DNA of 64,000 nt, from contig OZ020265.1 in NCBI GenBank assembly GCA_963971285.1, positions 5,496,270-5,560,269 of the forward strand. The letters are read 5' to 3'. This DNA comes from Astropecten irregularis (lineage: Eukaryota > Echinodermata > Asteroidea > Paxillosida > Astropectinidae). Shown piece after piece: positions 1-64,000 of the stretch. Numbering within the stretch: the first letter of the stretch is position 1; each line of letters begins with the position of its first letter. Below the pieces are notes generated by a model, which searched no databases, was not told the origin of the DNA, and was given only the letters and a program-made list of their open reading frames with translations. Position numbers and translations under genes: made by a program.

Positions 1-160
1 GTGAATTCTAGATTAGAACGCCCCCAGAGTTTATTTGTTACAGTTTTGCATTAAGTCGAATTGTACAGTCATACAACGAAGAAACAGTAGTCTATTTTCA
101 CTTCAATCTGACAACACGAAAAGAAAATTCATTCCGTATAGTGATCCTCATCAACCAACT

Positions 161-3100
161 ATGGCGAGCAAACTTGCTACCGAATACAAAGCAAGCGTCC
201 AGAGAGATCTTGAGAAGTACGAGGTCTTAAAAGATCTGGATTTCTTCGTCTTGGACAACTCAATCCGAGAGAGCACGGTGGGACAGCTCCGCGGACACAC
301 CCTCGAGAACAAGTGGCAGATTTACCAGGAGGTCAAGAACTGCGGGTTTAGAAACATCATCGTGGCTTCTTTCTCTCACATGACGCGGGTAGATGACGTT
401 TTCATCAAGCAGTTGGTGGACAGAGGTGAAGATCGTGGCTGTCTCTTTGCTTTTTCTGAGATCACCGCAGGTAAATATGACTGTTGTAAACGTTAATGTG
501 ACTTTTGGTTGAGCAGTGTGTGCCTTCAAGTTGATGAAAACTAGTATTTGGGTGGGGTGGGCTGATTTTGTAGGGTTGGTTGGTTGGGTAGGGTGCGGTG
601 GGCTGGTTTTGTAGGGTTGGTTGGTTGGGTGGGGTGGGGTGGGGTAGGGTTGGTTGGTTGGGTGGGGAGGGAGGGCTGATTTTGCAGGGTTGGTTGGGTG
701 GGTGGGGTGAGCTGAATTTGTAGGGTTGGCTGGATGGTTGGTTCGGTGGGGTGGACTGGTGTCGTAGGGTTGGTTGGGTAGGTATGGACGGGCTGGTTGG
801 GGCAGGCTGGATTTGTAGGGTTGGCTGGTTGGTTGGTTGTGGTGGGCTGCATTGTTTAGGGTTGGTTGGTTGGGGTGTGGTGGGCTGCATTTGTAGGTTT
901 GTTGGGGGAGTTAGATGGGTAAGGTGGCGTGGGCTGTTAATATAGGGTTGAATGGTTGGTTGGGGTAGGGTGGGCTGGATCCGTAGGGTTTGTTGGGTGG
1001 GTAGGGATGGGCTGCTTGGGGTGGGCTGGATTTGTAGGGTTTGTTGGTTGGTTGGTTGGGGTGGGATGGTCTTGTATCGTTAGTTAGTAGGTGGGATGGA
1101 CTGGTTTCTTGGGTTGGTTGTGTATGTTGCGCTGGGCTTGTTTTGTCGGGTCGGATCTGGTAGGGTCGCCTGAGTTGGAGTATAGTCGGGGTGTGTAGGT
1201 GCGGTTTTCTTTTTGTGGGGTTTGTTGGCAGTGGGGTTCTTTGTTCAACGGTCGGTTTTCCGAATAAAGTATCAACTTAGTATATTTCGTGCATTCTCGT
1301 TTGAAGTGCCGCGTCATTTAGGTCAGTAAAGATCAGATAGCGTTGGAATTACTGTGGTTAATGCGGAGATAACATTTGTTAAATAAATTCATGTCAACAC
1401 GGACAAACGATCTTTATTTTACTAAGGTAGCATTTATTATACTTTGGTAAGAAACCAAAACAGAAATGTTTACAAGTTTACGTAAAACTTACAGGGTATG
1501 AAGATGGTGATTTTAGAAAGATACCGTTAACATTTTCGCCTGAAATGGTGTATTTATCCAGGAATCGTGTTGATCTTTTAAAAGATCAAAAATAAAAGAG
1601 AAAAGACTTAAGAAATACTGTGGCTATTTATTCACATTTTTCCATATGGGACTGAAATTTTCACAGATGACTGGTACTATATCTTCCTTGATATTTTTGC
1701 CCATGAATCTGTATTTCTTTGACCAAAAAACAACAACAAAGTATGATATTACCTTTAAGAGATAAAGCCTTTCAAGTTTTCACAAAACAAATGTTTGTCC
1801 GACTGTTTGAAAGTTTAACGGAACAAATCCATAAATGTCCGTGTTTTAAAAGTTATTTCATATGATGTTTTGGCGGAGAAATGCAGCTCTCTGGCCCTGT
1901 GTAGGTTGTGTCCCAAATCCCACGTCTTCTGAGTAGCATTTGAACAAAAACGACTGGACATTTTGGACAAGGCCAGCATAGGGCTGGATAGCTCAGACGG
2001 TATTCCTTGGTCGCGTGTTCGAGTCCCTTCGCCTGTGCTTCGTTCACTTTTAATACTTGCAGGTTCGTTATTATTTTGAACAAGATAGCATCACTTTAAA
2101 ATGAGTTAGATGGGCAAAATTGACTTGTGTTTAAAACACATTATCCCTACAGTACGACATTTAAGAGAATGAAGTGATTGCTATTGTATGACTTTTGCAT
2201 TATGTAGGTCATGGTTACTGTGTATAGTGTTACATTTCCAGCAACTTAAACCGCAAGGCCACAGAGTTATTGTACATGTTCAATGTATCCTTCCTTTGTA
2301 GCACTCTTGGGTTGGACTTTGGCTCCAATACGTATTATACACGAATTATATCTCGTGCACAAAGTTTTGTGTTTATAACCTGTGGTCTAGTTACTAGTGT
2401 ATGTGTTGCCACATCATTAAAATGCTTGTCGAACAACAATATGAGACACATTTAAGGGACACCTTTAAAGTTGAAAACGAAAGTTCATTCAATATTATTT
2501 CCTGTTTGAGTGTATTCCTATATCCGGCTTTGGTTTACACACTATTGCTTGTAAACGGAACAATCGACCGCAACAATTTTCCTTCCGTTAGGTACTCGAG
2601 GTCAATGTGGAATTTACAGGCAAAGTAAAGTGCCCCCCTCCCCCCCAAAAAAAAAAGTATGAACAGAATTGGTATGTTTTCATGTATTTAATTTTTAGTC
2701 TTTTGCATTCACTATCTCACTGGGTGTATTCTGACCAAATGTCAATGCAATCCATCCATGCATCACTGAGCAATTACAGATTATCTTGAAACATTCATTT
2801 TGCTACCATTAAACAATAGGTGATAGTTGTCATCTAAGGCAAAGTGTACACTGTCAACAATGGGAGACTTTTGAGTATCGGTCTTCGTGTCAACAGCGCA
2901 AGCGCAAGCAATTGTAAGCATGCGCGCGCAGAAGACCGATTCTTAAAAGTCTCCCCTTTCGATAACATTTTCGGTAACAAGTTGCCCAGTTAGGGCAATA
3001 CAATAATGTAATAATGAGTTTTCTTGATATTAAAAATATTTTTTAAAACACAAATGCAAATAACATTACAATTTCTTTAATTTTGTTTAATGAAATAAAT

Positions 3101-6100
3101 ACCAAAAAGGTAAGATAAAACCATAAACCATTTTGTAAAAGATCAAAAAGATTTTCAGTCGTTGTTTTACTAATTTCTGGATAAATACACCATTTCAGGC
3201 GGACAAATTTTAACGGTAGGTTTCTATCAGCACCATCATCATACCCTGTAAGTTATACGTTAATCTGTTAACATTTATGTTTTGCTTTCTTACCAAAGTA
3301 TGATACTACCTTTAAACGGTAGAGAAATTATATGTTTATTTTCATATTTTAATGAATATACACATGTTACCCATTCAAAGAATTTCCGTAGATTTTTGTT
3401 TCCCTTGGGACCAAATATGGCGCCGATCATAGCGCCATCGTGAAACCAATCATAAGGTCTGTTATTAATATTCCGAAAAACCAGTGCAAGTTGTGTACTG
3501 ATGCCATTCTTTGTTTCATCATTTTATTCTCTTTGCTAAATATTATTATATTTTTATTTGAGAGAACTTTAAAGGTATGGTACAGGATTGGAAACATACC
3601 AAAACATAATGTTCACAGATTTAGCTATAACTTCTAGGGTATTAGGATGGTGCTGGTAGCAACATACCGTTAAAATAGTTTTACCTGATGGTTTATCTAT
3701 CCATAAATTATTAAAAAATACAGAGAACAGTTTTGATATTAGGGTAAGATCAAAAGCATTCTTTATGTTTTATAAGAAATATTGAGTCGGATTTTGCTTT
3801 TTTCTCGTGACTCGGATGTCCGATTGATCTCAAATGTTCACAGGTTTATTATTCCATGTACATGCTGGATTAGACAAAGTGTGGGTACTGCTCTGTGGCC
3901 AATATAACTAATCATGTATAACCTTTGGACCAATATCTATAATGTATAATCGTATGTTGCTCACCCAGAGATATTATTCTTGCTACATATTAACAGGAAC
4001 AAAGAAACGGATTCCTGATACAGAGCGAGTTCCCATCGGACTGAGCAAGCTGAAGGAGCTCGGCCTCTGGAATGTCATTCTAGAAGTGGACCTGGGAGAC
4101 GGGGTCTACGACTTCACCAAGTTCACCATGAACGACCTCCGGGCGCTGGTCAAGAAGTGGATCCTCTGGATCTACGATAACCTCAATCAGGAAGCCAAGG
4201 TGCTGGTCAATCTTCGCGACATGTCAGACGTCATGTCCGTGAATCCAGAAAGGGTCTTCCAGCTTGTGGAGTACCTGGCTACCATGGAGGCTGGTGTTCG
4301 TCCCTTTGGCTTGATCTTTGAAGAGATGCGAGGGCTGTGTGTCCCGGAAGAATGCGTAAACTGGACCAGGTTCATTCGGAAAGTCATGGACGCCAACGAC
4401 TGGAAAGGGAAGTTACTGGTCCACGTCCATGAGAAGTATGGTTTCGCTGACATCACTCAGCTCCAGGTTTGTAAATGTTTTATTGTTTGATTGTTTTATT
4501 CCATTAATTGTCAGTTGAAGATATAAAGCCAAGAACATTGACTTAAGCGGGATTGGGACCTGCGACATACAGAATACTGTATCTAACTGAGCCTTCAAAC
4601 CGTATGGAAGCCGTGTTATAAGTTTTGATATGTGTGTGGCTTCGTGATTTCTAACTTGCAATAGAACACAAATATGGCTGTGTACTTTGCCGATAATCAA
4701 AATATTCCAGAGGTCACAGACTCGACTCCAGCCTCGACTCCTGCCTCCTGCCTCAATCAAACAACAACAACAATAACCGAAAACCATTGAAATTGCTACA
4801 TGTGTGGGAATAGCTGTCTCATTTAAGATCTTGCTAATATCAAACAAATGTGGGTGTTTGGTTTAACTCTTTTCTGGATAAATTCAGGATTTTGGGCAGA
4901 ACAGATTTGCACAGTATGTTTCTACCTTTACCGTCTTTTATACCCTGTTACTGTAAATCTGGTTTTATTCCAATGTTATTATACACACCCTTCAAATTAG
5001 TCACTCCACTTTGTGACTTTTTTAAATTTCAATTCTAACAAGTCATGTAAAACAGGTATTTTTTTTTCCACAATTGAAAGTAAATCCAAATGGGCAGGCT
5101 GCAATCTTATTCATCCCATTCGTGCTGTTACATAGTATGCATGATATCTTGAACATATATCGTGAGTAATCTTTGCGCAGTGGCACCCGACGTTGTTATT
5201 TGACTGGTAGGTTTCGTTCATAAGCGTGATTTATTTGTATGACTTAGTCGAACATCACAAGAAGTCAGACAAGTACAAACTTCTCGACCGTTGATTGTTC
5301 AAAAGAAGTAAAACCGAGTTTATAAGTTTGTACAGCAATCCGTAAGAGAATAGGAATTTATCTGGATATAAAACACTACCAGTAGACAAGCTAATTCTAA
5401 GCCTTGGAAGACGGAAAAGAAGAGTTTTGACACGCAAGACCAGAAAAGGAGTCGTCCCGGTATTTTATCTGGCAGGAACTCAACGCCCGATCAAAAGGTT
5501 AGAGCGGGATTTGAACACGAGCCACATAAATATAAGGCCACAGGATGTATAAACACTTCAATCATAAACAAATCATTGTGTCCCTTTCAGTGTCTGGTTA
5601 ATGGTTGCCATGGTACCTGGGGAAGCATCTGTATCGAGGGTGCTGCTATGGGCAACGCATCCACCTGCGTCACCCTCATGAATCTCATCCGACTTGGCAA
5701 CAAGAAGGTCCTTGAGACTTACAACTGCTCCTACCTTCGGAAGGCTGCCATCAATGTGACTAGGCTCACCACCGGCCAGGACCCCCACATCAAGCAGCCC
5801 GTGTATGGGGCACGAGCCCTGGATTTCGTCTTCAATATGACCGCGGAGGAGTTCGACTTGGCTGACTTCTTCGGAGAGAAGGCTCCGTTAAGAATCACCT
5901 CCTTGGCTTCTGATGAGATGATTCGAGCACGTATGGTTGAGCTGTACGGGGAGGATCCCAGTTTCACCATAGACCAGGCTCATAAAATGAAGGAAGTCAT
6001 GTTGGAAGACCTACGAAATAACAGGTACGTAATATTTGGCAATAAGGATTCCTCTAATACAGGAATTTTGCTTTGTTGGTGTGCAAAGGTTCAAACACAC

Positions 6101-7153
6101 AAGAAAATGCAGACAAGTGCTTACACATGTAAATAATAATAACAAAACAAATCGACAGTTTATTAAAACATATACAATAAAAATAATTTGTTCTTTGTTC
6201 ACCTTGTCAATGACTTAAAATTCAGTCAGTTTTCCTCTTCGTTTTTGAATGTTTAAATTGGATAAATACTAGATTTGCATATTTTATCCAAGAAACCCCT
6301 AATTACGCCGTAATTTTCAGGCAATAATATACAAATTACTGATGCTTTTGGCTACAGTTTGTCGAAGTTGATAATGTTATTGTCGTCTGCATGTTTTGAA
6401 GTAGAGCGCCCTCTTTGGCCAGCTTTGGGGAACAGTTTCGCCATTTCTGATTCGGCGGACCAGAAACTTCTGAGATTTTCCGAAAATAAGAGGATATTGG
6501 TTGCTAATAACATTGTTTTCCTCTTAATCCATTGTGCGAAGATACAACAATTGTTTTAGAGAAAAAAAAATCAGAGCTACAACTTGTAATCATTTTGGAT
6601 GACATAAACGGTTTAAAGCCAATATTGCAAGAATTGTCAATGACGTTTCTCTACCAAGTATTGATTTGTTATGATTGTTAAAATTTTCGTTTATGCTTGC
6701 AGGAAAGAAGAATACATGAGCTCAGTGGGCCTTGCTGTGCTCTTCGATCGAGCTGGCGGCAAGATCACCGAGAAGATGCGAGACGCTATTGCACAGATGG
6801 AGCTCACGAACGCCCATGCCAAGGACATGATCGCCCATGTTCGTAAGATCTGGGATACCTGGGATATGAAGGATGAAGTTCAGGGAGACGAGATGTTGGA
6901 GTACGACTCCTTCTACAATGGCTTCATGGCGCCCTACTTCTCCTGCTATCGCTGCCAAGACACCAAGAAAGCCATGCAAGCTATTGACATGGACGAGGAT
7001 GGTCAGGTAGACTGGAGTGAGTTCATGGTGTACCTGAAGTGGGCTCTGAACGAGTACCCTGACGTCTCTAGCACTGAGGACCTCCTTGATATCACGTTCA
7101 GAAAGGGAATTATCCCTGCCATGCGTGACGAGGTTGTCAAGACCGGCCAATAA
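161..7153 (+). CDS. HMGL-like TIM-barrel protein with C-terminal EF-hand (4 exons)
   Basis: Exons 161-470, 3997-4466, 5591-6024 and 6703-7153 join in phase with GT-AG introns and give about 554 residues. The start at 161 has a good Kozak context (A at -3, G at +4); an upstream in-frame Met at 35 looks like 5'UTR. Residues about 32-37 (DNSIRES) match the first strand of HMG-CoA-lyase/aldolase-type TIM barrels. H246-V-H248 matches the metal-binding HxH, and exon 3 carries the glycine-rich GNA strand (EGAAMGNAST). Residues 500-511 (DMDEDGQVDWSE) form a canonical calcium-binding EF-hand loop. By family an aldol-cleavage or condensation enzyme is plausible, but the substrate is unknown. No signal peptide or membrane segment is evident, so it is probably cytosolic. 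Calcium control is inference. The gene looks intact and is the clearest host gene in the window. Confidence 0.88.
541..1110 (+). repeat. G-rich degenerate minisatellite in intron 1
   Basis: About ten degenerate units of roughly 55-60 bp, each with runs of GGTTGG and GGGTGGGGTGGG around a TTTGTAGGG core. The G-rich strand is the transcribed sense strand, so intron 1 RNA has repeated GGG tracts able to form G-quadruplexes. The proline-rich minus-strand reading frames here are a by-product of the repeat. Confidence 0.85.
1431..1580 (+). repeat. Dispersed MITE-like repeat, partial copy
   Basis: Contains the recurring block with cagaaatgtttacaagttta, a gggtatgaagatggtg segment and tgaaatggtgtatttatcca. 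The same block recurs in both orientations throughout the first 17 kb. Confidence 0.65.
1970..2045 (+). repeat. tRNA-like fragment, probable SINE remnant
   Basis: GGATAGCTCAGACGG resembles a pol III A-box, and TCGCGTGTTCGAGTCCC, about 30 bases on, resembles a B-box/T-arm. The spacing is too short for a full tRNA and no acceptor stem pairs, so this is a tRNA-derived repeat rather than a tRNA gene. Confidence 0.4.
2862..2955. repeat. Short hairpin MITE (GGGAGACTTT ends)
   Basis: The ends GGGAGACTTTTGAG and CTTAAAAGTCTCCC are inverted, and the inner arms share ATCGGTCTTC/GAAGACCGAT. The centre is rich in GCGCAAGCGC-type sequence. The hairpin at 9155-9290 is a related copy. Confidence 0.6.
3100..3330 (-). 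repeat. Dispersed MITE-like repeat, reverse copy
   Basis: Reverse-strand copy of the family at 3568-3925. It shares taatttctggataaatacac, the cagcaccatcatcatacc segment and the closing actacctttaaacggt. It lies in intron 1 of the TIM-barrel gene. Confidence 0.65.
3568..3925 (+). repeat. Dispersed MITE-like repeat, near full-length copy
   Basis: Starts at tttaaaggtatggtacagg and ends near catgtataacctttgg, so the ends are roughly inverted (TTTAAAGGTA with TACCTTTAAA in better copies). It is non-coding. The inner blocks tgagtcggattttgcttttttctcgtgac and ccatgtacatg are shared with the other copies. Confidence 0.65.
5480..5545 (-). repeat. tRNA-like fragment (reverse)
   Basis: On the minus strand GTGTTCAAATCCCGCTCTAA resembles a tRNA T-arm/B-box. 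No complete cloverleaf is visible, so a SINE remnant is most likely. Confidence 0.3.
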
Positions 7154-8520
7154 ATAGTCTTCTTGAATCCCAATAGTGAAGTTCTACCATTAACTTGACA
7201 TAACTAATCAGGTTTGACATTTAAACTATAGCCACTACCTTTAAATCGTTCTTTGCTCTACATTACTTTTTCCGAGTAATTGTAATTGAGTTTTCTGGTG
7301 TTGTTAAAAGTGGACTTTACAGTGATGTAGACAAGCTTTAGTTTTTTGGAGAACTTTTAGAAAGACAGAAAAAATGATATTTTTGCTTTTTGAGCATATA
7401 CAACAATTATTACAAACATAGTTTTGATTGAGTCGAATTGAATTGAATGTAATTGAAAACATAAAAATTGTAATTACACTTTTATATTATGATTTATTGT
7501 TATTATGGTTATAGTTATATTTATTATTATTTTCTGTTCATATCCATAAGATGATCCTTTGGATAATATCGATCTAATCGCTTTTTCTCGGATTCGTACT
7601 GCAAACTGAATAAAGATAATTGATCCTTAGGGACACCACAAACATATGGCTGATTGTTTATAAGAGTGCCAGTACGATATTCCGGAGGTCGCTGGTTCCA
7701 ATCCTGCCCAGACAATTTTTCTTTTTTCACTTGCCACTAATTTAAAATCCAGTCTATTCCTTCGTGGTTATTTGATGATCAAATGGAAATATGAAAACAA
7801 ATATACAGTATCCTGTTAGACTTAAGAATCCGGGAGAGTTGGAGTGTTAACCGTATAATGAGTGACAACTAGAAATATGGTTTTAGTTACCTTCACTACA
7901 TGTTCCGTCGTATTTAACATCTTGAAAAATTTAACAGCAATGCGAATACAATCACCGTTCATGTAAGTTCATCACTATGTGAGCACAAAGATCAAGCAGC
8001 AAACCATTTCAAATAGTATCATTGTCTATATAATGTGCTCGCAGGAGAGACACCAGTGTTTTCTATCCATGATTATTTCGGTGTTAGTTAGATTGTAAAG
8101 ACTTCGCTGAAACAATTTGATGTAAGAGATTTAAACTGAATAAATCACTTTGACTGTTATCATACAACAACAATTATATTCTGAGTTCCCACTTGAGTAA
8201 AAGGTCTATTTAAAAACCTTACTCTAGGCTCCTCCTTAGGCTTCGTTTCAATCATTTTCAAACATTGAAAAACAAAATGGGATATACCTCTTGATTAAAC
8301 ATACGTTGAGAGTTGTATGATTTCCAAGGCCTCCAAAAAAGTATATTGAGTTTGAGACAGAAAATGGACTCAACAGTGCAAACAGTCACCATGGGAAATC
8401 TTGGTTCATCAGATGCTGGTTTTTCAAGGAAATCAAGATTTGGTGTCTTTTCCAAAGATCGTTCGTCCGAACAACCATAAAAGACACCCTCACTTGAGTT
8501 GTTGTAGTTATCACCTTTCA
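7154..8520. other. Intergenic stretch with no gene recognised
   Basis: AT-rich 3' flank of the TIM-barrel gene. I see no convincing exon. A tRNA-like piece lies at about 7640-7720 (GGTCGCTGGTTCCAATCC), similar in style to those at 1.98 kb and 14.4 kb, probably a SINE fragment. Confidence 0.5.
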
Positions 8521-8818
8521 CTCAAGGTATGAGTGTGGTGCTGGTAGAAACATACTGTTATAATATTTTCACCTGAAATACTGTATTTATCCAGAAATAA
8601 GTAAAACAAAGACCGAAAACAGTTTTGATCTCGGGGTAAGATCAAAAGCATTCTTCATGTTTTATAAGAACAAATGAGTCGGTTTCGCTTTTTTCTCGTG
8701 ACACAGATGTCCGATTTAGCTCAAATGTTCACGAGCATATCATTCCATGTACATGTTTAATCAGGCAAAGTATGAATGTTGTCCTGTGACCTTTACCAAT
8801 CATGTAGTGTACCTTTAA
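8521..8818 (+). repeat. Dispersed MITE-like repeat, 5'-truncated copy
   Basis: Shares the gtggtgctggtagaaacata, tttatccagaaataagtaaa and ttccatgtacatg blocks and closes with gtagtgtacctttaaac, the inverted counterpart of the TTTAAAGGTAC start seen in other copies. Confidence 0.65.
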
Positions 8819-8849
8819 ACATGTGTCCTAGTATAATTCCGTCTTCAGG

Positions 8850-9155
8850 CTTAGACCAGAGTACTTTCGGTGTTCCTGGTCATTATCGGCAAATGAGAAG
8901 ACAATTGCGTCATACCATTTCGCATGAAACTGCACGGCAACTCACTTCATGTGCAAGCAAATGTAAACAGGCTTCAGGTGAATAAAAATGATCGCCTTTT
9001 TTTTATTCCATTCTAACAGCATTCAATTTCACAACGTTTTATAGCAGCGTGCTAAATTGGATGCCGGTTTTTCACGGCTAAACTGAACGACTATTGGATA
9101 TAATTGAGAACAATGCTATACAAATACGGATGTATTGAAGTGAAATCGAGTAATC
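8850..9155 (+). repeat. Degenerate copy of the 1.06-kb TA-flanked element
   Basis: Related over about 300 bp to the element at 45451-46513, sharing ggtcattatcggcaaatgag, gctaaactgaacgac and tacaaatacggatg. Its far end is interrupted by the hairpin at 9155-9290. Confidence 0.55.
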
Positions 9156-9290
9156 GACACTTTGGAGAACCGGTCTTCAAGTCAACAGCGCACGCGCACG
9201 CACAACAGCGCAGGCGCAAAACAACGCGCTCATGCTCAGAATTGAGTGCGCGCGTGCGCTGTTGACTTGAAGACCGGTTCTCCAAAGTCT
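9155..9290. repeat. Hairpin MITE, long near-perfect arms
   Basis: Arms of about 45 bp, with GGAGAACCGGTCTTCAAGTC pairing with GACTTGAAGACCGGTTCTCC and continuing into CAACAGCGCACGCGC. The loop is about 40 bp. Same family as 2862-2955, inserted in a degenerate older element. Confidence 0.7.
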
Positions 9291-9675
9291 CCCATGGTGT
9301 ATCACGAGAGGGCGTGTTGCAGAATTGAATAAGATGTAGAATCTCCTGCATAATTATTAGTATAACGCAAGGGTTAATTTACGAACATGCTCAGTTAGGC
9401 ATTGTTCCCGGTTGAATGATGTCACTAATTTCACGTACTTCACGAACATTTCAAAGAACACAAATCCTTTAAAATTTCCAAAAATAGCTGGAACATAAAT
9501 TGTTTACTTAATTATTATATTAACATGGCATAGGACATTAGTCAGACTTTTTTACTTGGGTCGTGCACAAACTTTACTTACCTATTCTAAATATTCGGTC
9601 AATCAATTATACCTATAATAGTTTTCCCCACAAACAAGCATCAAAGTCTCCCTCCAGAAACTGTCAGTCATTCTT

Positions 9676-9830
9676 AAAGGTACAGTATAGGATTTGTAAC
9701 ATACCTTAAACAGAAATGTTCACAGATTTACGTTATACGTATACCCTTCAGGATATGAAGATGGTGTTGGTAGAAACATACCGTTAAAATATTTTCACCC
9801 GAAATGCTGTATTTTAGCCAGAAATTATGA
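9676..9830 (+). repeat. Dispersed MITE-like repeat, partial copy
   Basis: Begins cttaaaggtacagtatagg and runs to the tttagccagaaatta block, then breaks off into unrelated sequence (gacacgcgcctggcg). Confidence 0.6.
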
Positions 9831-10009
9831 CACGCGCCTGGCGTGCGCCCCACGCGGAGATTCACAAAGCCTAATACGTTTCCAGTCACATCACAAACAC
9901 AATGCTCTCAAAGATAATTCATTGTTCACTTCGAAAGTCACATACCTAAATGAAATCAATAACCTCATTCAAGGCTAGCTTGCTTTGTATCCGCGGCCCC
10001 ATTGCTATA

Positions 10010-10345
10010 CTTTCACTGTGAAATGTGTACAATGAACACTGCTTTAAAGCCAGGGACAACTTGTGGATACAACCTTATGGACATCCGAGTCATGAGAAAA
10101 CAGCGAAATAAAACAACTCATGTTTTCGTATAAAACATAAATAATAATGTTGATGTAACTCCAAGATCAAAACTGTTTTCAGTCTTTACTAATTTCTGGA
10201 TTAATACACCATTTCAGGCGGAAGTATTTCCACGGTATGTTTCTACCAGCTCCATCTTCATATCCTGAAAGTTATGCGTAAATCTTTGATCATTTCTGTC
10301 TGGGTATGTTACCAATCTTGTACTGTACCCTTAGACCTTTATTCC
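10010..10345 (-). repeat. Dispersed MITE-like repeat, reverse copy
   Basis: Reverse-oriented copy with gagtcatgagaaaacagcg, gatcaaaactgttttcagtc, ggattaatacaccatttcag and closing cttgtactgtacccttag. Confidence 0.65.
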
Positions 10346-10592
10346 TGATCAAAAAGTGATCATTTAGTTGGTACCTTTACAATAGGTTTATAGCAGCAAT
10401 TACATACAAAACAAGTTGCCTGATGTCGGTCAAATGAAGAAATGGAACATTGTTGTGCAATAATAGTGTCCATAAATCATTTAACTAAAGTCCAATCAGT
10501 ACATTGTAGGATCCATGTTGGGGACGTTGGGTACATTCTAATTTTTCACGAACCATTTTGAGAAACTTAATAAGTTCTGATTGAAGACTTAC

Positions 10593-10844
10593 CATTGCTT
10601 GCTGTTGTCGGCAGGTTGTTCTTTCGGCAGTTTTGTCTGAAAGATACAAATGCTTTGTCTCGGAGCATCATCAGCATCATCACCTGGTTCAGCTATGGTC
10701 AGGGCACCGCACAACTCTCCATCCCATGTACGCGAACGAGCAGCATAGAGTAAATGGTCGCCACACAAAGCTGTACGATGAAAACCCCTAAAACAGACGT
10801 CTGGATCCGCATTTTGAATCAAAACAGCCTCGCAGTTATGCGAG
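10593..10844 (-). pseudogene. Orphan coding-exon-like segment, family not recognised
   Basis: On the minus strand an acceptor (tttgcag) at 10845 and a donor (GTAAGT) at 10592 bracket an 84-codon open stretch that includes the segments DPDVCFRGFHRTALCG and ARSRTWDGELCG. The composition looks protein-like, and the RTWDGEL run recalls a beta-propeller strand, but I cannot assign a family. The upstream half of this exon (10742-10844) recurs at 13332-13440, where the donor side is cut off by the tandem-duplication junction. I see no partner exons nearby, so it is either an exon of a gene lost from the array or a captured fragment. Confidence 0.4.
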
Positions 10845-13331
10845 CTGCAAATGGTTAAAAATAACGATCAAAACTATAATATGCTCGTCTGGATCTTAAA
10901 CGGTAATCGGTTTGTATTTTGCCGTGAGTGTGGACTATCACAACTAATTTCTTAGACAGAGGAAGAGCGTGATAAGGAAGACAGATAAAGCGTGTCATTT
11001 ACCAGCTAAATATATCGGGTGGAAAATGTACTGATTGTTACATACGTGTATTTCTCTAAGTTGAAAAAGAGGGATTGTTTGGTGGAATGGGAAATTTCGA
11101 GGTTAGATGTTTAATACATGAGTGGTAAATGCCACATAACTGCACTCTGATCCATTATGTACATGAAATAATAAACCTGTGAACATTTGAGCTCAATCAG
11201 ACATTTGAGTCGCGAGAAAATAGCGAAAACCTTAATTAGGATTTCTTATAACATATAAAGAATGGTTTTGTTCTTACTCCGAGATCAAAATTATTATTAT
11301 TTTTTTATATAAATACACAATTTCAGACGGAATTATTTGAACAGTACGATTCTACCATCATCGTCTTCATACTCAAAAAGTTATAGGTAAATATGTTTAC
11401 TTTTCTGATCTTGTATGCTACCAATCCTGTACTGTACCTTTAAGGGACAAGACCTTGAAAAGGTAAGTTGGATAGCAAACCCATCAGTCGCTATGTACTC
11501 ACTATTCATCAAGTAGAAGTAGTATTTTATCATTATTATGACTAGGATCGGGAAGGCTTAATATTTCACAACATCGATTTATATTTAGATCCCACTTGCC
11601 AGTAAGCCCGATTAATAAGTCACACATACTCCGAATTTGTATCTCCTTAAATCGGACATTCCCCTGTTTATCTGAGTAACACTTTGAAAGCAAAAGCTTT
11701 AAAATATCAACAATACACGAGAATAATCAAGATGGCTGCTCCAATAGAGGTGGGATAACACATCACAAGAGGGAGCTATAACATAACTGGCGGAGGATTT
11801 TGTTATCTGTGTTTGTGCTATTCATATTAATGTGACGAGATCCTCCGAGGGTTATACACGAGTGTATTATTCCATAGAGCTAGGACGGACAGAATGATGT
11901 CATTAAGCATGTGATATATGTTCTGCATGGCAACGGCAGCGACCAATCAGAATAAGACTTTCCCGTGTCCCGGGGCGGAAGTGGAGCCCCTGGGCGTGGC
12001 TTATTGGGTTGTTAAAGTCACAGGTGACGGGTTAACCAGATCAAGACGCATCAGCTGGCAATAATGCGGTCTATTTTCCACCATAACGAATTCACAGTCT
12101 TCAGTTTCGCATGCGATTTTACTAAGCCTGAGTCAAAGAGGTTATGGAGATTCAGCCATATTCGGCTGAGATACACCGACCTGCAGACGCATCGGCAAGA
12201 GAATAAAATGCCAAACATACTGAGAACTGCATGAATACATGAAACACTGCAGACACTGACGGGCTAGCTGTATGATAATGTACGTTTACCAGTCAGTCAG
12301 ATAAACTGCGGCCCTGCCCGGGACATGTTTTGTTTCTCAGTTTTGGCTTTTGATGTTGCATTTGTTTTGTGTATCATGCATACATATTATTCTTGTACAT
12401 TCATTCTCATTTTCGTAAATGACCGACGACTTTTCGAGTACAAATCGTCCCTCTCGGCCACTCCGCTTGCAGAAAGATGGTCGTTTATAAAATCAAACAC
12501 AATAATTTGAGCATTGATCAATCCATTTGTGTACAGGGGAGCGCGTTAAATTCAATTCAACGATCGCATTGAAGAATGCATGGAAATCTCGAATGCCACA
12601 ACTGCCACAACAGGTATCCGTGCTCGCTTTACAAGGCATGCAACAACTTCGGGAACCAGGCGAATTCATGCGAATTTATGATCTAGGAGTAGAGAAAGGT
12701 GCTGCAACGTTTCACCAAAATTCCATCTAGGAATTCTTGTTTTCAAAAACCATAGCGTTACGGCTCCCCGAAAAGTGATAGTGTTAGAAGGTTCACGAAG
12801 GAGCCTTCTTAATCTTGAAATAATTTTAAAAGACGTGATTGCTGTTCTCTGTCACACGTCGGGGTCAAATCGGGACGAAGATCGGTCAGCTTGAATCATT
12901 TTTTTTTACAGCAACAAACCCTGAAAGTTATAAGTAAATCTGTGAACATTTATGTTTGGGTATGAACCATTGGTACTCCTGTAACTGTACCTCGTTGCAG
13001 TTACTGAATATGTTTATCCAGTTGCACACTGTATGCAATCTAGAATCTGTTGCTGTATCCTCTATTGTCATTCAGCCTATGAGAATGAATAAGTAAACAA
13101 AATCTTCATTGAAGAAATACCAGCAATTGAATGTGCGAACTGGCCCATATTCTGTTTACAATTCACCGTCATAGCTAACTGACTTCTACTCAATGGTAGG
13201 AATGAAGGCCATTGCTGACAAAGTAAAAAAGAAAGTACGCTTCCGCTTTGTTTGCTAATATCGGGTGTTTTGCAAAAGGACACACTCTGTGGGTACAGTG
13301 TGTCCTTTGGCAAAACAAACCCTACCCATTA
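10742..13331. repeat. Tandem unit, copy 1 (2.6 kb)
   Basis: Direct-repeat unit whose content recurs at 13332-16270, including the agcatagagtaaatggtcgc start, the gggacatgttttgtttctc segment and the aggacacactgtgtgg hairpin near the end. It embeds a reverse copy of the dispersed MITE family (about 11125-11445). No intact gene beyond the orphan exon at its left edge. Confidence 0.8.
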
Positions 13332-14368
13332 AGCATAGAGTAAATGGTCGCCACACAAAGCTGTACGATGAAAACCCCTAAAACAGACGTCTGGATCCGC
13401 ATTTTGAATCAAAACAGCCTCGCAGTTATGCGAGCTGCAAATGGTTAAAAAAATAACGATCAAAATTATAATATGCTCGTCTGGATCTTAAACGGTTATC
13501 GGTTTGTATTTTGCCGTGAGTGTAGACTACCACAACTAATTTCTTAGACAGAGGAAGAGCGTGATAAGGAAGACAGATAAAGCGTGTCATTTACCAGCTA
13601 AATATATCGGGTGGAAAATGTACTGATTGTTACATGCGTGTATATCTCTAAGTTGAAAAAGAGGGATTGTTTGGTGGAATGGGAAATTTCGAGGTAAGAT
13701 GTTTAATACATGAGTGGTAAATGCCACATAACTGCACTCTGATCCATCATGTACATGGAATAATAAACCTGTGAACATTTGAGCTCAATCGGACATTTGA
13801 GTCGCGAGAAAATAGCGAAAACCTTAATTAGGATTTCTTATAACATATACAGAATGGTTTTGTTCTTACTCCGAGATCAAAATTATTATTATTTTTTTTA
13901 TATAAATACACAATTTCAGACGGAATTATTTGAACGGTACGATTCTACCAGCATCGTCTTCATACCCCAAAAGTTATAGGTAAATTTGTTTACTTTTCTG
14001 TTCTTGTATGTCACCAATCCTGTACTGAACCTTTAAGGGACAAGACAATGAAAAGTTGAATAGGAAACCCATCAGTCGTTATGTACTCACTATTATCATT
14101 ATTATGCTTTTGAGACAACTCGTACCGTTGCCACCCGTACCTTCGCCAACTCGTATGACTAGGATCGGGAAGGCTTATACTCATTGTAACATGATATTTC
14201 ACACTATCGATTTATATTTAGATCCCACTGGCAGTAAGCCCGATTAATAAGTCACAAATACCTCGAATTTTTATCTCCTTAAATCGGACTTAATATTGTT
14301 TATCTCCGTTACATTTTGAATGCTTTAATGGCTTCCGACTCTTAAACGAACAAGATAATTGGAAATTA

Positions 14369-14445
14369 TGGATACCGCTCAGTAGGTAGAGCTCCGATAA
14401 TGTATTCCATTGGTCGCTAGTTTGAATTCCCTCCTTTTCGTCTTT
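14369..14445 (+). repeat. tRNA-like SINE head inside copy 2 only
   Basis: CCGCTCAGTAGGTAGAGC fits a tRNA D-arm/A-box and GGTCGCTAGTTTGAATTCCC fits a T-arm/B-box at nearly normal spacing. It lies in the block present in tandem copy 2 and absent from copy 1, as expected of a SINE insertion after duplication. Confidence 0.5.
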
Positions 14446-16204
14446 GTGCACGTTTAAATGACTTCATACCAAATAATTGATTTCATTGTTATCCTTTGAG
14501 GTATTATGGGAATATCTTTTTCCGTTCCGAAGTCTGCGTTGAGGTCTTGAACTTCACAATCACTACGAATGTGGTTACTCTGGCAGAATGAATCATGGCT
14601 AAACACTCACATTAGGGACGGGAGCAAAAGCTTTAAAATATCAACAATACACGAGAATAATCAAGATGGCTGCTCCAATAGAGGAGGGATAACACATCAC
14701 AAGAGGGAGCTATAACATAACTGGCGAAGGATTTTTTTTCTGTGTTTGTGCTATTCATATTAATGTGACGAGATCCTCCGAGGGTTATACACGAGTGTAT
14801 TATTCCATAGAGCTAGGACGGACAGAATGATGTCATTAAGCATGTGATATATGTTCTGCATGGCAACGGCAGCGACCAATCAGAATAAGACTTTCCCGTG
14901 TCCCGGGGCGGAAGTGGAGCCCCTGGGCGTGGCTTATTGTGTTGTTAAAGTCACAGGTGACGGGTTAACCAGATCAAGACGCATCAGCTGGCAATAATGC
15001 GGTATATTTTCCACCATAACGAATTCACAGTCTTCAGTTTCGCATGCGATTTTACTAAGCCTGAGTCAAAGAGGTTATGGAGATTCAGCCATATTCGGCT
15101 GAGATACACCGACCTGCAGACGCATCGGCAAGAGAATAAAATGCCAAACATACTGAGAACTTCATGAATACATGAAACACTGCAGACACTGACGGGCTAG
15201 CTGTATGATAATGTACGTTTACCAGTCAGTCAGATAAACTGCGGCCCTGCCCGGGACATGTTTTGTTTCTCAGTTTTGGCTTTTGATGTTGCATTTGTTT
15301 TGTGTATCATGCATACATATTATTCTTGTACATTCATTCTCATTTTCGTAAATGACCGACGACTTTTCCAGTACAAATCGTCCCTCTCGGCCACTCCGCT
15401 TGCAGAAAGATGGTCGTTTATAAAATCAATCATACAATAATTTGAGCATTGATCAATCCATTTGTGTACAGGGGAGCGCGTTAAATTCAATTCAACGATC
15501 GCATTGAAGAATGCATGGAAATCTCGAATGCCACAACTGCCACAACAGGTATCCGTGCTAGCTTTACAAGGCATGCAACAACTTCGGGAACCAGGCGAAT
15601 TCATGCGAATTTATGATCTAGGAGTAGAGAAAGGTGCTGCAACGTTTCACCAAAATTCCATCTAGGAATTCTTGTTTTCAAAAACCATAGCGTTACGGCT
15701 CCCCGAAAAGTGATAGTGTTAGAAGGTTCACGGAGGAGCCTTCTTAAACTTGAAATAATTTTAAAAGACGTGATTGCTGTACTCTGTCACACGTCGGGGT
15801 CAAATCGGGACGAAGATCGGTCAGCTTGAATCATTTTTTTTTACAGCAACAAACCCTGAAAGTTATACGTAAATCTATGAACATTTATGTTTGGGTATGA
15901 ACCATTGGTACTCCTGTAACTGTACCTCGTTGCAGTTACTGAATATGTTTATCCAGTTGCACACTGTATGCAATCTAGAATCTGTTTCTGTATCCTCTAT
16001 TGTCATTCAGCCTATGAGAATGAATAAGTAAACAATATCTTCATTGAAGAAATACCAGCAATTGAATGTGCGAACTGGCCCATATTCTGTTTACAATTCA
16101 CCGTCATAGCTAACTGACTTCTACTCAATGGTAGGAATGAAGGCCATTGCTGACAAAGTAAAAGAAAAAGTATGCTTCCGCTTTGTTTGCTAATACCGGG
16201 TGTT

Positions 16205-16250
16205 TTGCCAAAGGACACACTGTGTGGGTACAGTGCGTCCTTTGGCAAAA
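16205..16250. repeat. Stable hairpin in tandem unit
   Basis: TTTTGCCAAAGGACACACTG pairs with CAGTGCGTCCTTTGGCAAAA around a short GTGGGTA-type loop. Versions occur at about 13266-13315, 61851-61900 and 63637-63683. Confidence 0.7.
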
Positions 16251-16270
16251 CAAACCCTACCCATTAAATA

Positions 16271-16849
16271 CAATAATAGACAGAACTGACTGTATGTCTT
16301 CAACTGTTTGATTTTTAGCGTGTTGCATTCAATATCTCTCTGCGGATGTTCTGACCACCCCTAAATACCGTCCATTTGTTAATTCAATGAGCAATTAAGT
16401 GATGTTAGGGAAAGGCCATTTGTTTGCCAAAACAAATGAGTTTCAATGTTTGTTAGTCGTAATAGTATGTGTGGCCATGTCGAGTTGGGATATGAAGATC
16501 ACAAACTTATTAAGGGGGTTTATTTTAACGACATAACGCATTCAACGACATTGCATGACGTTCTTAAGTCCAGAAAAAGTTTAATATACATGTACCTGCG
16601 GCATCATTTATGCTTGTTCTGCTGTCTAATGTGTTTAAACGTACAGCATGTCATTTAGGTCCAAATACCAATTGTTGCAGTTTCGCATACGATTTTACTA
16701 AGCCTGAGTCAAAGAGGTTATGGGGATTCAGCCATATTCGGCTGAGATACACCGACCTGCAGACGCGTCGGCAAGAGAATAAAATGCCAAACATACTGAG
16801 AACTGCATGAATACATGAAACACATCAGACACTGACGGGCTAGCTGTAT
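16271..16849. repeat. Left half of the tandem unit interrupted by the Harbinger interval
   Basis: Matches 61911-62655 apart from a deletion of about 180 bp. It shares subtype bases with the right-hand units (cgcatacgatttta, ttatggggattc, gacgcgtcgg) that differ from copies at 12.1 and 15.0 kb. It stops at 16849, where the Harbinger end begins; the continuation (gataaactgcggtcctgcc) is at 60860 onward. Confidence 0.75.
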
Positions 16850-17392
16850 GCCTTGGTCACACCTACGGGTTTTGCCGTACTTGGCCGCAGTTCTTGCACC
16901 CGTAGTTACCCGTACTTACACGTACTAGATTCGTAGTTAGCCTCAGTTACATGTAGTTAGCCGTAGTTACCCGCACTTAACCGTAGTTCAGCTTTAGGGT
17001 TTTACCCTTGGTCTAGCCGCACTTCTAGCCTAAAATTTTGAACATGTTCAAAAATTTCGCAGTTGTTCGTAGTTACCCGTACTTCGATCGTACTAACAGC
17101 CGCAGTTACACGTAGTTCACCCGTAGTTACCCGTACCTACCTGTACTTAAAAATCGGCACTAATTTACTACGGTCTACCACGGTTAAGTACGGATCAAAC
17201 TACGGGTAACTAAGGGTAAGTACGGCTAAGTACGGTTGCACCACGGTTGGCAAAGTAAGAGTAACTACGGTTAAGTACGGGTGAAGTACAGTTAAATACG
17301 GGTGAAGTAAGGTTAAGTAAGGGTGAAATAAGGACAAGTAAGGGTAAGTAAGGTCAACTAAGGTTAAGTAAGGTCAAATAAAGCTAGTTTCT
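16850..17392. repeat. Harbinger left terminal and subterminal repeats
   Basis: After the terminal repeat, short motifs of the type CCGTAGTTACCCGTACTTA recur up to about 17155, then the inverse (TACGGGTAAGTACGG) up to about 17390. The same motif array lies inside the right end (60500-60859). Such clusters are likely binding sites for the transposase or its Myb-like partner; that role is inferred from the family. Confidence 0.8.
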
Positions 17393-17408
17393 GGGAAATT
17401 TCTGGGGG

Positions 17409-17418
17409 GTATATAAGC
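17409..17418 (+). promoter_or_regulatory. TATA box of the Harbinger transposase
   Basis: GTATATAAGC lies about 100 bp upstream of the start codon at 17513, between the subterminal repeats and the ORF, giving a likely transcription start near 17440. Confidence 0.6.
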
Positions 17419-17512
17419 TGGATCAGAGCACATGGTCTTCCCAGTCTGTGACAGTTCTTCACCAGATCGTACGTCTTAAATATTCCTCTCAAACCTCAAC
17501 AACAACTTCACC

Positions 17513-18811
17513 ATGGTAGACAGGGTTACCATGATTAGGTATTGGGGCCTGGTGAACAGAGAGCTGATGGGGTTGGCCAGGGACCTCGTGGATCTTGAAG
17601 AGGTGGAGGCTAGAGAGAGGCAGCAGAGAAGGCAGAGAAGGTGGTGGACTAGGGGATGGATTGCCCGGAGACCCACACTGGGCCTTTATGACACCCTCAT
17701 GCAAGAGCTCGAGATAGAGGATGTCGAGACCTTCGCCTACTTCATGAGGATGGATGTGGACACATTCAACGACCTGCTGCAGAGGGTCCAATGGCGTATT
17801 CTGAGGAGGGATACCGCGATGCGCGATGCTGTCTCACCTGGGGTGAAACTTGCCGTCACCCTCAGGTACCTGGCAACAGGCAACACGTACAGAGACTTGA
17901 GGTGTGGGTTCAGGGTTGCCCACAACACCATCTCGTGCATTGTGAGGGAGGTGTGCCAGGCTCTTTTGGACATCGTTGGACCAGAGGTGCTGAAGACCCC
18001 AACAACAGCAGACGAGTGGCTCCAGGTGGCACAGAACTTCCAAGACCGGTGGCAGTTTCCCCACACCCTGGGAGCCATAGACGGCAAGCATATAGCCATT
18101 AAGAAGCCACCCAAGTCAGGTTCAGTCTACTACAACTACAAGGGCTTCTACTCCATTGTGTTGATGGCCTTGGTCGACGCCGACTACAAGTTTCTGTGGA
18201 TCCAGGTTGGCGATGTGGGTTCCAGTTCTGATGGCCAGATCTGGAACAACTGTCAGATGCGCGAAGCAATTGAGCAGGGTGTCCTTGGTGTTCCTGATGC
18301 TGCACCGTTGCCTGGTGATGACATGGCCTCCCCCTACTACTTTATAGCTGACGACGCCTTTGGCATGAGGACCTTCCTGATGAAGCCATTCTCCAGACGT
18401 GGCCTCACCCGCGACGAGCAGCTCTTCAATTACCGTCTCTCCAGGGCGCGCCGCGTTGTTGAAAACGCCTTTGGCATCATGGCCAACAAGTTTAGATGTC
18501 TGCTGGGGCCAATCCATGTGGAAGTCGACAGTGCCACACTCATTGTCAAGACTTGTTGCGTCCTCCACAACTATCTGCGAGCCAGGAATCCTGCTGCAGA
18601 CAACCAGGTTGCAGACCGGGAAGATGCTGCCCACAACTTGCTGCCTGGCGAGTGGCGTAACCATGTGAACCTGACAGACATGACTGAACCACAGTGCGGG
18701 AACCGCGCAACCAAGGAGGCCAAGAGGCAGAGACTCTACCTGAAACACTACCTGTTGTCGGCAGCAGGTTCAGTGCCATGGCAAGAAAGGCTGGTGCCTC
18801 AACACAACTAG
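17513..18811 (+). CDS. PIF/Harbinger (HARBI1-like) DDE transposase
   Basis: Intact single-exon ORF of 432 residues with a strong start context (CACCATGG). The DDE nuclease core is complete: D190 in GAIDGKH, D240 in SSSDGQIWN and E317 in RRVVENAFGIM, spaced as in HARBI1-type nucleases. An upstream helix-turn-helix-like segment (about residues 105-150, including GNTYRDLRCGF and HNTISCIV) fits the DNA-recognition part of the family. The enzyme should cut and paste the element together with the Myb-like protein encoded on the opposite strand. There is no stop or frameshift, so it could be active; activity is inference. A domesticated gene is unlikely given the element ends and subterminal repeats around it. 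Confidence 0.93.
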   Translation: MVDRVTMIRYWGLVNRELMGLARDLVDLEEVEARERQQRRQRRWWTRGWIARRPTLGLYDTLMQELEIEDVETFAYFMRMDVDTFNDLLQRVQWRILRRDTAMRDAVSPGVKLAVTLRYLATGNTYRDLRCGFRVAHNTISCIVREVCQALLDIVGPEVLKTPTTADEWLQVAQNFQDRWQFPHTLGAIDGKHIAIKKPPKSGSVYYNYKGFYSIVLMALVDADYKFLWIQVGDVGSSSDGQIWNNCQMREAIEQGVLGVPDAAPLPGDDMASPYYFIADDAFGMRTFLMKPFSRRGLTRDEQLFNYRLSRARRVVENAFGIMANKFRCLLGPIHVEVDSATLIVKTCCVLHNYLRARNPAADNQVADREDAAHNLLPGEWRNHVNLTDMTEPQCGNRATKEAKRQRLYLKHYLLSAAGSVPWQERLVPQHN

Positions 18812-19681
18812 GTGTTGGCACATTGGTGTACGGCCCTTTTAAGGGCCCATGCAAGTAACCCGGGGAAGGGTCCTTTTAAGGACCATTTAAGTACCACCCA
18901 GTCCTGGTAACCAAGCAGGGCTAATTGTGGATGCCTCAGGGCGCACTTGTGCCCAGAGGAGTTTCTACTACATAATATACACCCTCAGACTGCCAAAAGA
19001 TGTTCATTCACAATCCCATGCACCACAATGAAGAAAGAGGATCGAGTCACTTGACTTTGGTGGCACATGTGATAGAGATAACTATCTGTAATTTAATAAT
19101 AAAGAACAGAAAAAACAATAAGACAACTTGTCTTTCTGTACATAACATAGGCAACTTTGCACAATGCATTTACATATATAAAAAGCACAAATAACTCTAG
19201 CAAAAGTATGGCCAAAATCACTAGAAATAATGGTCAAAACTTAATTTACATAAGCTGCCTTATCCTTTTGCACATAAGTCTAAGAAACAGTGCAGGCTAA
19301 AACAATGAATATGCATATGCCTGAGCAAGCTCTTCCAGTTAAATACCAAATGGAAAATCTTCAAAAAATAACACAAAGATAAACGAATGACTATTAATCC
19401 CAACTTATTATGAAAAGTGGTGAATACAATAAAAAGGCACATAGTTATTTAAAAACACACAAAAACAGGTCATTCATGAAACTTAGTAAATGATGAATTA
19501 TATATTGTAATATTACCTGCACCCTCACTGCACAGCCTGCTGCAGTGACACTAATAACAAACAAAGATTTAAACTAATGAAAGGGATAATAAAAAATAAG
19601 GTTACTTATAAGGACCGTTCCGCAAGGGTACTTACAGGGGTCCTTAAAAGGACCGTTCCCCTCATGTTTGACATGCTCAGC
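18812..19681. other. Convergent intergenic region with palindromes
   Basis: Lies between the stop codons of the two convergent Harbinger genes. It contains the palindromes GGCCCTTTTAAGGGCC (about 18833) and GGTCCTTTTAAGGACC (about 18869), and a further GGTCCTTAAAAGGACC near 19640. AATAAA-type signals occur near 19100. No coding sequence seen. Confidence 0.6.
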
Positions 19682-20436
19682 TCATGTCAAACATGGTGTC
19701 CAGTGAGGCTGACCGGGAGGAGCACTGTTGGGCCTCTGACCAGGCGGCTGCTGAGGCTGCTGAGTCTGGTAGCCAGTCTGCCACAGTGCCAGGTATTCCT
19801 GCGGACACTGCTGCTGCTGCTGGCTGGCAATGGAAGAGGCCAGATGGGCGTCAGTGATCTGGATGTCAACCTGGGGCTGTTGGTGCTGCTGAGTCTGTGC
19901 CACCTGCTGCTGCGTCCCCTGCGAAGCGCGTTGTCGGCTCTCACGCTTGAACCTCACCATCAATGAGTGGCACTCGAGTTGGAAATCTTTGAACCCAGTC
20001 TCGTCCATCTCGGCACATGCGGCGCCTACTAGCCGACCAAATGCCGCTCTCTCAGTGTCCTCCTGAAATAAACCAAAATAAAATGGAATATCCCTTATTA
20101 CAAACTGGCATCATAAAAGAAACGTTGGGGAGTCAGTCAGTCAGTCAGTCAGTCAGAATTTTTATTTTTTTTACTTACTCCCCGCAGCAGATCCGCCTGC
20201 TGTCTCTCGGTTGAGGCCATCCTCCTCTCTATGGCAGCAAGAAGGACCGACGAAGAAGTCGAAGAGGTGCTCTTCGTCTTCTTCTTCTTCGTGGGGGTGG
20301 AGGTGAGGAGTGGAGCAGCAACCTCCTCACTGGAATCCTCCTCGTCCTCAGACACAGGAGCTCGGCCCTCGGCAGCACTGGAGTGGGTGGAGTCCGGAAA
20401 ACGGTCGGGATGCTTATCCCGCAACTGGGCCAACAG
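19682..20436 (-). pseudogene. Harbinger Myb/MADF-like accessory gene, exons 3-4 (C-terminal part)
   Basis: Exon 3 (20436-20179) has acceptor ctttcag and donor GTAAGT. Exon 4 (20062-19682) has acceptor atttcag and ends at a stop. Both are phase 0 and in frame with exon 2 at 59.6 kb. Exon 3 encodes an acidic/serine region, a lysine-rich patch (TKKKKTKS) and a helical segment (IERRMASTERQQADLLRG). Exon 4 encodes ERAAFGRLVGAACAEMDETG and a glutamine-rich tail. This helix followed by a short conserved C-terminal domain is typical of Harbinger accessory proteins, which bind DNA and bring the transposase to the element. The gene is called a pseudogene because exon 1 has a frameshift and intron 2 has grown to 39 kb. 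Confidence 0.7.
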
Positions 20437-22572
20437 CTGAAAGTACAACAAACATTGTTCATGCATTAATATTTTTTTAATTAAAAATAAAAATATATAT
20501 AATTTTAAATGTAGAATTTTATTTTATCATGTTACTTTCTGTTTAACATAACATCAGATAAGAGAAGCCTTTATTTACCAAATTAACAGTCCTGAATAAT
20601 ATGGATATTCCATTAAAAAAAGTGGGGGGAGACCTTAAATTGTTGCCCCCCCAAAAAAAAACAACGAAAAAAAACATTAAAATAGGCATGAAACATGAGT
20701 TTTGAGAACCACCAAATCTTGTGCCCCCACATAAATTCCTGTCAATTATAGGTGGGGGGAAATTACAAGTGCTGGTTTTTGTTTTGGTGGTTCTCAATAG
20801 TCAAGTTTTCATTTTTAATTTATTTTATGTCTGGTTGCAGGCGGTGAAATTGTTATACTATTTTTTCTTAAATTTTATTGGCAAATTTTCATTGAGTCAG
20901 TGAGTGAGTCAGTGAGCGAGTCAGTGAGTGAGTCTGTCTGTCTGTCGGTCGGGCGGGCTGTTCTCTCAAGGGGATCGTTGTGGGTTGAACTGTTTGCACA
21001 AAGGGGCATTATGGGCTTTTTTGACCTTGTGGGCTTGTGCCCACTATCGCATCTATTTCTGTAGGTACGAAGCGTCATTCCGGGCTGTTTGAAACCAGTT
21101 TCTTTTTTTCCCCACAATGCATTGCGGTCTGTGTGATTGTCTGTACTACAGGCAACAGACAGTGCACAAAGCTGCTTGAGGGGTTTGCTATAGCGCCCTC
21201 TATAGGTTCTGATCCAGAGTTTTTCGGAACTAGAGATATAGGTGCTATTAGTTGGAGAGCTAGGTGGGTTTTAATCATAATGTTGAGTACAAAAGGTTTG
21301 AGTGCATATTTCTATTGGATTTAATGTACGAATGAGAGAATGGGGCGTCTTAAGTTGCACACCCCTGGGCTTTGGGCCCCCTGGGGCACCAAAGTTGCCC
21401 CAAATATCGATTTATTCAAACTTTTGAGTACAACCAAAATTCCTTTTGCAAATGATCATTTAGTGACCTCTGACAACAAATCCACAATTTAAGACATGAT
21501 TTTTCCTGGGGTTTGTAGATAAGACGGGGGTGTTTGTAGATAATATGGGGGTTTTGTACATAAGGCATGGGGTGTTTGGACCCATTGGGTCCTTCAAAAT
21601 TGAACTTATAAAAAGAGTCTGTACATCAATTTTGATTACAGCTATGGATAAAACATTACTCTAGATGAATAAAAAAGTAATTTAAGACATACAAATGTCT
21701 GGGGTTTCTAATTAAGACCATAACTAATTAACGGCCAATTAGCGATTTATTCACACTTTTGAGTACAACTAAAATTCCTTTTGCAAATGATCATTTAGTG
21801 ACCTCTGACAACAAATCCACAATTTAAGACATGATTTTTCCTGGGGTTTGTAGATAAGATGGGGGTGTTTGTAGATAATAATGGGGTGTTTGTACATATA
21901 TAAAGATGGGGTGTTTGGACCCAGGGTATATAAGGACCTTAAAATTGAACTTATAAAAAAGAGTCTGTACATCAATTTTGATTACAGCTATGGATAAAAC
22001 ATTACTCCACATGAATAAAAATGCAATTTAAGACATACAAATGTTTGGGGTTTCTATTTAAGACCATCACTAATTAATGGCAAATTAGCAATTTATTCAC
22101 ACTTTTGTGTACAACCATAATTCCTTTTGCAAATGTTTATTTAGTGACCTCTGACAACAAATCCACAATTTAAGACATGATTTTTCCTGGGGTTTGTAAA
22201 TAAGACACAATATAAAAGTTGCATCACAGCACTGATTTACTCACGTTATGGTTAATTATGTATGTATACACATGCAACGCATTGAACGCAAACGGTAATT
22301 TGATGGTATTTCGGGAAAATGCCACGCAAGAGAAAATGGTCCAGTCTTTACCCGCACAAAAAAATCTTTGATAAGTTGTGATATTTATCCCCCCCCCCCA
22401 AAAAAAAAAAGACGAAAAGTGGAAATTTAATATGTCTGAGACTGAAGACCGCTGAATAACGATTCTCAAATCTGCGATGCTGCCCTGAAACAAACTATGA
22501 AGTATGAAGTACCGTCCCGTGATCGAATATGGAGGTTCAAAAGTGGACATTCTACTTTTCTCCTCTCCAAGA

Positions 22573-23611
22573 GGGACTTTTCTCCTCTCCAATGTGGAAT
22601 GGAGCAGGTATTTCATCCTTAAAGCTGCTGGATAGGTTGCGGAACAAACAGTGGCGTCACCAGACTTTTGAGTCGGGGGGGGGGGGGGGGGCACAAGCAA
22701 TTGTTGGGGGCACCAAGTTTGAGCGTGGTCGCCGTCCAATATATATATTTTTTTTTTTCACCAACCCAAATCTCAAATGGGGGGCGAGGGCACGCGGGGG
22801 CACGCGGGGGCACGCGGTTTTTCGGGGGGGGGGGGGGGGGGGCACGTGCCCCCTGCCCAACCCCCCCCCCCCCCCCCCCTTGGCGACGCCACTGAGAACA
22901 AAGCACTTCACTTACTCAGGATTGATGAGCCTCTCAAGTTTGACATGACATGTTCCACTGAGTCACAGGAGAAATGTTTCATCACTTTGTGTTTTTTAAC
23001 CGTCATTTCTTCCTGAAACCATCCATTGAGCTAGCTGATATTTTACCCCCTTGTGCACCTAGTCTGTGAGAGATATACAAAATCTTAACTGACTAGACTT
23101 CCATACTGTGTACGTATTCCTAGATCAAAAACTGAACTCCTACATACGAAGGACAAGTCGACTGTGGAACGTCTGCTTTTCCTGCCTCTGCAGATGTGTC
23201 TGCCTTTGAGACAAAAGTGAATGCTTTCCTCATCGGTCAGATGTTCTAAAACATCTCTCCAGTTCTATTTTAGCTGTTTATCTGGTGGTCATGGTTTAGT
23301 TAGGGTAGCTTAATGGCTGGCTAGGAAATGGTGACCTGCGAATTTGACAGCCTACGGGGCACGGGCCCATAAAGTGTGGATGAACGGCACGCCTAGTCAG
23401 GTTGCGTTTTTTTATTTTTCCTGATGGGCATTATAGTGATGGGGTTACCAACACCATGACCACCAAATGAATCATGTTCTTTTTATGCTGTTCTTTTGCT
23501 CCACTTTTCAGATTTGTATTGCAACTTCCTTCAAGCATTATGCTTTGGGCCACTTTTCATCTTTAGTGATGTTTTCATCAGGTCCCAGAATCCAAGTAAA
23601 AACAAAAACAA
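22573..23611. mobile_element. Insertion interrupting the left foldback arm
   Basis: The right arm reads continuously through the point where the left arm breaks (ctctccaag, then gcataaaaaac), so this block is a later insertion. It contains the hAT-like MITE at 22649-22894. Near 23125-23248 is a short open stretch resembling the C-terminal tail of a retroelement reverse transcriptase (segment ADVSAFETKVNAFL), too short to assign firmly. Confidence 0.5.
22649..22894. mobile_element. hAT-like MITE with poly-G/poly-C interior
   Basis: 246 bp with 14-bp inverted ends (CAGTGGCGTCACCA and TGGCGACGCCACTG). Flanks ggaacaaa and agaacaaa fit an 8-bp duplication with one mismatch, the hAT hallmark. The interior carries uninterrupted G and C runs of about 15-20 bases and three direct GGGGGCACGC repeats. 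It cannot encode a protein. Confidence 0.75.
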
Positions 23612-23789
23612 AAGTAGCATAAAAAACGGATCGAACGCTTTTGCAAAATGCGCTTTTTTATACCTTTCTGTTAACAGACAAGCAGATGACACGTTTTGGT
23701 AAAATGCAGTTTTCTGCTTCCTGCTACCAGAAAAGTAAGTGTTACTTTTTATCCGAAACTTGCGGTACAAAAGTAGACATCTGCATTTT

Positions 23790-23975
23790 CACTTTTCTCA
23801 CTACCAGTACCAGTAAAGCAGATTGGACGTTTTTGATAAATCCACTCTTTTGTTTGTCTGCTTTCCAATAAAGCAGATTGAACGATTGTGCAGTGATTCA
23901 AAAGTGGTCATATGCTTTTCTGCTAGCAGAATCGTAGAAATAAACGTGGATAGATCCACTTTTCTGCTTTTTCCA
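23790..23975. repeat. Short tandem motif block in the foldback centre
   Basis: The motif AAGCAGATTGAACG and its variant AAGCAGATTGGACG repeat at intervals of about 60 bp, with TCCACTTTTCTGCTT-like pieces between. Related motifs lie inverted at 24170-24300. Confidence 0.5.
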
Positions 23976-25628
23976 ACAGGACAAAATGTAGGTTCGTTCA
24001 CAGCTTTTAATCATTCTCACACAGGAAATACAGATAAGCTTCAGGACTTTAAAAGCGACGTTTGTTTTTGAATGGAAGTATTTTGAGGTTATAATATTAG
24101 GTTACTGTTTGGAAGGCAGATACTTCTCAATTGGGCCCCTTCTAAGGGCCACTTTTAAACCACTGGCCCACAAGCGTTCAATCTGCTTTCTTGAAAGACA
24201 GAAAAGAAAACAAAGTGGATTTGCCAAAACGTGTCATCTGCTTTTCTGTTAACAGAAAGGTATAGAAAAGCGCCTTTTGCAAAAGCGTTCGATGTGTTTT
24301 TTATGCTTCTTGGAGAGGAAAAAAGTAGATGTCCACTTTTGAACCTCCATATTCGATCACGGGACGGTACTTGGATATTTCATACTTCATAGTTTGTTTC
24401 AGGGCGGCGTCACAGATTTGAGAATCGTTATCCAGCGGTCTTCAGTCTCAGACGTCTTCAGTCTCAGAAAGTTTCCACTCTCCTTTTTTGGGGGGAGGGG
24501 GGGGGGGGTAAAGACTGGACCATTTTCTCTTGCGTGGCACTTTTCATCATTTCGCGGCATTTTCCCGAAATACCATCAAATTACCGTTTGCGTTCAATGC
24601 GTTGCATGTGTATACATACATAATTAACATTAACGTGTAAATCAGTGCTGTGATGCAACTTTTAAGTCTTATCTACAAACCCCAAGAAAAATCATGTCTT
24701 AAATTGTGGATTTGTTGTCAGAGGTCACTAAATAAACATTTGCAAAAGGAATTATGGTTGTACACAAAAGTGTGAATAAATCGCTTATTTGCCATTAATT
24801 AGTGATGGTCTTAATTAGAAACCCCAAACATTTGTATGTCTTAAATTTCATTTTTATTCATGTGGAGTAATGTTTTATCCATAGCTGTAATCGAAATGGA
24901 TGTACGGACTCTTTTTTTATAAGTTCAATTTTAAGGTCCTAATAGGCCTATACCCTGGGTCCAAACACCCCATCTTATGTACAAACACCCCATTATTATC
25001 TACGAACACCCCCATCTTATCTACAAACCCCAGGAAAAATCATGTCTTAAATTGTGGATTTGTTGTCAGAGGCCACTAAATGATCATTTGCAAAAGGAAT
25101 TTTGGTTGTACTCAAAAGTGTGAATAAATCGCTAATTGGCCGTTAATTAGTTATGGTCTTAATTAGAAACCCCAGACATTTGTATGTCTTAAATTACATT
25201 TTTATTCATCTAGAGTAATGTTTTATCTATAGCTGTTATCAAAATTGATGTACAGACTCTTTTTATAAGTTCAATTTTGAAGGACCCAATGGGTCCAAAC
25301 ACCCCATGCCTTATGTACAAAACCCCCATATTATCTACAAACACCCCCGTCTTATCTACAAACCCCAGGAAAAATCATGTCTTAAATTGTGGATTTGTTG
25401 TCAGAGGTCACTAAATGATCATTTGCAAAAGGAATTTTGGTTGTACTCAAAAGTTTGAATAAATCGATATTTGGGGCAACTTTGGTGCCCCAGGGGGCCC
25501 AAAGCCCAGGGGTGTGCAACTTAAGACGCCCCATTCTCTCATTCGTACATTAAATCCAATAGAAATATGCACTCAAACCTTTTGTACTCAACATTATGAT
25601 TAAAACCCACCTAGCTCTCCAACTATAT

Positions 25629-28226
25629 GTGTTGCGTCTGGCCAGATGAAAGGGGCTACCTGTACATTTTATAGATGTTGTGGCGCATCCGGGAAGGGTG
25701 GGGGGGGGGGTGTTGGAAGCATGATGGGTATAGGCATGTGCAAATCCTATTATGCGTGGATATCTCAACAGTAATGAAAATTCTAAATAACTTCATAGGG
25801 CCCTTGGGTTTTTACGTGTTGGAATTGTGCTTAAAACAAACGTTTACATGGTGTTCTTGAGGTGAAGGATATGCAGGATGGTAAGAATGTGGATAAGATA
25901 TCCCTCCCCGCCAGAGACCAATAAAAGACAATGACACCATGGACCGTGTGTTGAGTGGCCTGACATAAGAGTAACGTTTATATTTGGGAAAAGTCTGTTG
26001 ACCTCCGAAGTATTATACAGTATTTAAGATAATTATTATTTTTGTTATCAATGAGGGTCCAAACGTGAAGCATTTGTGGAGGAGTACATGTATGATCCAG
26101 CAGGAAGTATACTTCCCTCGCAATGGCGATTGCTTCATTGACATTTAATTATGTATGTCCTCACTCACAAGTGAAGCAAGTATGGGAGCAAGGTAACAAC
26201 CTCTCGAGAGGAGTATAGGGGGAAGTGTCGTGGCAGTATTGGTATGCCCTTATAGGTACACTCCCCTGAAGAGTGTACCTATAAGGGCAATGTGAACATC
26301 AGAATTCTGCACCAGATGCATGCGTATTTACTGTACGTTGTAAATTAATGACCCGAAATTTCCCGATATTTGAGTATCTTTGGCTTTATAAATCAACGTT
26401 TTCTCTAAGCATGACACAGGCTGCTAAATTTGGTACGAGATGAACACGTAGGGTAAAATAGCCATGATTCGGACACCTAAGCAATTTTGGATTATTTTGA
26501 CCTTCTTAATGTTTGTTTCTCTCAACTATTTTCACTTATGAACAACAAAGTGAAGTTATTATATCCAGGTTGATATTTTATGAAAGTTTTTTGTGTCCTT
26601 GAAATGAAATTGACTCGAAAAATAACCTTAATTTTAGCCATGATTCGGACACCCGGTCCATGATTCGGACACACATGAAAAAATGCTGAAAAAAACATGC
26701 CTTGCAAAATAAAATAATGTCTCATCAATGCAGTGGGCAAATTCTTAAGTTGCCACCATTTATTTTCCCAAAAAAGTGTCATTTGACTGCTCAGAACTCA
26801 AAAAAGAAAATTGGTGCATGGACACATCCAGGACTTATTTTCAGAGTTTTTGAAGGCAATGCCCTGATAAAAACGGGCCATTTCGGCCATATCGTGAAAT
26901 TGAACTCCATTCCGTCCGTGCGCTCCCGTGCGCACCACTCTAGTGTGTACAAAAGTCAATGGCGTAGATATTAGACTCCAGCCATTGACGAAATGAACGG
27001 CAGTCAATGGAGTGGAGTGTAAATTCGGGAGATGCCGGCATTTCTTCTAAAATGGAACATACACAAGCCACAAAATTATTTTGGCATATTTTTTAGCGAG
27101 TCTGGGGGCCTTGGTAGCATAAATCAATGGAGTGTCAGAAATCATGGCACATATACCTTGGCTTCTGGACAAGGAAATTTATGCAAGTTCAAATTGGCAA
27201 CGCAGCTCTCCATAATTTTGACCTTGATGGTATATTGATGAACAGAATATACCAGTTTCATAAAAAAAATCCTGTTAAATGTAATTAATTTTCTGTGTTT
27301 TTAAATAATGCATTCTCACAACCCTATTTTTAACAGGGCTCTTAAGTTAAGGATCACACTTTTTTTTAACTTGAGGCTGCACCCCAATTTCCTATCAGAA
27401 AATGTGACATTTTATAATAGGAATTGGATCATGTAAAGTATGTGGCACCGTTGTTTAGTCTAGTAATAGGCCCTAGTGCACCTATCGGAAAGAATTCCAC
27501 TGATGACCATAATTTGTGCACAACTCTATAGAACCAACAGAGGGCGTTTTGAGCAAACTGGCTTATTTGTACAGTTTGTGGGTAAAAGAACCCTGTAAAA
27601 CTCACTTTTCAGATATTCTACGCAAGTTTTCCACACCTGAAATTGAGGTTTATCATAATTTGTATCCAATAAGTTAACTCTTGGAGGATATAATCCTTTT
27701 TCCGTAATGGTGATCAGTGGAATTCTTTCCCATTTGCATTTGCACATTTCCGAGCATCCGAATGCTTCCGAAAACGTTGCTTCCGAAGACCTGCCGAAGA
27801 TGACGTTCGTTGTGACGTCACAGGTCATTTAAATAAAGTAATAAAATCCACTTTTTGGCTCAGGTATATACTGTTTCGTATGTTTTTCAGCGTTTCCAAC
27901 CCTCTTGAAACCATTCTAAGGCGTTCCATGCGATACAATGTCAAAATGTTGACTACAACATACATATCTGGGGCATTTTTGGTCATTACCGGATTTTTTT
28001 CTACGAAAGTAATTAAGAGTGTTCTGATAAAGCCCTAGTCGTGTGCAGCGCCACCTACCGGTGGTTCCGGGAACATTGCGTCTAGGTGTCTGTGCTTGAT
28101 TCATGTATTGTGGGATTGCTAGCTGGAGATCATTGTGGGGTTGCTGCTCGTGAAGAATTTCAGCAATTTTGACGTAAGTAGATGGGACATTTCATCACGT
28201 TTTGTACATAAAATAGTGTAGATATT
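25629..28226. other. Long non-coding stretch, few landmarks
   Basis: No convincing exon on either strand. Landmarks are a perfect hairpin at 26245-26289, three copies of CCATGATTCGGACAC (about 26462, 26638, 26660), and inverted GGAAAGAATTCCACTGAT near 27487 and 27713 that may bound a small degraded MITE. Confidence 0.5.
26245..26289. repeat. Perfect 19-bp hairpin
   Basis: TGCCCTTATAGGTACACTC, loop CCCTGAA, then the exact complement GAGTGTACCTATAAGGGCA. There are no mismatches and no duplicate elsewhere in the window. Confidence 0.8.
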
Positions 28227-28234
28227 CCCATTTT

Positions 28235-28864
28235 GGGGTTAGTGTAGTTTACACCACTCGTATTATTTTCAGTATTTATTTAGCTTCTACCATAAACTAA
28301 CTCACCTGAATACGTTACTTGTGGTGTCCTCTTCAATGTCTGCAAGCTTAAATTTGTGGAAAGAGGGCAGGGCTTTGATTTTTGAGGGAAATTATGGGGT
28401 AAAACGGTATAAAGACGATGCGACATATTTTGCAGACGAAATGCTTAGCTTAGCTGTAGAAAGTCTGGTTTCCGCCCTTATTTCGATGAGCCTTGATGTG
28501 TTGGGTCTGGTACCAGACTAACTGGACCAGATCATCGGTGATTGGCTGCTGAAAAAGTTGCCTGGTAAATCCCGCTTTGTGATTGGTCGAGAGTGTCATA
28601 GACTTTACCAGAGGGAGTAAGATTATTATTTTGCACAGGTAGTTTGTGTCAAAATGGCGTAAACGCGACTGAAAAGCTGTGTTCAACTTCGCAATAATTG
28701 GGTAAGGAAACCTTCTTTTTTCACTGGAATATTGCCGAAATATGTTCATTTTTGGGTTTACAGGACCCATGAATATTTGCTTTAAGTAACAAATCTCATT
28801 TTGGAACTGTAGAAGCTAAATAAATACTGAAAATAATACGAGTGGTGTAAACTACACTAACCCC
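28235..28864. mobile_element. hAT-type MITE with exact 8-bp target duplication
   Basis: 630 bp with inverted ends of about 54 bp beginning GGGGTTAGTGTAGTTTACAC. Flanked on both sides by CCCATTTT (28227-28234 and 28865-28872), an 8-bp duplication. No transposase ORF inside. hAT is inferred from the duplication length; the terminal bases are not the usual CAG type. Confidence 0.85.
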
Positions 28865-28872
28865 CCCATTTT

Positions 28873-30195
28873 AGTATTTTCACGTGCAAAGGTTTTGTAA
28901 AAAACATTTTAGCTTGGAAATTAAACAGGGAAATTCAATCATAGCCCACAGCTACAGACGTTTCCATGTGCTTTGCTAGGCTTACAATACATTACTACAT
29001 AACATAGATAGGCTTGTGTACAGTAGTATGGTATCACCATGTGATTCTCTTCCACTTCTTATATTTTCTTCATCACAAGTTCTTTTGTACTCAAATTTAC
29101 TGCCATGGCACTTTGCTATTTTGTGACAAATGAGATATGGGTTATGGACAACATTATTAAATTGTGCATGGAATTTCAAATAGAGTTACACTATGGGTTT
29201 TATTTGACAGATCATTGGGCACTCCTTTACGATGAGTTAGAGATTGCTTTTGTTAGGTTTAACATTGTAAAGAAAAACTGGCCTTGTAGGATTTATCTCT
29301 ATTAGTTTGAGGCTACACGAAGAATTTTCAGGTAGGCCTAAATGCATCTTTTGATTGTTTTTGTTTGTTTGTTTGTTTTTGTGGTTTTTTTTGGGGGGGG
29401 GATCCGGAGGGCAGTGGGTCAGTGGATATTTAGCCATCGCCAGACAAAATTAAGTTAAAACGATAAAATATGTATTTTACCAGATTGGTCCTGAACATGC
29501 ACAGTGACTGCTTTTTGGGACTTAATCATTATTGCGATGACAAATTTGTCTGGTTCCCCACCAATATTGTTCACAAGATCAAGAGATACGAGATAGATAC
29601 GAGACCATTATTACAATTCCAAGCTTACGTATGTATTTCGCTTAAAAAAATCCCCCAGAGCCAAGAATCAGAAAAGGAAAATGCTATACTTTAATTAATA
29701 ATTTAATAATATACTATAATTATATGTTGGATTCAATTTAAAACAATAAATATTTAATTTTGTTGGACAAATAAAGGCTGTGAACTGTCAGTGACTGCCA
29801 CTCATAATGTACACACGTTATCCACTAGGCCACAGGTTTTGCACGAAATAATTACAAAGTAGGCCTACTCTTATAGTTATACAAGCCAAAAAGGGCTCCG
29901 TACCATCTAGCTGGCTAAATATTGGCTTTCTCCTTTTACCTGTCACAAAAAAATAACAGGTCTATCATATTTGGGTCCTCTCATTTGATTTCCGAAGATA
30001 ATTAAATTTAGAAAAATTAAGTGCAAGGTTCATGATATGGGGGATGCATGAGGGATGACAGTTATCTAGACCTTTTCCATTAACCCACAATCCTGTAGCA
30101 TTCTTCCAAACAATGGTTGGCTTGGGAGAATATTGTAGTCTCAAAAGTAAATCGTTGTTTCTTTTTTTTTCTTTTTAATTAATCCCGTAGTGTGT
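28873..30195. other. AT-rich non-coding stretch
   Basis: No exon, TIR element or long repeat recognised. A T-rich then G-rich run lies at 29347-29400. Several short ORFs are present but have no protein-like features. Confidence 0.5.
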
Positions 30196-30203
30196 GTCGT
30201 AAC

Positions 30204-30592
30204 TAAGGCTGTAGTTTGTATCTGGTTAACCGGTTAACCGACCGTTCAAGCGGGTAACCGGGTATATTTTCCCAGTTAGGTTAATCGAAAAGTGTTTATT
30301 TTAAGGGCCTTTTCTTTCTGAAACATATGAAGCACTTCTAGAGCACAAAATAATCATTTGAAGATTGGACCAGCAGGCTTATACAAAGCAAAAGCCAGAC
30401 ATTTTGCTACACACATGTGTGTCTACCACTGCCAAATGTCATGACAAAAATAATGTTGTCAACCAATTTCCTAAAACAAAAGACCCAAACTTACTATTTC
30501 TTTGTTTTCTTTGTTTTGAGGGTAATCGTAACCGTAACCGAAAAAACAGACGGGTAACCGGTTACAAAATTATCCGTAAACTTACAGCCCTA
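30204..30592. mobile_element. hAT-type MITE just upstream of the recombinase-like gene
   Basis: 389 bp. The ends TAAGGCTGTAG and TTACAGCCCTA with inner AACCGG motifs are a common hAT terminal pattern. Exact 8-bp target duplications GTCGTAAC lie at 30196-30203 and 30593-30600. It sits 74 bp from the predicted start codon of the next gene. Confidence 0.9.
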
Positions 30593-30665
30593 GTCGTAAC
30601 TTAAAACTCTGTCAATAAAATGAAAGCACATAATGCAAACTTGTATTCTCTTACATAGATCCACC

Positions 30666-33600
30666 ATGAAGAAGAGTAAATCGACTCATACTGACATGAA
30701 CGTGTATGGTAAAAGTCCATCATTTCAAGGTGAGCTAAAAAATGCATCAATTGTATCTAGAGAAATATTCATACGTGTTATAACATGTGTAGAGGTTATA
30801 GGTCACAAGTGCCCACACACAAATGGGTGCTTAACACAAGTATGTAAAGTTGCCCCCCTTAGGTGATAATTTTTGCTATATCTTGCTAGGAAATTCCAGA
30901 CAAGGTCAGTGGCACACATGTAAAAAAGAAAATTCCCCGGTAGGAGCCAAAAATAAAAGTCGGTCGGAAATGAGAACCATATAATTAAATAGGGATGCCC
31001 TTTAATATGCAAAATGCACTACGAACACATCATACAAAATGTCGATATGGACACATCAGCTTATGGCCTGCTCAGTTACCCTAGCTTATTTTGAACACAC
31101 CAAATGTCATTTTGTATTCAAACAAATATTGAGTGGGTTTCAATTGGGAGGAATATTATCGCTCAGTAAAATCCAGCCTGTACCATTTCAGTAAGCTTGG
31201 CCTTGTAAAACATGTAAAATGGTATACATTCCAAATTTTACCGAGTGATAATATTCCTCTCATTCCACTCTGACTACGTGTCTGAGCTACTCAATATTTT
31301 GTATAATAACACATGTTTGGAGTAGGTGTGAAAAATGCACTATTATACAAATAAATGTACATTTCTTTTGTTAAACTGTTAGGTGCACACGCATTAACTG
31401 AATAAGTTCTTAATTTAGAATTGCATGTTTATGAATACAGTTGGTGATACAGTGTGGGTGCGAGTGGAAGGCATTATGTGGCCAGGAAAAATTGAAGCCT
31501 TTGAGAGCCGGGGACGACGGTGCACCTGTGGATTTTTCAATGAAGACTCTATGTAAGTATAATGCTTCTTTACATAGGCCTATAGAAACGAGCAGGACCA
31601 AATATTGTAAAGTTTATGCATTTCAAATATTAAGAAGAAACAAAATTTTTTGAAAACCTTAAAATGAAACCAAAATTATAAACAATAAGCCTATACATGT
31701 ACATGTAGATGTTTATGTGATCTTTGAGTTAATCATGCATTTAAATGGGACAAATAATTTACAAAACATCAGAAATACCTCAGCGCTTGATTACATGTAC
31801 ATGTGGCCAAACATTTTTTTCGTCATTGGCTGCTTCCTGTTTACTATTGCAGACATGTCAGACATAATGGTCAGGTGTCACCCTTTGTGAAATTACCAGA
31901 TTCTTTCAATGATATTTAAAATATTTTCTCAACATTTCCAAAATTATATGCAGTCACATGACTCAAACCTGCTCGTTTTTGCCAAGCTTGAAAGTCTGGA
32001 AGACTGAAAAAAAAACAGGACATATTTTCATAATGTAGTTTATAAACAAGATGCTTCTCAATCCCACACAGAGTCAAAACTGTAGTGAGCAGCATAAAGA
32101 AATTTGGTCCAAATGATCAAATTCTTATTGAAGGCGGTAAAGGTACATGTAATATCAACAAGATTGTGTTGATAATTTTGTCACTTCGTGTTAATATGTT
32201 ATTATTTGAAATCCAAGTTGAATAGTTTGATTTCTTTTAAATTTCCATGTTTGCAATTTTTTAATCCATTGTTACAGTTATTGTTCTATCATTTACAATG
32301 CACTGTATTGCCATTAGAAAGACTTTTACATGTACATGTACGTATGTTCATTTTTTATATGCACCTGTACATAGATGTACATTCATGTAGATGTCCTTCT
32401 ATATTAAATTTCAAAACTTGATTTCATGTTCATTTTCAAGTTAAAAAAATGCATAGCCATTTTGAAAATTAAACAGCCAGAGCACATTATGACTGTTCAA
32501 AGAGATTAAGTCCGTTAAAAATCATGATTTCCTGAAATTAAAACAAATTTCATGATTTCAATCAGGGCTGTTTGATGTAAAATCAGGTGGCTTTTAATTT
32601 TTATATATTTTTGGTCTTTGTTATGAGTCACCAAAAAAGAATTATTCATCATAATTTTCTGCGCAGCGTTGATTACAATTGTGATTAAGGTATTTTTGTT
32701 CAAGTCTTGTAGGAGTAATCCATAAAGTTATGTTCATATTGAATGTATTCAGTAACCATCTGCCAAGTTTTGTTTATTTGGCATGGTATTTGTACATTTT
32801 GAAATTCCCACAGGGGCCACAGATTTTTTTATTTTTTTTTATTTTTTAATAATATTTTCTGAAAAAAGACAAATTAGCCCTCTCAAAGCGTTCACTATTT
32901 GAGGAATATTTGAAATTATGGAACACAGAACATGGATATTGAAGACAGATTTGCCCCATTTGTGTTCAAATAGCCAAGTTTTTACATGGTAGCACTTAAA
33001 TACATGTAACTACAAAGAACAAAACAGTAAGAAACTTTTGTTCTTATTAGTCACATAAGGGGCCACTCAAAATGTTCAATGTTTTTGAATTTCGACTTTT
33101 TTTTTAAAATGGTTTGACCCACACACCCACCCACCCACAATTTCAATTAACAAAGAAATGATTTCTCACCATGTACGTTGTACATATACATTTGATATAA
33201 ATTCAAATGCATGTAAAAATCTATAGGCCTAATGCAACACAGTATGACAAGGTGAAATCCTGATTCTTTGAAACTTTTGGACAGCATGCAAACAGGAAAC
33301 ACACACAAAACGCTCGTATGACGATGATGGATCTTTAATAATCAGGTTTTGCTCCGTCCAGAAACTCCGAAGATTTGCCGGTATATCGCACAGTTTGTCC
33401 ATAGGAGCGATGTTGATATTTACGACCGCGATCGATCGCGCAGGCAGGTAGTCTTGGTTCACGACTATGTTATATCACTCGAATGTACGAACCGATTACC
33501 CGCACTGACCCGCACGCACGTACATGTACCTAAAGGCCTCTCTGAAACATAGAGGTCCATGCTTACGTGGGTGCAGATCAGCCATACGTACATGTACGTG

Positions 33601-36600
33601 CGTGCGGGTCAGTGCGGGTAATCGGTTCGTACGTTCGAGTGATAAAACATAGTCGTGAACCAAGACTAGCAGGCAGGTAACAACATGTGCCGTGTCCAAT
33701 CCGCTCCGAAATGGATCTCCCGAGCTACTGTATGGCTACGCATGCAGTCAACCGCGTTTCCATGCACATGCATGTATTTCTATCTGCTGCATATGCCTGA
33801 ACCTAGGCTCCTAGCTCTAGCCAACATAATGCAGTCAGTTTGCTGCTGTCCGGTTAGTCTTGGATTCAAGGTGATAAACATTAATTTCACCGTTATTAAC
33901 AACTGGTGTTCAACTTTCACTGTGTGTACCGGCAGGCTTATATAAATACGCCTGGTACCCTGCTTCATTTGCGTGGCCTATTGATCATATCGCTGCAAGC
34001 GCCTAGTTTCCAAGTCTACGAGTAAAAACCACCTCCGGGTCCTTCCATGATGTTTCACACGTGCACAATAATGTCGCTGTATGGGAACATAAGTTGAAAA
34101 CGATTGCATTTTTGGAGTGTTGGTGCGGTATAGTGCGCACGCTACATGTATTTTTGAGGCAAGTCAAATACAAATTCTTAATTTTAATAGAAAAAGTTAA
34201 TTTCGATTAACAGTTTACTTCAATTGATTTCCTTGACCCACCCACCCTCTATTTCGAAAAAAAAGTCGAAATTCAAAAACATTGAAAATTTTGAGTGACC
34301 CCTATAAAGTGCCACATACTTTTTTTATATTGTGATTCTGTCAGACTAACACAATTGCCCACCACTTTACTGATGGTATACTTAATTTAAATGTGCATTT
34401 AAGGAGCCTTGGGCCTTTTTGTTGTTATACCATCTGAATTTTCTTATTAACCCTAACCAACTAATAACCATGCTTAATTCAACAAGTTTGCAGATAATTT
34501 TTATGAAGTCATGATGGCAACAGAGTAAATGAGCAAATTATAAACATTGACGTCATCATAATTTCCAGAATTTGTGATTTTTTGTTGCGGAGACTTTGTT
34601 TTCAAAACTGTTTCATTCATGACTCTAGGATGTCTATAACTTGAGTTATGTCTTCAGGAAGTTTGAAAGACAAGCTGACCTCATTTGGAGGAATCATAAA
34701 TCAAAATTGAAAAAGAACATTGAGTTTGCATACCAAACTGACTGAAAGACTGAAAGCTTTTTACACCCAAAACAACCGAATTCATAGTGACTCAATATGA
34801 TCGATTGAAACTGTGGCAAAATCTCTGTTATGTCAAACAATATGGGATATTACTATACCTCATAAATATTCATGATCTATAGCCGAATCCCAATTGGTCA
34901 ATTCACCATCACGTGTCAGTGAATATATTTGCTGATCACCAGCGAGTAGGCCGGGGAAACTGTTACACATGTAACATCTCACTGCGCAGTGTAACATCTC
35001 ACTGCGCATCCTAGTAAAAGTTTGCAGCACGCGCGTGCGCGTGACCCTCGGCCTTCATGAAGTTAATGGCTGCTCATGAACACGAACATTTTGTTGCATT
35101 TACTGATACCTATCTCGACGAAATTGTGAATATTTATGAGGTATAGTAAAACAAATATCACATTTGTATACTGTTTTTCCCATTTTCTTGAATGCATCTT
35201 TTCTAGACATGTGGAGGGTTTCCCATGCCGCATCATATTCTGTCAATGAGCAATCTTAATTCACAAAATGATTTCCATGACTGTCATAATTTTTGTTTTC
35301 CCTCTTTCTCAGAAACTCTGCAGCGAAAACTTCCACATCTTCTTTCCAAGTTTGTTCAGGATGTTGAACTGGCCAAACAGTCCATCAGTAACTCTGAACA
35401 GCCTCCACCACAAGATCATCAAGGTGAACCAGATGACGGAACAACATCCAGCTCAGTCACCTCCAAAAGGCCATCAATAGATAATCCAGATGATGCATTT
35501 GAGGAGCCTTATGGCGGAACAGCATCCAGCTCAGTCACCTCCAAAAGGCCATCAGTAGATAAACCAGGTGATGCGTTTGAGGAGCCTTATGGCGGAACAG
35601 CATCCCGCTCAGTCACTTCCAAAAGGCCATCAATAGATAAACCAGATGATGCGTTTGAGGAGCCTTATGGCGGAACAGCATCCCGCTCAGTCACCTCCAA
35701 AAGGCCATCAATAGATAAACCAGGTGATGCGTTTGAGGAGCCTTATGGCGGAACAGCATCCCGCTCAGTCACCTCCAAAAGGCCATCAATACATAAACCA
35801 GGTGATGCGTTTGAGGAGCCTTATGGCGGAACAGCATCCCGCTCAGTCACCTCCAAAAGGCCATCAATACATAAACCAGGTGATGCGTTTGAGGAGCCTT
35901 ATGGCGGAACAGCATCCAGCTCAGTCACCTCCAAAAGGCCATCAATAGATAAACCAGGTGATGCATTTGAGGAGCCTTATGGGGGAACAGCATCCAGCTC
36001 AGTCACCTCCAAAAGGCCATCAATAGATAAACCAGAAGATGCGTTTGAGGAGCCTTTAACCAGTCATTCAGTTGACTCACCAATACCCAGATCAGCCCCA
36101 CTGGAGAAGCTCTTGACAGGTCAGCATAACGATCCAACAACATCCACATTAGACACCTCTGAATTGCCCCAACCAATGGCTCACTTCGAAACCATTACAT
36201 TTAGCTTGGGAAATTCAATTAATGACTTTCTGGCTAAAGCAGAGACCCTTGATAATCAGAGAAATCTGTCATCATCAAGCAAATTAGCTCCCCAAGCTAT
36301 ACATGAAGAAGTGTCAGATAGTGAAGATGAAGCTAAATCAAAGGCTTCCATTCCAGTCCCATTACGGCTTCAGAATGTCGTGGAGTTTCTGGATGATCCA
36401 AGAAATGATCTGGATGAAGAAAGCCTAGAAGAAAATCCTAGTTCATCAAGTGATTCACAGGACAGTGATTCCAGCTATGTCCCTTTAGATTCAGATTCAA
36501 ACGCCAGTTCACATGGATGTACTCTTACTGTAAAGAAAGATCTCCTTGCGATTCCTGATTCTGGTGAATCCTCACAACATGACCTTGACCTAGATCCTGC

Positions 36601-39600
36601 TGATCAGGATCTTGATCTAGAGCCTGGCGAACATGGTCTTGATCTAGAAGCTGCCGAACATGATCTCGAGAATGAATCGGACGACCTAGATGAAGACGAT
36701 CTGCATCCAGATGGGAAGATGTGTGACAAAAAGAAGTTTGGAATCTATATCCGAAAAATAGCACTCTCTCGCACAACCAAGCTTGGTAAACGGAAGAAGC
36801 ACAGCAGAGTCTACAATACAAAACATGCATGCTTGTTTTGTTCAAAGCTTGTGACAAATGTCTCACAACATCTGCTAGCTGTCCATCGTTCAAAAGAAGA
36901 AGTCAAGAAGATATCAAAAATATCTTTTGAGGAAAATGACACACCAGCCGTGAGGAAGGAAAAAGAAAGGAATAGGAAAAAGCCCTTGGATCTTCTTCGA
37001 AATAAAGGGGATCATCTCCATAACATGAAAGTACTTCGCCGAAAGAAGGGCGAGATAATCTTGTCCCGTAGACCTAAGGGGCATTTTGATGTGTCCCACT
37101 ATGGGCCGTGTCCAAGTTGTTATGAGTGGGTGAAACTGTCGGTGCTGTTGCGACACCAGAAGGGATGTGTTGCCAAAGATGATTCCCACCCACATGCAAG
37201 AGCAAAAAAAGGAGAGTTAGTCATCCAGTCAAAGGTTCTGTCTGGGGCCATTAGCAGGGAAGCCAGTAAGTCTCTGATAAAGGAAGTCTTTCCGATCATG
37301 CAAGAAGACAAGGTAGGCCAAGAAGCTAAGGAGGATCCTGTCATCATTGCGCTTGGGAATGAGTGGATGATCCGCAACCTTGGCAATCGTGTGATGCGTA
37401 AATATTATGCATCCGGTGTCATGCGACTGGCTGCCAGATTGAAGATAGAGCTGAACAAAGTTGCTACTCCACAAGATGGCCCAGATCTGGCAAACTACCT
37501 TTCACCACAGTACTTCGATGAAGTTTTGAAAGCAGCATACATAGTGGCAAAACAAAGTGATGGTGATGATGAGGTCATGGAGTCTCCTTCAAATCTGGTG
37601 AAACTGTCTTATCATATCAAACGGCTTACCAATATCAAGTTGGCTGAAGCCTTGGCAAGTGGGAAGACTCGAGCCCGCACAGACAGCAAAGATTTCCTGC
37701 GGCTCATGAACCTGCGATTTAACACAAAGGTTGCACGCATCCTCCTAGAGGAAAGGAGATATGGAGTTCAGAAGCCACTACCACTGCCAAGTGATGTTAG
37801 AGCCTTGTCTGAATTCATTGCAAGGGAGCTGGAGGCGTTGGATGTGGATGACAAGTCCTATGCCAATTACAGTAAAACAGTAAGGCTGATCCAGACAAAA
37901 TTGATCACCTACAACAGGAGGAGGTGCGGTGAAGTTCAAGCCATGAGGTAAGTACAAAGAATTAAAAGGAATATGATGGACATGTAAAGATCATTTTATT
38001 TTCATTGGTTTGGTTTTTGCCAAACAAATTATATTCATCCTTCTTTTGGGCAATTCCACAGAATGACATTTATTTTGTAACGTGATACATGACAAGTAAT
38101 ATCAAGAGGTATACTTTTATACTGCAGCCCTTCAAGAATAATTGATCACAAACTATATGTCAAAATCACTTACAGTGTAACTTGAGTAACCATGGAATTG
38201 CCCATTTGTTTGTGAAATGTACACATTCTAGCTTTTTAATATTTACCATGAGTATTCCTTGTTTCACAGGCAAAAGGTTCACTTTATTATGATTGCTACA
38301 GGAAAATGTAGAATGCACAAATATGTTACAAGTAAACTTTTGGAGGGTTCTGCTTCCTGTTTTTCAATATATCTAGATTGTCAAGCTACCACCAGAGGTC
38401 CTCAGGCATCAATGAAGTAGAAGCAGAGTTAATGAACCTCACCAAGACTGAAAAGAAACTAGCTGAATCTCAAGACGTCATAAAGATTCGTGGAAAGGTT
38501 GGTTGAACTGCAATTAATTGGTTGTTTGAAAAAGTTGTGTTTTCTGTCAGTTGCAATATATTTTTCTTAAGCACTCATGTAAGCTTGCATAATATGGAAC
38601 TAATTGAAAAGTGAATCATTTTCCATTACAAAAGCAAAGATTTTCATATTCAAGAATGGGCTCACATTGCTGGTAGATTGAACTGCTTGTCTTTTTTGCA
38701 TGTGGATTCCTGTCATTTAGGTTTTTTATTTTTTTTTATTTATTTTTTTCTTTTTTGTGAAATAAGCTGTCTGCCCTTCAGGGATGTGAAACTTCAGATT
38801 TAAATCTGAATTCCGATTTTTTGGTTAAGATTTTAACTCAAAATTTCAGCTTTTTTGTACACCTGCTCTGTTCAAAAGTATAGGAACTTTTAAATTTCAG
38901 CTTTTTCCTTGGTATTTTCAGATTTTTTTGTGTGTGGCCACTCACATCCCTGGCCCTTTGAAAGTAGAATAGAAGTTACCGATATAAGTAGCTGCTGCAG
39001 TTATTTTAATATTCATCTTCAATCTTCTATTAGGGCGGTAGGGAAGTTCCAGTTATTGTTCCAGCAGTCGTCAAACCAGCTCTGCAGTTCATCACAAGAG
39101 CGGATGTCAGACAACATGCAGGAGTTCAGCCATCTAACCCATATGTGTTTGGTAGTTATGGTAAGCTGTGTATTTATTAAATGACTACTGCTCTTTCAGT
39201 TTAAAGCTCATCCTCTGCATTATTTGGAGTATGATCCTCAGCCATACAACATTTCTGTTTTGTTCATAAATTGAATCAGGGTTCAATTCTTTGGTATTTC
39301 TCTTCTTTGCTGGTTTTTTTCTTTTGTGGTAGAGGTGGAGGAGCATGGTTTGGACGATTTAAGTTGTGAAAGTGTTAATTAAGTAATTCAGAAGTCCATT
39401 GTTTGAATTCTGCTTCAGCCAATTTTTCTTCAGGGGGTGTTTTTATGTGGTTAACAAGTGGTGTAAAAATGTAGTTTGGCAAATATATTTTAAGGTATTT
39501 TTTGGAGACAGATTTGTTAACTACTTTAATAATGTACCTACATGTACATTAGCAGAGTGGAACAACTCATTTACACGGGAAAATTTGGTTCAAAATGTAG

Positions 39601-42247
39601 GCTTTATTTGATACTTTGATTTTGACAGTACAGAACTTTTTTGTTTTCCCAAAGGCGCTGGTGTTATTCGAGGCTACGATGCGGTAGTTTCAATTGTCGA
39701 TTCTGCAGACCTGGAGAAACCACAATTGATCAGATCATCAAACATGAGGAAGTACATGGCAACAATGACCCAGGTATTGCTTTTGTTAGTTGTATGCATG
39801 TACTCTCCATCCTTGTCACTTGGTTCTGTTGCAAGCAGTCCTTGTTCGTGACAAGTCAATCTCTAAGCAGTCTGAATTTTTCTGTTTGAATGCAATCAGG
39901 CAGTAGTTTGACTGAAATATGAACATCTCTAGGAAAGATTGTTTTGTCCTTTCCAAACGTGATGTAAAGCACTGTATACTCAGTGGTTTGTGGGAAAAAT
40001 TCAAAGGCTTACTCTGGCAGAGCTCGGGCATCACACGCGGAAAGGGCAAAACAAAACATTAAAATTAAATTCTTGATATGTGTAGGCTTATTTTGAAGAC
40101 TTTGAATTTGTATTGTTAAAGCAATTGACACTTGTATTTTCATTCATAGTCCTTTGACATGAGCGAGCAACAGATGGAATGGGTATGCGACCATTTGGGC
40201 CACTCACTTAACATTCACCGACAGCACTACAGAGCAATGTCAAGTGTGCTAGAAAGGGTGGAGATTGCCAAGGTGCTTCTTATACAGGACCAAAATTTGG
40301 TGGGGAGATACCACGGAAAACGCCTGGACGAGATACAACTAGAAGGTAAATTGGAATTAGATATCGCTAATTCCTCCAATGGAGCAATGGTTTTAAAAAT
40401 AGGAATGGCACTAAACTGTGAAATTATTCCTTCTGACCAACTCTCATTCTGGAGAAAATAATAAAAGGTTGTTTTCCAAATTTTGTCAAGGGATGTATTT
40501 TTGGAAATTTTCATTTTTAGTTGTTTGTAATGGGAAGAATCTATAAATAAATGGTCCGCGCAAACATTGATAATGGGCACATGCATGTGTGATTTCTGTG
40601 ATTAATCAGTTCAGTGTGTGACATCGCTTAGCTGCAATCAGGTGAATTAGAACATGTCCTTGTTGCTGGTATTTTGGTTACATTAAAAAAAATGACTGCA
40701 TTTCGTAATTGAAATTAGGATCATAGAATACTTTTTGGAATACGCAACGTTTACAAAGCTGACCCTTCATCAGGATAGTTGTTTGGTGCCCGTCCTTACA
40801 TTTGTTGCTTCAAATAAAAAAATATAAAAAATGCAAAATTTACAAAATGTTCTACACTGCGTTTAATGTAAGAAAAAATAGCTACTCTTGTTCTCCTTTG
40901 GTATTATTTGATTTGGACTTTCAACTGGTTTGCTTTGTGGGAAACTGAATTTATCTTATTAGGTGGTTTTAAATAATCCTGACATGTGCGAGTGCATCTA
41001 GTAATAAGTGACAAAAACATGTTGTTGTTTTTTAGAGCTAGTGTACAACGCAGAAAATACAAGCCAAGCTGGGCCCTCTGCTGGAATCTCTGAAGATGTG
41101 CCCATGGCTAGCCATGAAGAACCAGTGGAAGAACCAGACTTCATCCCTATGGATGAAGACTTTGAAGATGAAGAAGTCTGTAAGGAAAATTTGTTTGTTT
41201 TTTAGTTTTAGTTTCAAAAGCCGAGAAAGCCGAGATGTTGTTGGGGGATATTGACTCTTATTATGATCTTTTCAAACACGACCCACTTTTTGCCAATCTG
41301 CATTCCCTGATATTTATCAATGAAAAGTATACTTTTCACATTCCAATCGTTCACATGTACCAGATTGTGACGCAAATATAGTGTGGAAATGTAATTGATG
41401 CTTACTTGTACAGAGGTTTAGGTTGTGCATCTTCCATGGATCTTGTCATAGTTGAAATAGTCTACTTGGATGTCAACATATATGTATATTACTCTAGTTT
41501 AAAACTGCAAAATGTTTAGAGATGGCAGGAAATAATTTTAACAAGCATTTTCTTATTAATTTCAGGACAAATTTGTTGCTTGTGAAAGTTGCTTAAACAT
41601 TTAAGTACTGTAAATGTGATGTCCCAAGAGCTAGACTGGTTCCCAGTAACGCCCATGTGCACATCACACATTTGCCCCACATATGGTTATTTATCATGTT
41701 CTGGGCCACATTTCTACTCGACCGGTTATAAATTACTCCCAACCATATTACACACTCACATGGCAGGCTCTCCACCATTGTGAATAGTAAAACTGTCCCA
41801 GGTCTTTTTGAATGTATTTTTCCAGATCAAAGTTTGAGTTAAACCAGACACAACATGACAAACTTTTCTTGTGGTGAAGAAATGCAGAAGTCCAGATAGT
41901 TAACCGACTAAAGTGAACTGCCCTATATATACCATGCAGGGCTCAACACATTCGCTGTATTCCTTGTATTATTTGGGGCTTTATTTTTCCACTGTTTTGT
42001 AGGCACAAAGAAGAAAGCACAACGACGCCCTCCATTGGACAGGCATCGATGGACAGCAGAAGAGATCCAAGAAGTGAAAGAGATTTTTCATCACTTCTTT
42101 GATTCAAATAAAACACCTGGCCAAACTGCTGTCCAGAAGGGGATGGCACTAAGCAAGAAACGGGGAGGGTCACTTTGGAAGCTACCTGCTTCAAAAATAA
42201 AGAAGAAGATTTCATGGTTGAGGCTGCACCCTCCAGCAGACCTTTAA
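30666..42247 (+). CDS. PWWP-like / zinc-finger / tyrosine-recombinase-like / SANT-like protein (10 coding exons)
   Basis: Coding exons 30666-30708, 31441-31552, 32072-32142, 35313-37947, 38377-38497, 39034-39160, 39655-39773, 40150-40345, 41036-41179 and 42003-42247 all have GT-AG borders and matching phases, giving about 1,270 residues without a stop. The start context is CCACCATGA. Residues about 15-50 (GDTVWVRVEGIMWPGKI) look like a PWWP domain, a chromatin reader fold. Exon 4 has eight 26-residue repeats, an acidic region, and CxxC...H motifs near 581-600 and 674-693. From about residue 700 it resembles a Crypton-like tyrosine recombinase: box-I-like NRRRCGEV (about 942), IRGKGGREVPV, R1067, and LGHSLNIHRQHY with H1094 and Y1103. 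The usual box-II histidine before R1067 is not seen. The C-terminus (RHRWTAEEIQEV) is SANT/Myb-like. It could be a mobile-element recombinase or a domesticated gene. An alternative donor for exon 3 at 32137 also keeps frame. Confidence 0.82.
33058..34303. mobile_element. TIR element in intron 3 of the recombinase-like gene
   Basis: 1,246 bp with inverted ends of about 47 bp (inner part CAATGTTTTTGAATTTCGAC) and flanking ATA on both sides. No transposase. It contains the 90-bp-arm palindrome at 33432-33677. Confidence 0.7.
33432..33677. repeat. Large near-perfect palindrome
   Basis: Arms of about 90 bp around a loop of about 55 bp, pairing for example GTCTTGGTTCACGACTATG with CATAGTCGTGAACCAAGAC and TACGAACCGATTACCCGCAC with its complement. 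It would extrude as a cruciform or fold in RNA. Confidence 0.8.
34850..35149. mobile_element. 300-bp MITE in intron 3
   Basis: Inverted ends TTACTATACCTCATAAATA and its complement at 35149. No clear target duplication. The interior has two direct copies of GTAACATCTCACTGCGCA near 34970-35010. Confidence 0.6.
35436..36056 (+). repeat. Coding minisatellite, 8 x 78 bp
   Basis: Eight in-frame 26-residue units of the form TASSSVTSKRPSIDK followed by PGDAFEEPYGG. The nucleotide units are nearly identical, differing at a few codons (S/R, D/H, I/V), which points to recent expansion. Confidence 0.92.
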
Positions 42248-42310
42248 ACACATTAAACACTTTAAACACATCAGTATACATGTATAGCATTCTATTTCTC
42301 CCATGCTCAG

Positions 42311-43120
42311 TGATCCATGAAGCATTTTGATTTGCATGGAGCATTCTGCTTTGTGCTTGGGATAACATGGGTGATCCTCCAGTGATCCATGAAGCATTTT
42401 GATATGCATGGAGCATTCTGTTTTGTGCTTGGGATAACATGGGTGATCCTCCAGTGATCCATGAAGCATTTTGATATGCATGGAGCATTCTGCTTTGTGC
42501 TTGGGATAACATGGGGTGATCCTCCAGTGATCCATGAAGCATTTTGATATGCATGGAGCATTCTGCTTTGTGCTTGGGATAACATGGGTGATCCTCCAGT
42601 GATCCATGAAGCATTTTGATTTGTATGGAGCATTCTGCTTTGTGCTTGGGATAACATGGGGTGATCCTCCAGTGATCCATGAAGCATTTTGATATGCATG
42701 GAGCATTCTGCTTTGTGCTTGGGATAACATGGGTGATCCTCCAGTGATCCATGAAGCATTTTGATATGCATGGAGCATTCTGCTTTGTGCTTGGGATAAC
42801 ATGGGTGATCCTCCAGTGATCCATGAAGCATTTTGATATGCATGGAGCATTCTGCTTTGTGCTTGGGATAACATGGGTGATCCTCCAGTGATCCATGAAG
42901 CATTTTGATATGCATGGAGCATTCTGCTTTGTGCTTGGGATAACATGGGTGATCCTCCAGTGATCCATGAAGCATTTTGATATGCATGGAGCATTCTGCT
43001 TTGTGCTTGGGATAACATGGGTGATCCTCCAGTGATCCATGAAGCATTTTGATATGCATGGAGCATTCTGCTTTGTGCTTGGGATAACATGGGTGATCCT
43101 CCAGTGATCCATGAAGCATT
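42311..43120. repeat. 72-bp minisatellite, block 1 (about 11 units)
   Basis: Unit begins TGATCCATGAAGCATTTTGA and includes CTTTGTGCTTGGGATAACAT. Units are 72 or 73 bp and over 95% alike by eye. It starts 64 bp after the stop codon of the recombinase-like gene. All three minus-strand frames are open because 72 is a multiple of three. Confidence 0.95.
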
Positions 43121-43226
43121 CTATTTTCCCTTCGCGAGAGAAAAAATGCTTCACCGATAACTTGGGAGGCTAGATTTACTACACCGCGTGAAGCAGTCAA
43201 TGTTGTTTTATTACACAGATTCTACT
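43120..43226. repeat. Flank block duplicated at 44318-44420
   Basis: The sequence from gcattctattttccctt through gaagcagtcaatgttg and tttattacac follows both 72-bp blocks, so array plus flank was duplicated as a unit. Confidence 0.85.
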
Positions 43227-43340
43227 TGATTTTAAGCGATTATGCATAAATTTACTTGCACTTTTCCAAACTACCCTTCCACTTAATATTCTAACTTACC
43301 TCTTTACACTAGTGCTTGAGAATAATTAATACACACAAAT

Positions 43341-43723
43341 TAAGTTTTACCAAAAAAAGGAGTTTATTTGAAAACAAAAATATGGTTTCCCTGCCAACAA
43401 GTTCACAAAAAAGGAACGTTGTTTGAAGTTTTTCAAAGCTTAAATTTTGAAAGTTAAGTTTTACATAAAAAAGAGTTTATTTGAAAACAAAAATATAGTT
43501 TCCCTGCCAACAAGTTCATAGAAAGGGAACGTTGTTTGAAGTTTTTCAAAGCTTGAATTTTGAAAGTTAAATTTTACATAAAAAAGAGTTTATTTGAAAA
43601 CAAAAATATAGTTTCCCTGCCAACAAGTTCACAGAAAGGGAACGTTGTTTGAAGTTTTTCAACTATTTGAAGTCAAGGTTTTGAAAGTTCTGTTTTACAT
43701 AAAAAGATTCATTTGAAAAATCA
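43341..43723. repeat. Tandem repeat of about 114 bp (3+ units)
   Basis: Units start TAAGTTTTAC at 43341, 43455 and about 43568, with a diverged fourth at 43689; the shared core is tttccctgccaacaagttca. A partial copy recurs at 44425-44515. Confidence 0.85.
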
Positions 43724-44316
43724 CCTCCAGTGATCCATGAAGCATTTTGATATGCATGGAGCATTCTGCTTTGTGCTTGGGATAACATGGGGTGATCCTC
43801 CAGTGATCTATGAAGCATTTTGATATGCATGGAGCATTCTGCTTTGTGCTTGGGATAACATGGGTGATCCTCCAGTGATCCATGAAGCATTTTGATATGC
43901 ATGGAGCATTCTGCTTTGTGCTTGGGATAACATGGGTGATCCTCCAGTGATCCATGAAGCATTTTGATTTGCATGGAGCATTCTGCTTTGTGCTTGGGAT
44001 AACATGGGTGATCCTCCAGTGATCCATGAAGCATTTTGATATGCATGGAGCATTCTGCTTTGTGCTTGGGATAACATGGGTGATCCTCCAGTGATCAATG
44101 AAGCATTTTGATATGCATGGAGCATTCTGCTTTGTGCTTGGGATAACATGGGTGATCCTCCAGTGATCCATGAAGCATTTTGATTTGTATGGAGCATTCT
44201 GCTTTGTGCTTGGGATAACATGGGTGATCCTCCAGTGATCCATGAAGCATTTTGATTTGTATGGAGCATTCTGCTTTGTGCTTGGGATAACATGGGGTGA
44301 TCCTCCAGTGATCCAA
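43724..44316. repeat. 72-bp minisatellite, block 2 (about 8 units)
   Basis: Same unit as block 1, separated from it by 0.6 kb of other repeats. Variants with GATTTGTATGG instead of GATATGCATGG occur in both blocks, showing exchange or duplication between them. Confidence 0.95.
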
Positions 44317-44317
44317 G

Positions 44318-44420
44318 CATTCTATTTTCCCTTTGCAAGAGAAAAAAAAATGCTTCACCGGTAATCTGGGAGGCTAGATTGACTACACCGGTTGAAGCAG
44401 TCAATGTTGTTTTATTACAC
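44318..44420. repeat. Second copy of the array flank block
   Basis: Duplicate of 43120-43226 with a few substitutions, again directly after a 72-bp array. Confidence 0.85.
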
Positions 44421-44545
44421 CTCGTTGTTTGAAGTTTTTCAACTATGTGAAGTCAAGGTTTTGAAAGTTTGGTTTTACATAAAAAGATTCATTTGAAAAA
44501 AAATACAGTTTCCCTCATGTCTTTCATTACTTTTGTTTTAATTGA

Positions 44546-45203
44546 TTGCTTTATGGACATGTACTTGTATATGCAACATGCCCCCAGTGTTATGGACAAA
44601 ACAACCCTCAATGTACAGACACGTGCTTGTATAGGCAACATGCCCCCAGTGTTATAGGTAAAACAACCCTCAATGTACAGACACGTGCTTGTATATGCAA
44701 CATGCCCCCAGTGTTATAGGTAAAACAACCCTCAATGTACAGACACGTGCTTGTATATGCAACATGCCCCCAGTGTTATAGGTAAAACAACCCTCAATGT
44801 ACAGACACGTGCTTGTATATGCAACATGCCCCCAGTGTTATGGTCAAAACAACCCTCAACGTACAGACACGTGCTTGTATATATGCAACATGCCCCCAGT
44901 GTTATAGACAAAACAACCCTCAATGTACAGACACGTGCTTGTATATGCAACATGCCCCCAGTGTTATAGACAAAACAACCCTCAACGTACAGACACGTGC
45001 TTGTATATGCAACATGCCGCCAGTGTTATAGGTAAAACAACCCTCAATGTACAGACATGTACAGTACTTGTATATGCAACATGCCCCCAGTGTTATAGAC
45101 AAAACAACCCTCAATGTACAGACACGTGCTTGTATAGGCAACATGCCCCCAGTGTTATAGACAAAACAACCCTCAATGTACAGACACGTGCTTGTATAGG
45201 CAA
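44546..45203. repeat. 62-bp minisatellite, part 1 (about 10 units)
   Basis: Unit contains CAACATGCCCCCAGTGTTAT, ACAAAACAACCCTCAATG and TACAGACACGTGCTTGTA. Interrupted at 45204 by the long-TIR element and continued at 48201. Confidence 0.95.
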
Positions 45204-48200
45204 GTCCGTGGGCCGTGAGGCCAAATTCGCTTTAGTTTTTGAGTTACGTGACCATCATCACCGAATTTGTTCCCACTTGGCATGGATGTAGATCTGACAT
45301 TACTGAACAAGAATTGATTTGTTCCCACGTCCAATTTGTGTTCACTAAAGAGAAATTTGCGATAGAAAATCGTCAAATTTTATGTACAGAAAAAACATAA
45401 GAATAAACAGCGCCCTCAATCGGTAGACAGTAATTATCTACATAATAATATAGGTTTTCCCGGTCATTTTCGGCAAATGAGCGGACAATTTAAACGCTGC
45501 GTCATTCCATTTCGCGTGAAACTGCAAGGCACCTCAAAATAGTCATTCGATTTCATTTTATGTGCAAGCATTTGTTCACAAGGGTCAGGCGATTAAATAG
45601 AATCGCCTTTCAATTAAACATTCCATTCAAACAGCATTCAAATTCGCAACGGCTTTTGGCAGCGTGCGCTTAGTCATTCGAATTCGATTTGGGGCAGGCA
45701 TTTCTGTGAATTGTTCAGCAAATTTAGCGTTCTGTCTGAAATTATGAATGTACCGCAAGACTAAAAAGTGTATAGAATGGTTCACTTCTTGTTTGGAAAC
45801 CACTTATGTGATGTCCCCTGACGACAATTGTTTGTAATTGAAAAATCCTCGAAAATAATGGCAGATTTCGGTCGCTGTACGAGAGAATATCTAATGTTGA
45901 CGGTTGATTGATGCATTCGAATGATTTAGATTACATTGAGCTTGCAGTCAATTTGAACATCAACACCTTGATTTTCAATACACATCCATTGCACCAATTA
46001 ATCCTCTCTTGAGAATAAACAAATAACAAATCAAAGAAATATAGAAATTCATGGAAAGGGAAAATGAAACAAGATACAAAGAAAAACAACAGGTGTAAAA
46101 GGGTTTGCATTTGTTTACAACGTATTTGAGATCCGGACGAAGAGAGAGAGGTTGGTCGGAGGAGGGGCTATTCATTTCAAAATGGATGATGAGATGCGAC
46201 ACCATTGCATACACTGCAATAAAGGGGTTTGCATTTGTTTGCTCATTTTGCGTAATTGGTTGTCTCAAAACGAAAACGTAAGTAACGATCTGGTATAAAT
46301 CGTTGTTTGCGGTTACTCTGCTAAATTGAATGCCGATTTTGCATGGCTAAACTGAACGACAGTTGAATTTAATTGAATGCAATGCTATATAAATACGGAT
46401 GCATCAAAGTGAAATCGAGTGACGGTTTCAACCGAGGAGGCAAAATCACGTCAACACGAATGCGTGAAAATGAAATTGGCCGCTCATTTGCCGAAAATGA
46501 CCGGGAAAACCTATACTATAGGAACTGCATACCCTTGCTAATTTTATTCCCGATGTAAAGACCCTTATACATGATTGGAAACTGATCAAACTCAACGTAA
46601 TTATTTCTAGGGACATTTTATTTGTCGTTTTAATTATGGGAAAATTAGGTGAATGGTGGATGGAAAATATGACACGTGTTTTTGAAGATGTTTCTCCCAG
46701 CAAATTTCTAAATGATGAGGAAGTAGTAATAAACTGCTGCAAATTGCTCATCAACCAAAATAAGAGCCTAAAATAATCATGGACCGAGTTGACCTGAAAC
46801 TTTCTTGGGAATGCCTGACGTTTTGAACCTACCAGAATATTTAATCTAAATAAAATTACAATAAAAATATTTGATGACAAAGAAAACAAAACAATTATCA
46901 CAATGAAGTTGAGATTTCAATATAGCTGCATACATGACTTTATTGCCACAAAGGAAATTTCAAGCCACACACACTATATGATCTCACTTGATTTTGCTGT
47001 TAAAATATTTCGTTCCAAAATGCTAATTATAAGATGTATATTTCTTTTTTGGAAACACTAACGGAAATATCTTGTCACGCATGATAAAAACTACAGTATT
47101 CTTTATATTTTATAAGAAAAGAATTGACTAAGTTTTTCAATAATATTCTCTTGAGACTCAGATGGCCGATTAAGCTTAACCTTTCACAGGGGTATCATTT
47201 CATGTGTACCCATGATGGATCAGACAGTGAAAGTGACAGTGTGAAGTGAAAGTTCATGTACTCTTTTTTACCCTTTGCAATAATATATTTTACTTTTCAC
47301 CCTACAAGCAGCTCATTGCAAAAGCACACATAGCCAATGTATCCTAAGAAAATATATTATTTGGGGTATATTTAGTGTTATGAGCAAGATTATGTTATTA
47401 TCATAATTGTTTATAATAAACAATTTTAACATCCTTCGTTGGAATTTCAGTCATATTTTTATTAAATTCTTTATCATAAATGTAATGTTTGTTTAGTGGT
47501 AAAGACTATTGTATGGAGCCCATCACAAAATGAAGTGGTGAAATCTCTGTTTTCGGAACAAATTTAAAGTCATAATAATAATTGAACAAAATGCTATAAA
47601 TTGTACAAGACAGTGTAGGGCCCGTCTTTTGTGTAAGACCATTGTTTTGCATAATAAATTATCATTGTTCGTGGTGGAAATTCTACATTTCAAAACAACA
47701 GTCATTAGAATAATTTTCCAGAGTGTTTTCAAAAACCGACTCTCATACATAACAATGCCAAATTGCGACAGCAGTTTGCTGGGAGCAACATCTTCAGAAA
47801 CATGTGTCATATTTTCCATTCAGGCATTCACCTAACTATCTTTTAATTAAAACGACAATTAAAATGTACCTAGAAATAATTACGTTGAAGTTTGATCAGT
47901 TTCCAATCATGTAAAAGGTTTTACATCGGGAATAAAATTAGAACGGGTATGCAGTTCCAATAGTATTATTATGTAGATAATTACTTTCTACCGGTTGAGG
48001 GCGCCGTTTATTCTTATGTTTTTTCTGTACGTAAAATTTGACGATTTTCTATCGCAAATTTCTCTTTAGTAAACACAAATTGGACGTGGGAACAAATCAA
48101 TTCTTGTTCAGTAATGTCAGATCTACATCCATGCCAAGTGGGAACAAATTCGGTGATGATGGTCACGAAACGAGCGAATAAAAGGCCACGGCCCACGGAC
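45204..48200. mobile_element. 3-kb long-TIR element nested in the 62-bp array
   Basis: Ends GTCCGTGGGCC and GGCCCACGGAC. Inverted arms total about 450 bp: left 45204-45450 plus 46514-46715, right about 47755-48200. The left arm is split by the element at 45451-46513. It lies exactly between two parts of the 62-bp array. The flanks suggest at most a 2-bp target duplication. No coding capacity recognised; a degenerate copy of the dispersed MITE family lies near 47070-47240. Confidence 0.75.
45451..46513. mobile_element. 1.06-kb TA-flanked non-autonomous element
   Basis: Inverted ends TAGGTTTTCCCGGTCATTTT and its complement (arms about 35 bp), with TA on each side (45449-45450 and 46514-46515). 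The uninterrupted right arm of the host element shows the empty site. A TA duplication fits Tc1/mariner-type integration. No transposase. Confidence 0.8.
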
Positions 48201-50628
48201 GACATGCCCCCAGTGTTATAGACAAAACAACCCTCAATGTACAGACACGTGCTTGTATAGGCAACATGCCCCCAGTGTTATAGACAAAACAACCCTCAAT
48301 GTACAGACACGTGCTTGTATATGCAACATGCCCCCAGTGTTATAGACAAAACAACCCTCAATGTACAGACACATGCTTGTATATGCAACATGCCCCCAGT
48401 GTTATAGACAAAACAACCCTCAATGTACAGACACGTGCTTGTATATGCAACATGCCCCCAGTGTTATAGACAAAACAACCCTCAATGTACAGACACGTGC
48501 TTGTATATATGCAACATGCCCCCAGTGTTATAGACAAAACAACCCTCAATGTACAGACACATGCTTGTATATGCAACATGCCCCCAGTGTTATAGACAAA
48601 ACAACCCTCAATGTACAGACACGTGCTTGTATATGCAACATGCCCCCAGTGTTATAGACAAAACAACCCTCAATGTACAGACACGTGCTTGTATATGCAA
48701 CATGCCCCCAGTGTTATAGACAAAACAACCCTCAATGTACAGACACGTGCTTGTATATGCAACATGCCCCCAGTGTTATAGACAAAACAACCCTCAATGT
48801 ACAGACAAGTGCTTGTATATATGCAACATGCCCCCAGTGTTATAGACAAAACAACCCTCAATGTACAGACACGTGCTTGTATATGCAACATGCCCCCAGT
48901 GTTATAGACAAAACAACCCTCAATGTACAGACACGTGCTTGTATATGCAACATGCCCCCAGTGTTATGGACAAAACAACCCTCAATGTACAGACACGTGC
49001 TTGTATATGCAACATGCCGCCAGTGTTATAGGTAAAACAACCCTCAATGTACAGACACGTGCTTGTATAGGCAACATGCCCCCAGTGTTATAGGTAAAAC
49101 AACCCTCAATGTACAGACACGTGCTTGTATATGCAACATGCCGCCAGTGTTATAGGTAAAACAACCCTCAATGTACAGACACGTGCTTGTATATGCAACA
49201 TGCCCCCAGTGTTATAGGTAAAACAACCCTCAATGTACAGACACGTGCTTGTATAGGCAACATGCCCCCAGTGTTATAGACAAAACAACCCTCAATGTAC
49301 AGACACGTGCTTGTATATATGCAACATGCCCCCAGTGTTATAGACAAAACAACCCTCAATGTACAGACACGTGCTTGTATATGCAACATGCCCCCAGTGT
49401 TATTGACAAAACAACCCTCAATGTACAGACACATGCTTGTATATGCAACATGCCCCCAGTGTTATAGACAAAACAACCCTCAATGTACAGACACGTGCTT
49501 GTATATGCAACATGCCCCCAGTGTTATAGGTAAAACAACCCTCAATGTACAGACACGTGCTTGTATATGCAACATGCCGCCAGTGTTATAGACAAAACAA
49601 CCCTCAATGTACAGACACGTGCTTGTATATGCAACATGCCCCCAGTGTTATAGGTAAAACAACCCTCAATGTACAGACACGTGCTTGTATATGCAACATG
49701 CCCCCAGTGTTATAGACAAAACAATTCTCAATGTACAGACACGTGCTTGTATATGCAACATGCCCCCAGTGTTATAGACAAAACAACCCTCAATGTACAG
49801 ACACGTGCTTGTATATGCAACATGCCGCAAGTGTTATAGACAAAACAACCCTCAATGTACAGACACGTGCTTGTATATGCAACATGCCCCCAGTGTTATA
49901 GACAAAACAACCCTCAATGTACAGACACGTGCTTGTATATGCAACATGCCGCCAGTGTTATAGACAAAACAACCCTCAATGTACAGACACGTGCTTGTAT
50001 ATGCAACATGCCCCCAGTGTTATAGACAAAACAACCCTCAATGTACAGACACGTGCTTGTATAGGCAACATGCCCCCAGTGTTATAGACAAAACAACCCT
50101 CAATGTACAGACACGTGCTTGTATAGGCAACATGCCCCCAGTGTTATAGACAAAACAACCCTCAATGTACAGACACGTGCTTGTATATGCAACATGCCCC
50201 CAGTGTTATAGGTAAAACAACCCTCAATGTACAGACACGTGCTTGTATATGCAACATGCCCCCAGTGTTATAGACAAAACAACCCTCAATGTACAGACAC
50301 GTGCCTGTATATATATGCAACATGCCCCCAGTGTTATAGGTAAAACAACCCTCAATGTACAGACACGTGCTTGTATATGCAACATGCCCCCAGTGTTATA
50401 GGTAAAACAACCCTCAACGTACAGACACGTGCTTGTATATGCAACATGCCCCCAGTGTTATAGGTAAAACAACCCTCAATGTACAGACACGTTCTTGTAT
50501 ATGCAACATGCCCCCAGTGTTATAGGTAAAACAACCCTCAACGTACAGACACGTGCTTGTATATGCAACATGCCCCCAGTGTTATAGGTAAAACAACCCT
50601 CAATGTACAGACACGTGCTTGTATATAT
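48201..50628. repeat. 62-bp minisatellite, part 2 (about 39 units)
   Basis: Continuation of the 44.5-45.2 kb array. Units differ mainly at GACAAAAC/GGTAAAAC, CCCCCA/CCGCCA and an extra TA (gtatata), which defines unit types. Nearly every unit carries CACGTG. It ends at the Gypsy insertion. Confidence 0.97.
50624..50628. repeat. Target-site duplication of the Gypsy element (left)
   Basis: TATAT before the 5' LTR matches TATAT at 58628-58632 after the 3' LTR. Removing one copy plus the element restores a normal array unit variant (gtatatatgcaac). Confidence 0.7.
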
Positions 50629-51178
50629 AGTGGAATGATTTTGGGCTTACTTTTAATTCATTGTGATTGGGTGTGGGTTTTCCATCTTGTCACGGAGGGG
50701 CGATGTCTAGTGTTTTCTAGAAGCTACATGTAAGTGCGTGGTGTGGCTGTGCGAGATAAAAATAGATATTGTGTCTGGGCAGACAGTGCGTGACCCCAGG
50801 TCACACGCGCTCCATAGCGTGTGTGTAAAAGTTGTTGTTTGGGGAGTCTTCGTGCAGAAGTGGTGGTGAAAACAACTAAAAGATGGCGCTGGTACTATAA
50901 GCGCAAGGCGGAGACTCGCCACATACAGCCCAGATGATTCGGGGGGGAGATCAATAGCCACATCACCATCACTATAACTGACTGGAATACTACTGCAAAA
51001 TTACAAGAATCATTCAACTGGAGATTTAATCATTGATTCGGGATGGAAATAAATAAATGACTAATAATTCAACTCATCAACATGATCAACGAGTCAGCGT
51101 CGGTCTGTGCAGTTGTCTCTATAATATCCTTGGAGACATAGGACCCCAGGTTTCCTCACGGGAACTCATTTCACTACA
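50629..51178 (+). repeat. 5' LTR
   Basis: 550 bp identical to 58078-58627, ending CACTACA. AATAAA-type polyadenylation signals occur near 51048. The exact left edge is uncertain by 1-2 bases because array, LTR and tract sequences all end in TATA. Confidence 0.93.
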
Positions 51179-51180
51179 GA

Positions 51181-51198
51181 TGGTAACACGGATGGGGT
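51181..51198 (+). promoter_or_regulatory. Primer-binding site
   Basis: TGGTAACACGGATGGGG begins two bases after the LTR with the TGG expected opposite a tRNA CCA end. I cannot name the tRNA without a database. Confidence 0.65.
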
Positions 51199-51727
51199 CC
51201 TGCTGATTTGTTTGGGACGCTGAGGCTGTGATTTACGGAAACTGCAAGCTGCATGACTGTGCAAGGATAGCGTTACTAGCGGTAACACACCGGAGCAGCA
51301 GAGCCTGAGGGACAGCGAACAGCGGGCGTTGACCGGAGCGACGCGGGTGTGCTGACGGCGGAGTCAGGCGGACGTTCGCGGGCTGGACCGGTGTGGGGCG
51401 TGCTGTACCAGACGGCGTGCGGGGACCAGACCGGGCTCGGTGTGAAGCTACGGGAGGACGGAGTTTGGGTCCAGGATTTCAATCGCTAGGAAGCTGTCCA
51501 CTCCAGTGTCCAAGATCAAGTGAATTGACTGGACTGAAGTAGGCCTAGGCCTACATGTTGTTTGCAGTTGCTTGTGGTGGCGGGTTGTTAATGTTAGCAG
51601 TTTACTGTAAGTAGAATTCCAGTCAGTTGAAGGGGAAATTCTTGGTATTTTTGCAATTGTTTATTTTGTAATCGTGATTGAATTGTGGTAATTCTAAGTC
51701 ACTGGTAGTGTATGGTAATTTGGGAAA

Positions 51728-52810
51728 ATGTCGACCTCGGAGTCTGCTCTGATCGAGCAGTTAGTTAAGGGTCTTACGGATGCTTTGAAGCAGAGCCGAC
51801 CCACTGTACAGAGGCCAGTCAAATTGTCGTTTTTCTTGGGTAGGCCAGTTAAACCGGGGGACCCAACGGTTAAGGAATGGCTTGAGGAAATCGAAATATA
51901 CTGCCAACAGTGTAAGATCCATGAATCGGAGAAAGCCCAAATTTTGTTAAATCATTTGAAGGGCACAGCACGGGATGAAATCAAGTGCCACGGGGAAGCA
52001 GGGCTAGATTATGAAGCTCTTAAGAAACTTCTCCACAAACACTTCGGGGGCTGGGAAACTGTTCAATCCCTCCATAAGGCTTTGTACGAGCGTGTACAAA
52101 TGGAGGATGAAACGCTTATGGATTTTTCCAGAGCTCTGATCAGAATGTATGATCGGATTTTGGAAGTGGCCTCTGACAGTGAAAAGGTTTCGCTTAAAGG
52201 TCTCCGCGATAAGGTACTAATGGGACAGTTTGTGGCGGGGGCTAGGAGTCAAGGTGTCAGGTTGGAGTTAAGGAGACTAGAGTTGTCCCAGTCCATACAT
52301 ACCTTTCCTGAGTTGCGCGATGCGGCGCTGGAGATTTTCCGTGATTTGGAGAGGGCTCCGAAACCAAAGCGTGCTCAAACGAGACAAGTTTTCACAGATT
52401 GTGATGAGGAAATACTTGATCAAGATATTTTTGTGAGCAGTGCAGTACGAGGCAAAGATCCCAAGCCTAGTACAGAGTTGCAACAGATCTTGCAACAGCA
52501 GCACCAGATAATGCAGTGCATGCATGAGCAGCAAACGCAGCTGCAGAAGCAACAGGAACAAGTTGCAGAGCTTATGAAGCACTTGCTTACTAGTCAGGGA
52601 CCTAGGGTTGGAAACAATAAGGTAGCAAAACCTTGGGCGAAGGGACAACTTGTCTGCTTCGCTTGCAAACAACCAGGTCATTTTAAGAGTAGTTGTCCAA
52701 CCAGGGGTGGGAATGCAGCTCCCAATAATACCCAAAGTCCAAAGGCTGCAAACCCAGTTAATGTTCAGTCAGGGGGTATGCCGCCACAAAGTGGGGGAGA
52801 GTTAAACTAG
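51728..52810 (+). CDS. gag: Gypsy Gag with CCHC zinc knuckle
   Basis: 360 residues. The N-terminal half has the retrotransposon-gag capsid pattern (PTVKEWLEEIEIYCQQC, then LLNHLKGTARDEIK). A glutamine-rich coiled segment covers about 255-290. One zinc knuckle C-x2-C-x4-H-x4-C (CFACKQPGHFKSSC) lies near residues 314-328. It packages element RNA into cytoplasmic particles. It ends in TAG directly after G-TTA-AAC, a likely -1 frameshift site for making Gag-Pol. Confidence 0.93.
   Translation: MSTSESALIEQLVKGLTDALKQSRPTVQRPVKLSFFLGRPVKPGDPTVKEWLEEIEIYCQQCKIHESEKAQILLNHLKGTARDEIKCHGEAGLDYEALKKLLHKHFGGWETVQSLHKALYERVQMEDETLMDFSRALIRMYDRILEVASDSEKVSLKGLRDKVLMGQFVAGARSQGVRLELRRLELSQSIHTFPELRDAALEIFRDLERAPKPKRAQTRQVFTDCDEEILDQDIFVSSAVRGKDPKPSTELQQILQQQHQIMQCMHEQQTQLQKQQEQVAELMKHLLTSQGPRVGNNKVAKPWAKGQLVCFACKQPGHFKSSCPTRGGNAAPNNTQSPKAANPVNVQSGGMPPQSGGELN
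52801..52807 (+). promoter_or_regulatory. Probable -1 ribosomal frameshift heptamer (GTTAAAC)
   Basis: In the gag frame the sequence reads G-TTA-AAC followed at once by the TAG stop. pol lies in the -1 frame, is open across this point and has no ATG nearby. GTTAAAC is a slippery heptamer known from arterivirus frameshifting. A downstream stem was not modelled. Confidence 0.7.
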
Positions 52811-52824
52811 CCCCCCTCGCCACT

Positions 52825-55800
52825 GTGGGCCAAGTGGTTGAGGGAAATGAGAAAGAGGCCCCGCCCAAACTTCAAACCGATATGGGGATAGGTTCCAAGG
52901 TTAGGTCAGTAGATGAAGTCCTTGATAAACTGGTACGTGCCAGTCCAAGGGCTCAGGTAGAATTGGCAGGTGTCCCGGTCAGTGTTGTTCTTGACACTGG
53001 GGCAGAAACCTCCCTTATAAGCGCTGCGTTTTATAGGAATAATTTAGCTGCGCAGTTGACCGGAATGGAACCAGTAGGTACTTATTTACGCGTGTTTGGC
53101 GTAGGACCTTGTGAAGTACCAGTTGAAGGGTATGTCCGAATTCCTTTGCGTGTTTACAACCAAACGGTTGAGGCACACTTTCTTGTTGTAAAAGATACCC
53201 CCAAGACCGGTTTGGGAAATGGGCGTGGTCCCGTTCTTTTGGGTTGCAATGTTTTGCACCAGTTAAAGAACATAGCGGTGGATCCCTCACATAAGGATGC
53301 TGAGGCATGGAATGTAACACTGCAGTGGTACAATCTGACTAAAGGGGAACCGGGGAAGGTTTCGGTAAAGCACAACAAGCCAGTGGCTGTTCGCACGGGA
53401 CGCAGTATGGTATATATTCCCCCAAGGGAAGTGCGTTCCGTAATGTGTAATGTGCGTGGTCCTCCAAGTGCGTGGGGAGGGAAGACTGTGGTGTTACAGG
53501 GAAATCAAGATACAATTTCAAAAGGGGAAGTGACGTCAGGTCAGTGTGATCCAGGTTTAAGCAGTGGGTTAAGGGTCTGTGATTCATGTGAAGTTGTGCA
53601 AGGAAACAAAGTGAATGTTCTTGTAGCTAACATGGGTGCACAGACTGTTACTATTCCTCCGCATACTCAGGTAGCATACCTCAATGAAGTTTCCTCTGCC
53701 ATGCAGGTAGATTGTGATTTTGAGGGGAGTGAGATTAAGGTTTCTGTAAATAGGATACTGACCATGTCAAGTGATAGTTGTTATGACACAGGTCCGGAGG
53801 AGCTGAGTCCTCCAGAATCAGATTCTGTGTTGGGGATAGATGAACCACGGAAGTCTAAGACACATGTATATAAGGATGGTAGTTCTTATCAGTTACCACC
53901 AGGGGTAGATTTCGATTCACGTGATTTGAGTAGTGATGAGCTAGACCGTATCGTGCATTTGATCCAGAAACATGATTCTGTTTTCTCTAAGAGTTCCCTT
54001 GACTTGGGTACATGTGACAAAGCTCCGCACAAGATACAAACCGTTGATGATGTGCCAGTAAGCCAACCGTATCGTAGGATACCTCCGCAACATGTCAGAG
54101 AGGTAAAGGAGTTGCTTCATAAGTTTTTGGAGCAGGGTATAATCCAGAGGAGTGGAAGCCCCTATGCAAGTCCTATTGTTCTAGTTAAGAAACGGGATGG
54201 GACAATTCGCATATGCGTTGATTACAGGAGACTAAACGCGAAAACAGTGCGCGATGCGTTTCCGCTGCCGCGAATTGATGAATCATTGGAGGCGCTGCGC
54301 GGTGCGCGTTTCTTTTCGTCGCTCGATCTCGCGCACGGGTATCATCAGGTAATGATGGATCCGGAGTCAATTCCAAAGACAGCTTTTCGCGTGCCGTTTG
54401 GGTTATTTGAGTATACCCGGATGCCTTTCGGGCTCGTAAATGCGCCAGGCACCTTTCAGCGCACGATGGAAATGTGTTTGGGTGATATGAACCTCACCGA
54501 ACTTCTCATATATCTGGACGATATCCTCGTTTTCTCTGGTGATGTTGAGGAGCACATCAGTAGGCTAGATAAAGTGTTCACTAGGATTGCTGACTTTGGT
54601 TTGAAAGTAAAAGGGGGGAAGTGTCAATTTTTCCAAACACAAGTAACATACTTGGGTCACGTTGTCAGTTCTGAAGGCATTTCTGTTGATGCTGACAAGG
54701 TCCAGAGGGTCAAAGACTGGCCTGTTCCAACCACGTCTGGAGAGCTGAGGTCTTTCTTAGGCCTAGCTGGTTATTACAGACGATTCATATCCGGGTTCTC
54801 AAAGATTGCAGCACCTCTTCATGTGTTATTGCCTTCATTAGTTAAAGGGAAGCCTGTAGTGGTTCACAAGAAGTTTGAGTGGACGGAGGAAGCTGATGAG
54901 GCCTTCTGTAGGTTAAAGCAGGCGCTCACAGAGGCTCCAGTGTTGAAGTACCCAGATTTCACTAAGCCGTTTGTACTGGAGGTCGATGCTTCTTTGAAAG
55001 GGTTAGGGGCATGCCTTGCACAGGAAGATGAACAAGGGAGGCGACATCCAGTTTCTTATGCTAGCAGGGGACTTAGGGGCGCTGAGCGTAATTATCCTGA
55101 TTACAGTTCATTTAAACTAGAGCTGTTAGCACTAAAGTGGGCAATTGTTGATAAATTTCGTGATTACCTGGTGGGGGCGACATTCACAGTTCTCACAGAT
55201 CATAACCCACTAGCATACTTAGATACTGCGAAATTAGGAGCATGTGAGATGAGATGGGTTGCCCAGCTCGCTGCATTTAACTTTGATGTTCGGTTCAGAT
55301 CAGGGGCTAGTAATAAGTGTGCTGATGCTTTGAGCCGGTATCCTGGCCATTGTAATTGTTCAGCGAGTGACGTTGAGCACGTGTTCCAGTCTAAGGTCCA
55401 CTCCACCACAGTTCCGCTTCGGACAGACGTCTCGCGGACGGTTGTTCGTGAGTCCAACTCAGAGGATCACCCTTCTCGCGGGAATCCGCCAAGTGTGTTT
55501 CCATCATGGTCTTGTGACCAGTTGTCAGCCTTGCAGAAGGAGGACGCAGAGTTGGGGATTGTATGGAAGCGTTGGGAGGCTGGATGGCGTCCAGGAGAAC
55601 CAGTGGCGGAGTTGGGTTCTGCGTCACCAGAGTTGAAAGCATGGGTGTGGCAGTGGCCACGTTTTGTGGAGCGAGATGGAGTTCTCTGCCGCCAGGTTAA
55701 CGATCCATTGCATGGAGAGTTGTTTCAGATTTTGCTGCCACAGTGTCTTATCCCTCGGGTGATGCAGGGTTGTCATGATGGATGGGGACACCAGGGTGTT

Positions 55801-57030
55801 ACCAGAACTTGTTCACTCTTAAGGAGGCGAGTGTATTGGCCCAACATGGCCACGATGGTACGCCGTTATATTGGTCAGTGTAGGCAGTGTATGATTGCTA
55901 AGGCCGCAGTACCTAAACCTAGGACGCCTATGCGTCACTTACTTGCATTCAGACCACTAGAGGTTGTGGCGATAGACTTTGTTAAGCTTGACAAGGGGAA
56001 GGGTGGTTTTGAAGATGTTCTCGTCGTCACGGATGTATACACCAAATTTGCACAGGCGGTGCCTTGCAAGGATCAACTCGCTGTTACTGTAGCCAAGGCC
56101 CTCATAAAGCATTGGTTTACTCGATTCGGGATCCCTAGTAGGATACATAGTGATCAAGGGAGAAATTTTGAAGGGGAGGTAATCAGGGAACTGTGTGCTT
56201 TGTACGGTATAACTAAATCGAGAACAACGCCTTACCACCCAGAAGGAAATTCACAAGCAGAACGATTCAATAGAACATTGTTCGGGTTAATCAAGTCCCT
56301 TAGTGAGCGTGATAGACGCAAGTGGCCTGATTTGTTGGCTCATTTGGTGTTCGTCTATAATGCTACGCCACATTGCGTGACTGGTGAAGCACCATATACT
56401 CTCATGTTTGGGAGGGAACCTACAATTCCACTAGATCAGCTTCTCGGGAGAAGTGATAGTGATTGGGGCCAAGACTTTGTGAAAGAGCAGTCACAACTTA
56501 TTGATAGGGCTCAGGAACTAGTCAGTGATAGAGTAGCTAAGGCTTGTAATCGTAACAAGGTTGCTTACGATAAAAAGGCAACTGCTGAGCCTATTGCCAT
56601 CGGAACACAAGTTTTGCTCAGAAAGTGTGCATTTCAAGGGAGGCATAAGTTGGCAAATGCTTACGAAAGCACCACCTACGTAGTCGTTGGTGTTAATGAT
56701 CATGGTGATGTGTATCACATCCGACCTTTGTTGGGAGGGGAACAAAAGACCGTGCATAGGAAGTTGTTACGGGTTTGTCCTCCAGAATTCGGGGAGTCTA
56801 GTAGTCCTAATGAATCCGAGTCCGACGACTCTGATTTTGGTTTTATTGAAGCCAGTGATAATGCTGCAGAGCAGACTCCGAGTTCGGTTGTGAAACCAGT
56901 GAACCAACAGAAAGTAGGGGAGCCGACCACGGGGCCTGGTAGGAGTGTAAAATGTCTTCGGAAATCCAAGCGGAGTAACCGTGGAAAGCATAACAATCCA
57001 TTTCATTTGCCAAAGTCAGTTGTACGCTGA
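52825..57030 (+). CDS. pol: Gypsy Pol polyprotein: protease, RT, RNase H, integrase
   Basis: The open frame from 52825 gives 1,401 residues; it starts at GTG, so translation is probably by frameshift from gag. In order: aspartic protease DTGA (57-60, VVLDTGAETSLIS); reverse transcriptase with KKRDGTIRICVDYRRLN and catalytic IYLDD (about 561-565); RNase H with EVDASLKGLGA, ELLALKWAI, LTDHNPL and ASNKCADALSRY; integrase with an HHCC finger (HDGWGHQG to CRQC, about 985-1022) and DDE residues in VVAIDF, HSDQGRNFE and GNSQAERFN. A C-terminal GPY/F-like module follows. There are no stops or visible catalytic losses, so it is probably competent. The order places it in Ty3/Gypsy. Confidence 0.95.
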   Translation: MGQVVEGNEKEAPPKLQTDMGIGSKVRSVDEVLDKLVRASPRAQVELAGVPVSVVLDTGAETSLISAAFYRNNLAAQLTGMEPVGTYLRVFGVGPCEVPVEGYVRIPLRVYNQTVEAHFLVVKDTPKTGLGNGRGPVLLGCNVLHQLKNIAVDPSHKDAEAWNVTLQWYNLTKGEPGKVSVKHNKPVAVRTGRSMVYIPPREVRSVMCNVRGPPSAWGGKTVVLQGNQDTISKGEVTSGQCDPGLSSGLRVCDSCEVVQGNKVNVLVANMGAQTVTIPPHTQVAYLNEVSSAMQVDCDFEGSEIKVSVNRILTMSSDSCYDTGPEELSPPESDSVLGIDEPRKSKTHVYKDGSSYQLPPGVDFDSRDLSSDELDRIVHLIQKHDSVFSKSSLDLGTCDKAPHKIQTVDDVPVSQPYRRIPPQHVREVKELLHKFLEQGIIQRSGSPYASPIVLVKKRDGTIRICVDYRRLNAKTVRDAFPLPRIDESLEALRGARFFSSLDLAHGYHQVMMDPESIPKTAFRVPFGLFEYTRMPFGLVNAPGTFQRTMEMCLGDMNLTELLIYLDDILVFSGDVEEHISRLDKVFTRIADFGLKVKGGKCQFFQTQVTYLGHVVSSEGISVDADKVQRVKDWPVPTTSGELRSFLGLAGYYRRFISGFSKIAAPLHVLLPSLVKGKPVVVHKKFEWTEEADEAFCRLKQALTEAPVLKYPDFTKPFVLEVDASLKGLGACLAQEDEQGRRHPVSYASRGLRGAERNYPDYSSFKLELLALKWAIVDKFRDYLVGATFTVLTDHNPLAYLDTAKLGACEMRWVAQLAAFNFDVRFRSGASNKCADALSRYPGHCNCSASDVEHVFQSKVHSTTVPLRTDVSRTVVRESNSEDHPSRGNPPSVFPSWSCDQLSALQKEDAELGIVWKRWEAGWRPGEPVAELGSASPELKAWVWQWPRFVERDGVLCRQVNDPLHGELFQILLPQCLIPRVMQGCHDGWGHQGVTRTCSLLRRRVYWPNMATMVRRYIGQCRQCMIAKAAVPKPRTPMRHLLAFRPLEVVAIDFVKLDKGKGGFEDVLVVTDVYTKFAQAVPCKDQLAVTVAKALIKHWFTRFGIPSRIHSDQGRNFEGEVIRELCALYGITKSRTTPYHPEGNSQAERFNRTLFGLIKSLSERDRRKWPDLLAHLVFVYNATPHCVTGEAPYTLMFGREPTIPLDQLLGRSDSDWGQDFVKEQSQLIDRAQELVSDRVAKACNRNKVAYDKKATAEPIAIGTQVLLRKCAFQGRHKLANAYESTTYVVVGVNDHGDVYHIRPLLGGEQKTVHRKLLRVCPPEFGESSSPNESESDDSDFGFIEASDNAAEQTPSSVVKPVNQQKVGEPTTGPGRSVKCLRKSKRSNRGKHNNPFHLPKSVVR

Positions 57031-57269
57031 GCAGTTAACACCAAGAGTTGGTTTGGAGCACCCAGTGTATGGCTGAAGGTTGGTATAAAGGTTGACGTTG
57101 GGAAGGCCTGGGGTATCCAGCTTCCTTGCGGGGACCCCAACCGGATAGCAACACAGTGCCTCTAGCCAACATCAGTCGGGTTAGAGGTTAATCATTGAAT
57201 ATAATAACTGATAATCAGTGGGCAATGTATATTGGTGAACTCCGTTATTAATGTATAAAAGAGGTTAAC

Positions 57270-57842
57270 ATGTTTGTATTGTTCGGCCATAGTTTCGTCA
57301 GACGCTTAAGTCATGGGCGAGAATATATTGATATTGAGTTGTCAAGGGGTACTTACTCCATGAAGTGTTTAGGGGAAGGTGGTCTCACCATTGACCGTAT
57401 TCAGAGAAATCCTCAGCGGTACATGAACCAACTTAGGGAGGCTGCACCTAAAGTTCTTATTTTTGATCTGGGGACCAATGATCTTTGTTCTAGAGAAAAG
57501 AATCCAGAGGTGGTACATGCCTCGGTGTGTCATTTTGTTAAAGAGTTACCTAAGTGGGGTGTTGCACCAGAGGTTGTTGTATTTCTACCTGTGTTACCAC
57601 GTACATGTGGTATGAGAAGTTATCAGGTCACATTAGAAGAATTCAATGAAAGAGTTGGGGTTTATAATGATTTGTTGGAGGGTTCCACATTTACAGAAGA
57701 CAGGTGGTGGTTTTGGCGACACAGGGCTTTGAGAAATTCACGGTTCATCCTTGATGGAGTACACTTGAATGTGTCCGGTATGGCTCATTACGAGAAGACA
57801 CTACGTCAGCTCGTCAAGTTTTTCGAATTGAGAGTCTTGTAA
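57270..57842 (+). CDS. Gypsy third ORF: SGNH/GDSL-type hydrolase
   Basis: 190 residues in the position where some Gypsy elements carry env. The SGNH blocks are visible: block I FGHSFVRRL with S8 (GHS in place of GDS), a block-II glycine in GEGG (35-38), block III GTND with N70, and block V DGVHLN with D162 and H165. The catalytic set is therefore complete. The length is short but normal for a minimal SGNH fold. There is no signal peptide, transmembrane segment or fusion-like region, so it is not an envelope protein. It is open and sits between pol and the polypurine tract, so it belongs to the element. TATAAAAG lies just upstream (57253). Expression by its own promoter or by splicing is unknown. 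The function is unproven; esterase or deacylase activity is inferred from the motifs. Confidence 0.82.
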   Translation: MFVLFGHSFVRRLSHGREYIDIELSRGTYSMKCLGEGGLTIDRIQRNPQRYMNQLREAAPKVLIFDLGTNDLCSREKNPEVVHASVCHFVKELPKWGVAPEVVVFLPVLPRTCGMRSYQVTLEEFNERVGVYNDLLEGSTFTEDRWWFWRHRALRNSRFILDGVHLNVSGMAHYEKTLRQLVKFFELRVL

Positions 57843-58065
57843 ATTGGAACAAAATTTATGGGTTTTGTGATTTGATATTAGCCATCTGTTTGTTATAATT
57901 GCTTAAGTAACAAAAGGTTATTTCCTTTGTATAAAAGAGAAATACATTGTATTGTTATTTTGTTGTTTACATCTTGTAGTGTTTGTTAAACTTAAAATGT
58001 TTTGAGTTTGTAATTCATAGTAATTTGGGTAATCCCTGCGATCTTCAGGCGCAGATCGTTTAAGT

Positions 58066-58074
58066 AGGGGAGGA
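58066..58074 (+). promoter_or_regulatory. Polypurine tract
   Basis: AGGGGAGGA, a purine run a few bases before the 3' LTR at 58078, fits the primer for plus-strand synthesis. Confidence 0.75.
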
Positions 58075-58077
58075 TAT

Positions 58078-58627
58078 AGTGGAATGATTTTGGGCTTACT
58101 TTTAATTCATTGTGATTGGGTGTGGGTTTTCCATCTTGTCACGGAGGGGCGATGTCTAGTGTTTTCTAGAAGCTACATGTAAGTGCGTGGTGTGGCTGTG
58201 CGAGATAAAAATAGATATTGTGTCTGGGCAGACAGTGCGTGACCCCAGGTCACACGCGCTCCATAGCGTGTGTGTAAAAGTTGTTGTTTGGGGAGTCTTC
58301 GTGCAGAAGTGGTGGTGAAAACAACTAAAAGATGGCGCTGGTACTATAAGCGCAAGGCGGAGACTCGCCACATACAGCCCAGATGATTCGGGGGGGAGAT
58401 CAATAGCCACATCACCATCACTATAACTGACTGGAATACTACTGCAAAATTACAAGAATCATTCAACTGGAGATTTAATCATTGATTCGGGATGGAAATA
58501 AATAAATGACTAATAATTCAACTCATCAACATGATCAACGAGTCAGCGTCGGTCTGTGCAGTTGTCTCTATAATATCCTTGGAGACATAGGACCCCAGGT
58601 TTCCTCACGGGAACTCATTTCACTACA
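58078..58627 (+). repeat. 3' LTR
   Basis: 550 bp, no difference seen from the 5' LTR. Followed by TATAT and then resumed 62-bp units. Confidence 0.95.
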
Positions 58628-59430
58628 TATATGCAACATGCCCCCAGTGTTATAGGTAAAACAACCCTCAATGTACAGACACGTGCTTGTATATGCAACA
58701 TGCCGCCAGTGTTATAGACAAAACAACCCTCAATGTACAGACACGTGCTTGTATATGCAACATGCCCCCAGTGTTATAGACAAAACAACCCTCAATGTAC
58801 AGACACGTGCTTGTAATATGCAACATGCCGCCAGTGTTATAGACAAAACAACCCTCAATGTACAGACACGTGCTTGTATATGCAACATGCCCCCAGTGTT
58901 ATAGACAAAACAACCCTCAATGTACAGACACGTGCTTGTATAGGCAACATGCCCCCAGTGTTATAGACAAAACAACCCTCAATGTACAGACACGTGCTTG
59001 TAAAGGCAACATGCCCCCAGTGTTATAGACAAAACAACCCTCAATGTACAGACACGTGCTTGTATATGCAACATGCCCCCAGTGTTATAGGTAAAACAAC
59101 CCTCAATGTACAGACACGTGCTTGTATATGCAACATGCCCCCAGTGTTATAGACAAAACAACCCTCAATGTACAGACACGTGCCTGTATATATATGCAAC
59201 ATGCCCCCAGTGTTATAGGTAAAACAACCCTCAATGTACAGACACGTGCTTGTATATGCAACATGCCCCCAGTGTTATAGGTAAAACAACCCTCAACGTA
59301 CAGACACGTGCTTGTATATGCAACATGCCCCCAGTGTTATAGGTAAAACAACCCTCAATGTACAGACACGTGCTTGTATATGCAACATGCCCCCAGTGTT
59401 ATGGTCAAAACAACCCTCAATGTACAGACA
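58628..59430. repeat. 62-bp minisatellite, part 3 (about 13 units)
   Basis: Continuation of the array after the Gypsy element, with the same unit types. It ends inside intron 2 of the Harbinger accessory gene (caatgtacagacagtataaa), 183 bp before exon 2. Confidence 0.95.
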
Positions 59431-59612
59431 GTATAAAACCCCACTGTGACAGACAGCACTTCACGCCAATGTCGTCTTTGTAAGTACAGCCCAATGTCCT
59501 GCCCACAAAGCGGGTTTGTACAGTGCCCACAATGAACAGACTGAAATTTGCACAAGTGTCCTCTCATGAGTAGGGCTGTATGTCTGTCTGTCAGTCAGCT
59601 GGGTATACTTAC

Positions 59613-60375
59613 ATCAACACCAGCCCTCTTCGGCACTCTGTATACGCAGGGGGCGAGGAAGGACAGCTTGTCCTTGAGTGTGGATTCCCTGGCGGTGAGA
59701 ACCTTGGGGGCCGACCCAGACACTGTCCTTGTAATCTTGCCGTAGGCGGTTCTCTGCGAGGTGAACCACAGGCGCAGTCTGTCACCATCCACAATAGCAC
59801 CTACAACATATGAAATGTCAAAAAACATTAATTATTTTGTAATATTACATCTTGAATTGCTGCATCTGGAATGAAATTGTTTATGATTAGAGCTGCACCT
59901 GCACCTGGAAAAAAAGTGATGTAAAATTATTTTCATTTTATCAATTAAATTTGTATATTAAATTACCGAAATTTGGTACCCACCTGACTCATCCATAGCC
60001 TGTACTTGTAACCCTAGCTCCTTCCACAGTTGAGTCTTGTGCTGTGTCTTAAAAAAGTTGGGGTGTCCCTTTGAGTACAACTCTTGGCGGGCCTCAATGA
60101 AGGCGAACACCATCTTCTTGCTCGGGTGACAACTTCAGTGGTCTTGCCTGTTTCTTCTTTGCAGAAGAGGTAGTTTGAACCCCGGAGGCTGAGGGTGAGG
60201 TCAAGGTCTGTGGTCCTTTGCAGGTACCTGCCTCCTGTGGTGGTGGTGTTGGAACAACCAGATCTGTATCTGAAAGTTCAGCATCTTCAGTCACACTCTC
60301 CTTGCTGGGTTGAGGGGTCTCCTCGTGCCCACAGCTGGCGGCTTTCTTCCCCTTCCTTCTGCTCCTAGGTGGCAT
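59613..60375 (-). pseudogene. Harbinger Myb/MADF-like accessory gene, exons 1-2 (N-terminal part)
   Basis: Exon 1 runs 60375-59984 and exon 2 59800-59613, with acceptor gttgtag and donor GTAAGT. Exon 1 encodes a basic N-terminus (MPPRSRRKGKK), a proline/serine region and KLSPEQE, then in another frame MVFAFIEARQELYSKGHPNF and TQLWKELGL, the start of a MADF/Myb-like DNA-binding domain. The frame change near 60110 is an apparent frameshift that stops translation at 60094. Exon 2 continues the domain (WFTSQRTAYGKITR, then KDKLSFLAP). Exon 2 ends in phase 0, matching exon 3 at 20436, 39,176 bp away. In Harbingers this protein binds terminal DNA and helps the transposase. Broken as read, though a sequencing error is possible. 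Confidence 0.72.
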
Positions 60376-60499
60376 AGTTAATTTTCACCAAAAACTGGCA
60401 AAAAATGAGAACATATAGAGCAAATTTGAACCACAGGTATAAATTTTGCAATGGCGACGTCTGGAGACCGTAGTGCGCAGGCGCGGGCGTCACCTGGCC

Positions 60500-60859
60500 G
60501 CAGTTTCGACCGCAGTTACTCGTACTTATCTGTAGTTACCCGTAGTTCAGCCGTAGTTAGCCGTAGTTAGCCGTAGTTAGCCGTAGTTCAATCCGTACTT
60601 ACCTGTAGTTACCCGTACTTCACCCGTATTTCATTCGTACTTCTCACCCGTACTTACCCTAAGTTACCCTTACTTCCCCGTACTTACCTGTAGTTACCTG
60701 TAGTTACCTGTAGCCATTCGTACTTACCGTGGACAATTCAGCCGCAGTTACCCTTACTTACCCGTACTTACCCGTACTTACCCGTAGTTCAAAGTACGGG
60801 GATTTTCAAATTTTTGAACTGCGGCCAAGTACGGCCTTAGCCGTAGGTGTGACCACAGC
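60500..60859. repeat. Harbinger right subterminal and terminal repeats
   Basis: About fifteen short motifs of the CCGTAGTTA / CCGTACTTACC type, then GAACTGCGGCCAAGTACGG and the terminal GGTGTGACCACAGC. Mirror image of the left end at 16850. Confidence 0.8.
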
Positions 60860-62655
60860 AAGTGAGATAAACTGCGGTCCTGCCCGGGACATGTTTTGTA
60901 TGTCAGTTTTGGCTTTTGATGTTGCATTTGTTTTGTGTATCATGCATAAATATTATTCTTGTACATTCATTTTCATTTTCGTAATTTTCATTTTCGTAAT
61001 TGACAGACGACTTTTCCAGTACAAATCGTCCCTCTCGGCCACTCCGCTTGCAGAAAGATGGTCGTTTATAAAATCAACCATACAATAATTTGAGCATTGA
61101 TCAATCCATTTGTGTACAGGGGAGCCCGTTAAATTCAATTGAACGATTGCATTGAAGAATGCATGGAAATCTCGAATGCCACAACTGCCACAACAGGTAT
61201 CCGTGCTCGCTTTTCAAGGCATGCAGCAACTTCGGGAACCAGGCGAATTCATGCGAATTCATGATCTAGGAGTAGAGGAAGGTGCTGCAACGTTTCACCA
61301 AAATTCCATCTAGGAATTCTTGTTTTCAAAAACCATAGCGTTACGGCTCCCCGAAAAGTGATAGTGTTAGAAGGTTCACGGAGGAGCCTTCTTAATCCTG
61401 AAATAATTTTAAAAGACGTGATTGCTGTTCTCTGTCACACGTCGGGGTCAAATCGGGACGAAGATCGGTCAGCTTGAATCATTTTTTTTTTACAGCAACA
61501 AACCCTGAAAGTTATAAGTAAATCTGTGAACATTTATGTTTGGGTATGAACCATTGGTACTCCTGTAACTGTACCTCGTTGCAGTTACTGAATATGTTTA
61601 TCCAGTTGCACACTGTATGCAATCTAGAATCTGTTGCTGTATCCTCTATTGTCATTTAGCCTATGAGAATGAATAAGTAAACAAAATCTTCATTGAAGAA
61701 ATACCAGCAATTGAATGTGCGAACTGGCCCATATTCTGTTTACAATTCACCGTCATAGCTAACTGACTTCTACTCAATGGTAGGAATGAAGGCCATTGCT
61801 GACAAAGTAAAAAAGAAAGTACGCTTCCGCTTTGTTTGCTAATACCGGGTGTTTTGCAAAAGGACACACTCTGTGGGTACAGTGTGTCCTTTGGCAAAAC
61901 AAACCCTACCCATTAAATAAAACAATAGACAGAACTGACTGTATGTCTTCAACTGTTTGTTTTTTAGCGTGTTGCATTCAATATCTCTCTGCGGATGTTC
62001 TGACCAGCCCTAAATACAATTCATTTGTTAATTCAATGAGCAATTAAGTGATGTTAGGGAAAGGCCATTTGTTTGCCAAAACAAATGAGTTTCAATGTTT
62101 GTTAGTCGTAATAGTATGTGTGGCCATGTCGAGTGAGGATTTGAAGGTCACAAACTTATTAAGGGGGTTTATTTTAACGACACACGCTTCAACGACATTG
62201 CATGACGTTCTAAAGACCAAAACAAGTGTAATATAAATGTACCTGCGGCATCATTTATGCTTGTTTTGCTGTCCAATGTGTTTAAACGTACAGCATGTCA
62301 TTTAGGTCCAAATACCATTATCATCACATTGGCAACCGTGGAATTTTTAAACAAATAGTTATACTACTAATCCGTGATGTGAGCTGTCAAGGCCGGGAAT
62401 CATTGCACGGACATAATTATGCCACATTGATTTATGAATATGGACCTTCCTTTTATTTACAAACATTGACTTCTGGCTGCCATGGGCTGCCAATTGTTGC
62501 AGTTTCGCATACGATTTTACTAAGCCTGAGTCAAAGAGGTTATGGGGATTCAGCCATATTCGGCTGAGATACACCGACCTGCAGACGCGTCGGCAAGAGA
62601 ATAAAATGCCAAACATACTGAGAACTGCATGAATACATGAAACACTGCAGACACT
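60860..62655. repeat. Tandem unit, copy resuming after the Harbinger interval (about 1.8 kb)
   Basis: Starts aagtgagataaactgcggtc and repeats the content of 12.3-13.3 and 15.2-16.8 kb, with a right-hand subtype (gtatgtcagttttgg, cataaatatt). The next copy starts at 62656. No gene; short ORFs such as the recurrent 60-residue frame are repeat by-products. Confidence 0.85.
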
Positions 62656-64000
62656 GACGGGTCAGATAAACTGCGGTCCTGCCCGGGACATGTTTTGTAT
62701 GTCAGTTTTGGCTTTTGATGTTGCATTTGTTTTGTGTATCATGCATAAATATTATTCTTGTACATTCATTTTCATTTTCGTAATTGACAGACGACTTTTC
62801 CAGTACAAATCGTCCCTCTCGGCCACTCCGCTTGCAGAAAGATGGTCGTTTATAAAATCAACCATACAATAATTTGAGCATTGATCAATCCATTTGTGTA
62901 CAGGGGAGCCCGTTAAATTCAATTGAACGATCGCATTGAAGAATGCATGGAAATCTCGAATGCCACAACTGCCACAACAGGTATCCGTGCTCGCTTTTCA
63001 AGGCATGCAGCAACTTCGGGAACCAGGCGAATTCATGCGAATTCATGATCTAGGAGTAGAGGAAGGTGCTGCAACGTTTCACCAAAATTCCATCTAGGAA
63101 TTCTTGTTTTCAAAAACCATAGCGTTACGGCTCCCCGAAAAGTGATAGTGTTAGAAGGTTCACGGAGGAGCCTTCTTAATCTTGAAATAATTGTAAAAGA
63201 CGTGATTGCTGTTCTCTGTCACACGTCGGGGTCAAATCGGGACGAAGATCGGTCAGCTGGAATCATTTTTTTTTTTTACAGCAACAAACCCTGAAAGTTA
63301 TAAGTAAATCTGTGAACATTTATGTTTGGGTATGAACCATTGGTACTCCTGTAACTGTACCTCGTTGCAGTTACTGAATATGTTTATCCAGTTGCACACT
63401 GTATGCAATCTAGAATCTGTTGCTGTATCCTCTATTGTCATTTAGCCTATGAGAATGAATAAGTAAACAAAATCTTCATTGAAGAAATACCAGCAATTGA
63501 ATGTGCGAACTGGCCCATATTCTGTTTACAATTCACCGTCATAGCTAACTGACTTCTACTCAATGGTAGGAATGAAGGCCATTGCTGACAAAGTAAAAGA
63601 AAAAGTAAGCTTCCGCTTTGTTTGCTAATACCGGGTGTTTTGCCAAAGGACACACTGTGTGGGTACAGTGCGTCCTTTGGCAACAAAAAAACCTACCCAT
63701 TAAATAAAACAATAGACAGAACTGACTGTATGTCTTCAACTGTTTGATTTTTAGCGTGTTGCATTCAATATCTCTCTGCGGATGTTCTGACCACCCCTAA
63801 ATACCGTCCATTTGTTAATTCAATGAGCAATTAAGTGATGTTAGGGAAAGGCCATTTCTTTGCCAAAACAATTGAGTTTCAATGTTTGTTAGTCGTAATA
63901 GTATGTGTGGCCATGTCGAGTGGGGATTTGAAGATCACAAACTTATTAAGGGGGTTTATTTTAACGACGTACGCATTCAACGACATTGCATGACGTTCTT
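62656..64000. repeat. Tandem unit, last copy (cut by the window end)
   Basis: Near-identical to 60865-62210, including the ttttgccaaaggacacactg hairpin at about 63637-63683. It runs off the window. Confidence 0.85.

Follow-up and report, generated by a model that had tools for sequence, protein, structure and literature searches.

A ten-exon sea star gene predicted to join a PWWP-like head to a tyrosine-recombinase core

Gene structure and surroundings

The window, by which we mean the whole 64-kb stretch of Astropecten irregularis DNA analysed here, contains a gene that we rebuilt from ten coding exons on the forward strand. When re-joined, the exons contain a single, terminal stop and predict a protein of 1,275 amino acids, and each of the nine introns is of the GT-AG type. 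The open frame of ten in-phase exons proposed in the initial annotation was thereby recovered, although that annotation counted 1,270 residues; the discrepancy stems from the choice of the small exon 3, for which we prefer 32072-32136 (65 nt) over 32093-32142 (50 nt), which ranks lower on a crude splice score and which, we would guess, was the version used before. The features are as follows, with the basis for each in brackets.

30666..30729, + strand: coding exon 1, residues 1-22 (GT donor)
31441..31552, + strand: coding exon 2, start of the PWWP-like domain, GDTVWVRVEGIMWPGKIE (join and domain searches)
32072..32136, + strand: coding exon 3, middle part of the PWWP-like domain (splice score; alignment through to the oyster head)
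33058..34303, strand not assigned: 1.2-kb stretch in intron 3 with 53-nt terminal inverted repeats, 92% (repeat search, flanks)
35313..37947, + strand: coding exon 4, end of the PWWP-like domain to Arg I, R951 (join, residue columns, ORF ends)
35433..36056, + strand: in-frame minisatellite in exon 4 (78 bp x 8.0, 96% matches)
38377..38497, + strand: coding exon 5, residues 959-999, final codon K999 (join, alignment)
39034..39160, + strand: coding exon 6 (join, alignment)
39655..39773, + strand: coding exon 7, carrying Arg II, R1073 (join, alignment, residue columns)
40150..40345, + strand: coding exon 8, carrying H1099 and Y1108 (join, alignment, residue columns)
41036..41179, + strand: coding exon 9, acidic linker (join; the 3' join lies without conserved alignment)
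42003..42247, + strand: coding exon 10, carrying the homeodomain/Myb-like helical tail and the stop (join and tail searches)

Exon 4 encodes, in order, the end of the PWWP-like domain, a variable acidic linker containing the in-frame 78-bp repeats, two zinc fingers (one CCHH and one CCHC), a helical region and R951. A conserved helical tail follows the catalytic domain, and the SANT-like identity first proposed for it is weakly suggested by its Myb/homeodomain-like helical character. A candidate exon near 41.2 kb was excluded by hand because of a phase mismatch.

It is extremely unlikely that the model is an artefact in which exons of neighbouring genes were strung together. Exon 3 and the join between exons 9 and 10 were predicted from phase, splice signals and limited conservation, and the join at residue 1195 falls within an unalignable stretch when the protein is aligned to P0001, P0002, P0003 and P0023; most joins, however, are crossed by continuous homology, with those at residues 959, 1000, 1042, 1082 and 1147 spanned in the same alignment. 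Small gap columns common to the aligned proteins lie beside joins 1042, 1082 and 1147, and an insertion at join 1082 occurs in P0023 only. In addition, the head encoded by exons 2-4 aligns to an oyster head that is fused to the same core, and annotations in C. gigas, which has several near-identical genes, show the same domain order as the window gene. Eleven database ORFs that seem to have been called without allowing for introns stop at or just beyond the position of intron 4, eight of them exactly there, and on this sequence evidence the intron 4 position is common to the recombinase family.

The gene had initially been placed within the intron of a Harbinger transposon, a placement that our data do not support: the transposase ORF at 17480-18811 is complete and matches DDE_Tnp_4. 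No 14-mer inverted matches were found between 16601-17480 and 19001-52000, and crude Myb patterns, a weak test, revealed no distant Harbinger exon. On the - strand, 19685-20437 probably holds part of the Harbinger partner gene (judged by eye beyond 20110); Pfam recognised no Myb domain in 19685-20110. The repeat-bounded stretch in intron 3 is probably a separate small transposon outside the gene proper, and may have inserted later.

Recombinase core and catalytic residues

The core carries all five residues expected of a catalytic site: Arg I (R951, within NRRRCGEV at 948-955), Lys (K999), Arg II (R1073), His (H1099) and the Tyr nucleophile (Y1108), with the nine-residue spacing from His to Tyr that was noted initially. 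Outside the chromodomain fusions described below, these residues are intact in 28 of 28 proteins spanning them. Classic R-H-R-Y tyrosine recombinases have a His three residues ahead of Arg II. This position is Ser in the window protein, and Ser or Thr in 32 of the 33 database proteins that span it (Val in the other one); topoisomerase IB is likewise not known to have a His at this position.

The predicted structure of a 48%-identical relative displays the fold of a tyrosine recombinase/topoisomerase IB catalytic domain, with an overall pLDDT of 69.6 and values of 64-78 across residues 641-700, the region of the His and Tyr. A predicted structure without this fold had been named beforehand as grounds for abandoning the recombinase assignment; in the relative's model the fold is present, and together with the conserved residues it supports the prediction of a tyrosine-recombinase core. 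When the model was compared with viral predicted structures, a phage integrase ranked first of two matches at E ≤ 0.001, the second being unnamed.

Sequence profiles recovered little of this. A sequence-only search of the core against the PDB returned nothing up to E 10, and the DUF3504 model found no match in the window core (E ≤ 5). Neither DUF3504 nor phage-integrase models matched any of the 14 family members scanned, and DUF3504 was absent from the 19 families that these members matched at E ≤ 10, a threshold at which HMMER filters drop most weak matches. Of the 19 PHROGs families with a match in at least one of the 14 members, none is named as an integrase, and nearly all are of unknown function. 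The product is best read as a competent-looking tyrosine recombinase from an animal family outside Pfam coverage.

The PWWP-like head and the wider family

Pfam PF00855 matched the head at 15.1 and 16.0 bits, below the gathering score of 25.6, with the two matches covering profile positions 1-89 and 1-90 of 93. Compared by sequence with solved PWWP domains, the head matched DNMT3B at E 0.0053, and the oyster head used as a profile matched DNMT3B (0.0033), LD23804p (0.011) and, more weakly, PHF20 and HDGF; on its own the oyster head gave no Pfam PWWP match. The N-terminal exons aligned to the oyster N-terminus with a score of 91, which none of 2000 shuffles reached (mean 25.6, maximum 49). The near-full-length profile coverage, the similarity to DNMT3B and the oyster alignment together favour the PWWP-like head suggested originally.

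A search with a 591-aa stretch of the protein returned 20 database proteins at E ≤ 0.001 among 7994 candidates scored, the best at 4.4e-184, so that the resemblance exceeds chance. Relatives are known from oysters, scallops, sea cucumbers, fish and a weevil, and in some of them other chromatin domains stand in front of the core; in our family tree, rows P0024 and P0028 are mis-trimmed and several branches are weak. A one-pattern scan of viral contigs and a two-pattern scan of prokaryotic genome contigs yielded no relatives.

Closest in design are the oyster proteins P0007-P0010 and P0043-P0047 (for example C. gigas LOC117690845), which share the PWWP-like head, a repeat-rich linker, zinc fingers, a core with all five residues and a similar C-terminal tail, but are 45% identical over the searched region and differ in their linker repeats. 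A PWWP-like head joined to this core is therefore not unique to the window gene. P0002 (Holothuria) and P0019 (Oryzias) possess the same core with all five residues, but are headed by a SET domain, to which P0019 adds C1/PHD-like fingers. In the fish proteins P0034, P0035, P0037, P0038 (M-phase phosphoprotein 8) and P0040 (unnamed), a chromodomain precedes the same zinc fingers and core; it was called by a Pfam run for P0034 and P0035 and from precomputed annotation for P0037, P0038 and P0040. Unlike the window protein, all five have lost the Lys and His, and two of the five the Tyr column.

Among the papers searched, we found none that combined Crypton, tyrosine recombinase and PWWP, nor any on PWWP, transposase and domain fusion together or on MPHOSPH8 with Crypton. 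Among the matches listed, titles and abstract openings did not describe the recombinase family; tyrosine recombinase and PWWP occur together in one paper, PMC11244446, and tyrosine recombinase, SET domain, transposon and Crypton in two.

Mobile element or host gene

In fungal Starship elements, a tyrosine recombinase, the captain, acts as the mobiliser. The initial annotation raised a large element as one possibility here, and a tyrosine recombinase gene in a repeat-rich stretch would fit; however, the neighbours that we recognised are other transposons and minisatellites, and comparison of the flanks (26500-30665 against 42248-46500, exact matches of at least 13) revealed neither shared edges nor terminal repeats. 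We regard a giant element as very unlikely.

Our preferred reading, which we hold to be somewhat probable, is that the gene belongs to a Crypton-like DNA element of low copy number and encodes its recombinase. What the analysis itself established is how the gene is built, that it belongs to the family, the fold predicted for the relative, that the catalytic residues are conserved, and the order of the domains. In such a mobile element, the zinc fingers and tail would recognise the element ends, and the core would cut DNA by linking it covalently to Y1108 and would then rejoin it. The element would be excised as a circle and then inserted, and docking of the complex on chromatin by the PWWP head may bias the insertion site. 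The gene-like appearance given by ten exons and a family-wide intron position counts against this reading, as do the missing terminal repeats, the absence of a second copy within the window and the Ser/Thr at the position of the classic His. According to PMC3212892, CryptonA and CryptonI elements of animals likewise have a tyrosine recombinase as presumed mobiliser and no terminal repeats, but these groups have no C-terminal domain after the recombinase; the window gene differs from them in its ten exons, chromatin-reader head and helical tail.

Alternatively, the animal lineage may have taken over an old recombinase and retained it, now immobile, as an enzyme or chromatin regulator. The exon structure and shared intron position, 1,275 intact codons and lack of terminal repeats (a lack also reported for animal Cryptons in PMC3212892) would suit such a host gene, and there are precedents in the fish MPP8-type proteins with a degenerate core and in the DUF3504 genes. 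None of the domesticated DUF3504 genes covered there retains the catalytic site, whereas it is intact in the 28 proteins counted above outside the chromodomain fusions, and the several near-identical C. gigas genes also speak against a host gene, though some of these might represent allelic copies, tandem duplication or annotation in more than one assembly. We consider a host gene plausible but on balance doubtful.

If the element reading is correct, Pfam models have missed an animal tyrosine-recombinase family, some members of which combine a chromatin reader or writer with a DNA recombinase as a natural fusion, and the steering of recombinase-type transposons by chromatin domains therefore becomes testable. 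Such steering has been proposed for the chromodomains of some retrotransposons, and MPP8 is part of the HUSH silencing machinery. More speculatively, and in our view unlikely, elements of this kind may occur animal-wide and have repeatedly swapped chromatin-reading or -writing heads (PWWP, SET, MPP8 chromodomain) to choose the chromatin into which they insert, with a dead copy built into fish MPP8. The decayed core of the fish MPP8 fusions would allow intact copies to be compared with host-captured ones.

Exon structure and relatives of the recombinase gene

The recombinase gene is a real gene, which we rebuilt from the sequence as ten exons separated by nine introns, all of them GT-AG.

30666-42247, + strand: recombinase gene
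35433-36056: in-frame 78-bp minisatellite in the linker (8 copies, 96%)

As the initial annotation had proposed, the ten exons join in one open frame with a single terminal stop, but the frame encodes 1,275 residues rather than the 1,270 then counted. A 50-nt third exon would account for the shorter count; a 65-nt version (32072-32136) outscores it on a crude splice score. When the protein was aligned to the related proteins P0001, P0002, P0003 and P0023, homology carried on through five joins (residues 959, 1000, 1042, 1082 and 1147). Small gap columns common to the rows adjoin the last three of these, and P0023 alone has an insertion at 1082; the exon 9-10 join (residue 1195) fell within an unalignable acidic stretch. 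The fourth intron seems to be common to the whole family, because 11 database ORFs, apparently intron-free predictions, terminate at this site, eight of them exactly at its start and the others a little beyond. The N-terminal linkers of the oyster, scallop and cod relatives hold repeats of other kinds.

Using residues 560-1150 as query, we recovered 20 database proteins at E <= 0.001 from 7994 candidates scored (best 4.4e-184); in a sea cucumber, identity along the entire query region was 49-50%. The relatives carry various heads: SET in P0002 (Holothuria) and P0019 (Oryzias), the latter with additional C1/PHD-like fingers, and a chromodomain in P0034 and P0035, both named M-phase phosphoprotein 8, and, by precomputed annotation, in P0037, P0038 and P0040. 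In a 25-row tree, the window protein pairs with the database protein P0005 (100/100), and a 16-row group (99/100) unites it with oyster rows bearing PWWP-like heads and the SET-headed P0002; the deep branches should not be interpreted, since rows P0024 and P0028 were mis-trimmed and the P0024 branch is absurd.

Catalytic residues and comparison with Cryptons

The catalytic landmarks described initially are present, with an offset of five or six in residue number. The catalytic positions R951, K999, R1073, H1099 and Y1108 are spanned together by 33 of 47 database proteins, which are not 33 independent cases because isoforms of single genes are included (five of the C. gigas gene LOC117690845 and two of LOC109620100). 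The residues are all kept in 28 of the 33, and the other five are the fish chromodomain fusions; M-phase phosphoprotein 8 is the name of four of these, and P0040 is unnamed. In these fusions K is replaced by Q and H by R in every case, and the Tyr column is gone in two. In classic recombinases, a His stands three positions before Arg II; at this position 32 of the 33 proteins have Ser or Thr, one has Val and none has His. P0034, P0035, P0037, P0038 and P0040 are MPP8-type proteins holding a recombinase core with catalytic residues lost, and the literature searched yielded no mention of MPHOSPH8 together with Crypton.

The protein seems to operate in the manner of a tyrosine recombinase, and Crypton-type DNA elements appear to be its closest counterparts in principle. 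It should nevertheless not be filed as a Crypton, because PMC3212892 reports the C-terminal domain as absent from animal Cryptons and no match to DUF3504, the domain model of Cryptons and derived genes, was found in the core of the window protein or in the 14 family members scanned. No description of this recombinase family appeared in titles or abstract starts among the literature matches listed.

The PWWP-like head

A PWWP-like identity of the head is well supported by sequence comparison but formally under threshold, since two scans scored 15.1 and 16.0 bits, under the curated 25.6, over a near-complete Pfam profile (positions 1-89 and 1-90 of 93, respectively); solved structures gave a match to the DNMT3B PWWP (E 0.0053); and the oyster head by itself had no PWWP match in Pfam. 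A two-row profile of the window and oyster heads matched DNMT3B (0.0033), LD23804p (0.011) and, more weakly, PHF20 and HDGF. The window head aligned to that of C. gigas P0007 with a score of 91, reached by none of 2000 shuffles (mean 25.6, s.d. 4.5, maximum 49), and this alignment supports the small exons because it crosses exons 2, 3 and the beginning of 4. In four further relatives (P0004, P0022, P0013 and P0012), an N-terminal stretch resembles the last helix of the PWWP-like head. Against the oyster head, 0, 0, 0 and 6 of 2000 shuffles, respectively, reached the observed score; against the window head 20, 6, 204 and 3 did so, and the start of P0013 therefore does not match the window head.

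Mobile element or host gene

We lean modestly towards the gene being part of a mobile element; that it is a kept host gene is, in our judgement, the less probable reading. Three named C. gigas genes share the same head, core and tail, as does the unnamed Magallana gigas entry P0044, perhaps identical to one of the three. In best HSPs, mismatches to P0007 numbered 12 in 1,429 columns for P0044, 15 in 1,427 for P0045 and 9 in 1,610 for P0046, with 92.9-95.0% identity once repeat-number gaps were counted. These genes speak for mobility, as do the four named Pecten genes, each on a separate branch of the 25-row tree, and the restriction of decay, among proteins spanning the site, to chromodomain fusions. 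Against mobility stand the numerous introns, of which the fourth occupies a position apparently common to the family, the lack of terminal repeats between the gene flanks (one 13-mer direct match, no inverted match) and the lack of a second copy in the 64-kb window.

The proposed location of the gene inside a Harbinger intron was not supported: the transposase ORF is complete and lies ~12 kb upstream, and nothing was found linking it to sequence beyond 42 kb. The surroundings hold further repeats.

17480-18811: Harbinger transposase, complete ORF, DDE_Tnp_4 match
21249-25625: large inverted repeat with arms of 650 nt (complementarity 99%) and internal repeats every ~340 bp
Intron 3 of the recombinase gene: 1.2-kb stretch with 53-nt inverted ends
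42308-43120 and 43724-44315: pair of minisatellite arrays, 72-bp units, 98% matches
45243-48171: inverted-repeat stretch, 208-nt ends, 97%, flanked by 62-bp minisatellite arrays
50625-51178 and 58074-58627: end repeats of a Gypsy-type retrotransposon, ORFs 51719-57030

The Gypsy-type retrotransposon, which a 62-bp minisatellite adjoins, probably inserted recently, because its two 554-bp end repeats are identical. The first 72-bp array begins ~60 bp past the recombinase stop codon, and a 113-bp array sits between the two.
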